A stretch of 48,738 bases of DNA from a virus: positions 1-48,738 of IMG/VR virus record IMGVR_UViG_3300032397_000021. One strand, written 5' to 3'. The notes under the pieces are model-generated. The model worked only from the letters and a program-made list of their open reading frames with translations, ran no database searches and had not been told where the DNA came from. The translations under genes and the position numbers were made by a program. Shown here in pieces: positions 1-48,738 of the stretch (within the stretch, counting starts at the first letter, position 1; each line of letters opens with the position of its first letter).

Positions 1-13
1 CGTGTCGCGGCGG
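1..13. repeat. Left terminal repeat, probable cos overhang
   Basis: The first 13 bases, CGTGTCGCGGCGG, are repeated exactly as the last 13 bases of the window. A short GC-rich direct repeat at the ends, beside the small terminase gene, is what filled-in 5' cohesive ends of a lambda-type virion genome would look like. An assembly overlap from a circular molecule is the alternative, but 13 bases is shorter than usual assembly k-mers. Confidence 0.7.
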
Positions 14-184
14 CCCCGGCTGTGAGCGGTAGGCGCATCAGATTTGCAGCACCTGCCACGCCTTTGACCACAGGGGATCCTCAGGAAGGCCTCCAGGAGG
101 CCCAAGGTGGCACGCTGAGAGGGCCTCGTGACCCAAGGTACGCGAATTGGAAGACGGACGCGACCCAGGGCATCGTGGCGCGTT
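14..184. other. Left-end leader with 15-bp palindrome
   Basis: This stretch lies between the terminal repeat and the small terminase start. It contains the perfect palindrome GGCCTCCAGGAGGCC at 88-102. In lambda-like phages the terminase-binding cosB sites lie on this side of the cut. I see no clear repeated motif here, unlike the right end. A GTG at 128 could start a longer version of the terminase. Confidence 0.4.
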
Positions 185-649
185 ATGAAACGCTATGCCA
201 AGACGGCTCGAGAGGCCGCTGAAACTCTCGGAATGGCTCGCGACACGGTCGAGGGGTGGATCCAGCGCTCGGGGCTCAAGAAGGGGCCCAAGGGCTACGA
301 CGTCCAGGCCCTGAAGCGCTGGCGCGACGAGAACATGCCCCCCCCGCGGACCAAGAAGGGGGACCCCGCGAGCCCCGGGGACTCCGCCCGACTCCTCAAG
401 GCGCAGGCCGATCAACGCGAGGCTCTGGCCGCGCTTGCCGACCTGAAGCTCCAGATCGAGAAGGGGCAGTACCGCTCCATTCAGGAGATCGAGGTCTGGG
501 ACCGCAGCCGGAGCGCCATCGTCAAGCGCGGCCTCCTCGGCCTCCCTCGGTCTCTCGGGCCCCTCCTCGTGGGTCTCCAGGCCAAGGAAATCGAGTCGGT
601 CATGATGCAGAAGGTGCGAGGGCTGCTTGAAGCGTTCGCCGGTATGTAA
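185..649 (+). CDS. Terminase small subunit, Nu1-like
   Basis: Recognises the packaging site and recruits the large subunit. From ATG 185 the product is 154 residues. The N-terminal 45 residues form a winged helix-turn-helix (REAAETLGMARDTVEGWIQ) of the kind found in Nu1 and MerR-like DNA-binding domains. A charged helical segment follows (residues about 65-105), then a C-terminal part that would contact the large subunit. A GTG at 128 in the same frame has a purine-rich stretch (GAGAGG) upstream and would add 19 basic residues; I prefer the ATG because it begins right at the HTH. The gene overlaps the large terminase by 23 bases, as in many cos phages. Confidence 0.85.
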   Translation: MKRYAKTAREAAETLGMARDTVEGWIQRSGLKKGPKGYDVQALKRWRDENMPPPRTKKGDPASPGDSARLLKAQADQREALAALADLKLQIEKGQYRSIQEIEVWDRSRSAIVKRGLLGLPRSLGPLLVGLQAKEIESVMMQKVRGLLEAFAGM

Positions 650-2537
650 GCGCAAGCGTCCGGAGCCGCTCTGGGACACATGGCTCCTGGACATGTGGGC
701 TCCGCCGCCTCTTCTCACGGTCGACGTGTGGGCGGAGCAGCACGTGGTGCTTCCGCGTCAGGTCTCTGCGGAGCCGGGGAAGGTGAACCTCGACCGGAAT
801 CCCTACCTGCGCGAGATCCTACGCGCCGCTACGGATCCCGACGTCGAGGAGATCACCTTGTGCGCCTCAACGCAGGTCGGCAAGACTCTCGCTGCGGTCC
901 TCGTGGGTCTCTATTACATGGATCAGGACCCATGGCCCATTCTCCATGTGATGCCGCGTGAAGATGACGCTCATAAACTCAATACGGAGCGATACCAGCC
1001 AATCATCCGCGAGAGTCCGCAGCTTCGCCGGCATCTCACGGGTGCCGTCCAGGATTTGGTGCGCACGTCGATCAGACTCAACGGGGCCACGATCACTTTC
1101 GCCGGATCGAATTCTCCAGCAGCTCTTGCCTCGAGGGCTATCTGCGTTCTGATCCTCGACGAAACCGATAAGTATCCAGCGTATTCTGGGAAAGAGGCGG
1201 ACCCAGTCAAGCTTGCGCGTGAGCGCACGAGAACCTTCTTGCGGCGGAAGATTCTCAAGGTCTCTACGCCCACCACAGACTACGGGTACATCTGGCGCGA
1301 GTACCAGGAGTCGGACCGCCGACGCTACTATGTTCCGTGTCCCCATTGTGGAGGATATCAGGCGCTCCAGATGGGGTCCCCGGATCCGGGGACCGCGGGG
1401 GTGAAGTGGCCGGCGGAACTCTCTGGTGACCCGGAGAAGATTCTCGACCTACGAGCGGCATGGTACGAGTGCGCGCACTGCAAGGGGGAGATCCTCGACA
1501 TCCATCGACATGTGGCGGTCTTGAAGGGAATCTGGGTGCCTCAGGGCATGACGATAGATCAGTACGGGCAGCTCAAGGGCACTATGCCGTCGAGGCGGCG
1601 TACGGGCTACCACCTCTCGGCTCTTTACTCGCCATGGCTCACGTGGTCAGACATTGCGGCGGAGTTCTTGCGATCGCGGAAGCATGCCTCGAGTCTTATG
1701 AATTTTCGGAATTCCTGGCTCGCCGAGATCTGGAGGGAACAGATGACCGAGGTAACAGGAGCCGAACTGCGTCGCAAGTGCGGCGACTATGTCCTGGGCG
1801 AGGTCCCCGAGGGTGCAATGGTGCTTACCTGCGGGATTGATGTCCAGGAATCCTTCTTCGCGTGGGTCGTGAGGGCTTGGGGCGCCGGCGGGAAGAGCTG
1901 GCTCGTGCGCTATGGAATGCTCCACGGCTGGCAAGCCGTCGAGGAGCTGCTCAAGACTCGCTTCACAGAGCAAAAGCGTGGTGTCGTGCATGTTTTGAGG
2001 TGGGCGTTTGTCGACTCGGGATACAAAACTGAGGAGGTGTATCGTTTCTGCGGCCGTCATAGGCCCGTGGCGTGGCCAAGTAAGGGCACCACGAGCACGC
2101 TGGGGACCGTGGTCAAGCTCTCGCGGCCGGGAGATGGAGTCCTATTGACCAATTTCAAGGCGGATTTCTGGAAAGACCGCCTTGCAGGCCTCATCCGAGG
2201 CGAAAAGGACGTTCCCGGCGCATGGCTGATCCCCAAGGACGTGGGAAACGACTATCTGGAGCAGATGACTGCCGAAAAACGAGTGATCATCAGGCAAAAA
2301 GGCATGCTCCTGAGCCACTGGGAGCCGGTGTCGGACCGCGCAGCCAACCATTTTTGGGATTGCGAAGTGCTTAATGTCTTGGCTGCCGACCGCCTTCAGG
2401 TGCAGTACCTAGACGCCGGGCCAGAGCCTCCGGATCGCCCCCAACTCGCTGTAGCGGACCCCGATAGGCCTCGGGATGGCCCCAAAGAGCCTTGGATTCG
2501 CCCCGAAAGGCTCTTCGACAGCACCAAGTATTGGTGA
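627..2537 (+). CDS. Terminase large subunit, GpA family
   Basis: ATP-driven DNA packaging motor and cos endonuclease. The 636 residues match the lambda GpA family in size. Visible features are a Walker A-like loop CASTQVGKT (79-87), a Walker B VLILDE with D178 and E179, a zinc-ribbon-like insertion with CxxC pairs at C238/C241 and C282/C285, and a nuclease domain opening with GIDVQ (D405) followed by FVDSGY near residue 453. Translation probably starts at TTG 627 inside the small subunit gene; ATG 693 is possible but would remove 22 residues. Stop precedes the gpW gene by 38 bases. Confidence 0.92.
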   Translation: MKRSPVCKRKRPEPLWDTWLLDMWAPPPLLTVDVWAEQHVVLPRQVSAEPGKVNLDRNPYLREILRAATDPDVEEITLCASTQVGKTLAAVLVGLYYMDQDPWPILHVMPREDDAHKLNTERYQPIIRESPQLRRHLTGAVQDLVRTSIRLNGATITFAGSNSPAALASRAICVLILDETDKYPAYSGKEADPVKLARERTRTFLRRKILKVSTPTTDYGYIWREYQESDRRRYYVPCPHCGGYQALQMGSPDPGTAGVKWPAELSGDPEKILDLRAAWYECAHCKGEILDIHRHVAVLKGIWVPQGMTIDQYGQLKGTMPSRRRTGYHLSALYSPWLTWSDIAAEFLRSRKHASSLMNFRNSWLAEIWREQMTEVTGAELRRKCGDYVLGEVPEGAMVLTCGIDVQESFFAWVVRAWGAGGKSWLVRYGMLHGWQAVEELLKTRFTEQKRGVVHVLRWAFVDSGYKTEEVYRFCGRHRPVAWPSKGTTSTLGTVVKLSRPGDGVLLTNFKADFWKDRLAGLIRGEKDVPGAWLIPKDVGNDYLEQMTAEKRVIIRQKGMLLSHWEPVSDRAANHFWDCEVLNVLAADRLQVQYLDAGPEPPDRPQLAVADPDRPRDGPKEPWIRPERLFDSTKYW

Positions 2538-2575
2538 ATTTGAAGACGGATGGATGCCTGTGCTACACGGCAGCC

Positions 2576-2782
2576 ATGGCAGATCTTTCCGCGGTACAAA
2601 CAGCGATAGAGGCCGCGCTTGCGCAGAATGCCGTTGGCGGCGTCAGATCCTACACCGATGGCTCGCTTCAGGTGAATCTCGAGGCCATCAAGGATCTCCT
2701 CGACGTCCAGGAACGCCTCGAGACGAAGGCCAAGCGGGCTCTCGGGCGTAGCTCCTCCGCCCAGGTGGAGGTCGTCGTCTGA
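2576..2782 (+). CDS. Head-tail joining protein, gpW-like
   Basis: Using ATG 2576 gives exactly 68 residues, the length of lambda gpW, and the gene sits in the gpW position between large terminase and portal. gpW fills the portal channel opening to stabilise packaged DNA and provide the tail docking site. The sequence has the expected helix, short beta-hairpin (GGVRSYTDGSLQVN), helix pattern. An upstream in-frame ATG at 2492 would overlap the terminase and add an unlikely cysteine-rich extension. The stop overlaps the portal start by one base. Confidence 0.8.
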   Translation: MADLSAVQTAIEAALAQNAVGGVRSYTDGSLQVNLEAIKDLLDVQERLETKAKRALGRSSSAQVEVVV

Positions 2783-4440
2783 TGCCCGAGCATGGCATGC
2801 GCGAGGTACGGGCCGCGAGGAAATCGGAAGGGTTCTTCTCGCGGGTCTTCCCTCGGTTATCCGCTCGGCACGAGGAGCAGCGTGTCCGACTCGAGGAGGC
2901 GCGGCTGAGGAGAGAACTTGTCAGCCAAGTGGGGGTCGCATTTTCCGGCTATCCCGGAGCGAAAAAGGACACTCCGTACTCGACGTGGATCCCGGGCGGT
3001 GGATCTGCCGATGAGGACGTGCTCGGAGATTTGCATGCGCTCAGGGAAAGAAGTCGCGATCTGGTGCGGAGCGATCCGCATGCGGCGGGGATTGTGGATT
3101 GCTGGGTCTCGAACATTGTGGGGCATGGGATCACGCCGCAGAGCCGCATTGATCGCGACCTCCTGGGACTCACGGAGGAGCAGGCGCAGGAATTTCAGCG
3201 TACGGCAGAGCGGATCTATCGATACTGGGGCCGCACGGCGGATGTAACCGGACGCCTGTCCATCGTCGAGCTGCAGGCGCTCCTCATGCGGTCGCTCTTC
3301 GAAAACGGAGACGTTTTCGCGATTCCTCGTGTCGACGAGACTCGGAAGATTTCGCTCGCATATCAGGTGATCGAGGCGGATCGAGTAACGACTCCGTCGC
3401 AGAAGTTCAACGACAAATCAGTAAGAGAGGGCATCGTTGTCGGACCATCTGGAGAACACACAGGCTATTACGTCAAGAAAACCCACCCCGGCGACACGAA
3501 ATCCGGTGGCTGGAAAACCGATGATTTCGCGCTCATAGGTTCCACCGATGAGGCAGGGCGCCGGCGCATCCTCCACCTCTACCGCACTCTTCGACCCGAT
3601 CAAACTCGTGGGATCCCCTTCCTCGCGCCGGCGCTGCTCCTCTTTTACGACCTCCAGCAGTATTTTCGGGCGGAACTGATCGGGGCCAAAGTTGCAGCAT
3701 GCTACTCGGTCTTTGTCGTGTCGAAGGATCCCTATGGGGCCGCCGCAGCCGCCGCGAGCACCGCACGCGATAAGGCGGGGCGCCCGGTCGAATTTTTGAC
3801 GCCGGGTCAAGTGCGATACCTGGAGCAGGGGGAGGAGATCCAGGGTTTCCAACCGAATAGACCTAACACTGCATTCTCGGATTTCGTGATGCGGATCCTG
3901 CGAGCTATCGGGGCTCAGGTGAGTATGCCCTACGAGCTTGTGTCGCAGGATTTTTCGCAAACCACCTACACATCTGGTCGCATGGCTCTCACGGAAGTTC
4001 GCCGCAATTTCCGTGCATGGCAAGCGTGGTTCGCGGCGAAGTTCTTGCAGCCGACTTGGGATCGAGTGATCGAAGAGGCTGTGCTTTTGGGCGAGCTGGA
4101 CGCTCCCAAGTGGGAGGAGTTTCGGGATGCCTATACGCAGGTAACGTGGGTCGGTCCGGGGTGGCAATGGGTCGATCCGAGCAAAGAAGTCAGCGCCACT
4201 GTCGAGGCGATAGAAAAGAATCTCACGACGCTCGCCGATGAGTGCGCAACTCGCGGGGCCGATTGGCAAGAGGTGCTTATCCAGCGAGCGCGGGAGCGCG
4301 AGGTTCAGGAAGAACTCGGAATTTTGCCCGCGACGATGATTCCTGGGATTCCCGGGCCATCTGCCGGCGATGAAAATGACGAAGCGTCCCCCGAGGACGC
4401 GGATTCCAAGAAGGAGACTCCCGATGGCTCCGACAATTGA
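2782..4440 (+). CDS. Portal protein, lambda gpB family
   Basis: Forms the dodecameric portal ring at the capsid vertex through which DNA enters and leaves. The 552 residues are close to lambda gpB (533). The N-terminal half carries the family's signature region around DLVRSDPHAAGIVDCWVSN followed by VGHGITPQSR. The C-terminal 40 residues are acidic and proline-rich, probably disordered. The start ATG overlaps the gpW stop, and the last 17 bases overlap the protease gene, whose Shine-Dalgarno lies inside the portal frame. Confidence 0.92.
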   Translation: MPEHGMREVRAARKSEGFFSRVFPRLSARHEEQRVRLEEARLRRELVSQVGVAFSGYPGAKKDTPYSTWIPGGGSADEDVLGDLHALRERSRDLVRSDPHAAGIVDCWVSNIVGHGITPQSRIDRDLLGLTEEQAQEFQRTAERIYRYWGRTADVTGRLSIVELQALLMRSLFENGDVFAIPRVDETRKISLAYQVIEADRVTTPSQKFNDKSVREGIVVGPSGEHTGYYVKKTHPGDTKSGGWKTDDFALIGSTDEAGRRRILHLYRTLRPDQTRGIPFLAPALLLFYDLQQYFRAELIGAKVAACYSVFVVSKDPYGAAAAAASTARDKAGRPVEFLTPGQVRYLEQGEEIQGFQPNRPNTAFSDFVMRILRAIGAQVSMPYELVSQDFSQTTYTSGRMALTEVRRNFRAWQAWFAAKFLQPTWDRVIEEAVLLGELDAPKWEEFRDAYTQVTWVGPGWQWVDPSKEVSATVEAIEKNLTTLADECATRGADWQEVLIQRAREREVQEELGILPATMIPGIPGPSAGDENDEASPEDADSKKETPDGSDN

Positions 4441-5611
4441 ACTTCTGCGTGCCGATGTCGCTCGCGGAATCCTTTTCGATGCCAATGGTCCTGGCGACCC
4501 CGACATACTCAAGGGCGTTGCGGTGATTACCAAAGGGGAGGCTCGAGGGCACGGTCTCGAGATCGACGATACTGCACTCGAGCAGGTGGTAGTGTTGGGC
4601 AACTCGAGGAAGACCGGTGTCAAGGCTCGGTTTGGGCATCCCGGAATGAGCACCGAAAGCATGGGTACGTTTCTCGGGCGCATGAAATCCTTCCGAAAGG
4701 AAGATGGCGTAGTCAGGGCGAATCTCCATCTGGACCCCACATCGCACGAGAGTCCCAATGGTGACCTCGGCGCCTATGTCGAGCAACTCGCAGAGACCGA
4801 CCCAGAGGCCTTTGGCGCCTCGATTGTATTCCAGGGCTCGAAGGAGGTCCGCCTCGACTCCGAGGGTCTTCCGGCGAAAAACGCCGATGGGGAGCAGCTC
4901 TTGCCGCTTGTGAGGATCGAGAAGCTTCATGCGGTGGATGTTGTCGACGAGCCAGCCGCAAACGATGGCTTATTTTCTACGCAATGGATGACAGCCGACT
5001 GCGAGTTGTCGGCGAAAGCGACAGAGTTCTTCAAGAGGTTCTTGAGTCAAGCCAAGGCAGTGGATCGGTTTATAGCCTTCTTGGAGCGCTTCCGCTCGAA
5101 CAACTCTCAACCCCAAGTTATAGGAGACCCAAAAATGGGCGATACTACTCAGGCAACCCCAGAGACCATGACGGTTGCGAACGTTTCCGATGTATCTTTC
5201 GCGGCGCCTCCTGAGATTGTGGAGGATCCGATTCAGGTCGAGCGAAAGCGAGCGAGCGAGATTCTGTCGGCAGCCAAGCGAGGCCAGGAGGATATCGTCA
5301 AGAAGGCGATTTTCGATGGAACGTCGCTGTCCGACACGCTGAAGTTGTTACTCGCGGACGTGCATGCGAGGCAGGAGGCAGCTCTGGCCGCAATCCGACG
5401 CGATACAACCCCCATGGTCGGCCCTGGCGATCCCGAGGTGGCCAAGGTCGATCTCCCGAAGGGCGAGTGGACCGAGAGTCACGCGAAGGCAGCGGAAGCG
5501 AAGTGGGATGCGGATCCCGAACTCCAAAAGGAGTTCAAGGAGAAGGGGCACTACGTGGCCTACGAAAAGAACGTGGCGCTAGGTCGGATCAAGGAGGAGC
5601 TCGAGAGCTAA
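4424..5611 (+). CDS. Prohead protease with C-terminal scaffold
   Basis: 395 residues from ATG 4424, chosen for AAGGAG seven bases upstream. The N-terminal ~190 residues look like a caudoviral prohead serine protease: a conserved GHPGMS segment (His near residue 69) and GASIVF (Ser), then KLHAVDVVDEPAAN, typical of the end of such protease domains. The remainder is a charged helical segment like a scaffold. An internal in-frame ATG at 5135 with a strong ribosome binding site would make the scaffold part alone, as in lambda C/Nu3. I infer autocleavage during capsid maturation from the family; which protease clan it belongs to is less sure. Confidence 0.8.
   Translation: MAPTIELLRADVARGILFDANGPGDPDILKGVAVITKGEARGHGLEIDDTALEQVVVLGNSRKTGVKARFGHPGMSTESMGTFLGRMKSFRKEDGVVRANLHLDPTSHESPNGDLGAYVEQLAETDPEAFGASIVFQGSKEVRLDSEGLPAKNADGEQLLPLVRIEKLHAVDVVDEPAANDGLFSTQWMTADCELSAKATEFFKRFLSQAKAVDRFIAFLERFRSNNSQPQVIGDPKMGDTTQATPETMTVANVSDVSFAAPPEIVEDPIQVERKRASEILSAAKRGQEDIVKKAIFDGTSLSDTLKLLLADVHARQEAALAAIRRDTTPMVGPGDPEVAKVDLPKGEWTESHAKAAEAKWDADPELQKEFKEKGHYVAYEKNVALGRIKEELES
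5135..5611 (+). CDS. Nested scaffold protein (Nu3-like), in frame
   Basis: A second start inside the protease gene, 711 bases (237 codons) downstream and in frame, would give a 158-residue protein. It is preceded by TAGGAGACCCAAAA, nearly identical to the sites before the next two genes (TAGGAGATTTACC at 5655 and TAGGAGACCACC at 6138). The product is helical and charged (residues 30-110), suited to an internal scaffold. In lambda the same arrangement makes Nu3 from within gene C. Not shown biochemically here. Confidence 0.7.
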   Translation: MGDTTQATPETMTVANVSDVSFAAPPEIVEDPIQVERKRASEILSAAKRGQEDIVKKAIFDGTSLSDTLKLLLADVHARQEAALAAIRRDTTPMVGPGDPEVAKVDLPKGEWTESHAKAAEAKWDADPELQKEFKEKGHYVAYEKNVALGRIKEELES

Positions 5612-5667
5612 CGTCGACGATTCGACGTGGGCGACGAAACCAGAAGTATTAGTATAGGAGATTTACC

Positions 5668-6069
5668 ATGGCTCTTGCAGCCGATGTTCAACTTCCAATC
5701 GAAGAAGGGATCTACAACGAGATCCCCGTGGCGGCCACTACGAAGATTTACGAGGGCGCGGTCGTGTCGCTCTCGAGTGGCTACGCCAAGGGCTACGCCG
5801 GAACCGATACGATCTTTCTCGGCATCGCGGCTCGGCAGGCGGACAACTCGGCCGGAAGCGCCGGCGCTATCACGGTCAAGGTGCAGCAAAGCGTGCACTA
5901 TCGCCAGGTCACTCTTGCGAGTGTCGCCATCACCGATGTCGGAGTCGCTGTATACGCGAGCGACGATGCAACGTATACGAAGACCTCAACGAGCAATCTG
6001 CTCGTGGGGAAGATTCACCGTTACGTCGCGGCGAACACCTGCGTGATCAGGTTCGAGCCTGCTGCGTGA
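5668..6069 (+). CDS. Capsid decoration (cement) protein, gpD-like
   Basis: 133 residues in the lambda D position between protease/scaffold and major capsid genes. The protein is rich in beta-forming and small residues, with no charged coils, and resembles the DUF2190/HDPD capsid cement group (pattern near residues 27-53: a G-V-V-S-x-x-SG-x-A turn followed by FLGIAAR). Such proteins trimerise on the capsid surface and brace the shell after expansion. It has a strong binding site, TATAGGAGATTTACC. The 56-base gap before it includes a small hairpin CGTCGA/TCGACG at 5612-5627. Confidence 0.75.
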   Translation: MALAADVQLPIEEGIYNEIPVAATTKIYEGAVVSLSSGYAKGYAGTDTIFLGIAARQADNSAGSAGAITVKVQQSVHYRQVTLASVAITDVGVAVYASDDATYTKTSTSNLLVGKIHRYVAANTCVIRFEPAA

Positions 6070-6149
6070 GGTGAGTTCGATCGTTTGAAACCAACAATCA
6101 CGGATCGGTCCTGACGAGCACCCAGGGCTACTCCAAATAGGAGACCACC

Positions 6150-7079
6150 ATGGGTGCTCAGAACCTCGGACTTAGGGGGATTCAGGGACGATTCTATCAG
6201 AAACTCGAGACTATCACGGCAGACAGTTGGGCCGGCCGGATCGCGATGAAGGTCGATACCGACCAATCGCAGGAGACCTACAAATGGCTTGGCATGACGC
6301 CGGCCATGCGTCAGTGGATCGGCGGCAGGCAAGCCAAGGGGCTTCGCGACACCGGAATCACGATCGTCAACTCCACCTACGAGAACACTCTCGAGATCAA
6401 TGTCGATGAACTCCGGCGCGACAAGACGGGTCAGATCAACGTCAGGATCGACGATCTCGCCGGTCGTACCGCCGAGCACTGGTCGAAGCTCTTGAGCGAC
6501 CTCCTCGTCACCCCAGGCAACGCCTACGATGCCACAGCATACTTCGGCACGGCGCATATCGAGGGAGCGAGTGGGACACAAGTCAACGCCTGTACGGCCT
6601 CGCACATTACTACGCTCGACATCGCTACCGCAGCCGTTCCTACGGGCGCCGAGATGCGGACGAATATCCTTGGAGCGGCCCAGTACATGATGGGCTACAA
6701 GGACGACCAGGGCGAACCGCTCAATGCCAATGCTCGCGAGTTCATGATCATGGTGCCCACCAATATGTGGGCCTCGACCATGGAAGCGATTTCGGTTCCA
6801 ACTCAGATCGTATCCGGCGCCGCTGTCGCGAACCCGCTCATTTACATGGATGGGTTCAGGTTCTCGGCGGTGATCAACCCGCGGCTTTCCTCCACCACCA
6901 CCTGGTACATGTTCCGTACCGATGCTTCGGCGAAGCCGTTCATCATGCAGGATGAACTCTTCGAGACGGGCATGGAGGACCAGACGTTCCTCAACAACCG
7001 GATCCTCTTCGGTGTGAAGGCAATTCGCGCCGTCGGAACCGGTTTCTGGCAGTATGCAGTGAAGTGCACGAACTCTTAA
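6150..7079 (+). CDS. Major capsid protein, Mu gpT-like
   Basis: 309 residues. The N-terminal pattern ETYKWLGMTPAMRQWIGGRQ is the hallmark of the Mu gpT major head family rather than lambda E. The central part has the conserved LEINVDELRRDKTGQI and WSKLLSDLL helices, and the C-terminal part FLNNRILFGVKAIRAVG matches the family's closing strands. All members adopt the HK97 fold. It is translated from AATAGGAGACCACC and followed by a GC-rich hairpin. Pairing this capsid with lambda-type terminase, gpW and portal makes the head module a mosaic. Confidence 0.88.
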   Translation: MGAQNLGLRGIQGRFYQKLETITADSWAGRIAMKVDTDQSQETYKWLGMTPAMRQWIGGRQAKGLRDTGITIVNSTYENTLEINVDELRRDKTGQINVRIDDLAGRTAEHWSKLLSDLLVTPGNAYDATAYFGTAHIEGASGTQVNACTASHITTLDIATAAVPTGAEMRTNILGAAQYMMGYKDDQGEPLNANAREFMIMVPTNMWASTMEAISVPTQIVSGAAVANPLIYMDGFRFSAVINPRLSSTTTWYMFRTDASAKPFIMQDELFETGMEDQTFLNNRILFGVKAIRAVGTGFWQYAVKCTNS

Positions 7080-7093
7080 TCTCGAGACCGGGT

Positions 7094-7136
7094 CTCGCGG
7101 CCGGGTCCTCTTCGGAGGGTGCTCCCCGGCCGCGGG
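7094..7136 (+). other. GC-rich hairpin after major capsid gene
   Basis: GCGGCCGGG (7097-7105) pairs perfectly with CCCGGCCGC (7125-7133), and the stem extends outward by three more pairs including one G-U. No U tract follows, so it is unlikely to be a full terminator. It may block 3' decay and raise the level of capsid mRNA, or weaken expression of downstream genes. Confidence 0.5.
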
Positions 7137-7148
7137 CTCTTCATTCGC

Positions 7149-7457
7149 ATGTCATTTGTCGACGCTCAAAAGCTCCACTTGAGGGCGATTGTCTCCGGGC
7201 CGTTCGGAGAGATGGTGACCTACTGTAATGGGAAGAGTATTACACAACGTCAGTTCCGGGCTCGGGTGCGCAGGGAAACGCTCGACACCATCGATGGCAT
7301 GGTCAAGAACCATCTACTTATCCGAGTCTCGAAGGAAGATTTGTCTGCAGTCTTCGTCCATGACGACGCCTTCATTGTCTCTGGAAAACGCTATACCGTA
7401 ATGGACGTCATTGACAACATGACGACCCATTGGCTTCTGGAGTGTGCGCTCGCATGA
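7149..7457 (+). CDS. Head-tail joining protein, FII-like position
   Basis: 102 residues from ATG 7149. A GTG at 7119 would add ten residues but would start inside the hairpin that follows the capsid gene. Position and size fit the lambda FII or head completion group, which binds the portal-gpW surface and forms part of the tail docking ring. I see no diagnostic motif; the pattern is mixed alpha/beta with a C-terminal strand-helix pair (IVSGKRYTVMDVIDN). Its stop overlaps the next start (ATGA). Confidence 0.55.
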   Translation: MSFVDAQKLHLRAIVSGPFGEMVTYCNGKSITQRQFRARVRRETLDTIDGMVKNHLLIRVSKEDLSAVFVHDDAFIVSGKRYTVMDVIDNMTTHWLLECALA

Positions 7458-8248
7458 GCATCGTCGCCACATCAAACGCCTCCAAAGTCGCACGTGAAAT
7501 CGCAGAGATGAATAATCTTATTTTCGGGCAGACGAAGATGGCCTTTGAAGAGGTCGCGCAGCGCTACCGCGCCTATCACCGCAAGGAGCGCATGCAGGTA
7601 AAGGGAGCCACGGTCGGAATTCGCTCCGGCCGCACGCTGCAGACAGGCGAGGGCGGTGCGAAGCTGGTCAACACCGGAGTGGCGGGCCATTTCAAGTACC
7701 AGTCGACCGGGACGACGCTCAACGATCTCCGCACGACACTTGGCACGCGTTCGCGAGTCGCGATAGAGCATGAGAAGGGCGGGGCGATCTATCCGCATGG
7801 ACGGAAGTACATGACGGTCCCAATGCCTGCGGCTCAGAACCGTTTCGGGGGCAATTCCAAGGCCGCCAAACGGCTTCTGGCTCAGTCGAAGGCCCAGATG
7901 GGTTATCAGTCCGCAACGAGCGGCGGATTCGGATTTAACGCGAAGCTCGGGAGGGCACGAAGCCCACTCTTTGTCATCCGCGTCGGTGGGCGTTCATTCT
8001 TGGCTCAGCGCGTTCGCTCCGGGGAACGTCAAAAGTATCAACCCGGGGCCTATGGTCAAGTTCGAAGGAAGACCTCGCGCGAGAGCTTCCGAACGAAGCT
8101 GAAGTTCTGGTTTCACCTGCAGCGTTCCACCCGCCTCCGTCCCCGACTCGAGTTTCTGTCTCTCTGGGATGGCTGGGGAGAGAAAAACTTCTTCAAGATC
8201 TTTAACCGGGTCGCCACGCATGGCCGACGGGCGAAGGGGGTTGCATGA
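7454..8248 (+). CDS. Tail completion / minor tail protein Z-like
   Basis: 264 residues from ATG 7454 (ATGA overlap). It is very basic and rich in Arg, Lys and Gly, with a long N-terminal helix (about residues 5-50) and a segment IYPHGRKYMTVPM, a motif pattern often seen in gpZ/HK97 gp10-type tail completion proteins, where a conserved strand follows an H-G-G or H-G-R turn. Position between the FII-like and tail-terminator-like genes supports this. Such proteins act at the head-proximal end of the tail. The family assignment rests mainly on position. Confidence 0.55.
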   Translation: MSIVATSNASKVAREIAEMNNLIFGQTKMAFEEVAQRYRAYHRKERMQVKGATVGIRSGRTLQTGEGGAKLVNTGVAGHFKYQSTGTTLNDLRTTLGTRSRVAIEHEKGGAIYPHGRKYMTVPMPAAQNRFGGNSKAAKRLLAQSKAQMGYQSATSGGFGFNAKLGRARSPLFVIRVGGRSFLAQRVRSGERQKYQPGAYGQVRRKTSRESFRTKLKFWFHLQRSTRLRPRLEFLSLWDGWGEKNFFKIFNRVATHGRRAKGVA

Positions 8249-8736
8249 CCCCGCGTCTCGAAATTCTCATTGACGCGATCCAAGAGCGTATGGAGTCCAT
8301 AATTGGAGACACTAGCTTCCAGCTTGGGGAAATTCTCAAGAGTGTTCAGCGCTACACGAGCGAGTGGGACGGAGAGGAACGGATTTCGACCGTTTTAGGA
8401 ACCCTACCCACCATCATAGTGAGAGAGGGCGAGGAGACCCTCGATTGGACAATCGAGAATGGCGGTGTTCTGAGGACGGTTAGTGTCGACATTTGCTGTT
8501 ACCTCGCCAACGACGCAAGCGGGGAGTTTCGTAATCAGGTCGCCGCAGAAATCGAATACGCGCTTACCCGCGTGACGACTGCCGATCCAGTGCCTTGCTG
8601 GGGCGTCAATGCGATTCTCACGACAGGTCGAGTCGTCAACGTCGACCCGGAAACTGGAATATACATCGACGGAGTCCATCTCCTAGTCGAGTTCAAGTAC
8701 AGGACTGCATTCGGAGACCCCTCCACCGGGGTGTGA
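8245..8736 (+). CDS. Tail terminator protein, gpU-like
   Basis: 163 residues, in the lambda U position before the tail tube gene. The N-terminal helix (RLEILIDAIQERMESI), then an internal strand set (TIENGGVLRTVSVDICCYL) and C-terminal strands (GIYIDGVHLLVEFKYR) fit the alpha/beta fold of tail terminators, which cap the tube at its final length. No sequence signature is decisive. Start ATG overlaps the previous stop. Confidence 0.55.
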   Translation: MTPRLEILIDAIQERMESIIGDTSFQLGEILKSVQRYTSEWDGEERISTVLGTLPTIIVREGEETLDWTIENGGVLRTVSVDICCYLANDASGEFRNQVAAEIEYALTRVTTADPVPCWGVNAILTTGRVVNVDPETGIYIDGVHLLVEFKYRTAFGDPSTGV

Positions 8737-8741
8737 CAACC

Positions 8742-9923
8742 ATGGCCGATCACTTACTCATTGCCGCGGCGCAACTCGCTGCGAAGCTGGAGACCACCTC
8801 GGGAACTGCTGAAACGTTGACTGCGACCGAGGTTGCCCTGAAGCCGGACATTAGTGGCTTCACGTACTCGCCGAACACGGAGATGATCGATCTCCCCCAG
8901 GTGGGCGAAGATCTCGGCGCATCTATTTCCTATCCCTCGGGGTACAAGGGGTCGTTGGCCTTTGGTGTCGGCTTCAAGACGGCTGGCGCCGTTGGCACCG
9001 AGCCTGCGATTGGGCGATACCTCGAAGCCTGCGGATTCAAGTTGCAGACGGTCCTGACCACGACCGCTGGCGCCCCGAGCCCATCGGGCTTCGCCGCGGG
9101 CGAGACATATAGCGCCACAGGAGGGAAGACCGGGATCATCGATCAGGCATATACGGGAGCGGGGACCTTGCGCTATATCGTGACCTCGGGCGGTGCACTC
9201 GCGAATACCAACGTAGTGACCTGCGGAAGCAATACCGCCACTTGCAGTGCGACTCAGGCGACCTATGCGGTCAAGGCCTCGCCGCGGTCATCGGGCTTCA
9301 AGACCATGACCATCCAGCGTGGGGTCAAGAACTACGCCGGGACTTCGGCGAAGGACTATCTCTACCGCCTGTGCGGTGCCATGGGGAATGCGACGATCAC
9401 TGCTGATCCCAACGGCTTCCTGCGATTCGCCGGGGATTTCCAGGGTGTCGAGCACTTCCAGGGAGACGGAAGCCTCTTTGTGGGGCCGACGTTCGAGGCG
9501 AGTCTTCCACCCAAGTTTCAGAACTCTACCTGGCAGCTCGGGGGCATTACCCTCGTACCCGACACGGTGACGATCGATTTCGGGAACGAGGTCGTTATGG
9601 ACCCCGATCCCACCGTAGGCGGCGGGGCTAACGGCTACCTCTGTGCACGCGTAACCAAGCGTCTGATCAAGGTGTCCACAAGCTACCTTCGCACTCCGAC
9701 CACGACCTGGGACGACGCCGCGAAGTTCAAGGCGGGAACCACCTTTGCCTGGCAGATGATCTGCGGCACCACCCCGAACCTGATCGAGTTCACCGCACCT
9801 AAGTGCCAGTTCTCCGACATAAGCTACGGGGACCGCTCGGGGCTCGAAACGAGTTCTATTTCGTTCGCGTGCGTCAAGGACGACACGCTCGCCGACAACG
9901 ACTTTTCAATCTACTTCAGATGA
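8742..9923 (+). CDS. Major tail (tube) protein
   Basis: 393 residues from ATG 8742, six bases after the previous stop. An upstream in-frame start at 8595 lies inside the terminator gene and is unlikely. It begins with a helix and TTSGTAETLTATEVALKPD, the usual opening of siphovirus tube proteins, and is otherwise beta-rich. The region near residues 120-190 has many Ser, Thr and Gly residues and may be an inserted surface domain, as in lambda gpV with its extra Ig-like domain. It is followed directly by the chaperone pair, the normal order V, G, T, H. Confidence 0.8.
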   Translation: MADHLLIAAAQLAAKLETTSGTAETLTATEVALKPDISGFTYSPNTEMIDLPQVGEDLGASISYPSGYKGSLAFGVGFKTAGAVGTEPAIGRYLEACGFKLQTVLTTTAGAPSPSGFAAGETYSATGGKTGIIDQAYTGAGTLRYIVTSGGALANTNVVTCGSNTATCSATQATYAVKASPRSSGFKTMTIQRGVKNYAGTSAKDYLYRLCGAMGNATITADPNGFLRFAGDFQGVEHFQGDGSLFVGPTFEASLPPKFQNSTWQLGGITLVPDTVTIDFGNEVVMDPDPTVGGGANGYLCARVTKRLIKVSTSYLRTPTTTWDDAAKFKAGTTFAWQMICGTTPNLIEFTAPKCQFSDISYGDRSGLETSSISFACVKDDTLADNDFSIYFR

Positions 9924-9932
9924 GGAATCGTC

Positions 9933-9980
9933 ATGGCTCAAGGCAAAAAGAGAGGCTGCAGAAAAGGAGGGAAGAGGTAG
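9933..9980 (+). CDS. Possible 15-residue leader peptide
   Basis: A tiny frame with ATG 9933, preceded by GATGAGGA, encodes MAQGKKRGCRKGGKR and stops at TAG 9978-9980, overlapping the GTG start of the chaperone gene by one base. It may couple translation of the chaperone to the tail tube gene. The alternative is that a shift at its AAAAAG run (9945-9950) joins it to the chaperone frame: one extra A would give a smooth MAQGKKERLQKRREEVV start. It could also be chance. Confidence 0.35.
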   Translation: MAQGKKRGCRKGGKR

Positions 9981-10381
9981 TGGCAAGAGCACTCGCTTTG
10001 ACTGAATTCGACTTTGTCCTCAAGGCCGATGAGGCGGGGGACGAGGAGGAGCGTACAACCTGGCGGCTCAGGCCGTTGACTTTCCGCGAGCATGCGCTCG
10101 TGGCACGTAGGGAACTGCGCAGGGGGAAGGATGACGATGAGGCGGTCATGATCTCGGACGATTTGGGCATCGCCGGGAAGACGATCCAGGCGGGTCTGAT
10201 CGGCTGGACAAACTTTAAGCGTTCCGACGGAATCCAGATTCCTTATGCCCGCGAGGCTGATGGGCGCTTCTCGGACGTCACGATGGATCTTTTGAAACCT
10301 TTCGCTGGAGAGCTGGAAAACGCTATCCTGGAGAAGAGCAACATCTCCAAGGAGCAGGTAAAAAACTGTGGATTGCGGTAG
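9980..10381 (+). CDS. Tail assembly chaperone G
   Basis: 133 residues from GTG 9980, chosen for AGGAGGG eight bases upstream and the one-base overlap with the leader peptide stop. It sits between tube and tape measure genes and is a small, acidic/basic helical protein, as expected for gpG. It coats the tape measure protein during tail assembly. The frame ends shortly after the slippery heptamer A AAA AAC (10360-10366); a -1 shift there joins it to the T frame. Confidence 0.75.
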   Translation: MARALALTEFDFVLKADEAGDEEERTTWRLRPLTFREHALVARRELRRGKDDDEAVMISDDLGIAGKTIQAGLIGWTNFKRSDGIQIPYAREADGRFSDVTMDLLKPFAGELENAILEKSNISKEQVKNCGLR

Positions 10382-10767
10382 CGACCGTCTACCGCAGGAG
10401 CTTCTTCGATGGCTACGGGCTGCCCCACTCTTGCAAGATCTGCGCGGGCTCGCCGGACATGCGGGCACAGTGGGGCTGCACCACGCCGACGTCCCAACCA
10501 CAGTTCTGGATCCCCTGCATCGACTGCGGCGGAGAGGACAAGCAGTGCAAGCGCTGCAACGGTCGTGGGTATGAGGCGATCTACGAGTGCCCACAAAAGC
10601 TTGTGGAGCCGACGTCCCATGAACTCATGTATCTCTACCGTGGGTGGCCCCAGAGCCTACTCGTCGCTGGCGGAATTTACGACCAGCCGTATGGGTACGT
10701 TGCCGCAATGCGCCTCGTTGACGCCGGAGTCGGCATGCAGCATGCGCTGGACGAAGGGAGCAAGTGA
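9980..10767 (+). CDS. G-T frameshift fusion (tail chaperone)
   Basis: A -1 shift at A AAA AAC (10360-10366), five codons before the G stop, continues in a frame that is open from 10366 to the TGA at 10765-10767. The product would be about 262 residues: 129 from G and 133 from T. No ATG with a Shine-Dalgarno starts the T frame (the first ATG, 10459, has none), so it is most likely made only by frameshifting, as in lambda G-T. The T part has several cysteine pairs (CKIC, CIDCGG, CKRCNGRG), like the DnaJ CxxCxG zinc repeats. T domains contact the tube protein and guide its polymerisation on the tape measure. Confidence 0.75.
10360..10366 (+). promoter_or_regulatory. Programmed -1 frameshift site A AAA AAC
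   Basis: In the zero frame the codons read GTA AAA AAC, giving the canonical heptamer X XXY YYZ with X = A, Y = A, Z = C. It lies 13-15 bases before the G stop codon and exactly where tail chaperone frameshift sites occur. No strong downstream hairpin was obvious by eye. Confidence 0.75.
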
Positions 10768-12938
10768 TGGCCTCTATTGACACCAAAGAAGTCCGGGTCG
10801 TCTTTACTGCCGTCGACAAGGTGTCGAAGGACATCAAGAAGATATCCGGTCTAATGATGGGCCTTGGCACAGCTGGCAAGTGGGGGAAGAACATCCTCGG
10901 ATTCGGGCTGCGGGAACTTCAGGCACTCAAGACCACGCTTTTCAGTTTTCGTTCTATCCTCGGCGTTGTGGGCGGCGCCGCAGGCGGGAAGATGTTCGCC
11001 GATTGGGCGGCCAACGTCGAGACAGTGGGGCTCGGCTTCAAGAATCTGACCAAGGAGATCGGCGGAGCGGGCCCCGTGCTATCCGCCATGCGGACGGGCA
11101 CGAAGGGCGTCGTCAGCGACATGGAGCTGATGCGGGTGGCCAACAGTTCCATGCTCCTGGGCGTGGGGAAGTCGGCGGAGGAGTTCGAGGTCCTCACGAC
11201 GCTCGCCAAGCGCCTGGGGCAGGCCACGGGCCGCGACGTCCTCAGTGCGTTCGAGGACCTGACGCTCGGCATCGCGCGTCAGCAACCCAAGATACTGGAC
11301 AACATCGGCCTCGTGGTGAAGGTGGAGCAGTCCTATCGAAAGTACGCTCGCTCGCTCGGCATTTCTGTCGACATGCTGGACGAGACGGACAAGCGTCAGG
11401 CGTTTCTCACTGCGACCATGGAGGCGGCGCGCAAGGCTTCGGGTCGACTCGCGGTCGACACCGATACCATGGCCGACGCCTGGGGGCGGCTCAAGGCGAC
11501 ACTCGCCAACTTCGCGGCCGAGGGCGCGCGGTCGATCTTCGGCGACATGAAGAAGTCCATGGAATGGTTCGAGAAATGGGTCAACACCAACAAGGACGCG
11601 ATCTTCAACTTTTTCGCTTCGCTCCTCGAGACTCTGGGCCGTGTCGTCGACATGTTCTGGAAGATCGCCGACGCGATGACTTCCATTGCCAAGAAGATAG
11701 GCGTTCTCGGGAAGTCGCCTGATGAGCAGATGCTCGAAAAGTTGCAGCTCCGACGTGATTCCATTGGGCACCTTACTCCTAATGCTCCTCCACTGGCTCA
11801 ACAAGATATGTCGCAATGGCGATATGGGAGGACGCCGGTTGGTCAGGGTTCCTCGTGGAATCTGAATAATGCCCCCAACGCTAGGGTGTTTAGTGAAACC
11901 GAGCGTGCGGCGGACCTTTTCAAGACCAACAGAAGAATCGCGGAACTCGAGGATCGAATTGAAAACGGAGACGTTAGAGATAGAGCCAACTTCAGTATCT
12001 GGGTAGAGAACATCGCAGGCCAAATTCGCAAAGCCGGGGTCGGCATGCCGGCGCCGAGGGAGATGAACCTTCATCCGCCGGTAAACATGATGTGGGAGCC
12101 ACCCCCCCAGGGCTGGGGCGAGCCGTTCATCACTGGGGACTCTGGCATCACTGCAGGAGAAATCGATCGGGGCCGCCGTCAGCAACTTAGCCAGTCCGGA
12201 GAGACTCGGATGAAGGCCTTGACTGAGAGTGCACAGTGGAAGGGCTTCGGCGAGGAGTCCAAGCGCATGGAGGAGCTGGAAGAGGTCAACCGTGCGTGGG
12301 AGAACGAGCACGAGGCGATCAAGGGCGCGAGGAACGAGCTGGAGGCGATGAAGGCCGAGACCTTCGAGTTCGGCCGCATTGCTGCGGATTCGATTCGTGG
12401 TGTAGCCGATTCAATATCGGACAACATGACCGAGGCCATCATGGAGTTCAACGACAACACGAAAAGCGCAAGCGAGATCTTCCGCGACATGACGAAAAGC
12501 ATCCTCCAGGACATCCAGCGGATCATCCTGAAGCAGGCTACAGGGATGCTCGTGAATAGCATCTTCGGCGGGATTGGCGGCATGATCTTCGGAGGCGCTG
12601 CGCGAGGCGGTGTCTTCCCTGGGCACTTCGCGCCTTTGCGCGGACATATGGCCGCGGGTGGGGTCGCGGGTCAGCGCGGGCTATACGAGCTGGCGGAGGG
12701 GCGAAACTCCGAGGCTGTAGTGCCGCTGCCTGACAACAGGTCGATTCCAGTGCGGTTTGTGGGTGGTAGCGGGCCTGCTGGCCGTGGTGGGGACACTTAT
12801 GTCGTAAATGTAACCTACAACGCCACGACGACGAGCCAGGAGGAGGCTCTGATCCGGCGGCATGGGACAGTGATTGGCGAGGAGGTCATGCGTCGAATGG
12901 CGACGTCTCTAAAGTTCAGGGGGGCCATGGCCGCATGA
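10767..12938 (+). CDS. Tail tape measure protein
   Basis: 723 residues from ATG 10767, which overlaps the T stop (TGATG). It sets tail length and is ejected into the host. Long amphipathic helices dominate, with a Gly/Ala-rich hydrophobic segment near residues 58-78 and a second at about 590-612 (SIFGGIGGMIFGGAARGG). The C-terminal part, from DMTKSILQDIQRIILKQ through LYELAEGRNSEAVVPLPD to the end, closely follows the lambda-type tape measure C-terminal domain. The length is shorter than lambda H (853), so a tail somewhat shorter than lambda's is expected. Confidence 0.9.
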   Translation: MASIDTKEVRVVFTAVDKVSKDIKKISGLMMGLGTAGKWGKNILGFGLRELQALKTTLFSFRSILGVVGGAAGGKMFADWAANVETVGLGFKNLTKEIGGAGPVLSAMRTGTKGVVSDMELMRVANSSMLLGVGKSAEEFEVLTTLAKRLGQATGRDVLSAFEDLTLGIARQQPKILDNIGLVVKVEQSYRKYARSLGISVDMLDETDKRQAFLTATMEAARKASGRLAVDTDTMADAWGRLKATLANFAAEGARSIFGDMKKSMEWFEKWVNTNKDAIFNFFASLLETLGRVVDMFWKIADAMTSIAKKIGVLGKSPDEQMLEKLQLRRDSIGHLTPNAPPLAQQDMSQWRYGRTPVGQGSSWNLNNAPNARVFSETERAADLFKTNRRIAELEDRIENGDVRDRANFSIWVENIAGQIRKAGVGMPAPREMNLHPPVNMMWEPPPQGWGEPFITGDSGITAGEIDRGRRQQLSQSGETRMKALTESAQWKGFGEESKRMEELEEVNRAWENEHEAIKGARNELEAMKAETFEFGRIAADSIRGVADSISDNMTEAIMEFNDNTKSASEIFRDMTKSILQDIQRIILKQATGMLVNSIFGGIGGMIFGGAARGGVFPGHFAPLRGHMAAGGVAGQRGLYELAEGRNSEAVVPLPDNRSIPVRFVGGSGPAGRGGDTYVVNVTYNATTTSQEEALIRRHGTVIGEEVMRRMATSLKFRGAMAA

Positions 12939-13630
12939 GTACCGAGACATTGGACCTCGTTACCGCCGGCTGGCGCTGGCAATCGCCGTTCGACTTCGAG
13001 CCCCAGTGGGCCGTGGCGGAGGACGAGCGCGAGCTAGGGAACGTTTCGTCTACCGCCGTGAGCGAGCGCTGCCTTCGGCGCTGGCAGAATCTCCAGTTCT
13101 TTACCAACCTCGAGGCAGCACGCGGATACGTGGTAGACTTCTTCCGCCGTCACGTCGGCGCCGCCGGTCGATTCTACTTCCGGTTCCCGGAGCACGTCGA
13201 GTCTCCGTCGGCCGCACCCACACTGTCCACGGTATCCGGCGGTACCCAGGGCGCGCGCTCGATCACGGCGAAGTACGCATGGAAGAATACATCGGGTACG
13301 ACGCTGGCTTCCCCCGAGGGCACCATCTCCGTCCCCGCCTCGAGCCTTTTGGTCGTCACACTTCCGATTTACCCACCTTCAACCAATCAGGCCGTAATTT
13401 ATGCGGCCGAGGACAGTCCCGGAAATGAGCAGCAGCAGACAATCCTCACGCTCCTCGAATCATGGACTCAGCCGAATACTGCGCTACTCACTGGGACTCC
13501 GTCAGTCTCGACAGCGAACACCGCGATTGAGGTCCCCCTCTGCAAGCTCTCCGGAAACCTCAAGATAACCCGTGGTGATGGGCGCTCCTGGTACCTCACG
13601 CTTTCGATTGATGAGGTGTATGCGCCATGA
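12935..13630 (+). CDS. Minor tail protein, gpM position
   Basis: 231 residues, start overlapping the tape measure stop (ATGA). The N-terminal 90 residues (WRWQSPFDFEPQWAV, then NLEAARGYVVDFFRRHVG and FYFRFPE) and the last 30 residues (ITRGDGRSWYLTLSIDEVY) look like two halves of one distal-tail domain. Between them, residues about 92-195 form a beta-rich Ser/Thr/Pro segment like an inserted Ig-like or fibronectin-like surface domain. Its place after the tape measure fits lambda M, a tail-tip baseplate ring component. Confidence 0.55.
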   Translation: MSTETLDLVTAGWRWQSPFDFEPQWAVAEDERELGNVSSTAVSERCLRRWQNLQFFTNLEAARGYVVDFFRRHVGAAGRFYFRFPEHVESPSAAPTLSTVSGGTQGARSITAKYAWKNTSGTTLASPEGTISVPASSLLVVTLPIYPPSTNQAVIYAAEDSPGNEQQQTILTLLESWTQPNTALLTGTPSVSTANTAIEVPLCKLSGNLKITRGDGRSWYLTLSIDEVYAP

Positions 13631-14874
13631 TTCCAAGCTCCTACACACTCAAGGCATGGAAGAACGCCGTGTCGCGCGAGAGCCCCATGGCGACACTCTT
13701 CTCGATTGATGTTGGCGGGGCAACTCCGCTACGGCTGGTGCAGGGGGACCCCACGGGGACGGGATCCGTAACCTATGGGGGCAACTCGTACACGGCTGCG
13801 GTGATCGTGCTGGGCGAGTCGGAGCAGAACATCGACGGCGAAATCGGGACATTCTCTCTAGCGATCTCCAACATCAACGGAGTCGCCGGAGGTTACATTG
13901 AGGCCAATGAGTTGGATGGCCGGACGGTAACGATCATCCGAGTACCTATCTCGACGATTAAGGCGGGTACTCCGGGGACCACAGATGTCATCACGGAGGT
14001 CCATACCATCCGAGACCTTGGCTACAATCGCAAGTTTGCGACGGTTCAGCTCGGGGCTCCAAACTTTTTTGTGCGCAAGGTCCCAGTACGGAAGTACCTG
14101 CGATTGGGCTGCCAGCATCCATGGGAGAAACGATTCCTCAATGACTCTGGCTGCGGGTATCCCTCAGACGAATTCGGTGATGACACCACGCAGGACTTCC
14201 GTCCAGGTGCGGGTTTGGAGGAGCGCATTTGCTTCCATGGGTGGCGTGTGCTGAACGCGGCGAATGCCGAGAAGTTCGATGTCAATGTCTCGAACCTGCA
14301 GGGCATGGTCATCGACGTGTACGTGGAGAATGCCGAGTGGTCTGGGAATACGCAGGCAGCTCCGTTTGCATTCAAGCTCTTGACTGGCGACTTCAGCGTA
14401 TTCACTCAGGTCAACCTGACGGGCTCTTCTAGCCAGTCGCTCGCTGGGATCCTCTGCGCGGGGAACTCGGATCTGACGACCTGGATTCACCTGGGGCTTA
14501 CGATGATGGTGGATGTCGTCAACGTGCGGCTAGTGAGTAGCTCCTCCGGAGTGATGACCGAGGATGCGTTGTATGCGACCGGTGCGTCGCATATCCGCCT
14601 GTCCAGGGTCGGGAGTGTCTTCACTGCGAGTTACTCGACGGACGGAGAGACCTGGACCACGCTGGGGGCATCTTCGGTAGGCGTGTCAACCGATGTTCGC
14701 CTGGGGCTCTGCGTTAGTTCAACGGCCACGGATCGCGGCGTGGTTGGCGCGGAGTTTTCTCGATTCAAGTTCGTGTCCGGCGGCCTTCCGAACTGCGAAA
14801 GGACGATCGAGACATGCCGTGTGCGGTGCAACACACATCGTATCTTCGCCTTCCCTGGGATTCCGAGGAACTGA
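13627..14874 (+). CDS. Minor tail protein L-like, Fe-S type
   Basis: 415 residues. The N-terminal ~160 residues and the C-terminal 30 carry a cysteine set like the [4Fe-4S] ligands of lambda gpL: C162 and C176 (GCQHPWEK...SGCGYPSDEF), then C390 and C397 (LPNCERTIETCRVRC) before FAFPGIP. The 7-residue spacing of the last pair equals that in gpL. The two pairs are separated by a ~185-residue beta domain (about 200-385) whose ...TASYSTDGETWTTLG strand resembles DUF1349/concanavalin-type lectins. gpL folds into the tail tip; the inserted domain would face outward. Overlaps both neighbours. Confidence 0.75.
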   Translation: MIPSSYTLKAWKNAVSRESPMATLFSIDVGGATPLRLVQGDPTGTGSVTYGGNSYTAAVIVLGESEQNIDGEIGTFSLAISNINGVAGGYIEANELDGRTVTIIRVPISTIKAGTPGTTDVITEVHTIRDLGYNRKFATVQLGAPNFFVRKVPVRKYLRLGCQHPWEKRFLNDSGCGYPSDEFGDDTTQDFRPGAGLEERICFHGWRVLNAANAEKFDVNVSNLQGMVIDVYVENAEWSGNTQAAPFAFKLLTGDFSVFTQVNLTGSSSQSLAGILCAGNSDLTTWIHLGLTMMVDVVNVRLVSSSSGVMTEDALYATGASHIRLSRVGSVFTASYSTDGETWTTLGASSVGVSTDVRLGLCVSSTATDRGVVGAEFSRFKFVSGGLPNCERTIETCRVRCNTHRIFAFPGIPRN

Positions 14875-15293
14875 TGGCATCGATCACCAAAATATCCGCG
14901 ATTGCAGACGACTTCCCCGATGCCGTGGTCGACTACGAGGATATGCTGAATTTGTCGTTTGGCGATGATGGCCGCGGATTGGATGGAAAGATCAACTGCA
15001 TCGGAGTGGCCATCGAGATCTTCCGCCGCGCAGGGCTTGGACTCCCTGATCCGCTTTCCCTGGGCCGCGGTATCGATGAATTCCAGGAATTTTTCATCGA
15101 GATCACATCTCCAGATACCCTCTACGATCTAATCCACGTTGGCGGGATCAATAATCATGTCTTGGTGGTCGTGCGCCCTGGTGTCGCCCTGAGTTCAAAA
15201 TACTTAACCGGCGTCTATACCCAGGGTGTCGCACGCGTTAAGCAACTTTCTGACGTCAGGTACTTTCGTGTCGACAGCGACCTGCTCCCCTAA
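14874..15293 (+). CDS. NlpC/P60-like tail hydrolase, gpK C-part
   Basis: 139 residues from ATG 14874 (overlap TGATG). In the gpK position, it has an NlpC/P60-like core: a candidate catalytic Cys at 42 in INCIGVAIEIFRRAGL (the usual motif is DCSG, here DGKINCIG) and a candidate His at 95 in INNHVLVVV. The Mov34-type peptidase half of lambda gpK is missing. Such proteins cleave peptidoglycan peptides when the tail penetrates the wall. The atypical Cys motif leaves activity uncertain. Confidence 0.65.
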   Translation: MASITKISAIADDFPDAVVDYEDMLNLSFGDDGRGLDGKINCIGVAIEIFRRAGLGLPDPLSLGRGIDEFQEFFIEITSPDTLYDLIHVGGINNHVLVVVRPGVALSSKYLTGVYTQGVARVKQLSDVRYFRVDSDLLP

Positions 15294-15297
15294 TTTT

Positions 15298-18200
15298 GTG
15301 ACCGTCCGCACGGTCAAGAATATTCTGGACAAGTCGTCCAGGGATAAGTGGGAGGCCGTCCCGATGCGGGCTGTCTGGGAGTACCTACCTGAGGAGTGGC
15401 GGGTAAAACCGAATGTCCGAATTGTCCACTCGGGCATCGCCGGGACGAACCCATTGACTCCAGAGGAGGCCCAGAAAGCCGTGGCGGCGCCCGGAGACGA
15501 GATTCTACTCTATGAGATTCCGGGGGAATTGTTCACGGCTTTTTCAGCGGCGATCGCCACTGCCCTCATGATCAAGGCCGCGATTATAACCGCCGGAGTG
15601 ATGATCTTGGTCGTTGGACTCTCCTTTGCTATCCGCGCCCTGGCCGCGCCGGCAAAGGACCCCCTGGGAGGCGACCTGGAGGACTCTCCTACCTACGGGT
15701 GGGACGCCGTGGCGAACACCGTCCGGCCGGGTACGCAGATTCCGATCATCTATGGACGGCACCGAGTCGGTGGGCACATCATCCAGCAGTTCCAGCGGGC
15801 GGCAAGAGATAAGCCGGCGACGACAGGCGAGTTAAGCACGCTTATCGCGCTCTGCCGCGGCCCTATCGAGTCGATTACCGACGTGAGGGTAAACAAGAAC
15901 CCGATCGATTCCTATGGCCTCACACCAGATATCCGGCTTGGGACAAATCATCAGTATTGCATCCAAGGCTTCCAGGACTCGGTGACCTACACTGCTCATG
16001 ATCGCGAAATTCTTTATGGAGAAGGCACAGGGAAGGCCGTGGAGGTAATCACGATAACCGAGGTGGACAAGATCGAGGTGATCCTGAGGTTCCCCATTGG
16101 ACTCTGCAAGCTATCACCGAGTGGTCAGTACGAGCAGCGCTCGGTACAGTTCCGAGTCGACTACAGGGAGGAGGGAGCAACAGGCTGGATCTTATCCTCA
16201 GTCTTCCCCGTCTCGGGGCGGACCCAGAACGCATTTGACTATTACCATGTGATTGGTCCCCTATCCATGGCCAAGTACATGATCCGTGTCGTCCGGCTGA
16301 CTCCGGACGATACAGATGCCACAGGTTCAAGCCTCTCCTACCTGTTTGGCGTCAACGAGTACATCGACAACCTGAGATGTACGTACCCTGGAATCGCGCT
16401 ACTGGGTGTGCGTCAGCTCGCGACGAACCAGATTTCGGGGAGCGCCCCCGAGTACGATTGTATGGTCAAGGGTCGTTTGGTCCGCATCTTCACGACGACA
16501 ATCGCCTACACCACGGCATGGAGCGATAATCCGGCTTGGTGCCTCCTGGACCTCTTGACTGACACGGTCTCCGGGCTCGGTGCCTGGATCGCGGACGACG
16601 ATCTGGATATCCAGAGCTTTATCGACTGGGCCGCCTTTTGCGATCGCTTGGTTCCGAAAAATGCCCAGGGTGAACTCGAGAAGCAATTCCGACTCAACAT
16701 TGTCCTGGATGGATCGATGAACGGAATCGAGACTGTTCACCAGATTTGCATCACTGGCCGAGCCAACTGGATGCTCCGCGGGATGAAGTGGGCGATCCGT
16801 ATTGACCAGCCCGAGGAGCCCGTTCAGCTCTTTACCATGGGCTTGATTCACCCCGACACCTTCTCCGTGGCCAAGGCTTCGCGAGCGAATCTCGCAAACC
16901 AGTTCGATGGACAGTTCTGGGACGAGACCTTGGACTTCGAACAGAACGCGATTTCTGTCGGAGACGAGACGCTTCTGGCGACGGAAGAGCAGGTGTGTCG
17001 CGACGTAAACCTCATGGGGACCACGTTGGTGAGCCAGGCTCGCAGGCTGCTCGTCTACTACATGTTGGCTAACCGGCTTGCACGGCGGAACCTTGAGATT
17101 GAGGTCGGGACCGAGGCCATCATGATGGAGGCCGGAGACGTTTTCAAGGTCGCTCATGATGTCCCGGGCTGGGGGCATTCCGGGATCCTGCGGAGTGTGG
17201 ACTCGACCGGTACAACCCTGGTACTGGACCGTCAGGTTACTATCGAGGGCGGTAAGACTTACGAGGTTACGGTTGCCCATGATACGGACATTATCGATGT
17301 GGTGCTGGTGACGTCCGTTCCGGGTACGTCGAACAATATTAAGGTGTCTGGTGACTGGACGAAGCTCCCGGCGCAGGGCACTCACTACTCCTTTGGCGAG
17401 GTCGCTCGCTCTACGGTCCTCTATCGCTGCGTCTCGATCACTCGAGGCTCCGAAGCCTGGGTGCGTAAGATCAAGGCCATCCAGTATGACCCGGACATCT
17501 ATGGTACCGACCTAACGGTGCTGCCAGATGAGAGCCCAACGTGGCTCCCTGACGCGAGGAAGATCCCTCCTGATGTGTATGACCTGAGGATACAGGAGCG
17601 CGAGGTATACGCCGCCGATGGCACGCTCTCCTCCGCCATCGACGTCCATTTCATCCTGCCATCCGTTGCCATGGTTCGGGCCCAAGTCTTTTGGCGTCTG
17701 GATGGGGTTGAGATCTGGGAGGTGGCTGGACCTCCGGTTGACTTCGGGTACTTATCGATTGAGAGGGGCATCCGATCTCCAGGAATCTCCTATGAGGTCT
17801 CTGTCGTCACGCTGTCGCCCAACGGGAACAGGAAGCATCCGAATTCCGGAGTGCGGAAGCTCATCACCACCCAGGGGTCGCTCCGCCAGCCAGACAACGT
17901 CGTGGGCTTCATCGCAGACCGTACCATCGAGGGCCTGGTCTTCTCGTGGCAACCGCTTGAGCCGGTGAAGAATTTCGATTTAGACTATTACGAAATTCGC
18001 CAGGGGGGCACCTGGAATACAGCCGTCAAGATCGGGCAGACAAATGACACCACGTATTCGACAAGAATTTTCGTCAAGGGCACCCAGACCTTCCTATTGA
18101 AGGCATTCAACACGGGCGGTCGCGGGAGTCCGATTGCCGCGTCGGTCGTGATGATCGTCGATGGGCGGATTGGCGAGAACGTCGTTCTGACGCGCCAGGA

Positions 18201-18972
18201 GGACAATACGTGGACTGGGATCAAGGAATCCTTTATTGTCGACAACGGAACGCTCCTCCTCGTGACAGAGACTAACGACGTCGGGTGGAGGGCCACCCAG
18301 TCCATATCCGCCTTCGGGAGTAGCCAGCAGCCCGGAGGGTATGGGCAGGGCTTCCGAGTCACCGGAACCTACACTACGTCCATCTTCGAGATTGCGTCCG
18401 ATGCTCTGCGGAGCATTGTTGCCGTGGAGCTGGAGGCCACGCAGCTCGACGCGGCTTTCTATTGGACGGCTGTTGGCGTCGCTGACCAGGCATGGGACTC
18501 CGACTTCGGCCGTAGGCGCAAGTGGGGCGAGGTGCCCGACGGGAAGGTGGGGATCAAGGTCGAGATGCGTTTTTCTACCGCCGCAACCGCGAATGATGGA
18601 GACTTCGGACCGTGGCAGGAGCGTGCGCAGAACATCGAAATCCTGGCTCGCTGGGCGCAAGTGCGCCTGACAGCGACCGTTACCGACCAGGCATACACGG
18701 CCAGGATCACGCGGCTCAGGATCGGCTTCGATGTTCCTGACGTCGTCGAAGGCGGGAGCACGACCACGGGAACAGGCGGGACGACCACCGTTACCTTCGC
18801 TAAGGCCTTCCACGCCGCCCCCAAGATTTCGGCGATAGTCCTCGGCTCCCTCGCCGGCGACGAGGTGTATGTCGTTGAGGCGACCAAAACAAAAACCAGC
18901 TTCGAGGTTGCCGTCAAGAACGGCGGGAACTTCGTCGCGCGAACCGTGGAATACACGGCAGTAGGGTACTGA
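15298..18972 (+). CDS. Tail tip attachment protein, I-J fusion
   Basis: 1224 residues from GTG 15298, four bases after the K-like stop; ATG 15364 has a better ribosome site (GGAGG) but would cut the first beta-hairpin (VTVRTVKNILDK). Residues 1-80 look like a gpI-type beta-grasp, followed by a hydrophobic segment (79-117) and then the J core from about 130 (YGWDAVANTV...PIIYGRHRVGGHII). The core continues to about 730, with fibronectin-like modules near 735-930 and a C-terminal H-type lectin-like strand set (VTFAKAFHAAPKISAIVL). It forms the central tip and host receptor contact. Lambda has I and J as separate genes. Confidence 0.85.
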   Translation: MTVRTVKNILDKSSRDKWEAVPMRAVWEYLPEEWRVKPNVRIVHSGIAGTNPLTPEEAQKAVAAPGDEILLYEIPGELFTAFSAAIATALMIKAAIITAGVMILVVGLSFAIRALAAPAKDPLGGDLEDSPTYGWDAVANTVRPGTQIPIIYGRHRVGGHIIQQFQRAARDKPATTGELSTLIALCRGPIESITDVRVNKNPIDSYGLTPDIRLGTNHQYCIQGFQDSVTYTAHDREILYGEGTGKAVEVITITEVDKIEVILRFPIGLCKLSPSGQYEQRSVQFRVDYREEGATGWILSSVFPVSGRTQNAFDYYHVIGPLSMAKYMIRVVRLTPDDTDATGSSLSYLFGVNEYIDNLRCTYPGIALLGVRQLATNQISGSAPEYDCMVKGRLVRIFTTTIAYTTAWSDNPAWCLLDLLTDTVSGLGAWIADDDLDIQSFIDWAAFCDRLVPKNAQGELEKQFRLNIVLDGSMNGIETVHQICITGRANWMLRGMKWAIRIDQPEEPVQLFTMGLIHPDTFSVAKASRANLANQFDGQFWDETLDFEQNAISVGDETLLATEEQVCRDVNLMGTTLVSQARRLLVYYMLANRLARRNLEIEVGTEAIMMEAGDVFKVAHDVPGWGHSGILRSVDSTGTTLVLDRQVTIEGGKTYEVTVAHDTDIIDVVLVTSVPGTSNNIKVSGDWTKLPAQGTHYSFGEVARSTVLYRCVSITRGSEAWVRKIKAIQYDPDIYGTDLTVLPDESPTWLPDARKIPPDVYDLRIQEREVYAADGTLSSAIDVHFILPSVAMVRAQVFWRLDGVEIWEVAGPPVDFGYLSIERGIRSPGISYEVSVVTLSPNGNRKHPNSGVRKLITTQGSLRQPDNVVGFIADRTIEGLVFSWQPLEPVKNFDLDYYEIRQGGTWNTAVKIGQTNDTTYSTRIFVKGTQTFLLKAFNTGGRGSPIAASVVMIVDGRIGENVVLTRQEDNTWTGIKESFIVDNGTLLLVTETNDVGWRATQSISAFGSSQQPGGYGQGFRVTGTYTTSIFEIASDALRSIVAVELEATQLDAAFYWTAVGVADQAWDSDFGRRRKWGEVPDGKVGIKVEMRFSTAATANDGDFGPWQERAQNIEILARWAQVRLTATVTDQAYTARITRLRIGFDVPDVVEGGSTTTGTGGTTTVTFAKAFHAAPKISAIVLGSLAGDEVYVVEATKTKTSFEVAVKNGGNFVARTVEYTAVGY

Positions 18973-18973
18973 C

Positions 18974-19939
18974 ATGAGCCAAGGCTACCATCCCCTGGAA
19001 GGGACTGATCTCTTGGGCGACTCCTGGCAGGCGCTCAACGCCACAGACGAGGCGCTGGCCACTGACTTCAGCGGCCCCACGGCGCCGACCATCACCATCC
19101 CGTACATGCGGTGGGCCGACACGACGAGTGGATTCCGCAAGGAAAGGAACGCGGCCAACGACGACTGGATCATTGTCGGCCTTGTCGGCGTGGCTTATAG
19201 CGGCCTCCTGCCGATATCCGGTGGCATGATGGCGGGGACGCTGAACATGGGTGGAAATCCACTCACGAATCTCGGGCAGGGTAGCGGGACGGCCGCCGCA
19301 CGCGTGCAGGAGCTGCTGCTGAAGGCAGACCTCGCGGCGCCGGCATTCACCGGCAATGCGACGGTAAACCAGGCCCCAGCCGGCAACTCCTCTCTCGTCC
19401 GGCGCGACTGGGCGATGGCGCAGTTCCTGGGCATTTCCGGAGGGACTTTGACCGGAGCGCTCGTACTCAATGGAAATGCCTCTTCGGCCCTGCACGCCGT
19501 CCCTCTCCAACAACTCGAGGACTGTGTTACATTTGACCTGTCCACAGGGCACCGCCACGATGGATCGGACAGTCGAGTCGTGCGGGGGATCAATCTTTCG
19601 AGTGCCCTGTCTCCTACGGGTAACGCCACGCTGGGGCAGTTCTTGGCAGCTAACGGCTCTGGCGCGTCTTCCTGGGCGACACTGAATAAGTCCGGGCTCG
19701 TGGCTTTAGGCGTACTTGCCTACGTTGACATTACCGGGATCAGTGCCTACGACCCAGTGGACTATCTGCTGACCGGAGTGAGTGACATCGCTTTTTTGCC
19801 GGTTCTAACGCGATGGTCGGGAGAACCAGATAATCCACTTTGGGATCTTAAATTTTTAGGTCTGGTGAAAAAATCCTCAGGACTCTATGCAACCATGCAG
19901 GGAGTCGGATCCGCTCGGTTCTACTATTACACAAGTTAA
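18974..19939 (+). CDS. Tail fibre protein
   Basis: 321 residues, start one base after the J stop. It contains fibre-type repeats: ISGGMMAGTLNMGGNPLTNL and ISGGTLTGALVLNGNA, a pattern of Gly-turns separated by about 80 residues and known from side-tail fibre and collagen-like proteins. The segment TGHRHDGSDSR, with alternating His and Asp, resembles metal-coordinating HxH fibre motifs. The N-terminal 60 residues probably attach to the tip. Expected to be a trimer that contacts the host surface. Confidence 0.7.
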   Translation: MSQGYHPLEGTDLLGDSWQALNATDEALATDFSGPTAPTITIPYMRWADTTSGFRKERNAANDDWIIVGLVGVAYSGLLPISGGMMAGTLNMGGNPLTNLGQGSGTAAARVQELLLKADLAAPAFTGNATVNQAPAGNSSLVRRDWAMAQFLGISGGTLTGALVLNGNASSALHAVPLQQLEDCVTFDLSTGHRHDGSDSRVVRGINLSSALSPTGNATLGQFLAANGSGASSWATLNKSGLVALGVLAYVDITGISAYDPVDYLLTGVSDIAFLPVLTRWSGEPDNPLWDLKFLGLVKKSSGLYATMQGVGSARFYYYTS

Positions 19940-19947
19940 GGTGACCC

Positions 19948-20430
19948 ATGGCTGGACTGAACGTCTGCGTGAACTTTTACGAGGCCGCTCTCTCCGTCGG
20001 TGCCTGGCGGACCGTATGCTCGGTGTCGGCGCCGGCAGAGCGCATGCTGAAGGTGAAGGGCTTCGTCATCAATACCGACGGCACGGATGGTTCCGCGAAG
20101 CCGATCCAGTATCGGCTCATTCGAATCGACTCCGGCTCCGGCAGCTCCACCGGGGCGGCGGCGCACAAGGCGAACAATGCACTCGGCGCGACCCCGGTGA
20201 CCGTGGGAGCGAGGGCCTACACGACAGAGCCGACTTATGGATCTGCCGCATACACCGACGCCACGCCGCATTTCTATCGTGGACTCTTTCATCCGCAGGG
20301 CGGGATCACTCGAGATCTGACGTTCGATGACATTGTCGTCGAAGAGGGCACTGGATTGGCGCTCCAGGCGAAGGTCCCTGCCGGGGGGTCTGCTGTAAAT
20401 GCTACAGGCCATATCGCCGTGGAAGAATGA
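19948..20430 (+). CDS. Probable virion protein, unknown
   Basis: 160 residues, beta-rich, with no signal peptide or membrane segment. The sequence has alternating hydrophobic strands and Gly/Asp turns (RMLKVKGFVINTDG, then RDLTFDDIVVEEGTG), like a small jelly-roll or fibre-associated domain. It lies among fibre genes with short spacing (8 bases from the previous stop), so a tail-surface or adhesin accessory role is likely. Comparable in size and look to the 23185 gene. Function not recognised. Confidence 0.55.
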   Translation: MAGLNVCVNFYEAALSVGAWRTVCSVSAPAERMLKVKGFVINTDGTDGSAKPIQYRLIRIDSGSGSSTGAAAHKANNALGATPVTVGARAYTTEPTYGSAAYTDATPHFYRGLFHPQGGITRDLTFDDIVVEEGTGLALQAKVPAGGSAVNATGHIAVEE

Positions 20431-20444
20431 TAGAGGAGTGACAT

Positions 20445-20798
20445 GTGTCCTCTGAAAGAACGGAACGATGGTGGGCCAAGTGGGCAGGGCAACTCATTGT
20501 CGCTGCAATTGCAGCCAGTGGGGTATCTATCGGTACTCGTCAGTACGATATGTCGGAGCTTTCGTCTGTCAGACAGGAGCTGCGAAGTCATGAAGATAAT
20601 GATAAAAGCATTCATGATAGTCTTTCTCTCCTTCTCGCTGTCGATAATGGTGGGTTTTGTGATTCGCGCATCTTCCATGCAGTTGCTGAACAGATCCGCA
20701 AATCCATCGAGCCACTCCAAACCCGAGAGTCTGCAAGGATCTGGCGTCTCCGATTCCAACAACTCAACCGCGACCTCACACTCCCCGCAGGAGACTGA
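20445..20798 (+). CDS. Small membrane-anchored protein
   Basis: 117 residues from GTG 20445, with GAGGAG ahead of it. One hydrophobic segment follows a Trp/Lys-rich start (WWAKWAGQLIVAAIAASGVSI), then a polar helical region with heptad-like spacing (SSVRQELRSHEDNDKSIHDSL). This layout fits holin-like, XhlA-like or inner-membrane spanin-like proteins. It is not near a recognisable endolysin. A second frame at 20443/20590 overlaps almost its whole length and also has a membrane segment, so which frame is expressed is open. Confidence 0.45.
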   Translation: MSSERTERWWAKWAGQLIVAAIAASGVSIGTRQYDMSELSSVRQELRSHEDNDKSIHDSLSLLLAVDNGGFCDSRIFHAVAEQIRKSIEPLQTRESARIWRLRFQQLNRDLTLPAGD

Positions 20799-20805
20799 CG
20801 GATGA
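20590..20805 (+). CDS. Nested out-of-frame membrane protein
   Basis: Starting at ATG 20590, with AGGAG nine bases upstream, a 71-residue protein begins with a long hydrophobic stretch (MIKAFMIVFLSFSLSIMVGF) and continues with a Ser/Asn/Pro-rich tail. It lies inside the 20445 gene in another frame, which recalls Rz/Rz1 spanin pairs. However, there is no lipobox cysteine. A longer version from ATG 20443 is also open. It overlaps the lyase start by four bases. Confidence 0.35.
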   Translation: MKIMIKAFMIVFLSFSLSIMVGFVIRASSMQLLNRSANPSSHSKPESLQGSGVSDSNNSTATSHSPQETDG

Positions 20806-23177
20806 CGGTTCCAGCCTTTACGGTTTACACAGGCGAGACACCGGACTTCAAGGCGCATCCTCGGCTCCTCTTTCGTCACGTAGACAAGGCTGCGCTTACG
20901 GCCCGGACGAATTCCACGGCTGGCTGGAAAAATGAATGGGATATGATTACCCCACGGGAAGCCTGGCGTGTCGGATGTGTCGTCGACGAGTACATGGGGA
21001 ATCCGATAGACATTATTTCTCAAGATGGCACCGGTAGTGGAAGTATAAATAATGCCTACTCGAAGACGCTTGCCATGGCATTCTGGGGATGGATCGAGGA
21101 GACTGGACGTACGGCCAATGGAGCGACAGATACTGCAATCGATGCCGTTATCTGGGCAGTGGATAATGTCACTGGCCTCGATAAGACCGAATCCAGAATT
21201 CGAGAGATGCTCCAGGTGGCGGCAGTGGTGTATGACATCTGCTACGATCAGATGACAGTAAGCGAGCGACAAAAGGTAGCAGGGTTTATCGTTGGCCTTG
21301 CAAATTGGATAATTCCCAAGTTGTCTCCACTGGACAACATCGACGGGCACTCGGGAATCAATGCGACCTGTACACTGCTTGGTCTGCTCGCTGCATACAA
21401 CAACCCTAGTTACGCGAGCACCATCGCGGATCAACTCGATGATGTCCTCCAGTACCTTTTTGGGACTACGGATTTGATTGGGCGTCTATCTTATCCGCGT
21501 CTTTGTTTTACCGATGGCCACACCGAGAAGGGACATCACTACATCTACTACGGTTTTTGGTGTGAGCTCATCGCCATATGGGCCATGACCAAGGCTACGA
21601 GTTGGAATGGATTCGTAGCCGAGTCGGCATGGACATCGAAAGTTTGGGAGGAACTTCTCTGGCATTGCAAGGGTGGATCGGTTATAGCCACTCAGGGCAT
21701 GGGGGATATGTATCGATACGATCCTCCATTCGGATGGGACATGCGCTGGGGTACCACCATTCTGGCCGCGATGAATTCCGCGAGTGAGAACGGCCGAATG
21801 GAGAAATGGTTGTTCGATCAATGGGAGGCCACGAATCCTCATGTGTGGGGTGCGACGAGGGTCTTCGATGTCATCTTTCTCGACCGTGCTAACATCGCCG
21901 CACTTCACCCGAAGGACGCATCTCCATCGCCATCGACTTCTCGGCTCTTCACGAAGCCCGGAGTCTATTACGGCCGGAAGGCGAAGCGTGGATCGAGCTA
22001 TTCGAGCTGGGACATTGATAACATCGCCACGATTCGAATTTCGGCAAGAGGCCGCTACTACTCGGGCCATGCGCATCTCGACGCGGGTTCGATGAATCTC
22101 AGCGTGAAAGGCGACATAGTCTGCTTGACCCCAGCAGGCGTCTACGATGGAGCTGGGACGACACTCAGTCATTACAATGGATATACGCGGTCGTGGCTAC
22201 AGAGTTGGGTCCCATTGATTTACAATTCGTCCGAGGAGTTCAGGTGGCAGAATGGATCCACAGTGAGCATCAATGACGGTGGTCAACAGTGGAAGCTTTA
22301 CGCCGCATACACTCCTATCGAGTCAACGAGGTACGACTCTGGTAGCGCATGGCACATGTACAATGACGCAGGCGGGGAAGCCTGGATGCGATGTCGAGAG
22401 TTTTCGAAGGTCGAGGAGACCGTAGACAGCCACACTTTTCTTTTTGCGAATATTGCGGACGCCTACAAACTCTATGATACATCGTCGCTCAAGTGTCCGA
22501 TCCTTGAAGTAAAATATCTCGTAATCTGGCCAAACGCATCTAATGGACTCTACTGGCCAGCGGTCCTTTACTACGCGAGGGTCAAGAAGCAGACGGCCTC
22601 ATGGCCAGTCAAGATTCCGGTTCATACCGCGACGTCTTGGACTGCGACGAGCTATGGCGCTCACACCGTAGGCTATCAGGGTGTCGGGAAGCTCTGGATC
22701 GATATCTTCAACAAGTCGGCGCAGACAGTGACGATCCGGCCATATAGCTCCTCGACTCGCTACACTGCGCCGTGGAATTCAACGAACTACCCGCCGCAAG
22801 ACGCAAAGGGAAGCGAACTCCCGTTCGAAACGAAGTCCATGCTCACGATCGGGAAGACGGCTCCGTCCGAGGAGGAGCACTATGTGGTCCTTTCCATGCT
22901 TTCGGAGGCTGACGACCCGGAGCCCGCGCAGTCGAGGCAATGGATCACCGATGCCAACTGGTATGGGATCACACTGGGAAGTGTGGACTACCGGATCAGC
23001 AAGACTCTGAAGACGTGTTCAGTCGGGGGTGGTGGACCCGACACGACGCCTCCAGGCGAGGTATCGAGCTTTCTGGCGACTGCCAAGAATCGGGGCATTC
23101 TCGTGACGTGGACCGATCCTGCCGACGCGGATCTCAAGGATGTGATGATCAAGTGTCGCACAAGCGCAACAAGCTGA
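20802..23177 (+). CDS. Heparinase II/III-like polysaccharide lyase
   Basis: 791 residues, ATG 20802 with CAGGAG upstream. The N-terminal half (to ~360) looks like the alpha/alpha toroid of heparinase II/III and alginate lyases, starting with HPRLLF. Candidate active-site segments are DGHSG (H183), DGHTEKGHHYIYYG (238-251) and the hallmark GHAHLDAGS (422-430) opening the C-terminal beta-sandwich. Residues ~740-791 resemble part of a fibronectin III domain. As a fibre-cluster gene it probably acts as a tail depolymerase, cutting host capsule or acidic exopolysaccharide. Most phage depolymerases are beta-helical; this fold is unusual. Confidence 0.75.
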   Translation: MTVPAFTVYTGETPDFKAHPRLLFRHVDKAALTARTNSTAGWKNEWDMITPREAWRVGCVVDEYMGNPIDIISQDGTGSGSINNAYSKTLAMAFWGWIEETGRTANGATDTAIDAVIWAVDNVTGLDKTESRIREMLQVAAVVYDICYDQMTVSERQKVAGFIVGLANWIIPKLSPLDNIDGHSGINATCTLLGLLAAYNNPSYASTIADQLDDVLQYLFGTTDLIGRLSYPRLCFTDGHTEKGHHYIYYGFWCELIAIWAMTKATSWNGFVAESAWTSKVWEELLWHCKGGSVIATQGMGDMYRYDPPFGWDMRWGTTILAAMNSASENGRMEKWLFDQWEATNPHVWGATRVFDVIFLDRANIAALHPKDASPSPSTSRLFTKPGVYYGRKAKRGSSYSSWDIDNIATIRISARGRYYSGHAHLDAGSMNLSVKGDIVCLTPAGVYDGAGTTLSHYNGYTRSWLQSWVPLIYNSSEEFRWQNGSTVSINDGGQQWKLYAAYTPIESTRYDSGSAWHMYNDAGGEAWMRCREFSKVEETVDSHTFLFANIADAYKLYDTSSLKCPILEVKYLVIWPNASNGLYWPAVLYYARVKKQTASWPVKIPVHTATSWTATSYGAHTVGYQGVGKLWIDIFNKSAQTVTIRPYSSSTRYTAPWNSTNYPPQDAKGSELPFETKSMLTIGKTAPSEEEHYVVLSMLSEADDPEPAQSRQWITDANWYGITLGSVDYRISKTLKTCSVGGGGPDTTPPGEVSSFLATAKNRGILVTWTDPADADLKDVMIKCRTSATS

Positions 23178-23184
23178 GGAACCT

Positions 23185-23565
23185 ATGGCAACATTCCAAC
23201 CTGACTGGACCGAGGGAGTCGAACTTCACGCGTCGGAAGTCATCGCGCAAAATGGATCCGAGCAAGACGACATAGACATCGACTATCTCGGATACTACGC
23301 AATCCGAGGGCAGATCGATGTCACTGCGGCGACAGGAGCCTCGGGCGATGTGATTGTGGAGCTGTATGGATCCTGCGACTCTGGATCTCACGTCGACACG
23401 GAGGCATCCCAGAGGATACCGATTTCGTTCACCGCGGCTGCCCAGAAGATCCGAGGCTTTACTTTTGGACCCGGACCGTGGGTGCGCGTGAAGGTCTCGA
23501 ACTATACAGGTCAAAATGTTACCTACATCTGCAGATACGCAGGTCTCAAGCAGGTCTCCTCATGA
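23185..23565 (+). CDS. Probable virion protein, unknown
   Basis: 126 residues, beta-rich, without membrane segments. Strands such as GYYAIRGQIDVTAATG and WVRVKVSNYTGQNVTYICRY suggest a small beta-sandwich, comparable with the small fibre-linked domains of this block. The start lies eight bases after the lyase stop and the stop overlaps the LamG gene start (ATGA), so it is part of the same expression unit. No family recognised. Confidence 0.55.
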   Translation: MATFQPDWTEGVELHASEVIAQNGSEQDDIDIDYLGYYAIRGQIDVTAATGASGDVIVELYGSCDSGSHVDTEASQRIPISFTAAAQKIRGFTFGPGPWVRVKVSNYTGQNVTYICRYAGLKQVSS

Positions 23566-24611
23566 TTCTGAAACCATCTCCCTGGTCACTCGAGATGTGC
23601 CGGCTGTCCCCGGAGGCGCAGGAGCTATGGCGTCTATGCGTCCTGGCATTCCCGCTCTGGGATATGGGACAGCGCTATGCGCATGACCAGAGTCCCTACG
23701 GGAATCATGGGACCTTTGGCGCGGGGCTCCTTACAACAGATTGGGTAGGGAGCCCCTACGGCGCGGCGCTGAGCTTCGGCGGCGGACTGACCGACGTGAT
23801 TACCGTGGCTGACCCAGTCACGAGCTGGCTAGACAATGGATCTGCGATCTCGGCAGAGGTTGTCTTTTGCCCGACAAGCGTGGCTCTGAAGCATGGACTG
23901 CTCAACAAATATTGGACGTCCGCTGGTCAGCGATCCTGGCGATGGTATATGAATTTGACCGAGCTTGAGCTTCAGGTTTCTGTCGATGGAACCGCCTATG
24001 AGGTCCAGACCACTAGCGGCGCCGGGCTCACGGTTGGGACGTGGTACCATGCGATCTTCACTTTCCGGTCGGGAGTTTTCAAAACCTATCTGCAGGGGAA
24101 ATCTATCCCGGTCGACGCGGACTTCGCGACGACCTCGGTCTTCGGGGGGCCTCAGCCGCTCCTAGTCGGACAGCGCCTGAGCGATGGCGGGGGCGCTGTG
24201 GATCTCTTCCTGGGCCAGATCGCGAGTGTACGGGTCTGGCAGCGGGAGCTGAGTGCCTGGGAGGCCCAGGCGCTCTACGAGGCCCCGTGGGCCATGTACG
24301 ACCCAGGGATCCTCGGCATGCTACCGGGGCCAGGGTACGCGCTCGAGCACTCGGGGGGGAGTGGCCCGGGCCCCTGGTGGGACGCTGGGACGGTCCAGAA
24401 GGGCGTCCAGGCACTCCTAATCGAAGGCCTGGACAACGGGGTCAAGCACGACGTTCAGGCCTTCACGCGGGATACGAGCGACAACGTGAGTGCCGGCAGC
24501 GTCCTGGACGACGCGACCCCCGTGGGAATGGATGTGTCCTGGGATGGGGTCCGGCGAGTCACTACGTCGGCGCCCAGGCCGCCGGCGATCAGGAGGGCTC
24601 TCAGGCGATGA
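23562..24611 (+). CDS. LamG/concanavalin-like tail protein
   Basis: 349 residues from ATG 23562. Residues about 35-240 form a LamG-type concanavalin fold: YAHDQSPYGNHGTF near the start, LTVGTWYHAIFTFRSG in the middle and GQIASVRVWQRELSAWEAQAL at the end, the standard LamG_3 strand order. The last 90 residues are Gly/Pro-rich, then polar and beta-like (VQALLIEGLDNGVKHDVQAF). LamG domains bind glycans, so an adhesin role in the tail is likely. ATGA overlaps join it to both neighbours. Confidence 0.7.
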   Translation: MILKPSPWSLEMCRLSPEAQELWRLCVLAFPLWDMGQRYAHDQSPYGNHGTFGAGLLTTDWVGSPYGAALSFGGGLTDVITVADPVTSWLDNGSAISAEVVFCPTSVALKHGLLNKYWTSAGQRSWRWYMNLTELELQVSVDGTAYEVQTTSGAGLTVGTWYHAIFTFRSGVFKTYLQGKSIPVDADFATTSVFGGPQPLLVGQRLSDGGGAVDLFLGQIASVRVWQRELSAWEAQALYEAPWAMYDPGILGMLPGPGYALEHSGGSGPGPWWDAGTVQKGVQALLIEGLDNGVKHDVQAFTRDTSDNVSAGSVLDDATPVGMDVSWDGVRRVTTSAPRPPAIRRALRR

Positions 24612-24796
24612 CTGACACGAGAAGGCGGCTTGAAATCGGGGCTGCGGTCATGCAGATGGCATGGGACTGCGAGCGGCTGTCCCTGCGGGTGGAGCAGCTC
24701 GAGACGGTGAATCTGGAGCTTCAGCGACGTCTGGATGCCGCACTGGCGCCCAAATTGGAAGACGGCGGGAAGGCCGAGTATAAGGCTGCACCATGA
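24608..24796 (+). CDS. Short coiled-coil protein
   Basis: 62 residues from ATG 24608, overlapping the LamG stop. The central part (ERLSLRVEQLETVNLELQRR) has clear heptads, so it is probably a coiled coil, possibly a trimerisation or chaperone segment for a fibre protein. It overlaps the next gene by four bases. No family recognised. Small size and position support a real gene, since both junctions are ATGA. Confidence 0.6.
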   Translation: MTDTRRRLEIGAAVMQMAWDCERLSLRVEQLETVNLELQRRLDAALAPKLEDGGKAEYKAAP

Positions 24797-25140
24797 GCTT
24801 CACTGGACGAGAGCAGACGATTTCGGTCGGAGACACGGGACTCATCCGCCTCAGGACATATCAGCCCACCACTGGCGCCACGATTCTCCAGATCAAGATT
24901 TACGCTCGGGCAGCTTATCAGGCCGACGCGGTGGATCCCGTTTATCTGAAAAGGCTCACGGCGACTCCCGCCGCGGGGGAAGACGGGGGTCCCCCTCTCT
25001 GGGAGATCGAGGCCGTACTCCCCGCGGACACCTTTGCGGAGGAGGGGTGGTACGTTGTGCGTTCTTACATGGAGCTTTCTGGCATTGGCAAGATTCACGG
25101 GGCTCCGAAGGAAATTTTTGTGACACGGGGCAGTACGTAG
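24793..25140 (+). CDS. Small beta-rich virion protein
   Basis: 115 residues. The pattern IRLRTYQPTTGATILQIKIYARA, then LWEIEAVLPADTFAEEGWYVVRSYMEL, is typical of an Ig-like beta sandwich: a strand pair, an acidic loop and a ligand-facing WYVV strand. It lies in the adhesin block and starts on the stop of the coiled-coil gene. Probably a tail or fibre accessory protein. Function not recognised. Confidence 0.55.
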   Translation: MSFTGREQTISVGDTGLIRLRTYQPTTGATILQIKIYARAAYQADAVDPVYLKRLTATPAAGEDGGPPLWEIEAVLPADTFAEEGWYVVRSYMELSGIGKIHGAPKEIFVTRGST

Positions 25141-25198
25141 TAACAACCCAGCAGCACTCCTGAGCACCCGAGGACTGCAATATCACAGGAGACAATCG

Positions 25199-25726
25199 AT
25201 GGCTGCAACAGTTCAAATCAGTCGATACCACGGTTCAGGCCCGACCAAGGTCAACAGCGTGACCCGAGCCGATTGGCTTTCTCTCGCGCCTGCCGGGTTC
25301 ACGACCGGAAACGAAGACCTCCGTTCGACATTTCCGATCTCGAAGCCAAGCTCCGGCAGCGTCTGGAGCTTCGACAACTGGCACAAGTTCGAATGCACTG
25401 CCTTGGGAGGGGCTACGACTGTTGGATCCCTGAAGTATTATTCTTCGGGAGCGCCAGGAACCGGCTGGACACTGAGAACTACGGCGAATACGACTCCGAT
25501 TTCGCCAACGTACGTGGCTCCTGACGCAAACAGCAAGGCGGGGACGACGATCACCACCGCGATGCCGACTGCCGAGCCCGGGACCTACACTATTGCGTGT
25601 ATCGGGCCATTAGAGACCATGAATACCGCGACGTCATCTCTCTATGTCGCGGATCAGCTTGAGTGTGCGAGCACCGTCACCGGCGGAGTCTCGCTCACGA
25701 TTCAGTGGAAGTACACGGAGGCGTAA
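25199..25726 (+). CDS. Probable virion protein, Ser/Thr-rich
   Basis: 175 residues, preceded by CACAGGAGACAATCG, a good ribosome site. A Thr, Ser, Gly and Pro-rich beta protein with no charged helices; the C-terminal end (VTGGVSLTIQWKYTEA) is a typical last strand of phage structural proteins. It is separated from the previous gene by 58 bases. Likely a virion surface protein. No family recognised. Confidence 0.55.
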   Translation: MAATVQISRYHGSGPTKVNSVTRADWLSLAPAGFTTGNEDLRSTFPISKPSSGSVWSFDNWHKFECTALGGATTVGSLKYYSSGAPGTGWTLRTTANTTPISPTYVAPDANSKAGTTITTAMPTAEPGTYTIACIGPLETMNTATSSLYVADQLECASTVTGGVSLTIQWKYTEA

Positions 25727-25737
25727 GCCGAGTCAGC

Positions 25738-26238
25738 ATGGAGAAGACCGATACAAAGCTGCGACCGGCAAAGAACACTTTGCTTCTCGAGAAGGAGGAA
25801 CGGAGATTCACGGAGTCTCCGTTCCTCATTTTGGATGACTCGAAGATTCTCGTAGATCCGACATGGACGAAGAACCGCTTTACTTGGGAAGTCATTTACC
25901 GAAGCGGAGAAATTCGCAGACAGTACGAGCGCTGGGGAGACCATGTCTTCTGTACGCGCTGGCCCATGTGTCCACAGGAAGGGGTCAGGATGGTCAACGT
26001 CTACGATTCCTTCAAGACGGAAATCGACTATCCCATTCTGCGCTTCGAGGTTCCCGAGGGAGCCAAGCTCAAGATCTTCATGGTCTGCGGGTTTTCGATG
26101 GGTGGCCTTTGCCTGATCGATAGGATTTACAGCTTTGGGTGGGTCTCTTCCGATGGATTGCACAAAAAGTTTCATCACATCAATCCTTCCACTGATCCGC
26201 CGAAGATGCTCCTGAACGAGAGCGAGCGGCCAGTGTAA
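25738..26238 (+). CDS. Unknown protein in adhesin block
   Basis: 166 residues from ATG 25738. An earlier in-frame start at 25663 falls inside the previous gene. The middle has FTWEVIYRSGEIRRQYERWG and EVPEGAKLKIFMVCGFSMGG, mixed alpha/beta, with four cysteines. It does not look like a fibre repeat protein; an enzyme or small adhesin domain is possible. It precedes the giant mosaic gene by 17 bases. Function not recognised. Confidence 0.5.
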   Translation: MEKTDTKLRPAKNTLLLEKEERRFTESPFLILDDSKILVDPTWTKNRFTWEVIYRSGEIRRQYERWGDHVFCTRWPMCPQEGVRMVNVYDSFKTEIDYPILRFEVPEGAKLKIFMVCGFSMGGLCLIDRIYSFGWVSSDGLHKKFHHINPSTDPPKMLLNESERPV

Positions 26239-26255
26239 CCCTTCTCGAGGGTGGC

Positions 26256-29200
26256 ATGGCTGTTGAGAGACTTCTCGCAAACCTTACCGAGTCTGCTGGC
26301 TGGCCCATAGACTGGGCCTGCGGAACCGAAGACAGAACGAACGCCATCGTTCATGACGATGGCGACTTCAGCTACATCAACTCGGAGACACAGGGTGCTG
26401 CGCAAGGGATAGGGTTTTACGACACTCAGTTTATCGGCGATGACGACCAGATAAACAGTGTCACGTTTGTGGTCGTCGCGAAGAATGAATACGCCGGGGA
26501 CACGGCGATTATTCGCGTCAAGTCGCATGCGCTCTATACGTCGACTCCGGACGCGCAAGAAGTCAAGGATGACTTCTACAACGAGTACCGGTTCACGTTT
26601 GCCGAACGTGCACCGAACGTTCCATGGACCAGGGGTTGGGTCAATCTTGCTTGGGCCGAATTGATTTCCGAGGCCGATGCCCATGTAAGGGTCACGCAGG
26701 TCTACGCGATTGTTGACTACGTTCCCTCGGTACCGAATGTTCAGGTCGAGGCCGGGGCGCAGATAGTTCACACGGTTAAGAATGTCTCTGCAGGCGCTGT
26801 CGTTCGCTTGCCTATCGAGTTGCCGCTTATGGGAGCGGGCGCCGGCTACTATGATCCATTAGACAAAGGGCACGGCGGAACTTTTGATTTGATTTATGCC
26901 GGCGCTTGGCTGTATGGATATCCGCCGACAAATGATTATGTCTACCTGATGACTCCGATTTCCGCCGGGGCGCAGCTTGCGATTTGCCCCCAGGTCAGAC
27001 GAGTCTTGACTGGAGAGATACTCGCCTGGAGTACTACCGTAAGCACAGTTACGTTGAGTGCCACAGTCGATCCGACGAAGTCAATTTTGTTCTTCGGGTT
27101 TCGAGAGGCGACTACCATACGGCAGTGCGACGCCGAAATTGGCGGAACGTTTGTTAGCCTGACTTCTCCAACGAATCAGATCGTATTCCATAAAGGGACG
27201 AGTGATCCCTATGTAATAGACGCACTCAGATGGTGGGTAATTGAATTTGCCGATGGGGTGTCAGTTGAGCATAAACTGTTGACTCTTCCGGGCGGAAGCT
27301 TAACGACACCTCAGACTGGATTTCTAAATTTAACCACTCCAGTCGCTAAGGGAAGAAGCTTCTGTCTCCTCAGTAACGATCCGACCGCTAGCACTCCAAC
27401 TGCCTGGAACAACGATGACTTTATCAAGGTGTTTCTATCTGGTTTGGTAGGAGTGGACTGGACAAATATAACCTGGGAGACCAACGGGACTAGTTCGACT
27501 TCTCATCATCTCCACGTCCAGATAGTACAATGTGACAATGGGTATGCTTCGGTCCAAGAGGGCGTCATCGCCCATACCAGCGGTTCTTCGGTTACTGCGA
27601 CCCTGTCGCCCACGATACCAAAAAATAGACTTGTCGCCTTCTTCACGTCCAAACAGGCTGGGTCGAGCACGACAGAAACCGCACTGCACAGTCGGACTTG
27701 CGTTCCCAATGCAGACATAGCTACTGGTCTGACTTTTCAGGCGCAGGCGATTGCCGGTGGCGGGCACAGCATCTACTGGTACGCGATTCAATTCCATGCC
27801 GCCACAGTACAGCACTACGATGTATCCTTTGGCGCTGCAGATCTCTACAAGACTGTAACGCTGACGACTCCGGTAGATGTTCGCTACGCATTGCCGATTG
27901 TCCACATCAGTGGACATCAGTTTTCTAATATGCGGGCTACATCTGCAACGTCTGTTGACTTTGCTCGTCACTTTACCGAGGTCGAATGGGGAACGGTAGT
28001 AGCCAACAAGGCGCAGACTATCGTAATTTCTCGTGGGGCGGTTACCGCCCTAACTACGGCATTGCTTCATCTTCAGGTTGTCGAATTCGTGCCTTATTCA
28101 GGCACCACGAAGAACGTCGATGCCGGCGCGCGCGTTCGGTATACAAAAACAGTCGCTGCCGGAGCCGGGATCCGCTGGGGGCCTGCCGCGACGTTAGTAG
28201 GAGCCGGGCTGCGTCATGGACCCACGGCGAAGACCGCGGGGGCTGCGGTCCGCTACGAGAAGACGGCGACAGCTGGTGCGGGCCTACGGCATGGACCCGC
28301 GGCTAAAAACGCCGGGGCGGGCGTAACGCTTTCCAAAACGTTGAATTGTGGCGCGAATCTCGCTGCGGTTTCTGCGACTGTCAATGTATCAGCTGGCGCC
28401 GGGTTACGTCACGGCCCCACGGCGATGGCTGCGGGTGCGGCTCTTGTCATCGCTTTGACGACGATTTCCGCAGGTGCTGGAGTACGTCAGGGTCCGACGG
28501 CTCTGTCGGCTGGCTCAGAACTCCAGAAGACCAACGTCCTTTCCGCATACACCGACACCTGGAGCTACTACTATTGCACCTCTGGGACTCCGACGGACTA
28601 CTACGCTGCCGCATTCTACGGCGCGAGCTACGACAAGTCGGCATGGTCCACGGGGCCCGGGATCTTCGCTTGGCCCGCAGATGGTCTTACGGGCCTTTCT
28701 GCCGCCACAGTGGGCACATCCAGTGGTCATCATGCCACGGGTACGGCTCCTCCGATCTACATCATCCAGGACATCTACATCCCGGACAAGACGAAGCTCG
28801 TCAGCCTGAAGTTCGAGGTCATCTACGATGATGGCTTCGTCTTCTGGGTCAATGGAACAGAACTCACTGGCTCCGGGATGCCGACTGCCGGCAGGCCGAC
28901 GACGATCAGCGGATCGGGTACGACCGGATTTTCTACGCTCACGATCTCCAGTAACGACGAGGGTGATGTCCACACCTACACGTTGACCGGCGCAATGCTC
29001 GACGCGTTCGTCACCGGGATGAATCGCATCGCTGGAATCTGCCTCGATTGCAATGCCACATCGACCGACATTGGGTTTGGTGTCAAGATTACCGCGACCC
29101 ACCTTGCGAGTTGGGCTCACAAGGATGTCTCGGCTGGGGCAAGAGTCCAGTTCACGACATCCGTCGCAGCCGGTGCGGAGTTGTCTGGCGTTACTCTCTT

Positions 29201-32200
29201 GGCCGGTGCGGGTCTCGTCCATGGGCCTGCGGCCAAAGATGCCGGGGCCATGCTCCAAAGCGCGAAGACCGTTACTGCCGGCGCGGCAGCTACGCTGTAC
29301 CGCACGCTCAATGCCGGGGCATCGCTCCCCGGAAAAGAAGTCGCTGCCGGTGCGGGATTGCGGATTCAGAAAGACGCGACGGCCGGCGCGGCACTCAAGA
29401 TACCCAAGTCGCTCGATGTTGGCGCGAGTGTCAAGACCGTAGGTGCCGCGCTGAGCATCATGTCGGATGACTTCTCGAGTCCGGCAGCTCCGAGCGACAT
29501 CGACACGAACAAGTGGCAGGAGTACGTTCAGTCGACTGCCGGCGCCGCATCCTATGGGCACGTCGACGACTCCGGAACGCAACGCGGCCGAATTCTCGGA
29601 GGCACCGGATCCGATCAGCACTGGATGCTCGCGAAGAACTGGACCGAGACGGACTACGATGCCTCGGTTCGCTGGAAGTACAACAGCACGACGTCCTACT
29701 ACGTGGCATTGTCGGTGCGTGTCGGAAAATCCGGAGACTCGACCGTCTCCGGAGTCAACAACATCTACCTCCAGATCAACCCCTCGAGTTCGTCGAACAA
29801 CGTAATTCTTCAGCGTCGTTACTGGACGACTTCGGCTCAAACCGTAGCAGTCGCCACAGGTAGTCTCGCGATTTCGGCGAACACCGAATACCGCTCGAGG
29901 ATTCGAGTCTCCGGGACGAACATCAAGGCCTGGATTTACAACGCGGCTGGAACCGCCGTCCTCACATTCGACAACGGCGGAGCCGGGTACGACATCTCCA
30001 CAACGAATCCATCTGGCCCTCCTGGATTCAAATTCTCGCATTCGAGCGAGACCTCGAGCGACTACTTCACCTTCTGGGATTTCCAGATCAACCGGATTTC
30101 TTCCACAAGCCAATTCGAGGTCTTCGCCGGAGCGACATGGTCCGGGACGGTTCTTCAGTATGCCGCCGGGGCGGCGCTTCTCGTCCCGTCGATTCAACGG
30201 AACGTCGCCGCAGGCGCCGCTATCAATACGTTGCCTGCTCAATATTGCCCACCCATGGTCTTCGGCATCACCGAGACCTTGGTGTCGGTGCACGTCGAGT
30301 ATCAGGCGGCAGCCGATCAGTACATCGAGTACGGGCCCAGCGAGGCCGAGATCGCGAAGTACACGACTTCGACCCAGACGAACGTCACCCTGGTTACACA
30401 GAATATCCCCAACGGCGAGGGCGACTTCTCCGCTGGCGGAACTGTGTGGTACCGCGTGCGTGCTCGAGCGACCGGGTCCGGATCTTACGGGATCGGATTC
30501 CACCACTTCACGCAGCTCGCACGATCCGGCAGCGACTCTACTCCTTGGAAATGGATTCACGTTTCGGATTCGCGTGGGGAAACGTCGAATACAATTTCCC
30601 CCAAGTTCACCGATGTGATCCAGCAGATTTTCCCGGGTGCAGGATCCGATGAATTTTTGCTGTGCACTGGCGACCTCTACAATCCGGCAAGCGATAGCGC
30701 ATCTGGCATCACGACCTCGACACGCGCATGGCGCTCGGGGGCTACCGGGTGGGGGCAATACGGAGAAAAGGGAGCAAATCTCCAGCTAAAGCATACTTTC
30801 GGGAATCACGAACTCGACTCCGATACTGCGAAAGCGGACGCACGAAAGGTGCGATTGTTGCTCGGTCCATGCGCTTCCTTGGCGGGGCAACAGACGGATG
30901 GCGTAGACTCGAGCTGGAAAGAGCGCTACTACTATTTCACGTGGGGCGGAGCGGTCTTCTTCGTCCTCGACTCCTATGCCTATGGGCTCGCCAGTCAGTA
31001 CCGGATGAGCCCGGCTCAGTGCACATGGCTGACTGCGGCAATGGAGCGGTTCAAGGAGTATCGCTGGAAGTTCATCTGTCTCCATAAGTTTGTCGATCAG
31101 GATGACCCTAACCACGGAGACAACATCACCTCTCCGAGCGGCGCGGCGGCAAACCAAACTTTCCTCTTCAACCTGATCAAAAAGTATGGCGTTCAGATCG
31201 TCTTTAATGGCCATTACCATGGATGGTACATCCGCCAAAGAAACTCGAAGGAATGGTACGTCACTACGAACTTCGAGAACAGCGATGGAACGACTTCTGG
31301 CGGGTTTAACGGAGATGTAAACGATAAGCGTTACGTGCGCGTGCGCATGGGGCTCGGGTGGAACGGGTCAAGTTACGATGTCAATCCGAAGAAACTCACG
31401 CTCGAAATCACGAAGATCGACGGGACGATCACGGCCCGTACGGTAGTCAACACCTCGGACTCTCCATGGACCTGGGGCGAGAAGATCGTTACTTGCGGAG
31501 TCGCGGTCAAGTCGCTCCGGATCATCGCGGCTGGCGCCGACATCCTTGTCGGAACGACGGTCGATGTCGCTGCCGGCGTGGGAGTCCGGTGGAGCAGGAC
31601 CCCCATCGCTTCGGGAGTTGGTTTGCAGCTACCGAAGAACGTGTCCTCCGGCGCTGGGCTCCGCCACGGGCCTACGCCTATCGATGCTGGGACTATCCTT
31701 CGCCGAACCGTCCCAGTATCTGCCGGCGCGGGGATTGTCCATGGGCCTACAGCCAAGGCCGCAGGGGCAATGCTGCAGCAAACCCCTTCGGCGTTGACCG
31801 CAGGAGCCGCCGCAACGCTCTATAAGCTTGTGTCGGCTGGAGCAAACGTTTCTCAACCGGGATCGATCTCGGTTACTGCCGGAGTCGGGGTGCGCTGGAC
31901 CGTGGCCCCTGAGGCGGGAGCCGGGATCCGCAAGGGACTCGTGACTGCCGGGTTGCCATGGGTCGAGGTGGGCACGAACGCGCTTCCAGCCGGGATCTAT
32001 TCCCATACGACCCTGTCGTACCAGGGCAAACTCTGGCAGATCGGCGGCTCGGACGGCACGACGATCTCGAAGAAGGTCTACTGGTCCTCGGATTTCGGCG
32101 CAACATGGACCGAGGCGGGGACGAATGCCCTACTCGAGGCGACCTACAGCCATGCGAGTGTCGTATACGACGGCCGAATGTGGGTCTTCGGCGGCACCAC

Positions 32201-33713
32201 TCCAACCGGGATGTCGAGAAAGGCTTCGTGGTCCATCGATGGCGCGACATGGACCGAGGCGGGGACGAACCAACTGCCGTCGCTATGGGATCGCGGAGTC
32301 GCACTCTCCCACGACGGGTGGATATGGCTCATAGGTGGGTATAGCTCTCAACGGAAGCAAGTCTGGCGCTCTCAGGACTGCATCACGTGGTCTCAGATCG
32401 GGACCGACGTCCTCCCGATCAATGTCTATCACCATGCCGGATGCGTCCACGATGGAAAGATGTGGATTTCTGGTGGCGCTGATCCGAGTTCGGGACTGAG
32501 GCACAAGAAAGTTTTCTGGTCGACCGCCGGTTCGACATGGACCGAGGCGGGAACTGATGCCCTGCCGATAGCTAATTTCGAACACAAAATGATTTCTACC
32601 GATGGTCAGATGTGGATCATCGGAGGAAGCACACAGGGCGGGATCATCACCCGGGCGATTCTTTCGAGTGTCGACGGCGCGGCATGGATTGAGATCGGAG
32701 TCAATGGTCTCCCCGAGCAGCGGTACGAGCATAGTGCGCTCGTATTCCGTGACCGCATGGTCGTCACCGGCGGAATCTACACCGTCGACAAGCGTACAGT
32801 CTTCTCAGCGCCGGCTGTCTCGGGGCTCTCTGCGGGCGCGGCTCTTGTCCACGGACCCGCGGCCCTGACCGCTGGCGTCGCGGTGCGCCAGACACCCTCG
32901 GCGATCTCCTGCGGCGCGGGGCTCCACCACGGGCCCGCGGCGAAGGTCGCAGGCGCAGGGATCCGCTGGGGACCTGCGGCGACGACCGCCGGAGCCGGGC
33001 TCCGTCACGGTCCGACAGCGCTTGACGCCGGAGCGGTACTCCAGCGTACACTTCTGGTCTCGACTGGCGCAGGGCTCCTCCATGGCCCTGCGGCTGAGGC
33101 TGCAGGCGCCGGCCTCCGCCACGGGCCCACGGCTATCGATGCCGGAGCGGTGTTGCGCCGTACGGTGCCGATAGCTGCCGGAGCCGGGCTCCAGGCGATC
33201 ACTATCATGGCCGGGGCATCTCTGCAGCAGACCCCTGCGGCTCTGACTGCCGGATCTGGCCTCCGCCACGGGCCTGCGGCTCTGACTGCCGGAGTGGGGG
33301 TTCAGCGCGGTAAGGACGCGCTCGCAGGGGCTGGGGTGAGGCTCGGGGTCCTCCTCGACGCCGGCGCCGGCCTTCATCACGGGCCTGCGGCCAAGATTGC
33401 CGGGGCCGCCATCAGGATCTCTCGGACACCGATCGCCGCCGGGGCTCACATTGTGGGGGGCGTCTCGGTCTCTGTCGGCTCGGGACTGCGTCATGGTCCT
33501 GCGTCCCTGACTGCCGGCGTCGCTGTGCGGCAGACACCGCCAGCCCTGGACGCGGGAGCGCTCCCGACGTGCTATAGGACGGTCTTCGCCGGGGCGTCGA
33601 TTCTGACCGCGGCAGAAACCGTCAAGACTTGGACTTTTATTTCTCGCGTGGTTCCATACCGCCACTGGGACTCGAGGATCGCGGAATCCGACTGGAATTC
33701 GAGGACTGGTTGA
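26256..33713 (+). CDS. Giant mosaic tail protein with AGA repeats
   Basis: 2485 residues, the largest gene. Order: N-terminal domain (1-160); four tandem ~90-residue beta domains (about 240-611), each closing on a strand like WWVIEF or LQVVEF; AGA repeats (622-756); a beta domain resembling a sugar-binding jelly roll (760-950); repeats (958-1070); a ConA-like domain (1072-1285); a fibronectin-like domain (1330-1420); a calcineurin-type metallophosphoesterase (1430-1725) with D1438, GD 1472-1473, GNHE 1516-1519, H1610 and GHYH 1652-1655; repeats (1756-1898); a six-bladed Kelch-like propeller (1900-2187), units opening WTEAGTNALP; and ~20 more repeats to 2455. Likely a host-surface adhesin that can remove phosphate groups. 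No homologous architecture is known to me. Confidence 0.75.
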   Translation: MAVERLLANLTESAGWPIDWACGTEDRTNAIVHDDGDFSYINSETQGAAQGIGFYDTQFIGDDDQINSVTFVVVAKNEYAGDTAIIRVKSHALYTSTPDAQEVKDDFYNEYRFTFAERAPNVPWTRGWVNLAWAELISEADAHVRVTQVYAIVDYVPSVPNVQVEAGAQIVHTVKNVSAGAVVRLPIELPLMGAGAGYYDPLDKGHGGTFDLIYAGAWLYGYPPTNDYVYLMTPISAGAQLAICPQVRRVLTGEILAWSTTVSTVTLSATVDPTKSILFFGFREATTIRQCDAEIGGTFVSLTSPTNQIVFHKGTSDPYVIDALRWWVIEFADGVSVEHKLLTLPGGSLTTPQTGFLNLTTPVAKGRSFCLLSNDPTASTPTAWNNDDFIKVFLSGLVGVDWTNITWETNGTSSTSHHLHVQIVQCDNGYASVQEGVIAHTSGSSVTATLSPTIPKNRLVAFFTSKQAGSSTTETALHSRTCVPNADIATGLTFQAQAIAGGGHSIYWYAIQFHAATVQHYDVSFGAADLYKTVTLTTPVDVRYALPIVHISGHQFSNMRATSATSVDFARHFTEVEWGTVVANKAQTIVISRGAVTALTTALLHLQVVEFVPYSGTTKNVDAGARVRYTKTVAAGAGIRWGPAATLVGAGLRHGPTAKTAGAAVRYEKTATAGAGLRHGPAAKNAGAGVTLSKTLNCGANLAAVSATVNVSAGAGLRHGPTAMAAGAALVIALTTISAGAGVRQGPTALSAGSELQKTNVLSAYTDTWSYYYCTSGTPTDYYAAAFYGASYDKSAWSTGPGIFAWPADGLTGLSAATVGTSSGHHATGTAPPIYIIQDIYIPDKTKLVSLKFEVIYDDGFVFWVNGTELTGSGMPTAGRPTTISGSGTTGFSTLTISSNDEGDVHTYTLTGAMLDAFVTGMNRIAGICLDCNATSTDIGFGVKITATHLASWAHKDVSAGARVQFTTSVAAGAELSGVTLLAGAGLVHGPAAKDAGAMLQSAKTVTAGAAATLYRTLNAGASLPGKEVAAGAGLRIQKDATAGAALKIPKSLDVGASVKTVGAALSIMSDDFSSPAAPSDIDTNKWQEYVQSTAGAASYGHVDDSGTQRGRILGGTGSDQHWMLAKNWTETDYDASVRWKYNSTTSYYVALSVRVGKSGDSTVSGVNNIYLQINPSSSSNNVILQRRYWTTSAQTVAVATGSLAISANTEYRSRIRVSGTNIKAWIYNAAGTAVLTFDNGGAGYDISTTNPSGPPGFKFSHSSETSSDYFTFWDFQINRISSTSQFEVFAGATWSGTVLQYAAGAALLVPSIQRNVAAGAAINTLPAQYCPPMVFGITETLVSVHVEYQAAADQYIEYGPSEAEIAKYTTSTQTNVTLVTQNIPNGEGDFSAGGTVWYRVRARATGSGSYGIGFHHFTQLARSGSDSTPWKWIHVSDSRGETSNTISPKFTDVIQQIFPGAGSDEFLLCTGDLYNPASDSASGITTSTRAWRSGATGWGQYGEKGANLQLKHTFGNHELDSDTAKADARKVRLLLGPCASLAGQQTDGVDSSWKERYYYFTWGGAVFFVLDSYAYGLASQYRMSPAQCTWLTAAMERFKEYRWKFICLHKFVDQDDPNHGDNITSPSGAAANQTFLFNLIKKYGVQIVFNGHYHGWYIRQRNSKEWYVTTNFENSDGTTSGGFNGDVNDKRYVRVRMGLGWNGSSYDVNPKKLTLEITKIDGTITARTVVNTSDSPWTWGEKIVTCGVAVKSLRIIAAGADILVGTTVDVAAGVGVRWSRTPIASGVGLQLPKNVSSGAGLRHGPTPIDAGTILRRTVPVSAGAGIVHGPTAKAAGAMLQQTPSALTAGAAATLYKLVSAGANVSQPGSISVTAGVGVRWTVAPEAGAGIRKGLVTAGLPWVEVGTNALPAGIYSHTTLSYQGKLWQIGGSDGTTISKKVYWSSDFGATWTEAGTNALLEATYSHASVVYDGRMWVFGGTTPTGMSRKASWSIDGATWTEAGTNQLPSLWDRGVALSHDGWIWLIGGYSSQRKQVWRSQDCITWSQIGTDVLPINVYHHAGCVHDGKMWISGGADPSSGLRHKKVFWSTAGSTWTEAGTDALPIANFEHKMISTDGQMWIIGGSTQGGIITRAILSSVDGAAWIEIGVNGLPEQRYEHSALVFRDRMVVTGGIYTVDKRTVFSAPAVSGLSAGAALVHGPAALTAGVAVRQTPSAISCGAGLHHGPAAKVAGAGIRWGPAATTAGAGLRHGPTALDAGAVLQRTLLVSTGAGLLHGPAAEAAGAGLRHGPTAIDAGAVLRRTVPIAAGAGLQAITIMAGASLQQTPAALTAGSGLRHGPAALTAGVGVQRGKDALAGAGVRLGVLLDAGAGLHHGPAAKIAGAAIRISRTPIAAGAHIVGGVSVSVGSGLRHGPASLTAGVAVRQTPPALDAGALPTCYRTVFAGASILTAAETVKTWTFISRVVPYRHWDSRIAESDWNSRTG
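28122..28520 (+). repeat. AGA repeat block 1 (coding)
   Basis: About eleven 12-13-residue units encoded in residues 622-756 of the mosaic protein. Consensus by eye: x-x-A-G-A-G-[LIV]-R-H-G-P-T-A, alternating with a shorter form ending in a charged x-x-K-T. At the DNA level, many units share long stretches, such as GCGGGCCTACGGCATGGACC and close variants. Confidence 0.8.
32821..33620 (+). repeat. AGA repeat block, C-terminal (coding)
   Basis: About twenty units in tandem (residues 2190-2455) with the same consensus as the earlier blocks. Units of type AGAGLRHGPAA and AGAVLQRT alternate irregularly. The DNA repeat GGGCTCCGTCACGG and its variants recur, so this is a likely site of unequal recombination. 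Confidence 0.8.
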
Positions 33714-33801
33714 CGAGTGGCTCCTAGTGGGGTATCCTTCACGCGGCGGCCAAAATAGTCGCCACGGAGCCCTGGGCCGCATCCCGGGAAGGAAGGACCC
33801 A

Positions 33802-34206
33802 ATGGAAGAGTACACAATCGGAATCGACGGTGCGTTGCCCCTTAGTTTCCAGGGCAACCTGATTGCCGACGCGACATCGTGCCTGAATTCGCACGAGTCC
33901 ACGCGTTGGCACGAGATCAGGATTTACAAGAGCAAGAGCGGATCGCTGGTAGGGGAAATTGTTTTTGACACTAAATGGGAACACGAGGCGTCGCGGTCGT
34001 GGGCCAAGGTTTTTGGGGAGCATAAGGGGGCAGAACTGGCTGCGTGGTTTCGAGCGCACGATCCGACGGAGGACTGCTTCGGATTCCCTGCCGGGGAGGT
34101 CTATCGGGAGAAGCAGGCGCGACTCCAACGGGATCTACGGATGCGCTACGCGAAGGCTGTCGGAGAGGCTCTCTTGAAGAGCGGACTCACGGAGCGGGTG
34201 GAGTGA
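33802..34206 (+). CDS. Unknown small protein
   Basis: 134 residues from ATG 33802, with GGAAGGAAGG upstream. The segment HEIRIYKSKSGSLVGEIVFDT resembles the strands of small phage beta-hairpin domains. The C-terminal half is helical and charged. It follows the mosaic gene after 88 bases that contain an inverted repeat GGCTCC/GGAGCC (33719-33772). It converges with the minus-strand gene, overlapping it by 20 bases. Possibly the last late gene. Function not recognised. Confidence 0.55.
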   Translation: MEEYTIGIDGALPLSFQGNLIADATSCLNSHESTRWHEIRIYKSKSGSLVGEIVFDTKWEHEASRSWAKVFGEHKGAELAAWFRAHDPTEDCFGFPAGEVYREKQARLQRDLRMRYAKAVGEALLKSGLTERVE

Positions 34207-34423
34207 GGCGGCGGAGGATTGCTCGCGCGGCCGCGAGAATCTCGGCGAGCCCGGATAGGACGCCAGCCGCGAATGTGCAGGTGAGGGTAGCGTAGATTCC
34301 GGGCCACATGAGAGGCCAGAAGACCGTGCCATCGCGATTCATTCCATTTTCGATACAAACACAACCAAAGACGAAGATTCCGACACCGAAGATGCACGCT
34401 GCGCAATGGAGAGCCGCTACCAT
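34187..34423 (-). CDS. Small two-helix membrane protein
   Basis: 78 residues, the only minus-strand gene I support. ATG at 34423 is preceded by TTGGAGAAATTCC. Two hydrophobic segments (CAACIFGVGIFVFGCVCIE and WPGIYATLTCTFAAGVLSG) flank a short polar loop. It diverges from the regulator/integrase operon, with 57 bases between starts, a place typical for lysogenic functions such as superinfection exclusion; a holin is also possible. Expression from the prophage is an inference from orientation only. Confidence 0.6.
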   Translation of the reverse strand: MVAALHCAACIFGVGIFVFGCVCIENGMNRDGTVFWPLMWPGIYATLTCTFAAGVLSGLAEILAAARAILRRLTPPAP

Positions 34424-34444
34424 GGAATTTCTCCAAAAAGGTTC

Positions 34445-34473
34445 TTGACGCCTATGAAGACCATATGTAGACT
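34445..34473 (+). promoter_or_regulatory. Putative sigma-70 promoter
   Basis: TTGACG (34445-34450), a 17-base spacer and TAGACT (34468-34473) lie just upstream of the regulator gene. The predicted start falls at or within one base of ATG 34481, so the mRNA could be leaderless. The match in the -10 is 4 of 6. Confidence 0.4.
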
Positions 34474-34480
34474 ACGGGCC

Positions 34481-34672
34481 ATGGCTCCGACGAACAAGAG
34501 AAAACTCACCAATTTGGCTCTCTCTCCTCAAGCACGATTCGTCCTCGAGGCAATCGCAACGCAGCGCACGGCAGAACGCGGCGGCAAGCCGGCCAGCATG
34601 ACGGCCGTGATGGAGGACGCCCTCCTGGCCTTCGCCGTCCAGCTCGGGGTCCGGGTGAGGAGGAGCGCATGA
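34481..34672 (+). CDS. Ribbon-helix-helix-like regulator
   Basis: 63 residues from ATG 34481. The core KLTNLALSPQARFVLEAIA, followed by a loop and MTAVMEDALLAFAVQLGV, matches the strand-helix-helix pattern of Arc/CopG-type dimers that bind DNA through a beta ribbon. It diverges from the membrane gene and overlaps the integrase start (ATGA), so it may repress the shared promoter region and control integrase. A longer form from ATG 34454 is possible. Confidence 0.6.
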   Translation: MAPTNKRKLTNLALSPQARFVLEAIATQRTAERGGKPASMTAVMEDALLAFAVQLGVRVRRSA

Positions 34673-35928
34673 TGGCTGCCGCGAGGAGGCTACTCGCTGG
34701 TCCACGGGTGGACTCACTGGCGGGCGACCCCCCGGTTTTCGCGGTAATTTTGGGTGGATGTTCGCGTACTGGTGATACACGCGCATCCCCGAACGTCGGA
34801 CGAACAGACGCCGTATTGACGAACGTCACTACGGCGGAAACCATTGATCCAGCGGTCCGGGGGGACTTCGGGGGGAAAGGCCTGCGAGGAGGCGATGTGC
34901 GCTTCGCGGGACCATGTCGTCGGCAGGGATCCCCCTGCTGGTACTGTAGGGTACGGGACCCTAGGACCGGCCGGCGGTCCTGGCGGTCAACGGGCACGAC
35001 CGTGCTCCGAGCGGCGCGGGCCATCATCCGCCGCTGGGAGGTGGAGGAGGCGGAGAGCGGCGTCCAGACGCTGACCCACCAGCCGACGGTCGCCCAGTCC
35101 GTGGGCCATTGGCTCGAGCGGGAGGAGGCGAGGCTCTCGCCCCTGACGTGCAGGCGCCTCCGGGGCGTTGCCCGCCAGTGGCGGGAGGCCTGGGGTAGCA
35201 TGGCGCTGGGCGACCTGACGTCTGGCATGCTCGACATCTACCTGGCCGGCCGCCGTCAGGCGTGTGCCGCCACGACGGTCAACCTCGAACGCCGGCTCCT
35301 CCTCTGGTGGCTTGCGGACGCATGTCGCCGCGGCGAGATCCGGACGTCGGCGGCCAAGGCGACAGAGCGCTACCCGGAGGAGGTCCACGAGCTACGGGTC
35401 CTCCGCGGGGACGACCGCTTGCGCCTGGAGGCGGCTCTCGAGGTTGAGCCGTGGGATGTCCGCCTCGCCGTGGTCCTGGCGCTCGAGACGGGGCTCCGCC
35501 AGCGGGCGATACTCGCCTTGCGCTGGGAGTGGATCGACACGGAGGGTGGGTGGATCGCGCTCCCAGCATCCGCGCTCAAGAGCCGCAGAGATCTACGTCT
35601 CCCCCTGTCGCCGGACGCACTGGCCGCCGTCCGTCGAGGGCAGACGGCGGTCCTCGGTCCGGTCTTCCGTCGATGCGCCGAGGACCTGCGCCGTCACTGG
35701 GTGCGGATCGTCCACCGTGCCGGGTTGCGTGGTCTGCACTTTCACGACCTGCGGAAAACGTTTCTTACGGACCAGTGCAAGAGAGGCACGCGCATGGAGG
35801 TGGCCATGGCGCTGAGCGATCATCGCGATCTGCGCACGGTCCTCAAGTGCTACAGAGCGATCGATCCGGAAGAGCTGCTCAGGGCAGTGGGTCGCACGTC
35901 GGATTCCGCGAGAGAGAGTGGAGCATGA
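34669..35928 (+). CDS. int: Tyrosine recombinase integrase
   Basis: 419 residues. Catalytic residues are all present: R277 (ETGLRQRAIL), K304 (ALKSRRD), H359 and R362 (HFHDLRKTF), H385 (LSDHRDL) and nucleophile Y395 (KCYRAI). Residues 78-130 resemble an arm-binding domain (WYCRVRDPRTGRRSWRSTGT) and 135-215 a SAM-like core-binding domain. ATG 34669 has AGGAGGAG just upstream and overlaps the regulator stop. A GTG at 34897, with GAGGAGG, could make a 343-residue form without the odd, Gly-rich first 76 residues. It integrates and excises phage DNA at att sites. Confidence 0.93.
   Translation: MMAAARRLLAGPRVDSLAGDPPVFAVILGGCSRTGDTRASPNVGRTDAVLTNVTTAETIDPAVRGDFGGKGLRGGDVRFAGPCRRQGSPCWYCRVRDPRTGRRSWRSTGTTVLRAARAIIRRWEVEEAESGVQTLTHQPTVAQSVGHWLEREEARLSPLTCRRLRGVARQWREAWGSMALGDLTSGMLDIYLAGRRQACAATTVNLERRLLLWWLADACRRGEIRTSAAKATERYPEEVHELRVLRGDDRLRLEAALEVEPWDVRLAVVLALETGLRQRAILALRWEWIDTEGGWIALPASALKSRRDLRLPLSPDALAAVRRGQTAVLGPVFRRCAEDLRRHWVRIVHRAGLRGLHFHDLRKTFLTDQCKRGTRMEVAMALSDHRDLRTVLKCYRAIDPEELLRAVGRTSDSARESGA
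34818..34827. other. Small palindrome within integrase 5' end
   Basis: GACGAACGTC is a near-perfect palindrome. Its parts GACGAAC and GAACGTC occur again at 34790-34804 (CGAACGTCGGACGAACAG). Clustered short repeats in the 5' end of an integrase gene may be binding sites for the integrase or the upstream regulator. Weak evidence. Confidence 0.3.
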
Positions 35929-36665
35929 ATGAGCTGGCACTATTTGCCGGAGCTGGCGGCGGGATCCTGGGGGGGATCTTGTGTGGTTTCCGAACCGTCT
36001 GTGCCGTGGAAATCGAGCCGTACTGCCGAGAAGTCCTCCTGCGGCGCCAGCGGGACCGTGTGCTTCCCCTGTTCCCAATCTGGGACGATGTGCGGACCTT
36101 CAACGGTTGCCCCTGGCGTGGACTCGTGGATGTCATCACAGCGGGATTTCCGTGCCAGCCGTTTTCCGTCGCCGGGAAGAAGCGAGGAGCAGACGACCCC
36201 CACAACATGTGGCCCGACACCATCCGTGTCATTCGCGAGGTGGGACCGAGATTCGCGTGCCTGGAAAACGTCCCAGGGCTGGTTGCCACTGACTATTTCG
36301 GCACGATCATCGGAGACCTGGCAGAGGCAGGGCTCGATGCGGAGTGGACAGTTGTTTCAGCGGCCGAGTGCGGAGCGCCGCATCGACGAGAGCGACTGTG
36401 GATACTTGCCTACCCTGTGCGCGAGGGACTACAGGAACGACATTCTGCCGAATGGCAGCCACAGTCCCGGGTTGGCACGTGTGATTGGTGGGCTACTGAA
36501 TCCGGAATGGTGCGAGTGGTTCATGGGATTCCCAATAGGGTTCACAGGATTAGAGCCCTTGGAAATGCACAAGTTCCACGGGTGGCTCAGGAAGCATGGG
36601 AGAGGTTGATGGCCCGCGCGGTCGGCAGGCCCTTGGACGGGAGTCGGAGAGACGGGGCGGGATAG
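35925..36665 (+). CDS. C5-cytosine DNA methyltransferase
   Basis: 246 residues from ATG 35925 (ATGA overlap with the integrase). Motif I FAGAGGGILGG (7-17), motif IV GFPCQPFS with catalytic C77, motif VI ENV (114-116), motif VIII RRERLW (154-159) and motif IX/X RALGNAQVP (210-218). The target recognition segment is very short (~166-205). It would methylate cytosines for protection against host restriction or for regulation. Another frame over 36395-36609 reads like a second type of methyltransferase C-terminus. Confidence 0.9.
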   Translation: MNELALFAGAGGGILGGILCGFRTVCAVEIEPYCREVLLRRQRDRVLPLFPIWDDVRTFNGCPWRGLVDVITAGFPCQPFSVAGKKRGADDPHNMWPDTIRVIREVGPRFACLENVPGLVATDYFGTIIGDLAEAGLDAEWTVVSAAECGAPHRRERLWILAYPVREGLQERHSAEWQPQSRVGTCDWWATESGMVRVVHGIPNRVHRIRALGNAQVPRVAQEAWERLMARAVGRPLDGSRRDGAG

Positions 36666-36724
36666 GTCGGTCAGAGAAGGTGGTGGACACGGTGGAATCG
36701 TACAGGTGGTTGGACTTTCCTCCG

Positions 36725-36765
36725 GGGGAGCACGTGTCACGCTACCACCACGTCGCGTGCTCCCC
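36725..36765 (+). other. Perfect 10-bp hairpin after methyltransferase
   Basis: GGGGAGCACG pairs perfectly with CGTGCTCCCC around a 21-base loop. It lies between the methyltransferase stop and the terminator. It could be a protein-binding site in DNA or an RNA structure; no U tract follows. Confidence 0.45.
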
Positions 36766-36796
36766 GTCTACCGCTACCTCTTCCTCTTCCTTTCTC

Positions 36797-36830
36797 GAGC
36801 GTCAGGAGCCAGCACTCCTGGCGCTTTTTT
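36797..36830 (+). terminator. Intrinsic terminator
   Basis: GCGTCAGGAG (36799-36808) pairs with CTCCTGGCGC (36815-36824) with one G-U, then TTTTTT. It should end transcripts of the regulator-integrase-methyltransferase operon. The ribosome site of the next gene lies immediately after it. Confidence 0.8.
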
Positions 36831-36842
36831 CTGGAGACTACT

Positions 36843-37166
36843 ATGGATCACGATCCAAAAGTCGGCGACGAGGTGTATGCGATGGTCGTGCGCAATGGGA
36901 TTACTATCCCTATCGTCGGCCGGATCGTCCAGCGGATGACGGAGCCAGTAGGCGCCTACGAGATCCAGCTCGCGGGCACGAAGAGGTATCTCGTGATCTC
37001 GAAATTCCACTTCAGACGCTCGGCGACGCTTGTGGTCGCCGAAGCGCAGGCGCTCAATCTCCCGATCCTGCTCGGGTCTCCAACGAGCACCTACACGTAC
37101 GCGGCCAGCGTCACGGCCCCGGCGATCATCCCACCCAGCCTGCCGCCTGTGGCGCTCGCGGATTAA
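36843..37166 (+). CDS. Unknown small protein
   Basis: 107 residues, ribosome site CTGGAGACTACT directly behind a terminator. The first 55 residues form a KOW/SH3-like beta set (KVGDEVYAMVVRNGITIPIVGRIV), followed by a helix and a Thr/Ala/Pro-rich tail with no charge. Because it follows a terminator without an obvious promoter, it may be read only by RNA polymerase that has passed the terminator, or from a promoter I could not identify. Function not recognised. Confidence 0.5.
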   Translation: MDHDPKVGDEVYAMVVRNGITIPIVGRIVQRMTEPVGAYEIQLAGTKRYLVISKFHFRRSATLVVAEAQALNLPILLGSPTSTYTYAASVTAPAIIPPSLPPVALAD

Positions 37167-37267
37167 CGTACTACCGTTGGAGACGGCGGTTGTTTTTGTG
37201 TGAGGTCATTCAATCATTGCCCGCGACCAATATCTTGAGCGGCAGGCTATTTCATTTGTCTGCTTCC

Positions 37268-37420
37268 GGGGCCGCTTGTTGCGGCTCCAGGCCCCTCGCG
37301 TCCGGCCGCACCGAGCAGCTCCGGCGCGAGGGGCCATTCTTTCAGATCCACCACTCGCAGGCTCGTCGTCTGCGAGCACCAAGGGCCGAGGCGTCCCAAC
37401 CAGGGCGCCTCGGTTTTTTT
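37268..37420 (+). ncRNA. Hairpin-rich non-coding segment with terminator
   Basis: Four hairpins in a row: GGGGCCGC/GCGGCTCC (37268-37288, with a G-U), a 15-bp stem with one bulge (37290-37335, arms GCCCCTCGCG and CGCGAGGGGC), CTCGCAG/CTGCGAG (37354-37376) and a terminator (37386-37420). No gene fits this 264-base gap. It could be a small RNA, an antitermination element like HK022 put, or a leader for the next gene. Its nature is inferred from structure only. Confidence 0.5.
37386..37420 (+). terminator. Intrinsic terminator
   Basis: CCGAGGCG pairs perfectly with CGCCTCGG, with additional CCC/GGG pairs near the loop, followed by seven Ts. It closes the hairpin-rich segment ten bases before the next gene. 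Confidence 0.85.
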
Positions 37421-37430
37421 GAGATGAGAC

Positions 37431-37667
37431 ATGGAAAAACTTGAGCCCAAGGAAGAGAAAGAAGAGTATCTCTGCGCGATCTGCGATCGCCCTGTGCGCG
37501 GAAACTGGGGTGTCTACACTCCAGAGCACTGCTTGTGCGGCGACTGCCTCGAACGCGCGTCGCGCCCTCCGCAGCCGGGGCGCCTGTGGATGTGGTGCTA
37601 CTGGCTGGCACTCGTGATCTTTGCCGGGATCACAGTGGCGGTAGGGATCCATTTTGTGTCGAGGTGA
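37431..37667 (+). CDS. Zinc-ribbon membrane protein
   Basis: 78 residues. Cytoplasmic part with two cysteine pairs (CAICDRP and CLCGDC), a likely zinc ribbon, followed by one membrane segment (WCYWLALVIFAGITVAVGI) near the C-terminus. A second gene at 38687 has the same design, and the two loci share a 35-base repeat at this gene's end. A structure of this type could link a cytoplasmic partner to the membrane. The role is not known. Confidence 0.6.
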   Translation: MEKLEPKEEKEEYLCAICDRPVRGNWGVYTPEHCLCGDCLERASRPPQPGRLWMWCYWLALVIFAGITVAVGIHFVSR

Positions 37668-37669
37668 TG
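37635..37669 (+). repeat. 35-base direct repeat, copy 1
   Basis: The 35 bases spanning the end of the zinc-ribbon gene and the ribosome site of the next gene recur at 38650-38684 with two mismatches. Both copies end with GTGTCGAGGTGATG. Confidence 0.85.
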
Positions 37670-37670
37670 C

Positions 37671-38105
37671 ATGCTCGGTGTCGAGGAGGCCCGTCAGCTG
37701 AATCTCGATGCACTCACGCGGTGGCTCAGACCGCAGGTGAGGATGCAGACTCAGTGGGGCACGATTACATCTCGCGAGTGGGTGATTCGCGAGACAACTC
37801 GTCTACTTGAGCTGGGGTATATCGTGGAAGCCGTGCAAGACAAGACGACGGGCCAGGTGGCGATCTTCCACGAGGCCACGCCGTGGAGGGTGCGGCCCAA
37901 GTGGCGGCGGCCGACGCCCATCTACCGGCAGGCGCGGGACGCCTTGAAGGACTCCGCACTGGACGACGGACTGTCGTTCTCGGAGTGGTTCGACGCCTCC
38001 GGCGTTCCCAGGACCTCGTTTTGCAGAGTCAGAAAGTACCTGTTCGAAAACGGTTACGTCAAGAACGTCGGAACGACAAAGAGGGCCAGGTATGCGCCAA
38101 AGTGA
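37671..38105 (+). CDS. Winged-helix DNA-binding protein
   Basis: 144 residues, ribosome site GAGGTGATGC. The C-terminal part, LSFSEWFDASGVPRTSFCRV then RKYLFENGYVKNVGTTKRARYA, reads as a winged helix: helix, helix, recognition helix and a basic wing. The N-terminal half has helices and a strand pair and could be a second winged helix or a dimerisation domain. The gene ends directly at the first of many TGGNNCCA motifs, so it is a good candidate for the protein that binds them. Replication initiator or early regulator are the main options. Confidence 0.6.
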   Translation: MLGVEEARQLNLDALTRWLRPQVRMQTQWGTITSREWVIRETTRLLELGYIVEAVQDKTTGQVAIFHEATPWRVRPKWRRPTPIYRQARDALKDSALDDGLSFSEWFDASGVPRTSFCRVRKYLFENGYVKNVGTTKRARYAPK

Positions 38106-38107
38106 AA

Positions 38108-38376
38108 TGGTCCCATGGTCCCACGCGAAAAATGGCACTTGGTACCATTTTTTGGGACCAATTTTCGAGAGGGCGAAAAAAGCCGTGGGACCAAACTGGG
38201 ACAACGCCTTCAAGCCAAAGTCCTTCAGTTGTAGGGGTTCGCTGACAGATGGTACCAGGTACCAAGATGGTCCCAACCGGTCCCATGGGACCATTGCCCC
38301 CTCTTGGTACCACGTTCTCTCTCTCCCTATAGGGAGAGAGAGTGGAACCAAAGGTTGGAACCAACGGGTGGAACCT
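38108..38376. repeat. TGGNNCCA motif array, candidate origin/operator
   Basis: About a dozen copies of TGGNNCCA or one-base variants in 270 bases: TGGTCCCA (38108, 38116, 38268), TGGTACCA (38140, 38250, 38305), TGGGACCA (38153, 38186, 38286), TGGAACCA (38343, 38356), plus near copies at 38197, 38257, 38278 and 38369. Spacings of 8 and 13 bases recur, and the last three are exactly 13 apart. AT-rich runs lie at 38147-38180. I consider the open frames across it to be chance. Confidence 0.75.
38317..38342. other. 26-bp perfect palindrome
   Basis: A perfect inverted repeat without a spacer, built on CTCTCTCTCCCTA followed by its complement. It lies inside the TGGNNCCA array, between the copy at 38305 and the one at 38343. 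Such palindromes are typical for dimeric protein binding or for cruciform formation at origins. Confidence 0.8.
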
Positions 38377-38393
38377 CCCTCTGGAGCATGCGG

Positions 38394-38594
38394 ATGAAAC
38401 GCCACCCCGCCACCCGTCCAACCCCTCCCGGCTGCCTCCCCATGCCGCCGCCCTACTCGAGCTTTGTGTCCGGCGCCGGGAGCCGGGACCCGGAGACCGC
38501 CGCCGCCCTGGAGGTCGAGGCCAGAGCCTGGACGGCCGGCCAGGCACGGCAGGCGGACTCCATGGGATCTACCGGCAGTGCTCGGGGCTCGTAA
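38394..38594 (+). CDS. Doubtful small frame
   Basis: ATG 38394 would give 66 residues, Pro-rich at the start and Ala/Gly/Arg-rich after. There is no good ribosome site, no family resemblance, and other frames are open too. It fills the gap between the motif array and the next gene, so I list it only as a possibility. Confidence 0.2.
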   Translation: MKRHPATRPTPPGCLPMPPPYSSFVSGAGSRDPETAAALEVEARAWTAGQARQADSMGSTGSARGS

Positions 38595-38608
38595 CATGAG
38601 GAGTCAAG

Positions 38609-38659
38609 ATGAAGAGAGTCGAGCTGATGGGCAGGGTGGACAGGAGCGAGTGGCTGTAG
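38609..38659 (+). CDS. Possible 16-residue micro-gene
   Basis: ATG 38609 preceded by GAGGAGTCAAG gives MKRVELMGRVDRSEWL, then TAG. The ribosome site is strong, and the frame stops before the zinc-binding gene. It may be a leader peptide, or the remnant of a duplicated gene, since the 35-base repeat begins at 38650 inside it. Confidence 0.3.
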   Translation: MKRVELMGRVDRSEWL

Positions 38660-38684
38660 GGACCCATTTTGTGTCGAGGTGATG
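38650..38684 (+). repeat. 35-base direct repeat, copy 2
   Basis: Copy of 37635-37669 with two mismatches. Here the frame that matches the end of the zinc-ribbon gene (VAVGTHFVSR, then stop) has no gene in front of it, which points to a duplication or recombination event that carried over the gene end and ribosome site. Confidence 0.85.
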
Positions 38685-38686
38685 TG

Positions 38687-38914
38687 ATGGTCTGCAATCA
38701 GTACGGATGCTCTATGGATGCTATAGCCGGCGAGCTATGGTGCCCCAGGCATTCTCATGGAGGACCAGACGTGGATCATGAGCGCGGCGCTGCTGAGAAG
38801 TCGAAGCTTCCGATGCCAAACATCCTGGCCGTGGGGCTCTTTATTGGCTTCTGGTCGCTCGTGACAATGTTGGTGGCCCTGGCGATTCACGCGGTTCGAT
38901 GGGCGGTAGGGTGA
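38687..38914 (+). CDS. Zinc-binding membrane protein, second copy type
   Basis: 75 residues from ATG 38687. N-terminal Cys/His set (CNQYGCSMD and WCPRHSH) suggests a small zinc finger; one membrane segment follows (ILAVGLFIGFWSLVTMLVAL). Same plan as the 37431 gene, with the zinc motif at the N-terminus and the membrane segment near the C-terminus. The ribosome site GAGGTGATG comes from the duplicated 35-base repeat. Function not recognised. Confidence 0.55.
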   Translation: MVCNQYGCSMDAIAGELWCPRHSHGGPDVDHERGAAEKSKLPMPNILAVGLFIGFWSLVTMLVALAIHAVRWAVG

Positions 38915-38918
38915 GCCT

Positions 38919-39695
38919 ATGGACGCAAAGCCAAATCGAGAAGTCTCCGCGCAGCCGCAATTTGACCCGATACAACCCCCATGGTCGGCTATGGACGCAA
39001 AGCCAAAGCGAGAAGTCTCCGCGCAGAACGCCAGTATCGAGACGCTGAGCGTCACGATCAAGGCAATGGTCATCAACGGCAAGCAGATGACGTTGTCTGT
39101 TTTCCGGCAGTTGCCAACCTGCAATGCCTACTGTGAAGATGGATCGCTGCATCCTGATCGCGACTGGTGGGGAATTGTGAGGTATTGGATCAAGGAGGAA
39201 GGCAGCGTCTGGGCGGTTTGCCGAGTCGGAGACAAGCTTTGTCGGGCGAGCACTTCGATCCACGAGCGTTTTGGTGAGATCGACAATCTCCGTTTGAGGC
39301 TACGTCGCGCCATCGAGACACGGGACACATATAACACCATCTCCGAGATGAAGGCCGAATACGAGCGACTCCGTAAGACATATGACGAGTCGCGTTCCCG
39401 GCTTCGGAATGATTGTCCGATCCCGAAGATAGTATGTGTAGCCAGGGGCTACGATGTCATAGAGAGTGCCAGCGTGGCCGCACGCGAAGAATGGATACAG
39501 AGCCGCTGTCCGCCGTGGCCGCGGCAACCGGACTACCCTTCCCTCCCCTCCCCGTACAATAAGTGGGTGGAGGGTGAGCAGGGGAAGTATGAAATTGATG
39601 TGGAACGTTACGAGTACCAGATTACCTGGTGCGAGCGGGCTATGGATTCTCGGTCGGTCCTGTTGAGCCTTGCACAGTTGTTCATTGCGGTGTGA
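38919..39695 (+). CDS. Unknown protein with duplicated start
   Basis: 258 residues. Its first 36 residues contain a duplication: MDAKPNREVSAQ and, 24 residues on, MDAKPKREVSAQ. The DNA duplication is about 38 bases (38917-38954 and 38989-39026). The second ATG (38991) may be the original start. The rest is soluble, with a coiled-coil-like segment (RLRLRRAIETRDTYN to about residue 160) and several Trp/Cys residues. It lies upstream of the recombination genes. Function not recognised. Confidence 0.5.
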   Translation: MDAKPNREVSAQPQFDPIQPPWSAMDAKPKREVSAQNASIETLSVTIKAMVINGKQMTLSVFRQLPTCNAYCEDGSLHPDRDWWGIVRYWIKEEGSVWAVCRVGDKLCRASTSIHERFGEIDNLRLRLRRAIETRDTYNTISEMKAEYERLRKTYDESRSRLRNDCPIPKIVCVARGYDVIESASVAAREEWIQSRCPPWPRQPDYPSLPSPYNKWVEGEQGKYEIDVERYEYQITWCERAMDSRSVLLSLAQLFIAV

Positions 39696-39789
39696 AGTGA
39701 ACGTCAAAGATCTCATACAAGAAACGGAAGCCTTCCTTGACCTCGAAGAGCAGGTGCGAGGACTGGCACAACGCATCACAGGAGGACGT

Positions 39790-40767
39790 ATGGTGGAAAT
39801 AGCGATGGTTCCGGCGGAACTTGCTCCGGAGCCCGCGACGATCAAGGTGGATTTCACGAAGGACAAGTCCCCGTTCACGCGGTCCGAGCGCGTGACCAAG
39901 CGCGTCAAGATTTTCCTCTGGGGAGACAGCGGCACGGGAAAGACGCTACTCGCGATCCAGTTCCCTGCGCCCGTGGTCCTGGACCTCGAGCGCGGAAGCG
40001 AGCAGTACGGGGACGTGCACCCGTTCGAGGTGCTGCCGGCGAACTCGGCAGACGACTGCATGAAGGCAGTGGACTGGCTCCTGGTCCACAAGCATCCGTA
40101 CCGGACTCTGGTCGTGGACCCGATTACGGTCTACTGGGAGATGCTGCAACGGAAGTGGAGTGAGATACTCCTCCTCCGCAACAAGCAATCGAAGGGCAAC
40201 AAGTTCGACTTCTACGACATGCAGCCGAAAGACTGGATGCCGCTCAAGAGCGAACTCAAGGAGTTCATCCGCAAGCTCCTCGCTCTCGACATGAACATCA
40301 TCTGCACGGCTCGAGCCAAGCCGCTTTACGCAGAAGGCGAACTCATGCGCAAGGTCGGCGAGACATTCGACGGAGAGAAGAGCCTCCCCTATAGCTTCGA
40401 CACCGTCCTGAGGTTGACGCGCGAGGCCGGGAAGTACGTGGCAGAGACGATCAAGGACCGCACGCAGAAGTTGCCGACCGGTCAGTGGGAGCAAAGTTAC
40501 GGCGTCTTTGAGACAGCCTTCGGGAAGCGCACAGTGACGCGCGAGGCGAACCCCGTGAAGCTCGTGACGGAGGAGCAGAAGGTGGCGCTCAAGGCGCTGA
40601 TCAAGGCGCTGAGACTGAATGACGAGAAGGTTGCCGAGCGCCTCGAAAGCTATGGCGCTGCGAGCGTCGACGACCTCACGAAGGACAACGCGGCGGTCAT
40701 CATCGAAAAGTTAACGGCAGCCAAGGACAAGGTGCTCACCATGAAAGGAGTAGCCAGTGTCGATTGA
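39790..40767 (+). CDS. RecA-like AAA ATPase, Sak4-type
   Basis: 325 residues from ATG 39790 with AGGAGG upstream; GTG 39697 would add 31 residues. Walker A WGDSGTGKT (K51) opens a RecA/AAA fold; TLVVDPITVYWEML holds the Walker B Asp. The layout fits the Sak4 group of single-strand annealing ATPases (YqaJ/RecT partner type), followed directly by an SSB-like gene (10-base overlap). It probably acts in phage recombination or in replication restart. The C-terminal 70 residues are helical and may bind DNA or partners. Confidence 0.75.
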   Translation: MVEIAMVPAELAPEPATIKVDFTKDKSPFTRSERVTKRVKIFLWGDSGTGKTLLAIQFPAPVVLDLERGSEQYGDVHPFEVLPANSADDCMKAVDWLLVHKHPYRTLVVDPITVYWEMLQRKWSEILLLRNKQSKGNKFDFYDMQPKDWMPLKSELKEFIRKLLALDMNIICTARAKPLYAEGELMRKVGETFDGEKSLPYSFDTVLRLTREAGKYVAETIKDRTQKLPTGQWEQSYGVFETAFGKRTVTREANPVKLVTEEQKVALKALIKALRLNDEKVAERLESYGAASVDDLTKDNAAVIIEKLTAAKDKVLTMKGVASVD

Positions 40768-41248
40768 CCTGAACAACTTGGACTTCAGCCACGTGGAAAC
40801 GGCGAGGTCGTTTCCGATCCTGCCGGCAGGGAGATATGCCGTCGAGATTCTGTCGGTGAAGGCTGACGGACCGTGCACGAAGAACGGCGACGAGATGTGG
40901 GGGTTTCAGTTGGCAGTCCTCGACGGCCCGTTCACCGGCCGTCGCGTGTTCGACAATCTCATTTTCAGCGAGGCGGGGTTGCCGCGGCTGAAGCTGATCC
41001 TCAAGGCACTCGGCGTCGACGTCTCGCGGCCGGTGAGGATGGCGCCGGACCTGATCCTCCACCGCAAGTGCTACGTCACGCTCGAGATCAAGGCGTACAA
41101 CGGCACCCAGCAATCCAAGCCGCGCTTCGACGGCTACGAGCCACTGGTGCGCGAGATCGACCAGGAGCTGGACGCCGCGGTGGAGAAGGACCCGGAGAAC
41201 GCGCCGGGCGCGCCGGGTGGAGTGGACGACGAAGAGCCCCCGTTCTGA
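40757..41248 (+). CDS. ssDNA-binding protein, DUF669-like
   Basis: 163 residues from GTG 40757 with AAAGGAG upstream. The beta-rich core (RYAVEILSVKADGPC ... CYVTLEIKAYNGTQ) resembles DUF669 phage proteins, which act as SSB-like partners of Sak4 ATPases. The Pro/Gly-rich tail ends in DDEEPPF, the acidic, Phe-terminated tail of bacterial SSB proteins that recruits other enzymes. It overlaps the ATPase by 11 bases, so the two are translated together. Confidence 0.75.
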   Translation: MSIDLNNLDFSHVETARSFPILPAGRYAVEILSVKADGPCTKNGDEMWGFQLAVLDGPFTGRRVFDNLIFSEAGLPRLKLILKALGVDVSRPVRMAPDLILHRKCYVTLEIKAYNGTQQSKPRFDGYEPLVREIDQELDAAVEKDPENAPGAPGGVDDEEPPF

Positions 41249-41299
41249 GATTCTGAGGTGTCCCTGGGGAGTGGACCCCCAGGGACTGGATCGAGGTGA

Positions 41300-42100
41300 G
41301 TGAAGGTGAACCCGTTGCCGTCTTTCCCATTCTGGGCCAAGGACTGGATCTCGGATGAGAGGGTCCGGAGCATGACCCTGGAGCAGGCTGGAGCGTACAT
41401 CCACCTGCTCGCCGCCAACTGGGTTGAGGGCTCGCTTCCGCATCGGTTGTGCATCCTTTCTGCGTTGGCAATGTATCGGAAGTGCATCCGCAAAAGCCAA
41501 AACGATGCAAGCTTTGAAAAACATGTGTGGAGCAAGATCTCCGACCTGTTTGTGGACGTTGGAAACGGAAGAATTTGTAATCGACGATTACTTAAGGAGT
41601 TAAATGAGGCAAAGGCCAGGCATGACCTACTGGTAGAGAGCGGCAAAAGGGGTGGGGTGGCTTCAGCCAGGCTTAAGGGTGCCTCAAGCATCCATCCCCA
41701 TCCCCATCCCCATCATGATGAATCCCCCCTACCCCCCACGGGGGGGAGTGAGTGTTTGGCGCACGCGCCTCCCGGAGAGGAATCCGGAGGCAACGGGACT
41801 GGGGGCGACGAGGTCCCCATCGAGGAAGCGATCCAGTCGTACGTCGACGAGTACAACGAGCACGTCCGGCCGCTGATGCCGAACCAGGATCCGGTCACGA
41901 CGATCTCGAATGCGAATCGGAGGGAGCTTCTGGCACGCATGGACCAGCATGGACCTGGATTCTGGAATCTCTTGGTTCCCGAACTCCGGAAGCTCAATGA
42001 CTGGGCACGATCGAGACCCTGGTTCAATTTTGGCTACGTGGTCTCCGCAAAAGGCTGCACGAAGATTCTCCAGGGCACCTACAGAAAGGACACGAGATGA
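41300..42100 (+). CDS. Replication protein, DUF1376/O-like
   Basis: 266 residues from GTG 41300 (ribosome site GAGGTGA). The N-terminal ~100 residues match the DUF1376 pattern, PSFPFWAKDWISDERVRSM then LEQAGAYIHLLAANWVEG, a winged-helix fold found in phage replication initiators. A low-complexity linker follows (SSIHPHPHPHHDESPLPPTGG), encoded by CCCCAT repeats, then a helical C-terminal region that may recruit the host helicase. In lambda the origin lies inside gene O, and the repeats in the linker could have such a role. Confidence 0.7.
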   Translation: MKVNPLPSFPFWAKDWISDERVRSMTLEQAGAYIHLLAANWVEGSLPHRLCILSALAMYRKCIRKSQNDASFEKHVWSKISDLFVDVGNGRICNRRLLKELNEAKARHDLLVESGKRGGVASARLKGASSIHPHPHPHHDESPLPPTGGSECLAHAPPGEESGGNGTGGDEVPIEEAIQSYVDEYNEHVRPLMPNQDPVTTISNANRRELLARMDQHGPGFWNLLVPELRKLNDWARSRPWFNFGYVVSAKGCTKILQGTYRKDTR

Positions 42101-42522
42101 CCTACTACCGGCGGGGTGCAAGACGATCAGAGAGGGTGCAGGAGAACGCGAGCACCTCCGGAGCCAGTGTCCTGAGTCCCGCGTCGCAGGAGCTGCGCAA
42201 TCTGGCGAAGAATCCTGGAGTCGAGATTCACGTAACAGACACAGAACGATTCGAGATCCACGAGCACGGGGTGTTTTCGTTGGATCATCGGGTGTTCCAT
42301 TCATACTCGGATCGATTCTTCGATCCGTTGTTCGATGGGTTGCTTGCGCAGTCCAAAGGGCAAGCGTTACGGATGCCGGGTGAGTTCATGGGCCTGAAGC
42401 GGTTCCTGGATCTAAATCCAGAGTATGGAATGAAAGTGGCTGGATTGTCCCCGAGCTGGTGGAAGGCAATGGGTGGAGTTCAAGAGTCGGTAGTAGCGGG
42501 ATCGCAGATTGAGGTGAGGTGA
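42097..42522 (+). CDS. Unknown early protein
   Basis: 141 residues, ATGA overlap with the replication gene. Basic N-terminus (TYYRRGARRSERVQ), then mixed alpha/beta with RFFDPLFDGLLAQSKG and a Trp-rich end (LSPSWWKAMGG). No motif recognised. Position after the O-like gene is where helicase loaders (lambda P) are found, but I see no Walker motif and no helical domain typical of P. Function not recognised. Confidence 0.5.
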   Translation: MTYYRRGARRSERVQENASTSGASVLSPASQELRNLAKNPGVEIHVTDTERFEIHEHGVFSLDHRVFHSYSDRFFDPLFDGLLAQSKGQALRMPGEFMGLKRFLDLNPEYGMKVAGLSPSWWKAMGGVQESVVAGSQIEVR

Positions 42523-42525
42523 AAG

Positions 42526-43254
42526 ATGGAAACGAAGTGGATTGACGCGTTGAGAAAAATCGGTGCATGCCTCGATGCTGTGGTCTGGGCCGAGACTCAG
42601 GAGAATCCGGCAGTGGCCTGGGCAGCATGCCAGAGAGGCGACTGGATGCTTTGGCTCATCGTCAATTGCGACACGGCGGACGTCTCGCAGATGAAGAAAC
42701 TCGTCCTGGCGGCATGCCGGTGTGCACGACTGGCATTGCCATTCGTGAGAGTCGGTGAGGATCGGCCGAGGCTGGCGATAGAGGCTGCGGAGGCCTGGAC
42801 GCGAGGAGAGGTGAGCATCGATAAGATGCGACCCGTCTTCTCCGCAGCCGCCGACGCAGCCGCCGACTCCTGGGACGCCAACGACTTAGTCTCCGAGTCA
42901 GCCGCCACAGCCGCCGCCGTCTCCGCTGCCGCCGTCGTTGACGCCGTCTGCGCCTTCTCCGCCGTCGAAGCTGCTGCCAAAGCTGCTGCCTATGCTGCTG
43001 CTGATGCTGTCGATGCCGCCTACGCTGTTGTCGACCCTGCTGCCAAAGCTGCTGCCAAAGCTGCTGCCTATGCTGCTGCTGCTGATGATGCTGCTGATGC
43101 TGCTGCCAGAGCTGCTGCCTACTACGCTGATGCCGCCGCTGATGCCGCTGTCCATGCTGCTGCCGAAGCCGCGAGGATACGGGTCTATGCGCAGTGTGCG
43201 GATATAGTGCGCGAGATATTTCCAGGGCCGCCGGAACTGGGAGGTAAAGTATGA
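42526..43254 (+). CDS. Imm5-like protein with alanine-rich tail
   Basis: 242 residues. The N-terminal ~100 (AACRCARLALPFVRVGEDRP then RLAIEAAEAWTRGEVSID) match the pattern of Imm5-type putative immunity proteins. Residues ~105-222 are about half alanine in irregular AAAKAAAYAAADA units, predicted to be one long helix, encoded by GCTGCTGCC triplet runs. The length of the alanine part probably varies by slippage. In phages its role is unknown; immunity or anti-defence is an inference. Overlaps the next start. Confidence 0.6.
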   Translation: METKWIDALRKIGACLDAVVWAETQENPAVAWAACQRGDWMLWLIVNCDTADVSQMKKLVLAACRCARLALPFVRVGEDRPRLAIEAAEAWTRGEVSIDKMRPVFSAAADAAADSWDANDLVSESAATAAAVSAAAVVDAVCAFSAVEAAAKAAAYAAADAVDAAYAVVDPAAKAAAKAAAYAAAADDAADAAARAAAYYADAAADAAVHAAAEAARIRVYAQCADIVREIFPGPPELGGKV

Positions 43255-43763
43255 TCGTCAACCAAGTGAAGCGCCTACCAAAAAGTAGGAAACGAAATAA
43301 GTACAACGTCGCGCCAAAGGAAAAGCGAACTGAAAATGGAATCGTCTTCGCGTCGCAGGCGGAGATGATGCACTACCGATATTTGCGGATATTAATGAAG
43401 GATAAAATAGTCCAATGGGTATTCCGTCAGGTGCCAGTGGATCTTCCAGGCGGCATCAGGTATGTCGCCGACTTCCTCGTGATCTATACCGACGGACACG
43501 TGGAACTCCACGAAGTCAAAGGATTCGAAACCGCAGTGTGGAAACAAAAGCGAAAATTGCTCGACATCATCGATCGTCCCCCGCTGCGGGTAATCGATGC
43601 GCGAGATGCTTCCTCGTGGCGGAGCTCCAAAAGCGTCTTGTGGCGGAGGGGCGCAGGATCAGTCTCGTCAAACGAGTGCTCGTCAGCGCCTACGGATATA
43701 TCCCACGAGACGTCAAGGGAAAGGTATGTGCTTGCCCGGTGGCACGAATCATCGCCCAATTAA
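43251..43763 (+). CDS. DUF1064-like nuclease
   Basis: 170 residues. The core FASQAEMMHYRYLRILMKDK, then VPVDLPGGIRYVADFLVIYTDGHVELHEVKGF, has the DUF1064 layout: a conserved E in the first helix, D in YVADF and E-x-K in HEVKGF, a PD-(D/E)xK-type active site. These are Holliday-junction-type or packaging nucleases of phages. The C-terminal 45 residues look unlike the family, and another frame there (GTG 43616 to 43810) reads more protein-like, so a frameshift or an overlapping small gene is possible. Confidence 0.7.
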   Translation: MIVNQVKRLPKSRKRNKYNVAPKEKRTENGIVFASQAEMMHYRYLRILMKDKIVQWVFRQVPVDLPGGIRYVADFLVIYTDGHVELHEVKGFETAVWKQKRKLLDIIDRPPLRVIDARDASSWRSSKSVLWRRGAGSVSSNECSSAPTDISHETSRERYVLARWHESSPN

Positions 43764-43802
43764 TTAGGTGCCTCTGTAACCCGAGGAAGGAGGAGGTGGT
43801 CA

Positions 43803-44174
43803 ATGGGTGAAGAGGAATGGACCGAAGAGAATCGCAAGTATCGCGATCTGGGGCGGCAACTCCTGGCCGAAGGCTTTGACGAAGTCTGGTGCGAGGAGTA
43901 CGCCAGGGAGCGGGAGGCGCACATTGCGGCATTGAGGCAGGTCGCTGCACTGAAGGCCGAGAACGCGGCACTCCTGGAGTCGCTTCACAACGCGAAAGAC
44001 CTGCAGGAGGTCACTGAGCTGCCGACGTACAAGGCGATGCGGGATGAACTCGCTTGCATCCGCGACAAGGTCTCCCTCTTGCGGGCGGCAGTCCTGCAGA
44101 TGTTGGAAGACGCGGCTCTCGTCCAGAGGATGGTGGAGAGTGTGTGGAAGGAGGTGAGCGATGTGTGCGCATAA
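43803..44174 (+). CDS. Unknown coiled-coil protein
   Basis: 123 residues with a strong ribosome site (GGAGGAGGTGGTCA). Heptads run from residue ~35 to ~65 (IAALRQVAALKAENAALLES) and again near 85-115. Probably a dimeric or trimeric helical protein. It overlaps the next gene by 14 bases. No family recognised. Ea or Gam-like roles cannot be distinguished from sequence alone. Confidence 0.55.
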   Translation: MGEEEWTEENRKYRDLGRQLLAEGFDEVWCEEYAREREAHIAALRQVAALKAENAALLESLHNAKDLQEVTELPTYKAMRDELACIRDKVSLLRAAVLQMLEDAALVQRMVESVWKEVSDVCA

Positions 44175-44355
44175 AGGCACGGCGACAATGTCGATAACCA
44201 AACGGCATATCGCGATAGAGGATGCGGCTCGCAAAATGCTATCGCTCTGGAAGTCGAAGTGTCGACCAGGTGAGTACCATAGGTGGATCATTGAAATGGA
44301 TGCTGCAGAATGCGAATTGGTAGCAGCTCTCGAGGGAAATAAGGTGGATCGATGA
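44161..44355 (+). CDS. Unknown small protein
   Basis: 64 residues, ATG 44161 with GGAGGTGAGC. Helical (IAIEDAARKMLSLWKSKCRPG), no membrane segment, no zinc motif. The start overlaps the previous gene and the stop overlaps the next by four bases, which supports it as a real gene. Function not recognised. Confidence 0.5.
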   Translation: MCAHKGTATMSITKRHIAIEDAARKMLSLWKSKCRPGEYHRWIIEMDAAECELVAALEGNKVDR

Positions 44356-44768
44356 CAAAACGAAAATGCGGAGACTGTGAAGCATGGGACGACTCTGCAA
44401 GAAATGCCAATGGAAAAAATTATGGTCTCTGCCACCTGTCACCACGGAAGCTAAGGGCGGAAGTAACCGACAGCAGCACGGGTATGGTTACTTGGCTGTT
44501 CGATTTCGTTCCGATGCACGAGATGGACTGGTGCATGGAGTTCCAGCAGCGACGAGACAAATTGGAGAAATGCAAGATGGATAGCGACGCCGTCGATAAA
44601 CCGTCGAAATTTAAGAAGGGTGATACGGTGATTTATCGACGAACCGGGATGATTTGCACGGTCACAGAAGTTTGCGACTTCTACGCCAGTCATAGCTATG
44701 ATATCACGCGTAATAATGTCGCAGAGTCGGATTTGGAAATCTTTCTACGGCCAAAGGCATACGTATGA
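44352..44768 (+). CDS. Zinc-binding protein with KOW-like end
   Basis: 138 residues. N-terminal CGDCEAW, C27 and WCMEF form a Cys set (CxxC and two more Cys) as in small phage zinc proteins. Residues ~85-130 (FKKGDTVIYRRTGMICTVTEV) form a KOW/SH3-like beta barrel. The combination suggests nucleic acid or ribosome/RNA polymerase contact, but the function is not known. Overlaps the following gene by four bases. Confidence 0.55.
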   Translation: MTKRKCGDCEAWDDSARNANGKNYGLCHLSPRKLRAEVTDSSTGMVTWLFDFVPMHEMDWCMEFQQRRDKLEKCKMDSDAVDKPSKFKKGDTVIYRRTGMICTVTEVCDFYASHSYDITRNNVAESDLEIFLRPKAYV

Positions 44769-45001
44769 ACGAGCAAAATCGCATGTCCGTCCAAGAGACT
44801 CTGACACCGACGACCAACTGGGAATGGGAGAATTGCCTCGTCGCGTGGAAATCGCGCCTGGAACAGGTGCACCACGACCTTAACACATCCAAACCTGTGC
44901 AGTTTTCGAGACGAGCTGTCTTGGAGCTAGTGCACGAAATAGAAAGTGAAGTCAGAAGTTTGAAACGTGAAAGGGCAGAAGTTTCGAAGGGACAAACATG
45001 A
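44765..45001 (+). CDS. Unknown small helical protein
   Basis: 78 residues, ATGA overlap at both ends. Two helices (WENCLVAWKSRLEQVHHDL and RRAVLELVHEIESEVRSLK) with charged heptads suggest a small helical hairpin. It stands before the secreted dockerin-type gene. No family recognised. Confidence 0.5.
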   Translation: MNEQNRMSVQETLTPTTNWEWENCLVAWKSRLEQVHHDLNTSKPVQFSRRAVLELVHEIESEVRSLKRERAEVSKGQT

Positions 45002-45315
45002 GTGCTGTCCTACTGTTGGTTCTGGCCTGCTTGCCTCCCCTGAACTGCCCACCTTGCTTTGTGCGCGGAGATGCCTCGGGGAATGGCGTTGTGACTCCAG
45101 TCGACGCCCTGGGCGTACTTGAGTACCTCTTCGTTGGTGGTTCTCTCGGGTGCCTCGATGCGGCTGATGCTAACGACGATGGACGCGTGGATGTTTCCGA
45201 TGCCGTCCGGATTCTGAGCTGGTTTTATGGAGGGGGACATGGACCAGGATGGATGATCGTTTCTGATTTTACGCCTGACACGCTCGATTGCGCTGTAGGC
45301 CTCCCTTGCGAGTAA
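44998..45315 (+). CDS. Secreted dockerin-repeat protein
   Basis: 105 residues. A short hydrophobic signal (SAVLLLVLACLPPLNC), possibly a lipobox at VLAC, precedes a dockerin type I domain: two calcium loops, GDASGNGVVTPVDALGVLEYL (D24, N28) and DANDDGRVDVSDAVRILSWF, separated by GSLGCLDAA. The tail SDFTPDTLDCAVGLPC matches the ending usual for dockerins in Planctomycetota-like bacteria. In the host such domains anchor proteins to cohesins or form pairs on the surface. A phage copy may be a lysogenic conversion gene or a phage protein acting on the host surface. Overlaps the previous gene (ATGA). Confidence 0.7.
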   Translation: MSAVLLLVLACLPPLNCPPCFVRGDASGNGVVTPVDALGVLEYLFVGGSLGCLDAADANDDGRVDVSDAVRILSWFYGGGHGPGWMIVSDFTPDTLDCAVGLPCE

Positions 45316-45324
45316 GGAGGATCC

Positions 45325-45522
45325 ATGAAAGGCATTTCGATAGAAATTACGGCTGTTGTGGAAATCACGCAGAACGACCTGGACCTGGCTGCGATCCACA
45401 GGGCAATCAACGATGACTTCCAGTTCGATTGCCACATGGCCGAATTGGTTGCCACGATGGATCCAGCTGAGCTATGGAAGCGAGCCTCGAAGCGAATTAG
45501 GGTGCTCGAAGGGTCGGATTGA
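45325..45522 (+). CDS. Unknown small protein
   Basis: 65 residues, strong ribosome site AAGGAGGATCC. Strand (ISIEITAVVEIT) then helices (LDLAAIHRAIND, DPAELWKRASKRIRV). No motif. It stops one base before the next start. Function not recognised. Confidence 0.5.
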   Translation: MKGISIEITAVVEITQNDLDLAAIHRAINDDFQFDCHMAELVATMDPAELWKRASKRIRVLEGSD

Positions 45523-45523
45523 T

Positions 45524-45820
45524 ATGACAAAACAGAGAGGCGCTCCACGTAAGTCTGTGGCGACAAGGGTCGTTAGGGTGACGATCCAGAGTTCGAGGGA
45601 GCTTGAAGGCGTGCGTCATTATCTTCAGATCGTGCACGATGGATACGATCTCTCCGAGTGGATCCTCGCTAACACTCGATATCGGGGCATGGATTTAGTG
45701 GAATGGGTTTTTCTGCTTCGTGAAGCTGCTGCAAAACTAGAACAACAATATCGACCCGTGATGTCCATGGGGCCTCGACATACAAGGAAGGCCTTTAAGA
45801 TGGCAACGGATGATGAATAG
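45524..45820 (+). CDS. Unknown basic protein
   Basis: 98 residues from ATG 45524. The basic N-terminus (TKQRGAPRKSVATRVVRVTI) and following helices resemble small DNA-binding phage proteins, and RVVRVTIQSSRELEGVR could be a ribbon-helix strand and helix. I am not sure of this. No zinc or membrane features. Confidence 0.45.
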   Translation: MTKQRGAPRKSVATRVVRVTIQSSRELEGVRHYLQIVHDGYDLSEWILANTRYRGMDLVEWVFLLREAAAKLEQQYRPVMSMGPRHTRKAFKMATDDE

Positions 45821-45843
45821 GGCTCGTGGGAGAAAGCAATGTT

Positions 45844-46269
45844 ATGAATAAGATGTGGATATCTATCGTGCTGTTGTGCATGCTCGCAGGATGCGGACTC
45901 TTCGAGAGAGGAGAATCATCTTTGACTGCACAACAGACTGCGGCACTCAGGGATCAGACAGGCGCAGAGGTCGACATGAGTAATGCCAAGGCCCTCGAAG
46001 CGCTCGAGGCGCGCCTTGGCGCGAAGATCGTTGGCCTTGAGGCAAAGTTCGGGGGGGGTACGAAGATCACTACAGCAGCGCCTGCCGAAGAGGCTGGTAT
46101 CGCTTTCGAAAAAGGATATAAGCAAGGCGCCGAACTGGGTGCGGCAATCGCTCCTGGGGCAGGGTGGCCTACTGCCCTGGCCTCAATTGTCGCTGGACTC
46201 GTTGTGGGCGCAGGCAGCGCGGCGGGTGTTCTGATGCGTAAGAAGCAAGCAGCTGTTGTAAGGAAGTAG
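45844..46269 (+). CDS. Lipoprotein with C-terminal TM, candidate u-spanin
   Basis: 141 residues from ATG 45844. A signal peptide with lipobox LAGC (MNKMWISIVLLCMLAGCG) would anchor it in the outer membrane; a helical periplasmic part (DMSNAKALEALEARLGAKIV) and a C-terminal membrane segment (WPTALASIVAGLVVGAGS) ending in RKKQ would anchor it in the inner membrane. This is the layout of unimolecular spanins such as T1 gp11 (131 residues), which disrupt the outer membrane at lysis. Position among early genes is unusual for a lysis gene. Confidence 0.6.
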   Translation: MNKMWISIVLLCMLAGCGLFERGESSLTAQQTAALRDQTGAEVDMSNAKALEALEARLGAKIVGLEAKFGGGTKITTAAPAEEAGIAFEKGYKQGAELGAAIAPGAGWPTALASIVAGLVVGAGSAAGVLMRKKQAAVVRK

Positions 46270-46275
46270 GTGTAT

Positions 46276-46557
46276 ATGGCTAGGCATGATAGATCACAGC
46301 AGCAAGGGTCGCAGATAGATACCCATGATGATGTGTCCGATACGATAGCGCGTATAGAGCGAGAGCAGCAGAGCCTTGTTACCCGGGTAGATACTCTGGG
46401 GGGGGTCATCTCGGAACTAGTACGTGTGCTCGAGCGACAGGTGGGCAAGCTCGACATGATCATCCCTAAGAGCCACGTGCAATACCTGGCGATCCAAGGC
46501 GAGGAAGTCAGGAACAGAAAGCGGGACGAAGACGAGCGTGCTGCCTGGAATGCATAG
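46276..46557 (+). CDS. Unknown coiled-coil protein
   Basis: 93 residues from ATG 46276 (GTG 46270 also possible). It has a long helical heptad pattern (SDTIARIEREQQSLVTRVDT, LGGVISELVRVLERQVGKLD). No membrane segment. It follows the spanin candidate and precedes a terminator, so it ends a transcription unit. Function not recognised. Confidence 0.5.
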   Translation: MARHDRSQQQGSQIDTHDDVSDTIARIEREQQSLVTRVDTLGGVISELVRVLERQVGKLDMIIPKSHVQYLAIQGEEVRNRKRDEDERAAWNA

Positions 46558-47217
46558 CGTCTGTCCTGAGTCCGATCATCGATGACTACAATCCGCTGAG
46601 CGGAGGCGAGACCGACAATCGCCTCTGCTTTTTTGTCGGCGTGCATCGCGTATGAGTCGCACTGCGAGTGGAGAGGCATGAGACATTTTGCGGAGAGAGA
46701 GCGATGTATCTTTCTGAGAGCGAGTGTTTTTCTGGAAGGCATGCTGCGTGTGGCATTTCAAAATTTCTGGGTTCTTCCGTTTTTTTCTATATCCGTGGAA
46801 ACCACCCCCCGGTTTCATCAATACCCCCCTGTTTCGTGGCGCCTATTAGCTGGGGATAGGCCATATGGCTGGGCCACCCAGGGGCCGCAGCACGGGCGAT
46901 TCAGTCACCATGCCGTCATATGCTTGGATTAGATGCCTGACTTCCAGAGCGTCAGGAGCGATTCTCACGCAGTGGTCATCATGGGACAGTGCTCGAAATA
47001 TGAGAAGACTCGCGAGCGGAGTTTCTGTGTCCGAGATATCATGCTATCTCTCTCCATCTATTACCCCGGAAACAAGAATTTTGTTTGGATGGCCTTGTAT
47101 ACAGGGTGTATAGTATAGAGGCCCCACTAGGGGCCACGGTGTTCTGTCCCGGTGACAGATAGGCTGGTAGGTGTTTTCGGTGGGCCATACCGGATTATGG
47201 CCGAGAAAGGATTCGAG
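46558..47217. other. 660-base intergenic region
   Basis: No convincing gene. It opens with a terminator (46600-46634). Around 47100-47160 lie a -10-like TATAGT (47109) without a well-spaced -35, a hairpin GGCCCC/GGGGCC (47120-47135) and a hairpin CTGTC/GACAG (47144-47158), probably the leader of the clamp-like gene. A hairpin CCTGAC/GTCAGG lies near 46937. The 46640-46930 stretch has open frames with no ribosome site or family likeness. It could carry an operator or origin; I see no repeats. Confidence 0.5.
46600..46634 (+). terminator. Intrinsic terminator with downstream-complementary loop
   Basis: GCGGAGGCGA pairs with TCGCCTCTGC (one G-U), then six Ts. The loop holds CCGACAA (46612-46618), which is the complement of TTGTCGG right after the stem (46633-46639), so a competing or pseudoknot pairing is possible. 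Confidence 0.8.
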
Positions 47218-47886
47218 ATGCGTATTCCGAGTAGCCTCATCAAGGCCGCGGCATTGTGCACAAGTAGGGACATCACCCGATTCCAATTGACGGGGATCCA
47301 CGTGACACGGGCCGCAGGGGGGATTGCACGGGTGGAATCGACGGATGGCAAGTCGCTCTATCGTGCGTCGTATCGGCACGAAGATGTGCAGGGATGGATG
47401 GACACCAGGCAGCCTACGGGAACCTTCGAGGCTATCCTTCCGATGTCAAAAGAGCTTCTCGAGTTAGCAAAGAGCGCTGGAGGCAAAACCATTCCGGAAG
47501 CAGCCAACATTCGGATTGATGAGCTTAAGTCCAATGGCTACATCCCTATGTACTCTCGGAGCCCCGAGACGGAAAAGAGTCTCTCACCGAAAGCGATTGA
47601 TGGGAGCTTTCCCGATGTTCAGGTTGCGTTCAAGGATCGGTCGGAAGCTCTGGTCCAGGTCCGCATCAATCCGCTCCTGATGATTCGAGCTTGTCAGGCG
47701 ATCATCGATAGTGGATGCGCTGGAACGATCAGAGAAAAGGGTAAGGACATTCCGGCTTCTCCTGACTGCGTGATGACAATCTTTGACGCAGAGCATCCGA
47801 TTGAGCTTGACGCGCAGGGAAAGACTATGGATGGGACCGAGGTCGCCGTCAGCGCTCTGGTAATGCCGCTTGTCATCAAGAAGTGA
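47218..47886 (+). CDS. Sliding-clamp-like protein
   Basis: 222 residues from ATG 47218, with AAAGGA upstream; starts at GTG 47152 and ATG 47197 are also open. The opening MRIPSSLIKAAALCTSRD, then ITRFQLTGIHV and RVESTDGKSLYRA, follows the beta-clamp pattern ('ATDG' loop), and the repeat KSLSPKAIDGSFPDVQVAF matches the 'G.FPD' strand of DnaN domains. The length allows two clamp domains. A phage clamp would tether the host DNA polymerase. The family call is by eye. Confidence 0.6.
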   Translation: MRIPSSLIKAAALCTSRDITRFQLTGIHVTRAAGGIARVESTDGKSLYRASYRHEDVQGWMDTRQPTGTFEAILPMSKELLELAKSAGGKTIPEAANIRIDELKSNGYIPMYSRSPETEKSLSPKAIDGSFPDVQVAFKDRSEALVQVRINPLLMIRACQAIIDSGCAGTIREKGKDIPASPDCVMTIFDAEHPIELDAQGKTMDGTEVAVSALVMPLVIKK

Positions 47887-48152
47887 ACGGTGCACGCGTG
47901 ACGTATTCGCAACTCGAGAACCTGAAACGTGGCGCCGAACGCGCGGCGCTACGCTATGCTTGCGCGCGGCAGATCTGGTGCTTTGCGTGTGGACGTCTTC
48001 TCACACCGGCTTTGAGTGCTTGGACGCAAGGACCGCGGGGCGATGTGGTGTCATGCGTCCTCTGCTTGACAGGGGCAGACGTGGAACGGGGACATGGTGG
48101 TGTTAGCGTAGTGGACGGGAGAACACTGCATTTCTCCAACATAGGAAGGTAG
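47883..48152 (+). CDS. Zinc-ribbon protein
   Basis: 89 residues from GTG 47883 (GTGA overlap with the clamp gene). Two Cys pairs (CFACGRL and CVLC) about 25 residues apart suggest a zinc ribbon. The rest has helices at the N-terminus (QLENLKRGAERAALRYA). Could bind nucleic acid or the clamp. Function not recognised. Confidence 0.55.
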   Translation: MNGARVTYSQLENLKRGAERAALRYACARQIWCFACGRLLTPALSAWTQGPRGDVVSCVLCLTGADVERGHGGVSVVDGRTLHFSNIGR

Positions 48153-48160
48153 GTGAACTA

Positions 48161-48403
48161 ATGGGAATCACAGGCGATACTCGGGAATGGTACGTATGCG
48201 ATGGAGATATCCGCGGCAGATGCGCGCACAAACATCGGACGCTATCTGGCGCCGCACGCTGTCTCGACGATGACAGGGATGGATGCGCGACGCAAGGCGG
48301 ATATTCGGACCGATCCATCGTGCTTATGCCAGACAATATCCTCATGGTACAGACAGGAGACAGGACTACGGATGTCGAGTGTTATGATGACTCGGCCGAT
48401 TAG
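48161..48403 (+). CDS. Conserved-looking small phage protein
   Basis: 80 residues. The pattern WYVCDGDIRGRCAHKHRTLSG then GAARCLDDDRDGCATQGGYS has four Cys and two His, so a zinc-bound fold is possible. I have the impression that similar short genes are widespread in temperate phages, but I cannot check this. It is the last gene before the strong terminator at 48428. Confidence 0.55.
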   Translation: MGITGDTREWYVCDGDIRGRCAHKHRTLSGAARCLDDDRDGCATQGGYSDRSIVLMPDNILMVQTGDRTTDVECYDDSAD

Positions 48404-48427
48404 GTAGTAGGCAGGTAGGCTTTTCTG

Positions 48428-48462
48428 AAGGCGCCTTGCGCGTGCAAGGCGCCTTTTCTTTT
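48428..48462 (+). terminator. Strong intrinsic terminator, end of early region
   Basis: AAGGCGCCTTGC pairs perfectly with GCAAGGCGCCTT across a four-base loop, followed by TTTTCTTTT. It separates the early transcript from the cos region and the late genes. Confidence 0.9.
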
Positions 48463-48517
48463 GCCCCTTGCCCTCACCCCTCGTGTCCTACGATGTCCTT
48501 CCGGATCGTCATTCCCT

Positions 48518-48589
48518 ATGGCCGATTGCGTTATGGATTGCGCAATCCATAACGCAATCCATAACGCAATCCATAACGCAATCGGCCAT
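48518..48589. repeat. 23-bp inverted repeat with tandem 12-mers
   Basis: Arms at 48518-48540 and 48567-48589 are exact complements (23 bp). Between and across them run nearly four copies of the 12-mer CGCAATCCATAA. It lies about 140 bases inside the right end. Candidate terminase-binding or DNA-bending site near cos, or a replication element. Confidence 0.75.
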
Positions 48590-48607
48590 TGTGGAACGTC
48601 TCACGCC

Positions 48608-48693
48608 TTGGCCATCCTTGGACATGCCTTGGACATCCTTGCCTACCGTTGGACATCTTTGGACATCTGTGTGGCAATGTCCAAGGATGTCCA
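48608..48693. repeat. TTGGACAT motif array beside cos
   Basis: Five direct copies of TTGGACAT or TTGGCCAT (48608, 48618, 48629, 48649, 48659) followed by two in the opposite sense (ATGTCCAA 48677, ATGTCCA 48687). The array lies 33-131 bases from the right end. In lambda, repeated R sites near cos bind the small terminase; here the repeats are on the other side of the cut. Confidence 0.75.
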
Positions 48694-48725
48694 CGCGGCG
48701 GGTCCTCCCCACCCACCCCCCTGCA

Positions 48726-48738
48726 CGTGTCGCGGCGG
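48726..48738. repeat. Right terminal repeat, probable cos overhang
   Basis: Exact copy of the first 13 bases. See the entry at 1-13 for the argument that the window is a full genome cut at cos. Confidence 0.7.

Follow-up and report, generated by a model that had tools for sequence, protein, structure and literature searches.

A virus record in IMG/VR (IMGVR_UViG_3300032397_000021, whose complete 48,738-nucleotide sequence is the window analysed here) encodes a single 2485-residue mosaic protein, P0001, in which a metallophosphoesterase-like domain, a six-bladed Kelch propeller and several beta-rich domains are separated by six arrays of a 12-13-residue unit (the AGA unit) that belongs to no named family. 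We consider it rather probable that P0001 serves a temperate lambda-like siphovirus as a giant accessory tail protein, whether side fibre or receptor-binding, in which the arrays would act both as spacers holding binders and an enzyme off the virion and as exchangeable joints. On this view a single host-recognition protein of a phage unites a Kelch propeller with a phosphatase-like enzyme; we found no description of such a combination.

Architecture of P0001 and its surroundings

The P0001 frame runs without interruption from an ATG at 26256 to a stop at 33713, with a GAGG-like ribosome site close upstream, and across the C-terminal array it is the only open frame of the + strand. The single gene and the mosaic of metallophosphoesterase, Kelch and other domains separated by arrays, both proposed in the initial annotation, were borne out. 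The layout and the principal neighbours are as follows:

15226..18972, +, tail tip protein J (phrog_31, 1e-116)
20802..23177, +, distantly heparin-lyase-like protein, tail-cluster neighbour (NF045571, 3.1e-13, far under the equivalog cut-off)
23478..24611, +, LamG/concanavalin-like neighbour protein (PF13385, 2.2e-13)
26256..33713, +, P0001, 2485-residue mosaic protein (single open frame with ribosome site)
26256..26744, +, N-terminal domain, residues 1-163 (no Pfam match)
26739..27011, +, array 0, four degenerate AGA units, residues 162-252
27003..28112, +, beta-rich region, residues 250-619, about four repeats by eye, without family
28113..28547, +, array 1, 12 AGA units, residues 620-764
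28545..29126, +, domain of residues 764-957, beta-sandwich-like by eye ('YDDGFVFWVNG')
29124..29468, +, array 2, 10 AGA units, residues 957-1071, collinear with array 1
29466..30143, +, weak concanavalin-A-like domain, residues 1071-1296 (PF22237, 1.1e-5)
30153..30251, +, array 3, 2 units, residues 1300-1332
30306..31476, +, putative FN3-like domain plus metallophosphoesterase, residues 1351-1740, purple-acid-phosphatase-like layout (PF00149)
31485..31961, +, array 4, 12 AGA units, residues 1744-1902, unit order in common with array 2
31962..32825, +, six-bladed Kelch propeller, residues 1903-2190 (PF24681, 6e-19; LZTR1, 1e-13)
32823..33629, +, array 5, 21 AGA units, residues 2190-2458
33630..33713, +, C-terminal tail ending in TWTFISRVVPYRHWDSRIAESDWNSRTG (compare the TWRPEGGRTWRPESPG tails of related loci L140 and L025)
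34669..35928, +, integrase, downstream of P0001 (PF00589, 6e-16; phrog_1, 2e-36)

For the propeller, the earlier reading of six Kelch-like blades was correct. GG-motif repeats and a closed blade number, which define Kelch beta-propellers, are both found: six GG motifs lie at 1922-2173 with a spacing of about 48 residues, PF24681 scores 68.7 bits against a cut-off of 50, and the LZTR1 Kelch domain aligns with the entire propeller.

Pfam returned no family for residues 1-163, 250-619 or 764-957, and a PDB search of the last was equally negative. Of the tandem beta domains described initially, the repeats visible by eye in 250-619 stand, without a family to place them in; of the lectin-like domains, residues 1071-1296 keep a weak concanavalin-A-like assignment (25.9 bits, just under the PF22237 cut-off of 27), while 764-957 is without family. 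Residues 1-163 are a possible virion anchor, with no detectable homology to known tail anchors.

Misassembly often arises at repeats, and one might ask if P0001 is a chimera of separate genes joined through its arrays: the third-position GC content of the 250-619 region (0.51) lies below that of most of the remaining gene (0.65-0.71), and P0001 has no close relative in anything searched. We regard this as very improbable, since the frame stays open across six arrays and all junctions, and the units are merely about 60-79% identical in DNA, which makes short-read collapse unlikely.

The metal site of the metallophosphoesterase

Our searches confirmed the forecast calcineurin-family match, PF00149 scoring 24.6 bits (cut-off 21.5) on the isolated segment, as against a sub-threshold 20.3 bits on full-length P0001. 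The domain had been credited with all core metal ligands, and the seven residues named (D1438, D1473, N1517, H1518, H1610, H1653 and H1655) are indeed all present; the word 'all', on the other hand, does not hold, as the DxH position reads D-S-R with Arg1440 replacing the His, the other DxH/GD/GNH/H/GHxH ligands being kept. The GDxxY tyrosine of purple acid phosphatases (PAPs) is also absent (GDLYN, with Asn1476 at D+3). DxH is characteristic of classical calcineurin-type enzymes and DxG of PAPs, and such variation occurs within the superfamily.

Among 195 genomes of the Myxococcus phylum, the domain finds its best relatives in FN3-plus-phosphatase proteins, to which the P0001 segment is 26-28% identical (alignment A3). 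When these relatives and the P0001 segment were combined in a profile, PDB entries for purple acid phosphatases were matched at 4e-28, a value driven mainly by the relatives, and PF16656 was matched by five of the aligned relatives and not by the P0001 sequence itself. An AlphaFold model of the domain was too low in confidence for use (pLDDT 37.8), and its Foldseek matches were discarded. Compared with the FN3-PAP set (PF16656 plus PF00149; loci L148-L162; PDB 6git and 1kbp), P0001 likewise has a putative FN3-like domain followed by the metallophosphoesterase, with the GNHE, GHxH, H and D motifs; it differs in having D-S-R for DxG and GDLYN for GDxxY, and in being embedded in a phage array protein.

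Because of the D-S-R and GDLYN deviations we consider catalysis plausible rather than secure. The domain may instead have lost activity and only bind phospho-glycan, which would make P0001 a pure multivalent receptor-binding fibre; Arg1440 and the missing PAP tyrosine speak for such a loss. We find this somewhat unlikely, given that six other metal ligands and the catalytic-type H1518 are retained at so low an identity to PAP-like relatives, a pattern that suggests selection for the site. We keep a putatively active phosphatase-like domain as the preferred reading.

The AGA repeat and the array proteins of related phages

Scanning P0001 with the core pattern [AVSTC]-G-[AVST]-x-[LIVM] gave 67 matches, 61 of which fall within the six linker arrays (4, 12, 10, 2, 12 and 21 units), so that the regular repeat first put at about 55 units of 12-13 residues is retained with a revised count of about 61. 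Unit spacing is mostly 13 (23 cases) and 12 (14 cases), with 42 pairs at 11-13 residues; 1000 shuffles of P0001 gave 9 matches and 0.1 +/- 0.3 regular pairs. The consensus is h-x-A-G-A-x-[LVI]-x-x-(GP)-x-x, and every one of the three conserved residues (A, G, A) is encoded by all four of its codons, indicating conservation as protein rather than recent DNA amplification. Arrays 1 and 2, which flank the 764-957 domain, align unit by unit in order (0/500 order shuffles as good), and arrays 2 and 4 are likewise collinear (1/500). This collinearity implies that the arrays were copied as blocks, as we would expect if domains enter P0001 via inter-array recombination.

The alternation of small and hydrophobic residues suggests one strand plus a turn per unit. 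AlphaFold placed roughly one strand in each of ten units, at a pLDDT of 36.8 that gives no usable fold, so the regular beta-solenoid or fibre anticipated at the outset was not obtained; with its simple sequence the array is nonetheless a candidate for a new protein fibre.

In line with the earlier suspicion that the repeat had no known match, the AGA array gave none in Pfam, PHROGs, NCBIfam or the PDB. Neither P0001 nor its unit had a relative in 50,697 phage records, where the BLAST low-complexity filter probably masked the array query (tblastn), nor, within the limits of pattern scans, in IMG/VR and 84,980 genomes; the viral collection may omit records near the window. Exact AGAGLRHGP gave 10 IMG/VR matches, every one single, by chance and in an unrelated frame; a two-unit pattern gave 11 chance matches there, and 4 chance or overlapping-frame matches in the 84,980 genomes. 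A three-AGA pattern at 12 spacing gave 60 IMG/VR matches, almost all low-complexity or hexapeptide-type and none resembling the P0001 array. In the 195 genomes of the Myxococcus phylum (that of L146) array profile A1 picked up one low-complexity LDAGAT protein, which was rejected, and one further weak match in which no array was found. A viral protein at L089:5826-6881(-) carries about 30 hexapeptide units GIKAG[SEW]; its array (GIKAGS) was rejected as a relative for its different period. The supposition that no protein of this layout had been described also held in a literature search for such phage tail proteins, a search whose coverage took in few subscription papers.

Relatives of the window terminase (TerL) are 53-55% identical to it, and the closest phages are G001 (L140), G002 (L142) and G003 (L025). 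G001 and G003 encode a large protein whose 20-residue units follow AAxLQADANLxAxxxVDR and whose W/R-rich tail (TWRPEGGRTWRPESPG) is reminiscent of that of P0001; in G003 the contig ends within this protein. When the array proteins of G001 (L140:13741-17277, -) and G002 (L142:13772-17341, -) are compared, their first 398 residues are 91% identical (85% in DNA), whereas the G002 array (TPAPASAPATAPDPTARVxA) is wholly unlike that of G001 except for one shared mid-array stretch of 115 nt. We rejected the idea that the two are frame-shifted copies of each other, as the DNA does not align. A common head followed by unrelated arrays indicates that phages of this group exchange spacer arrays as whole modules, and offers a way to test the route by which giant tail proteins acquire domains.

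The L140, L142 and L025 proteins resemble P0001 in their long short-period array, those of L140 and L142 also in their beta-domain head, and the array core of L140 and L025 (h-x-A-D-A-x-L) recalls h-x-A-G-A-x-L; all three differ in having 20-residue units and in lacking a metallophosphoesterase or Kelch domain. Similarity between the AGA and 20-residue units, though suggestive, did not reach significance (12 of 200 column shuffles did as well, P ~0.06), so that we claim no homology between them, and none was found between the P0001 domains and the L140 protein. Judging from these phages, the AGA array belongs to a set of several exchangeable array types: no database searched yielded the AGA spacer, and related viruses bear other spacers of similar general style. 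As a tentative generalization, which we hold with less conviction than the tail assignment itself, short beta-strand arrays (12-13-residue AGA units here; 20-residue ADA/ATD and APDP units in relatives) may represent, in large phage tail proteins, a class of exchangeable spacer not described before, swapped wholesale between close relatives and serving as recombination joints for accreting enzymes and binding domains.

Genomic context and proposed role

Read from its gene content and order (terminase, portal, capsid, tape measure, gpL-like protein, J, accessory genes, P0001 and then integrase), the virus is a lambda-like temperate siphovirus; the terminase is gpA-type, a major head protein is also encoded, and temperateness follows from the integrase 3' of P0001. 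By their predicted domains the neighbours (the LamG protein, the lyase-like protein and the concanavalin-A-type domain of the gpL-like protein) are all carbohydrate-directed. The second half of the gpL-like minor tail protein (13627-14874) contains a concanavalin-A-like domain (DUF1349/GH43_C2). The product of 20802-23177 is a 791-residue protein distantly like HepB (heparin/heparan-sulfate lyase), a candidate depolymerase for which a PDB search returned no match. Elsewhere in the window, 42526-43254 encodes a 242-residue protein with a highly alanine-rich, quasi-periodic middle part (AAAKAAAYAAADAVDAAYAVV). The contig of L137, whose J protein is related to that of the window, carries three adjoining radical-SAM-like genes (2674-6153; CxxxCxxC motifs, by eye).

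P0001 lies within the tail cluster, as is typical of tail fibres and receptor-binding proteins, and because it is the last gene of that cluster, after J, a role as phage tail or receptor-binding protein is the most likely one; the term 'adhesin' first applied to it is apt in this sense and not in that of a bacterial adhesin, this being a virus record with a tail cluster. Its position near the integrase is also where moron genes usually reside, and P0001 might on that account be a protein of lysogenic conversion, which the prophage expresses and the host displays or secretes as an adhesin or ecological enzyme. We judge this quite unlikely: P0001 shares the strand of the tail cluster and is separated from it by short spacing, neither of its ends shows by eye a signal peptide or cell-wall anchor, and array proteins of the relatives lie among fibre genes. 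We infer, then, a virion location for P0001.

As part of a tail, each AGA unit would contribute a short beta strand and a turn, the array forming an extended beta-rich spacer that would keep both the enzyme and the concanavalin-A-like, Kelch and other beta domains at a distance from the virion. The propeller and beta domains would bind host surface glycans, and the phosphatase-like domain would remove (or bind) phosphate that masks or forms part of the receptor polymer; with its non-canonical metal site, surface dephosphorylation is a fair hypothesis. Block duplication of the arrays and their wholesale exchange between relatives would allow new domains to be inserted with the rest undisturbed.

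Set against known Kelch propellers (PF24681, PF24981; LZTR1), that of P0001 likewise has six blades and aligns over its full length, and is distinguished by its phage context; among phages it has only marginal matches (E 0.01-0.07), to Pseudomonas jumbo phage proteins, some of which are annotated as virion structural. Enzymatic tail fibres that modify rather than cut the receptor are known, an example being phage Possum, whose tail fibre deacetylates O-polysaccharide for attachment (PMC9569702), and the abstract of PMC10194240 describes tail lysins that act on teichoic acids. In these systems a tail enzyme acts on a host surface polymer as we propose for P0001, using an enzyme family other than its putative phosphatase.
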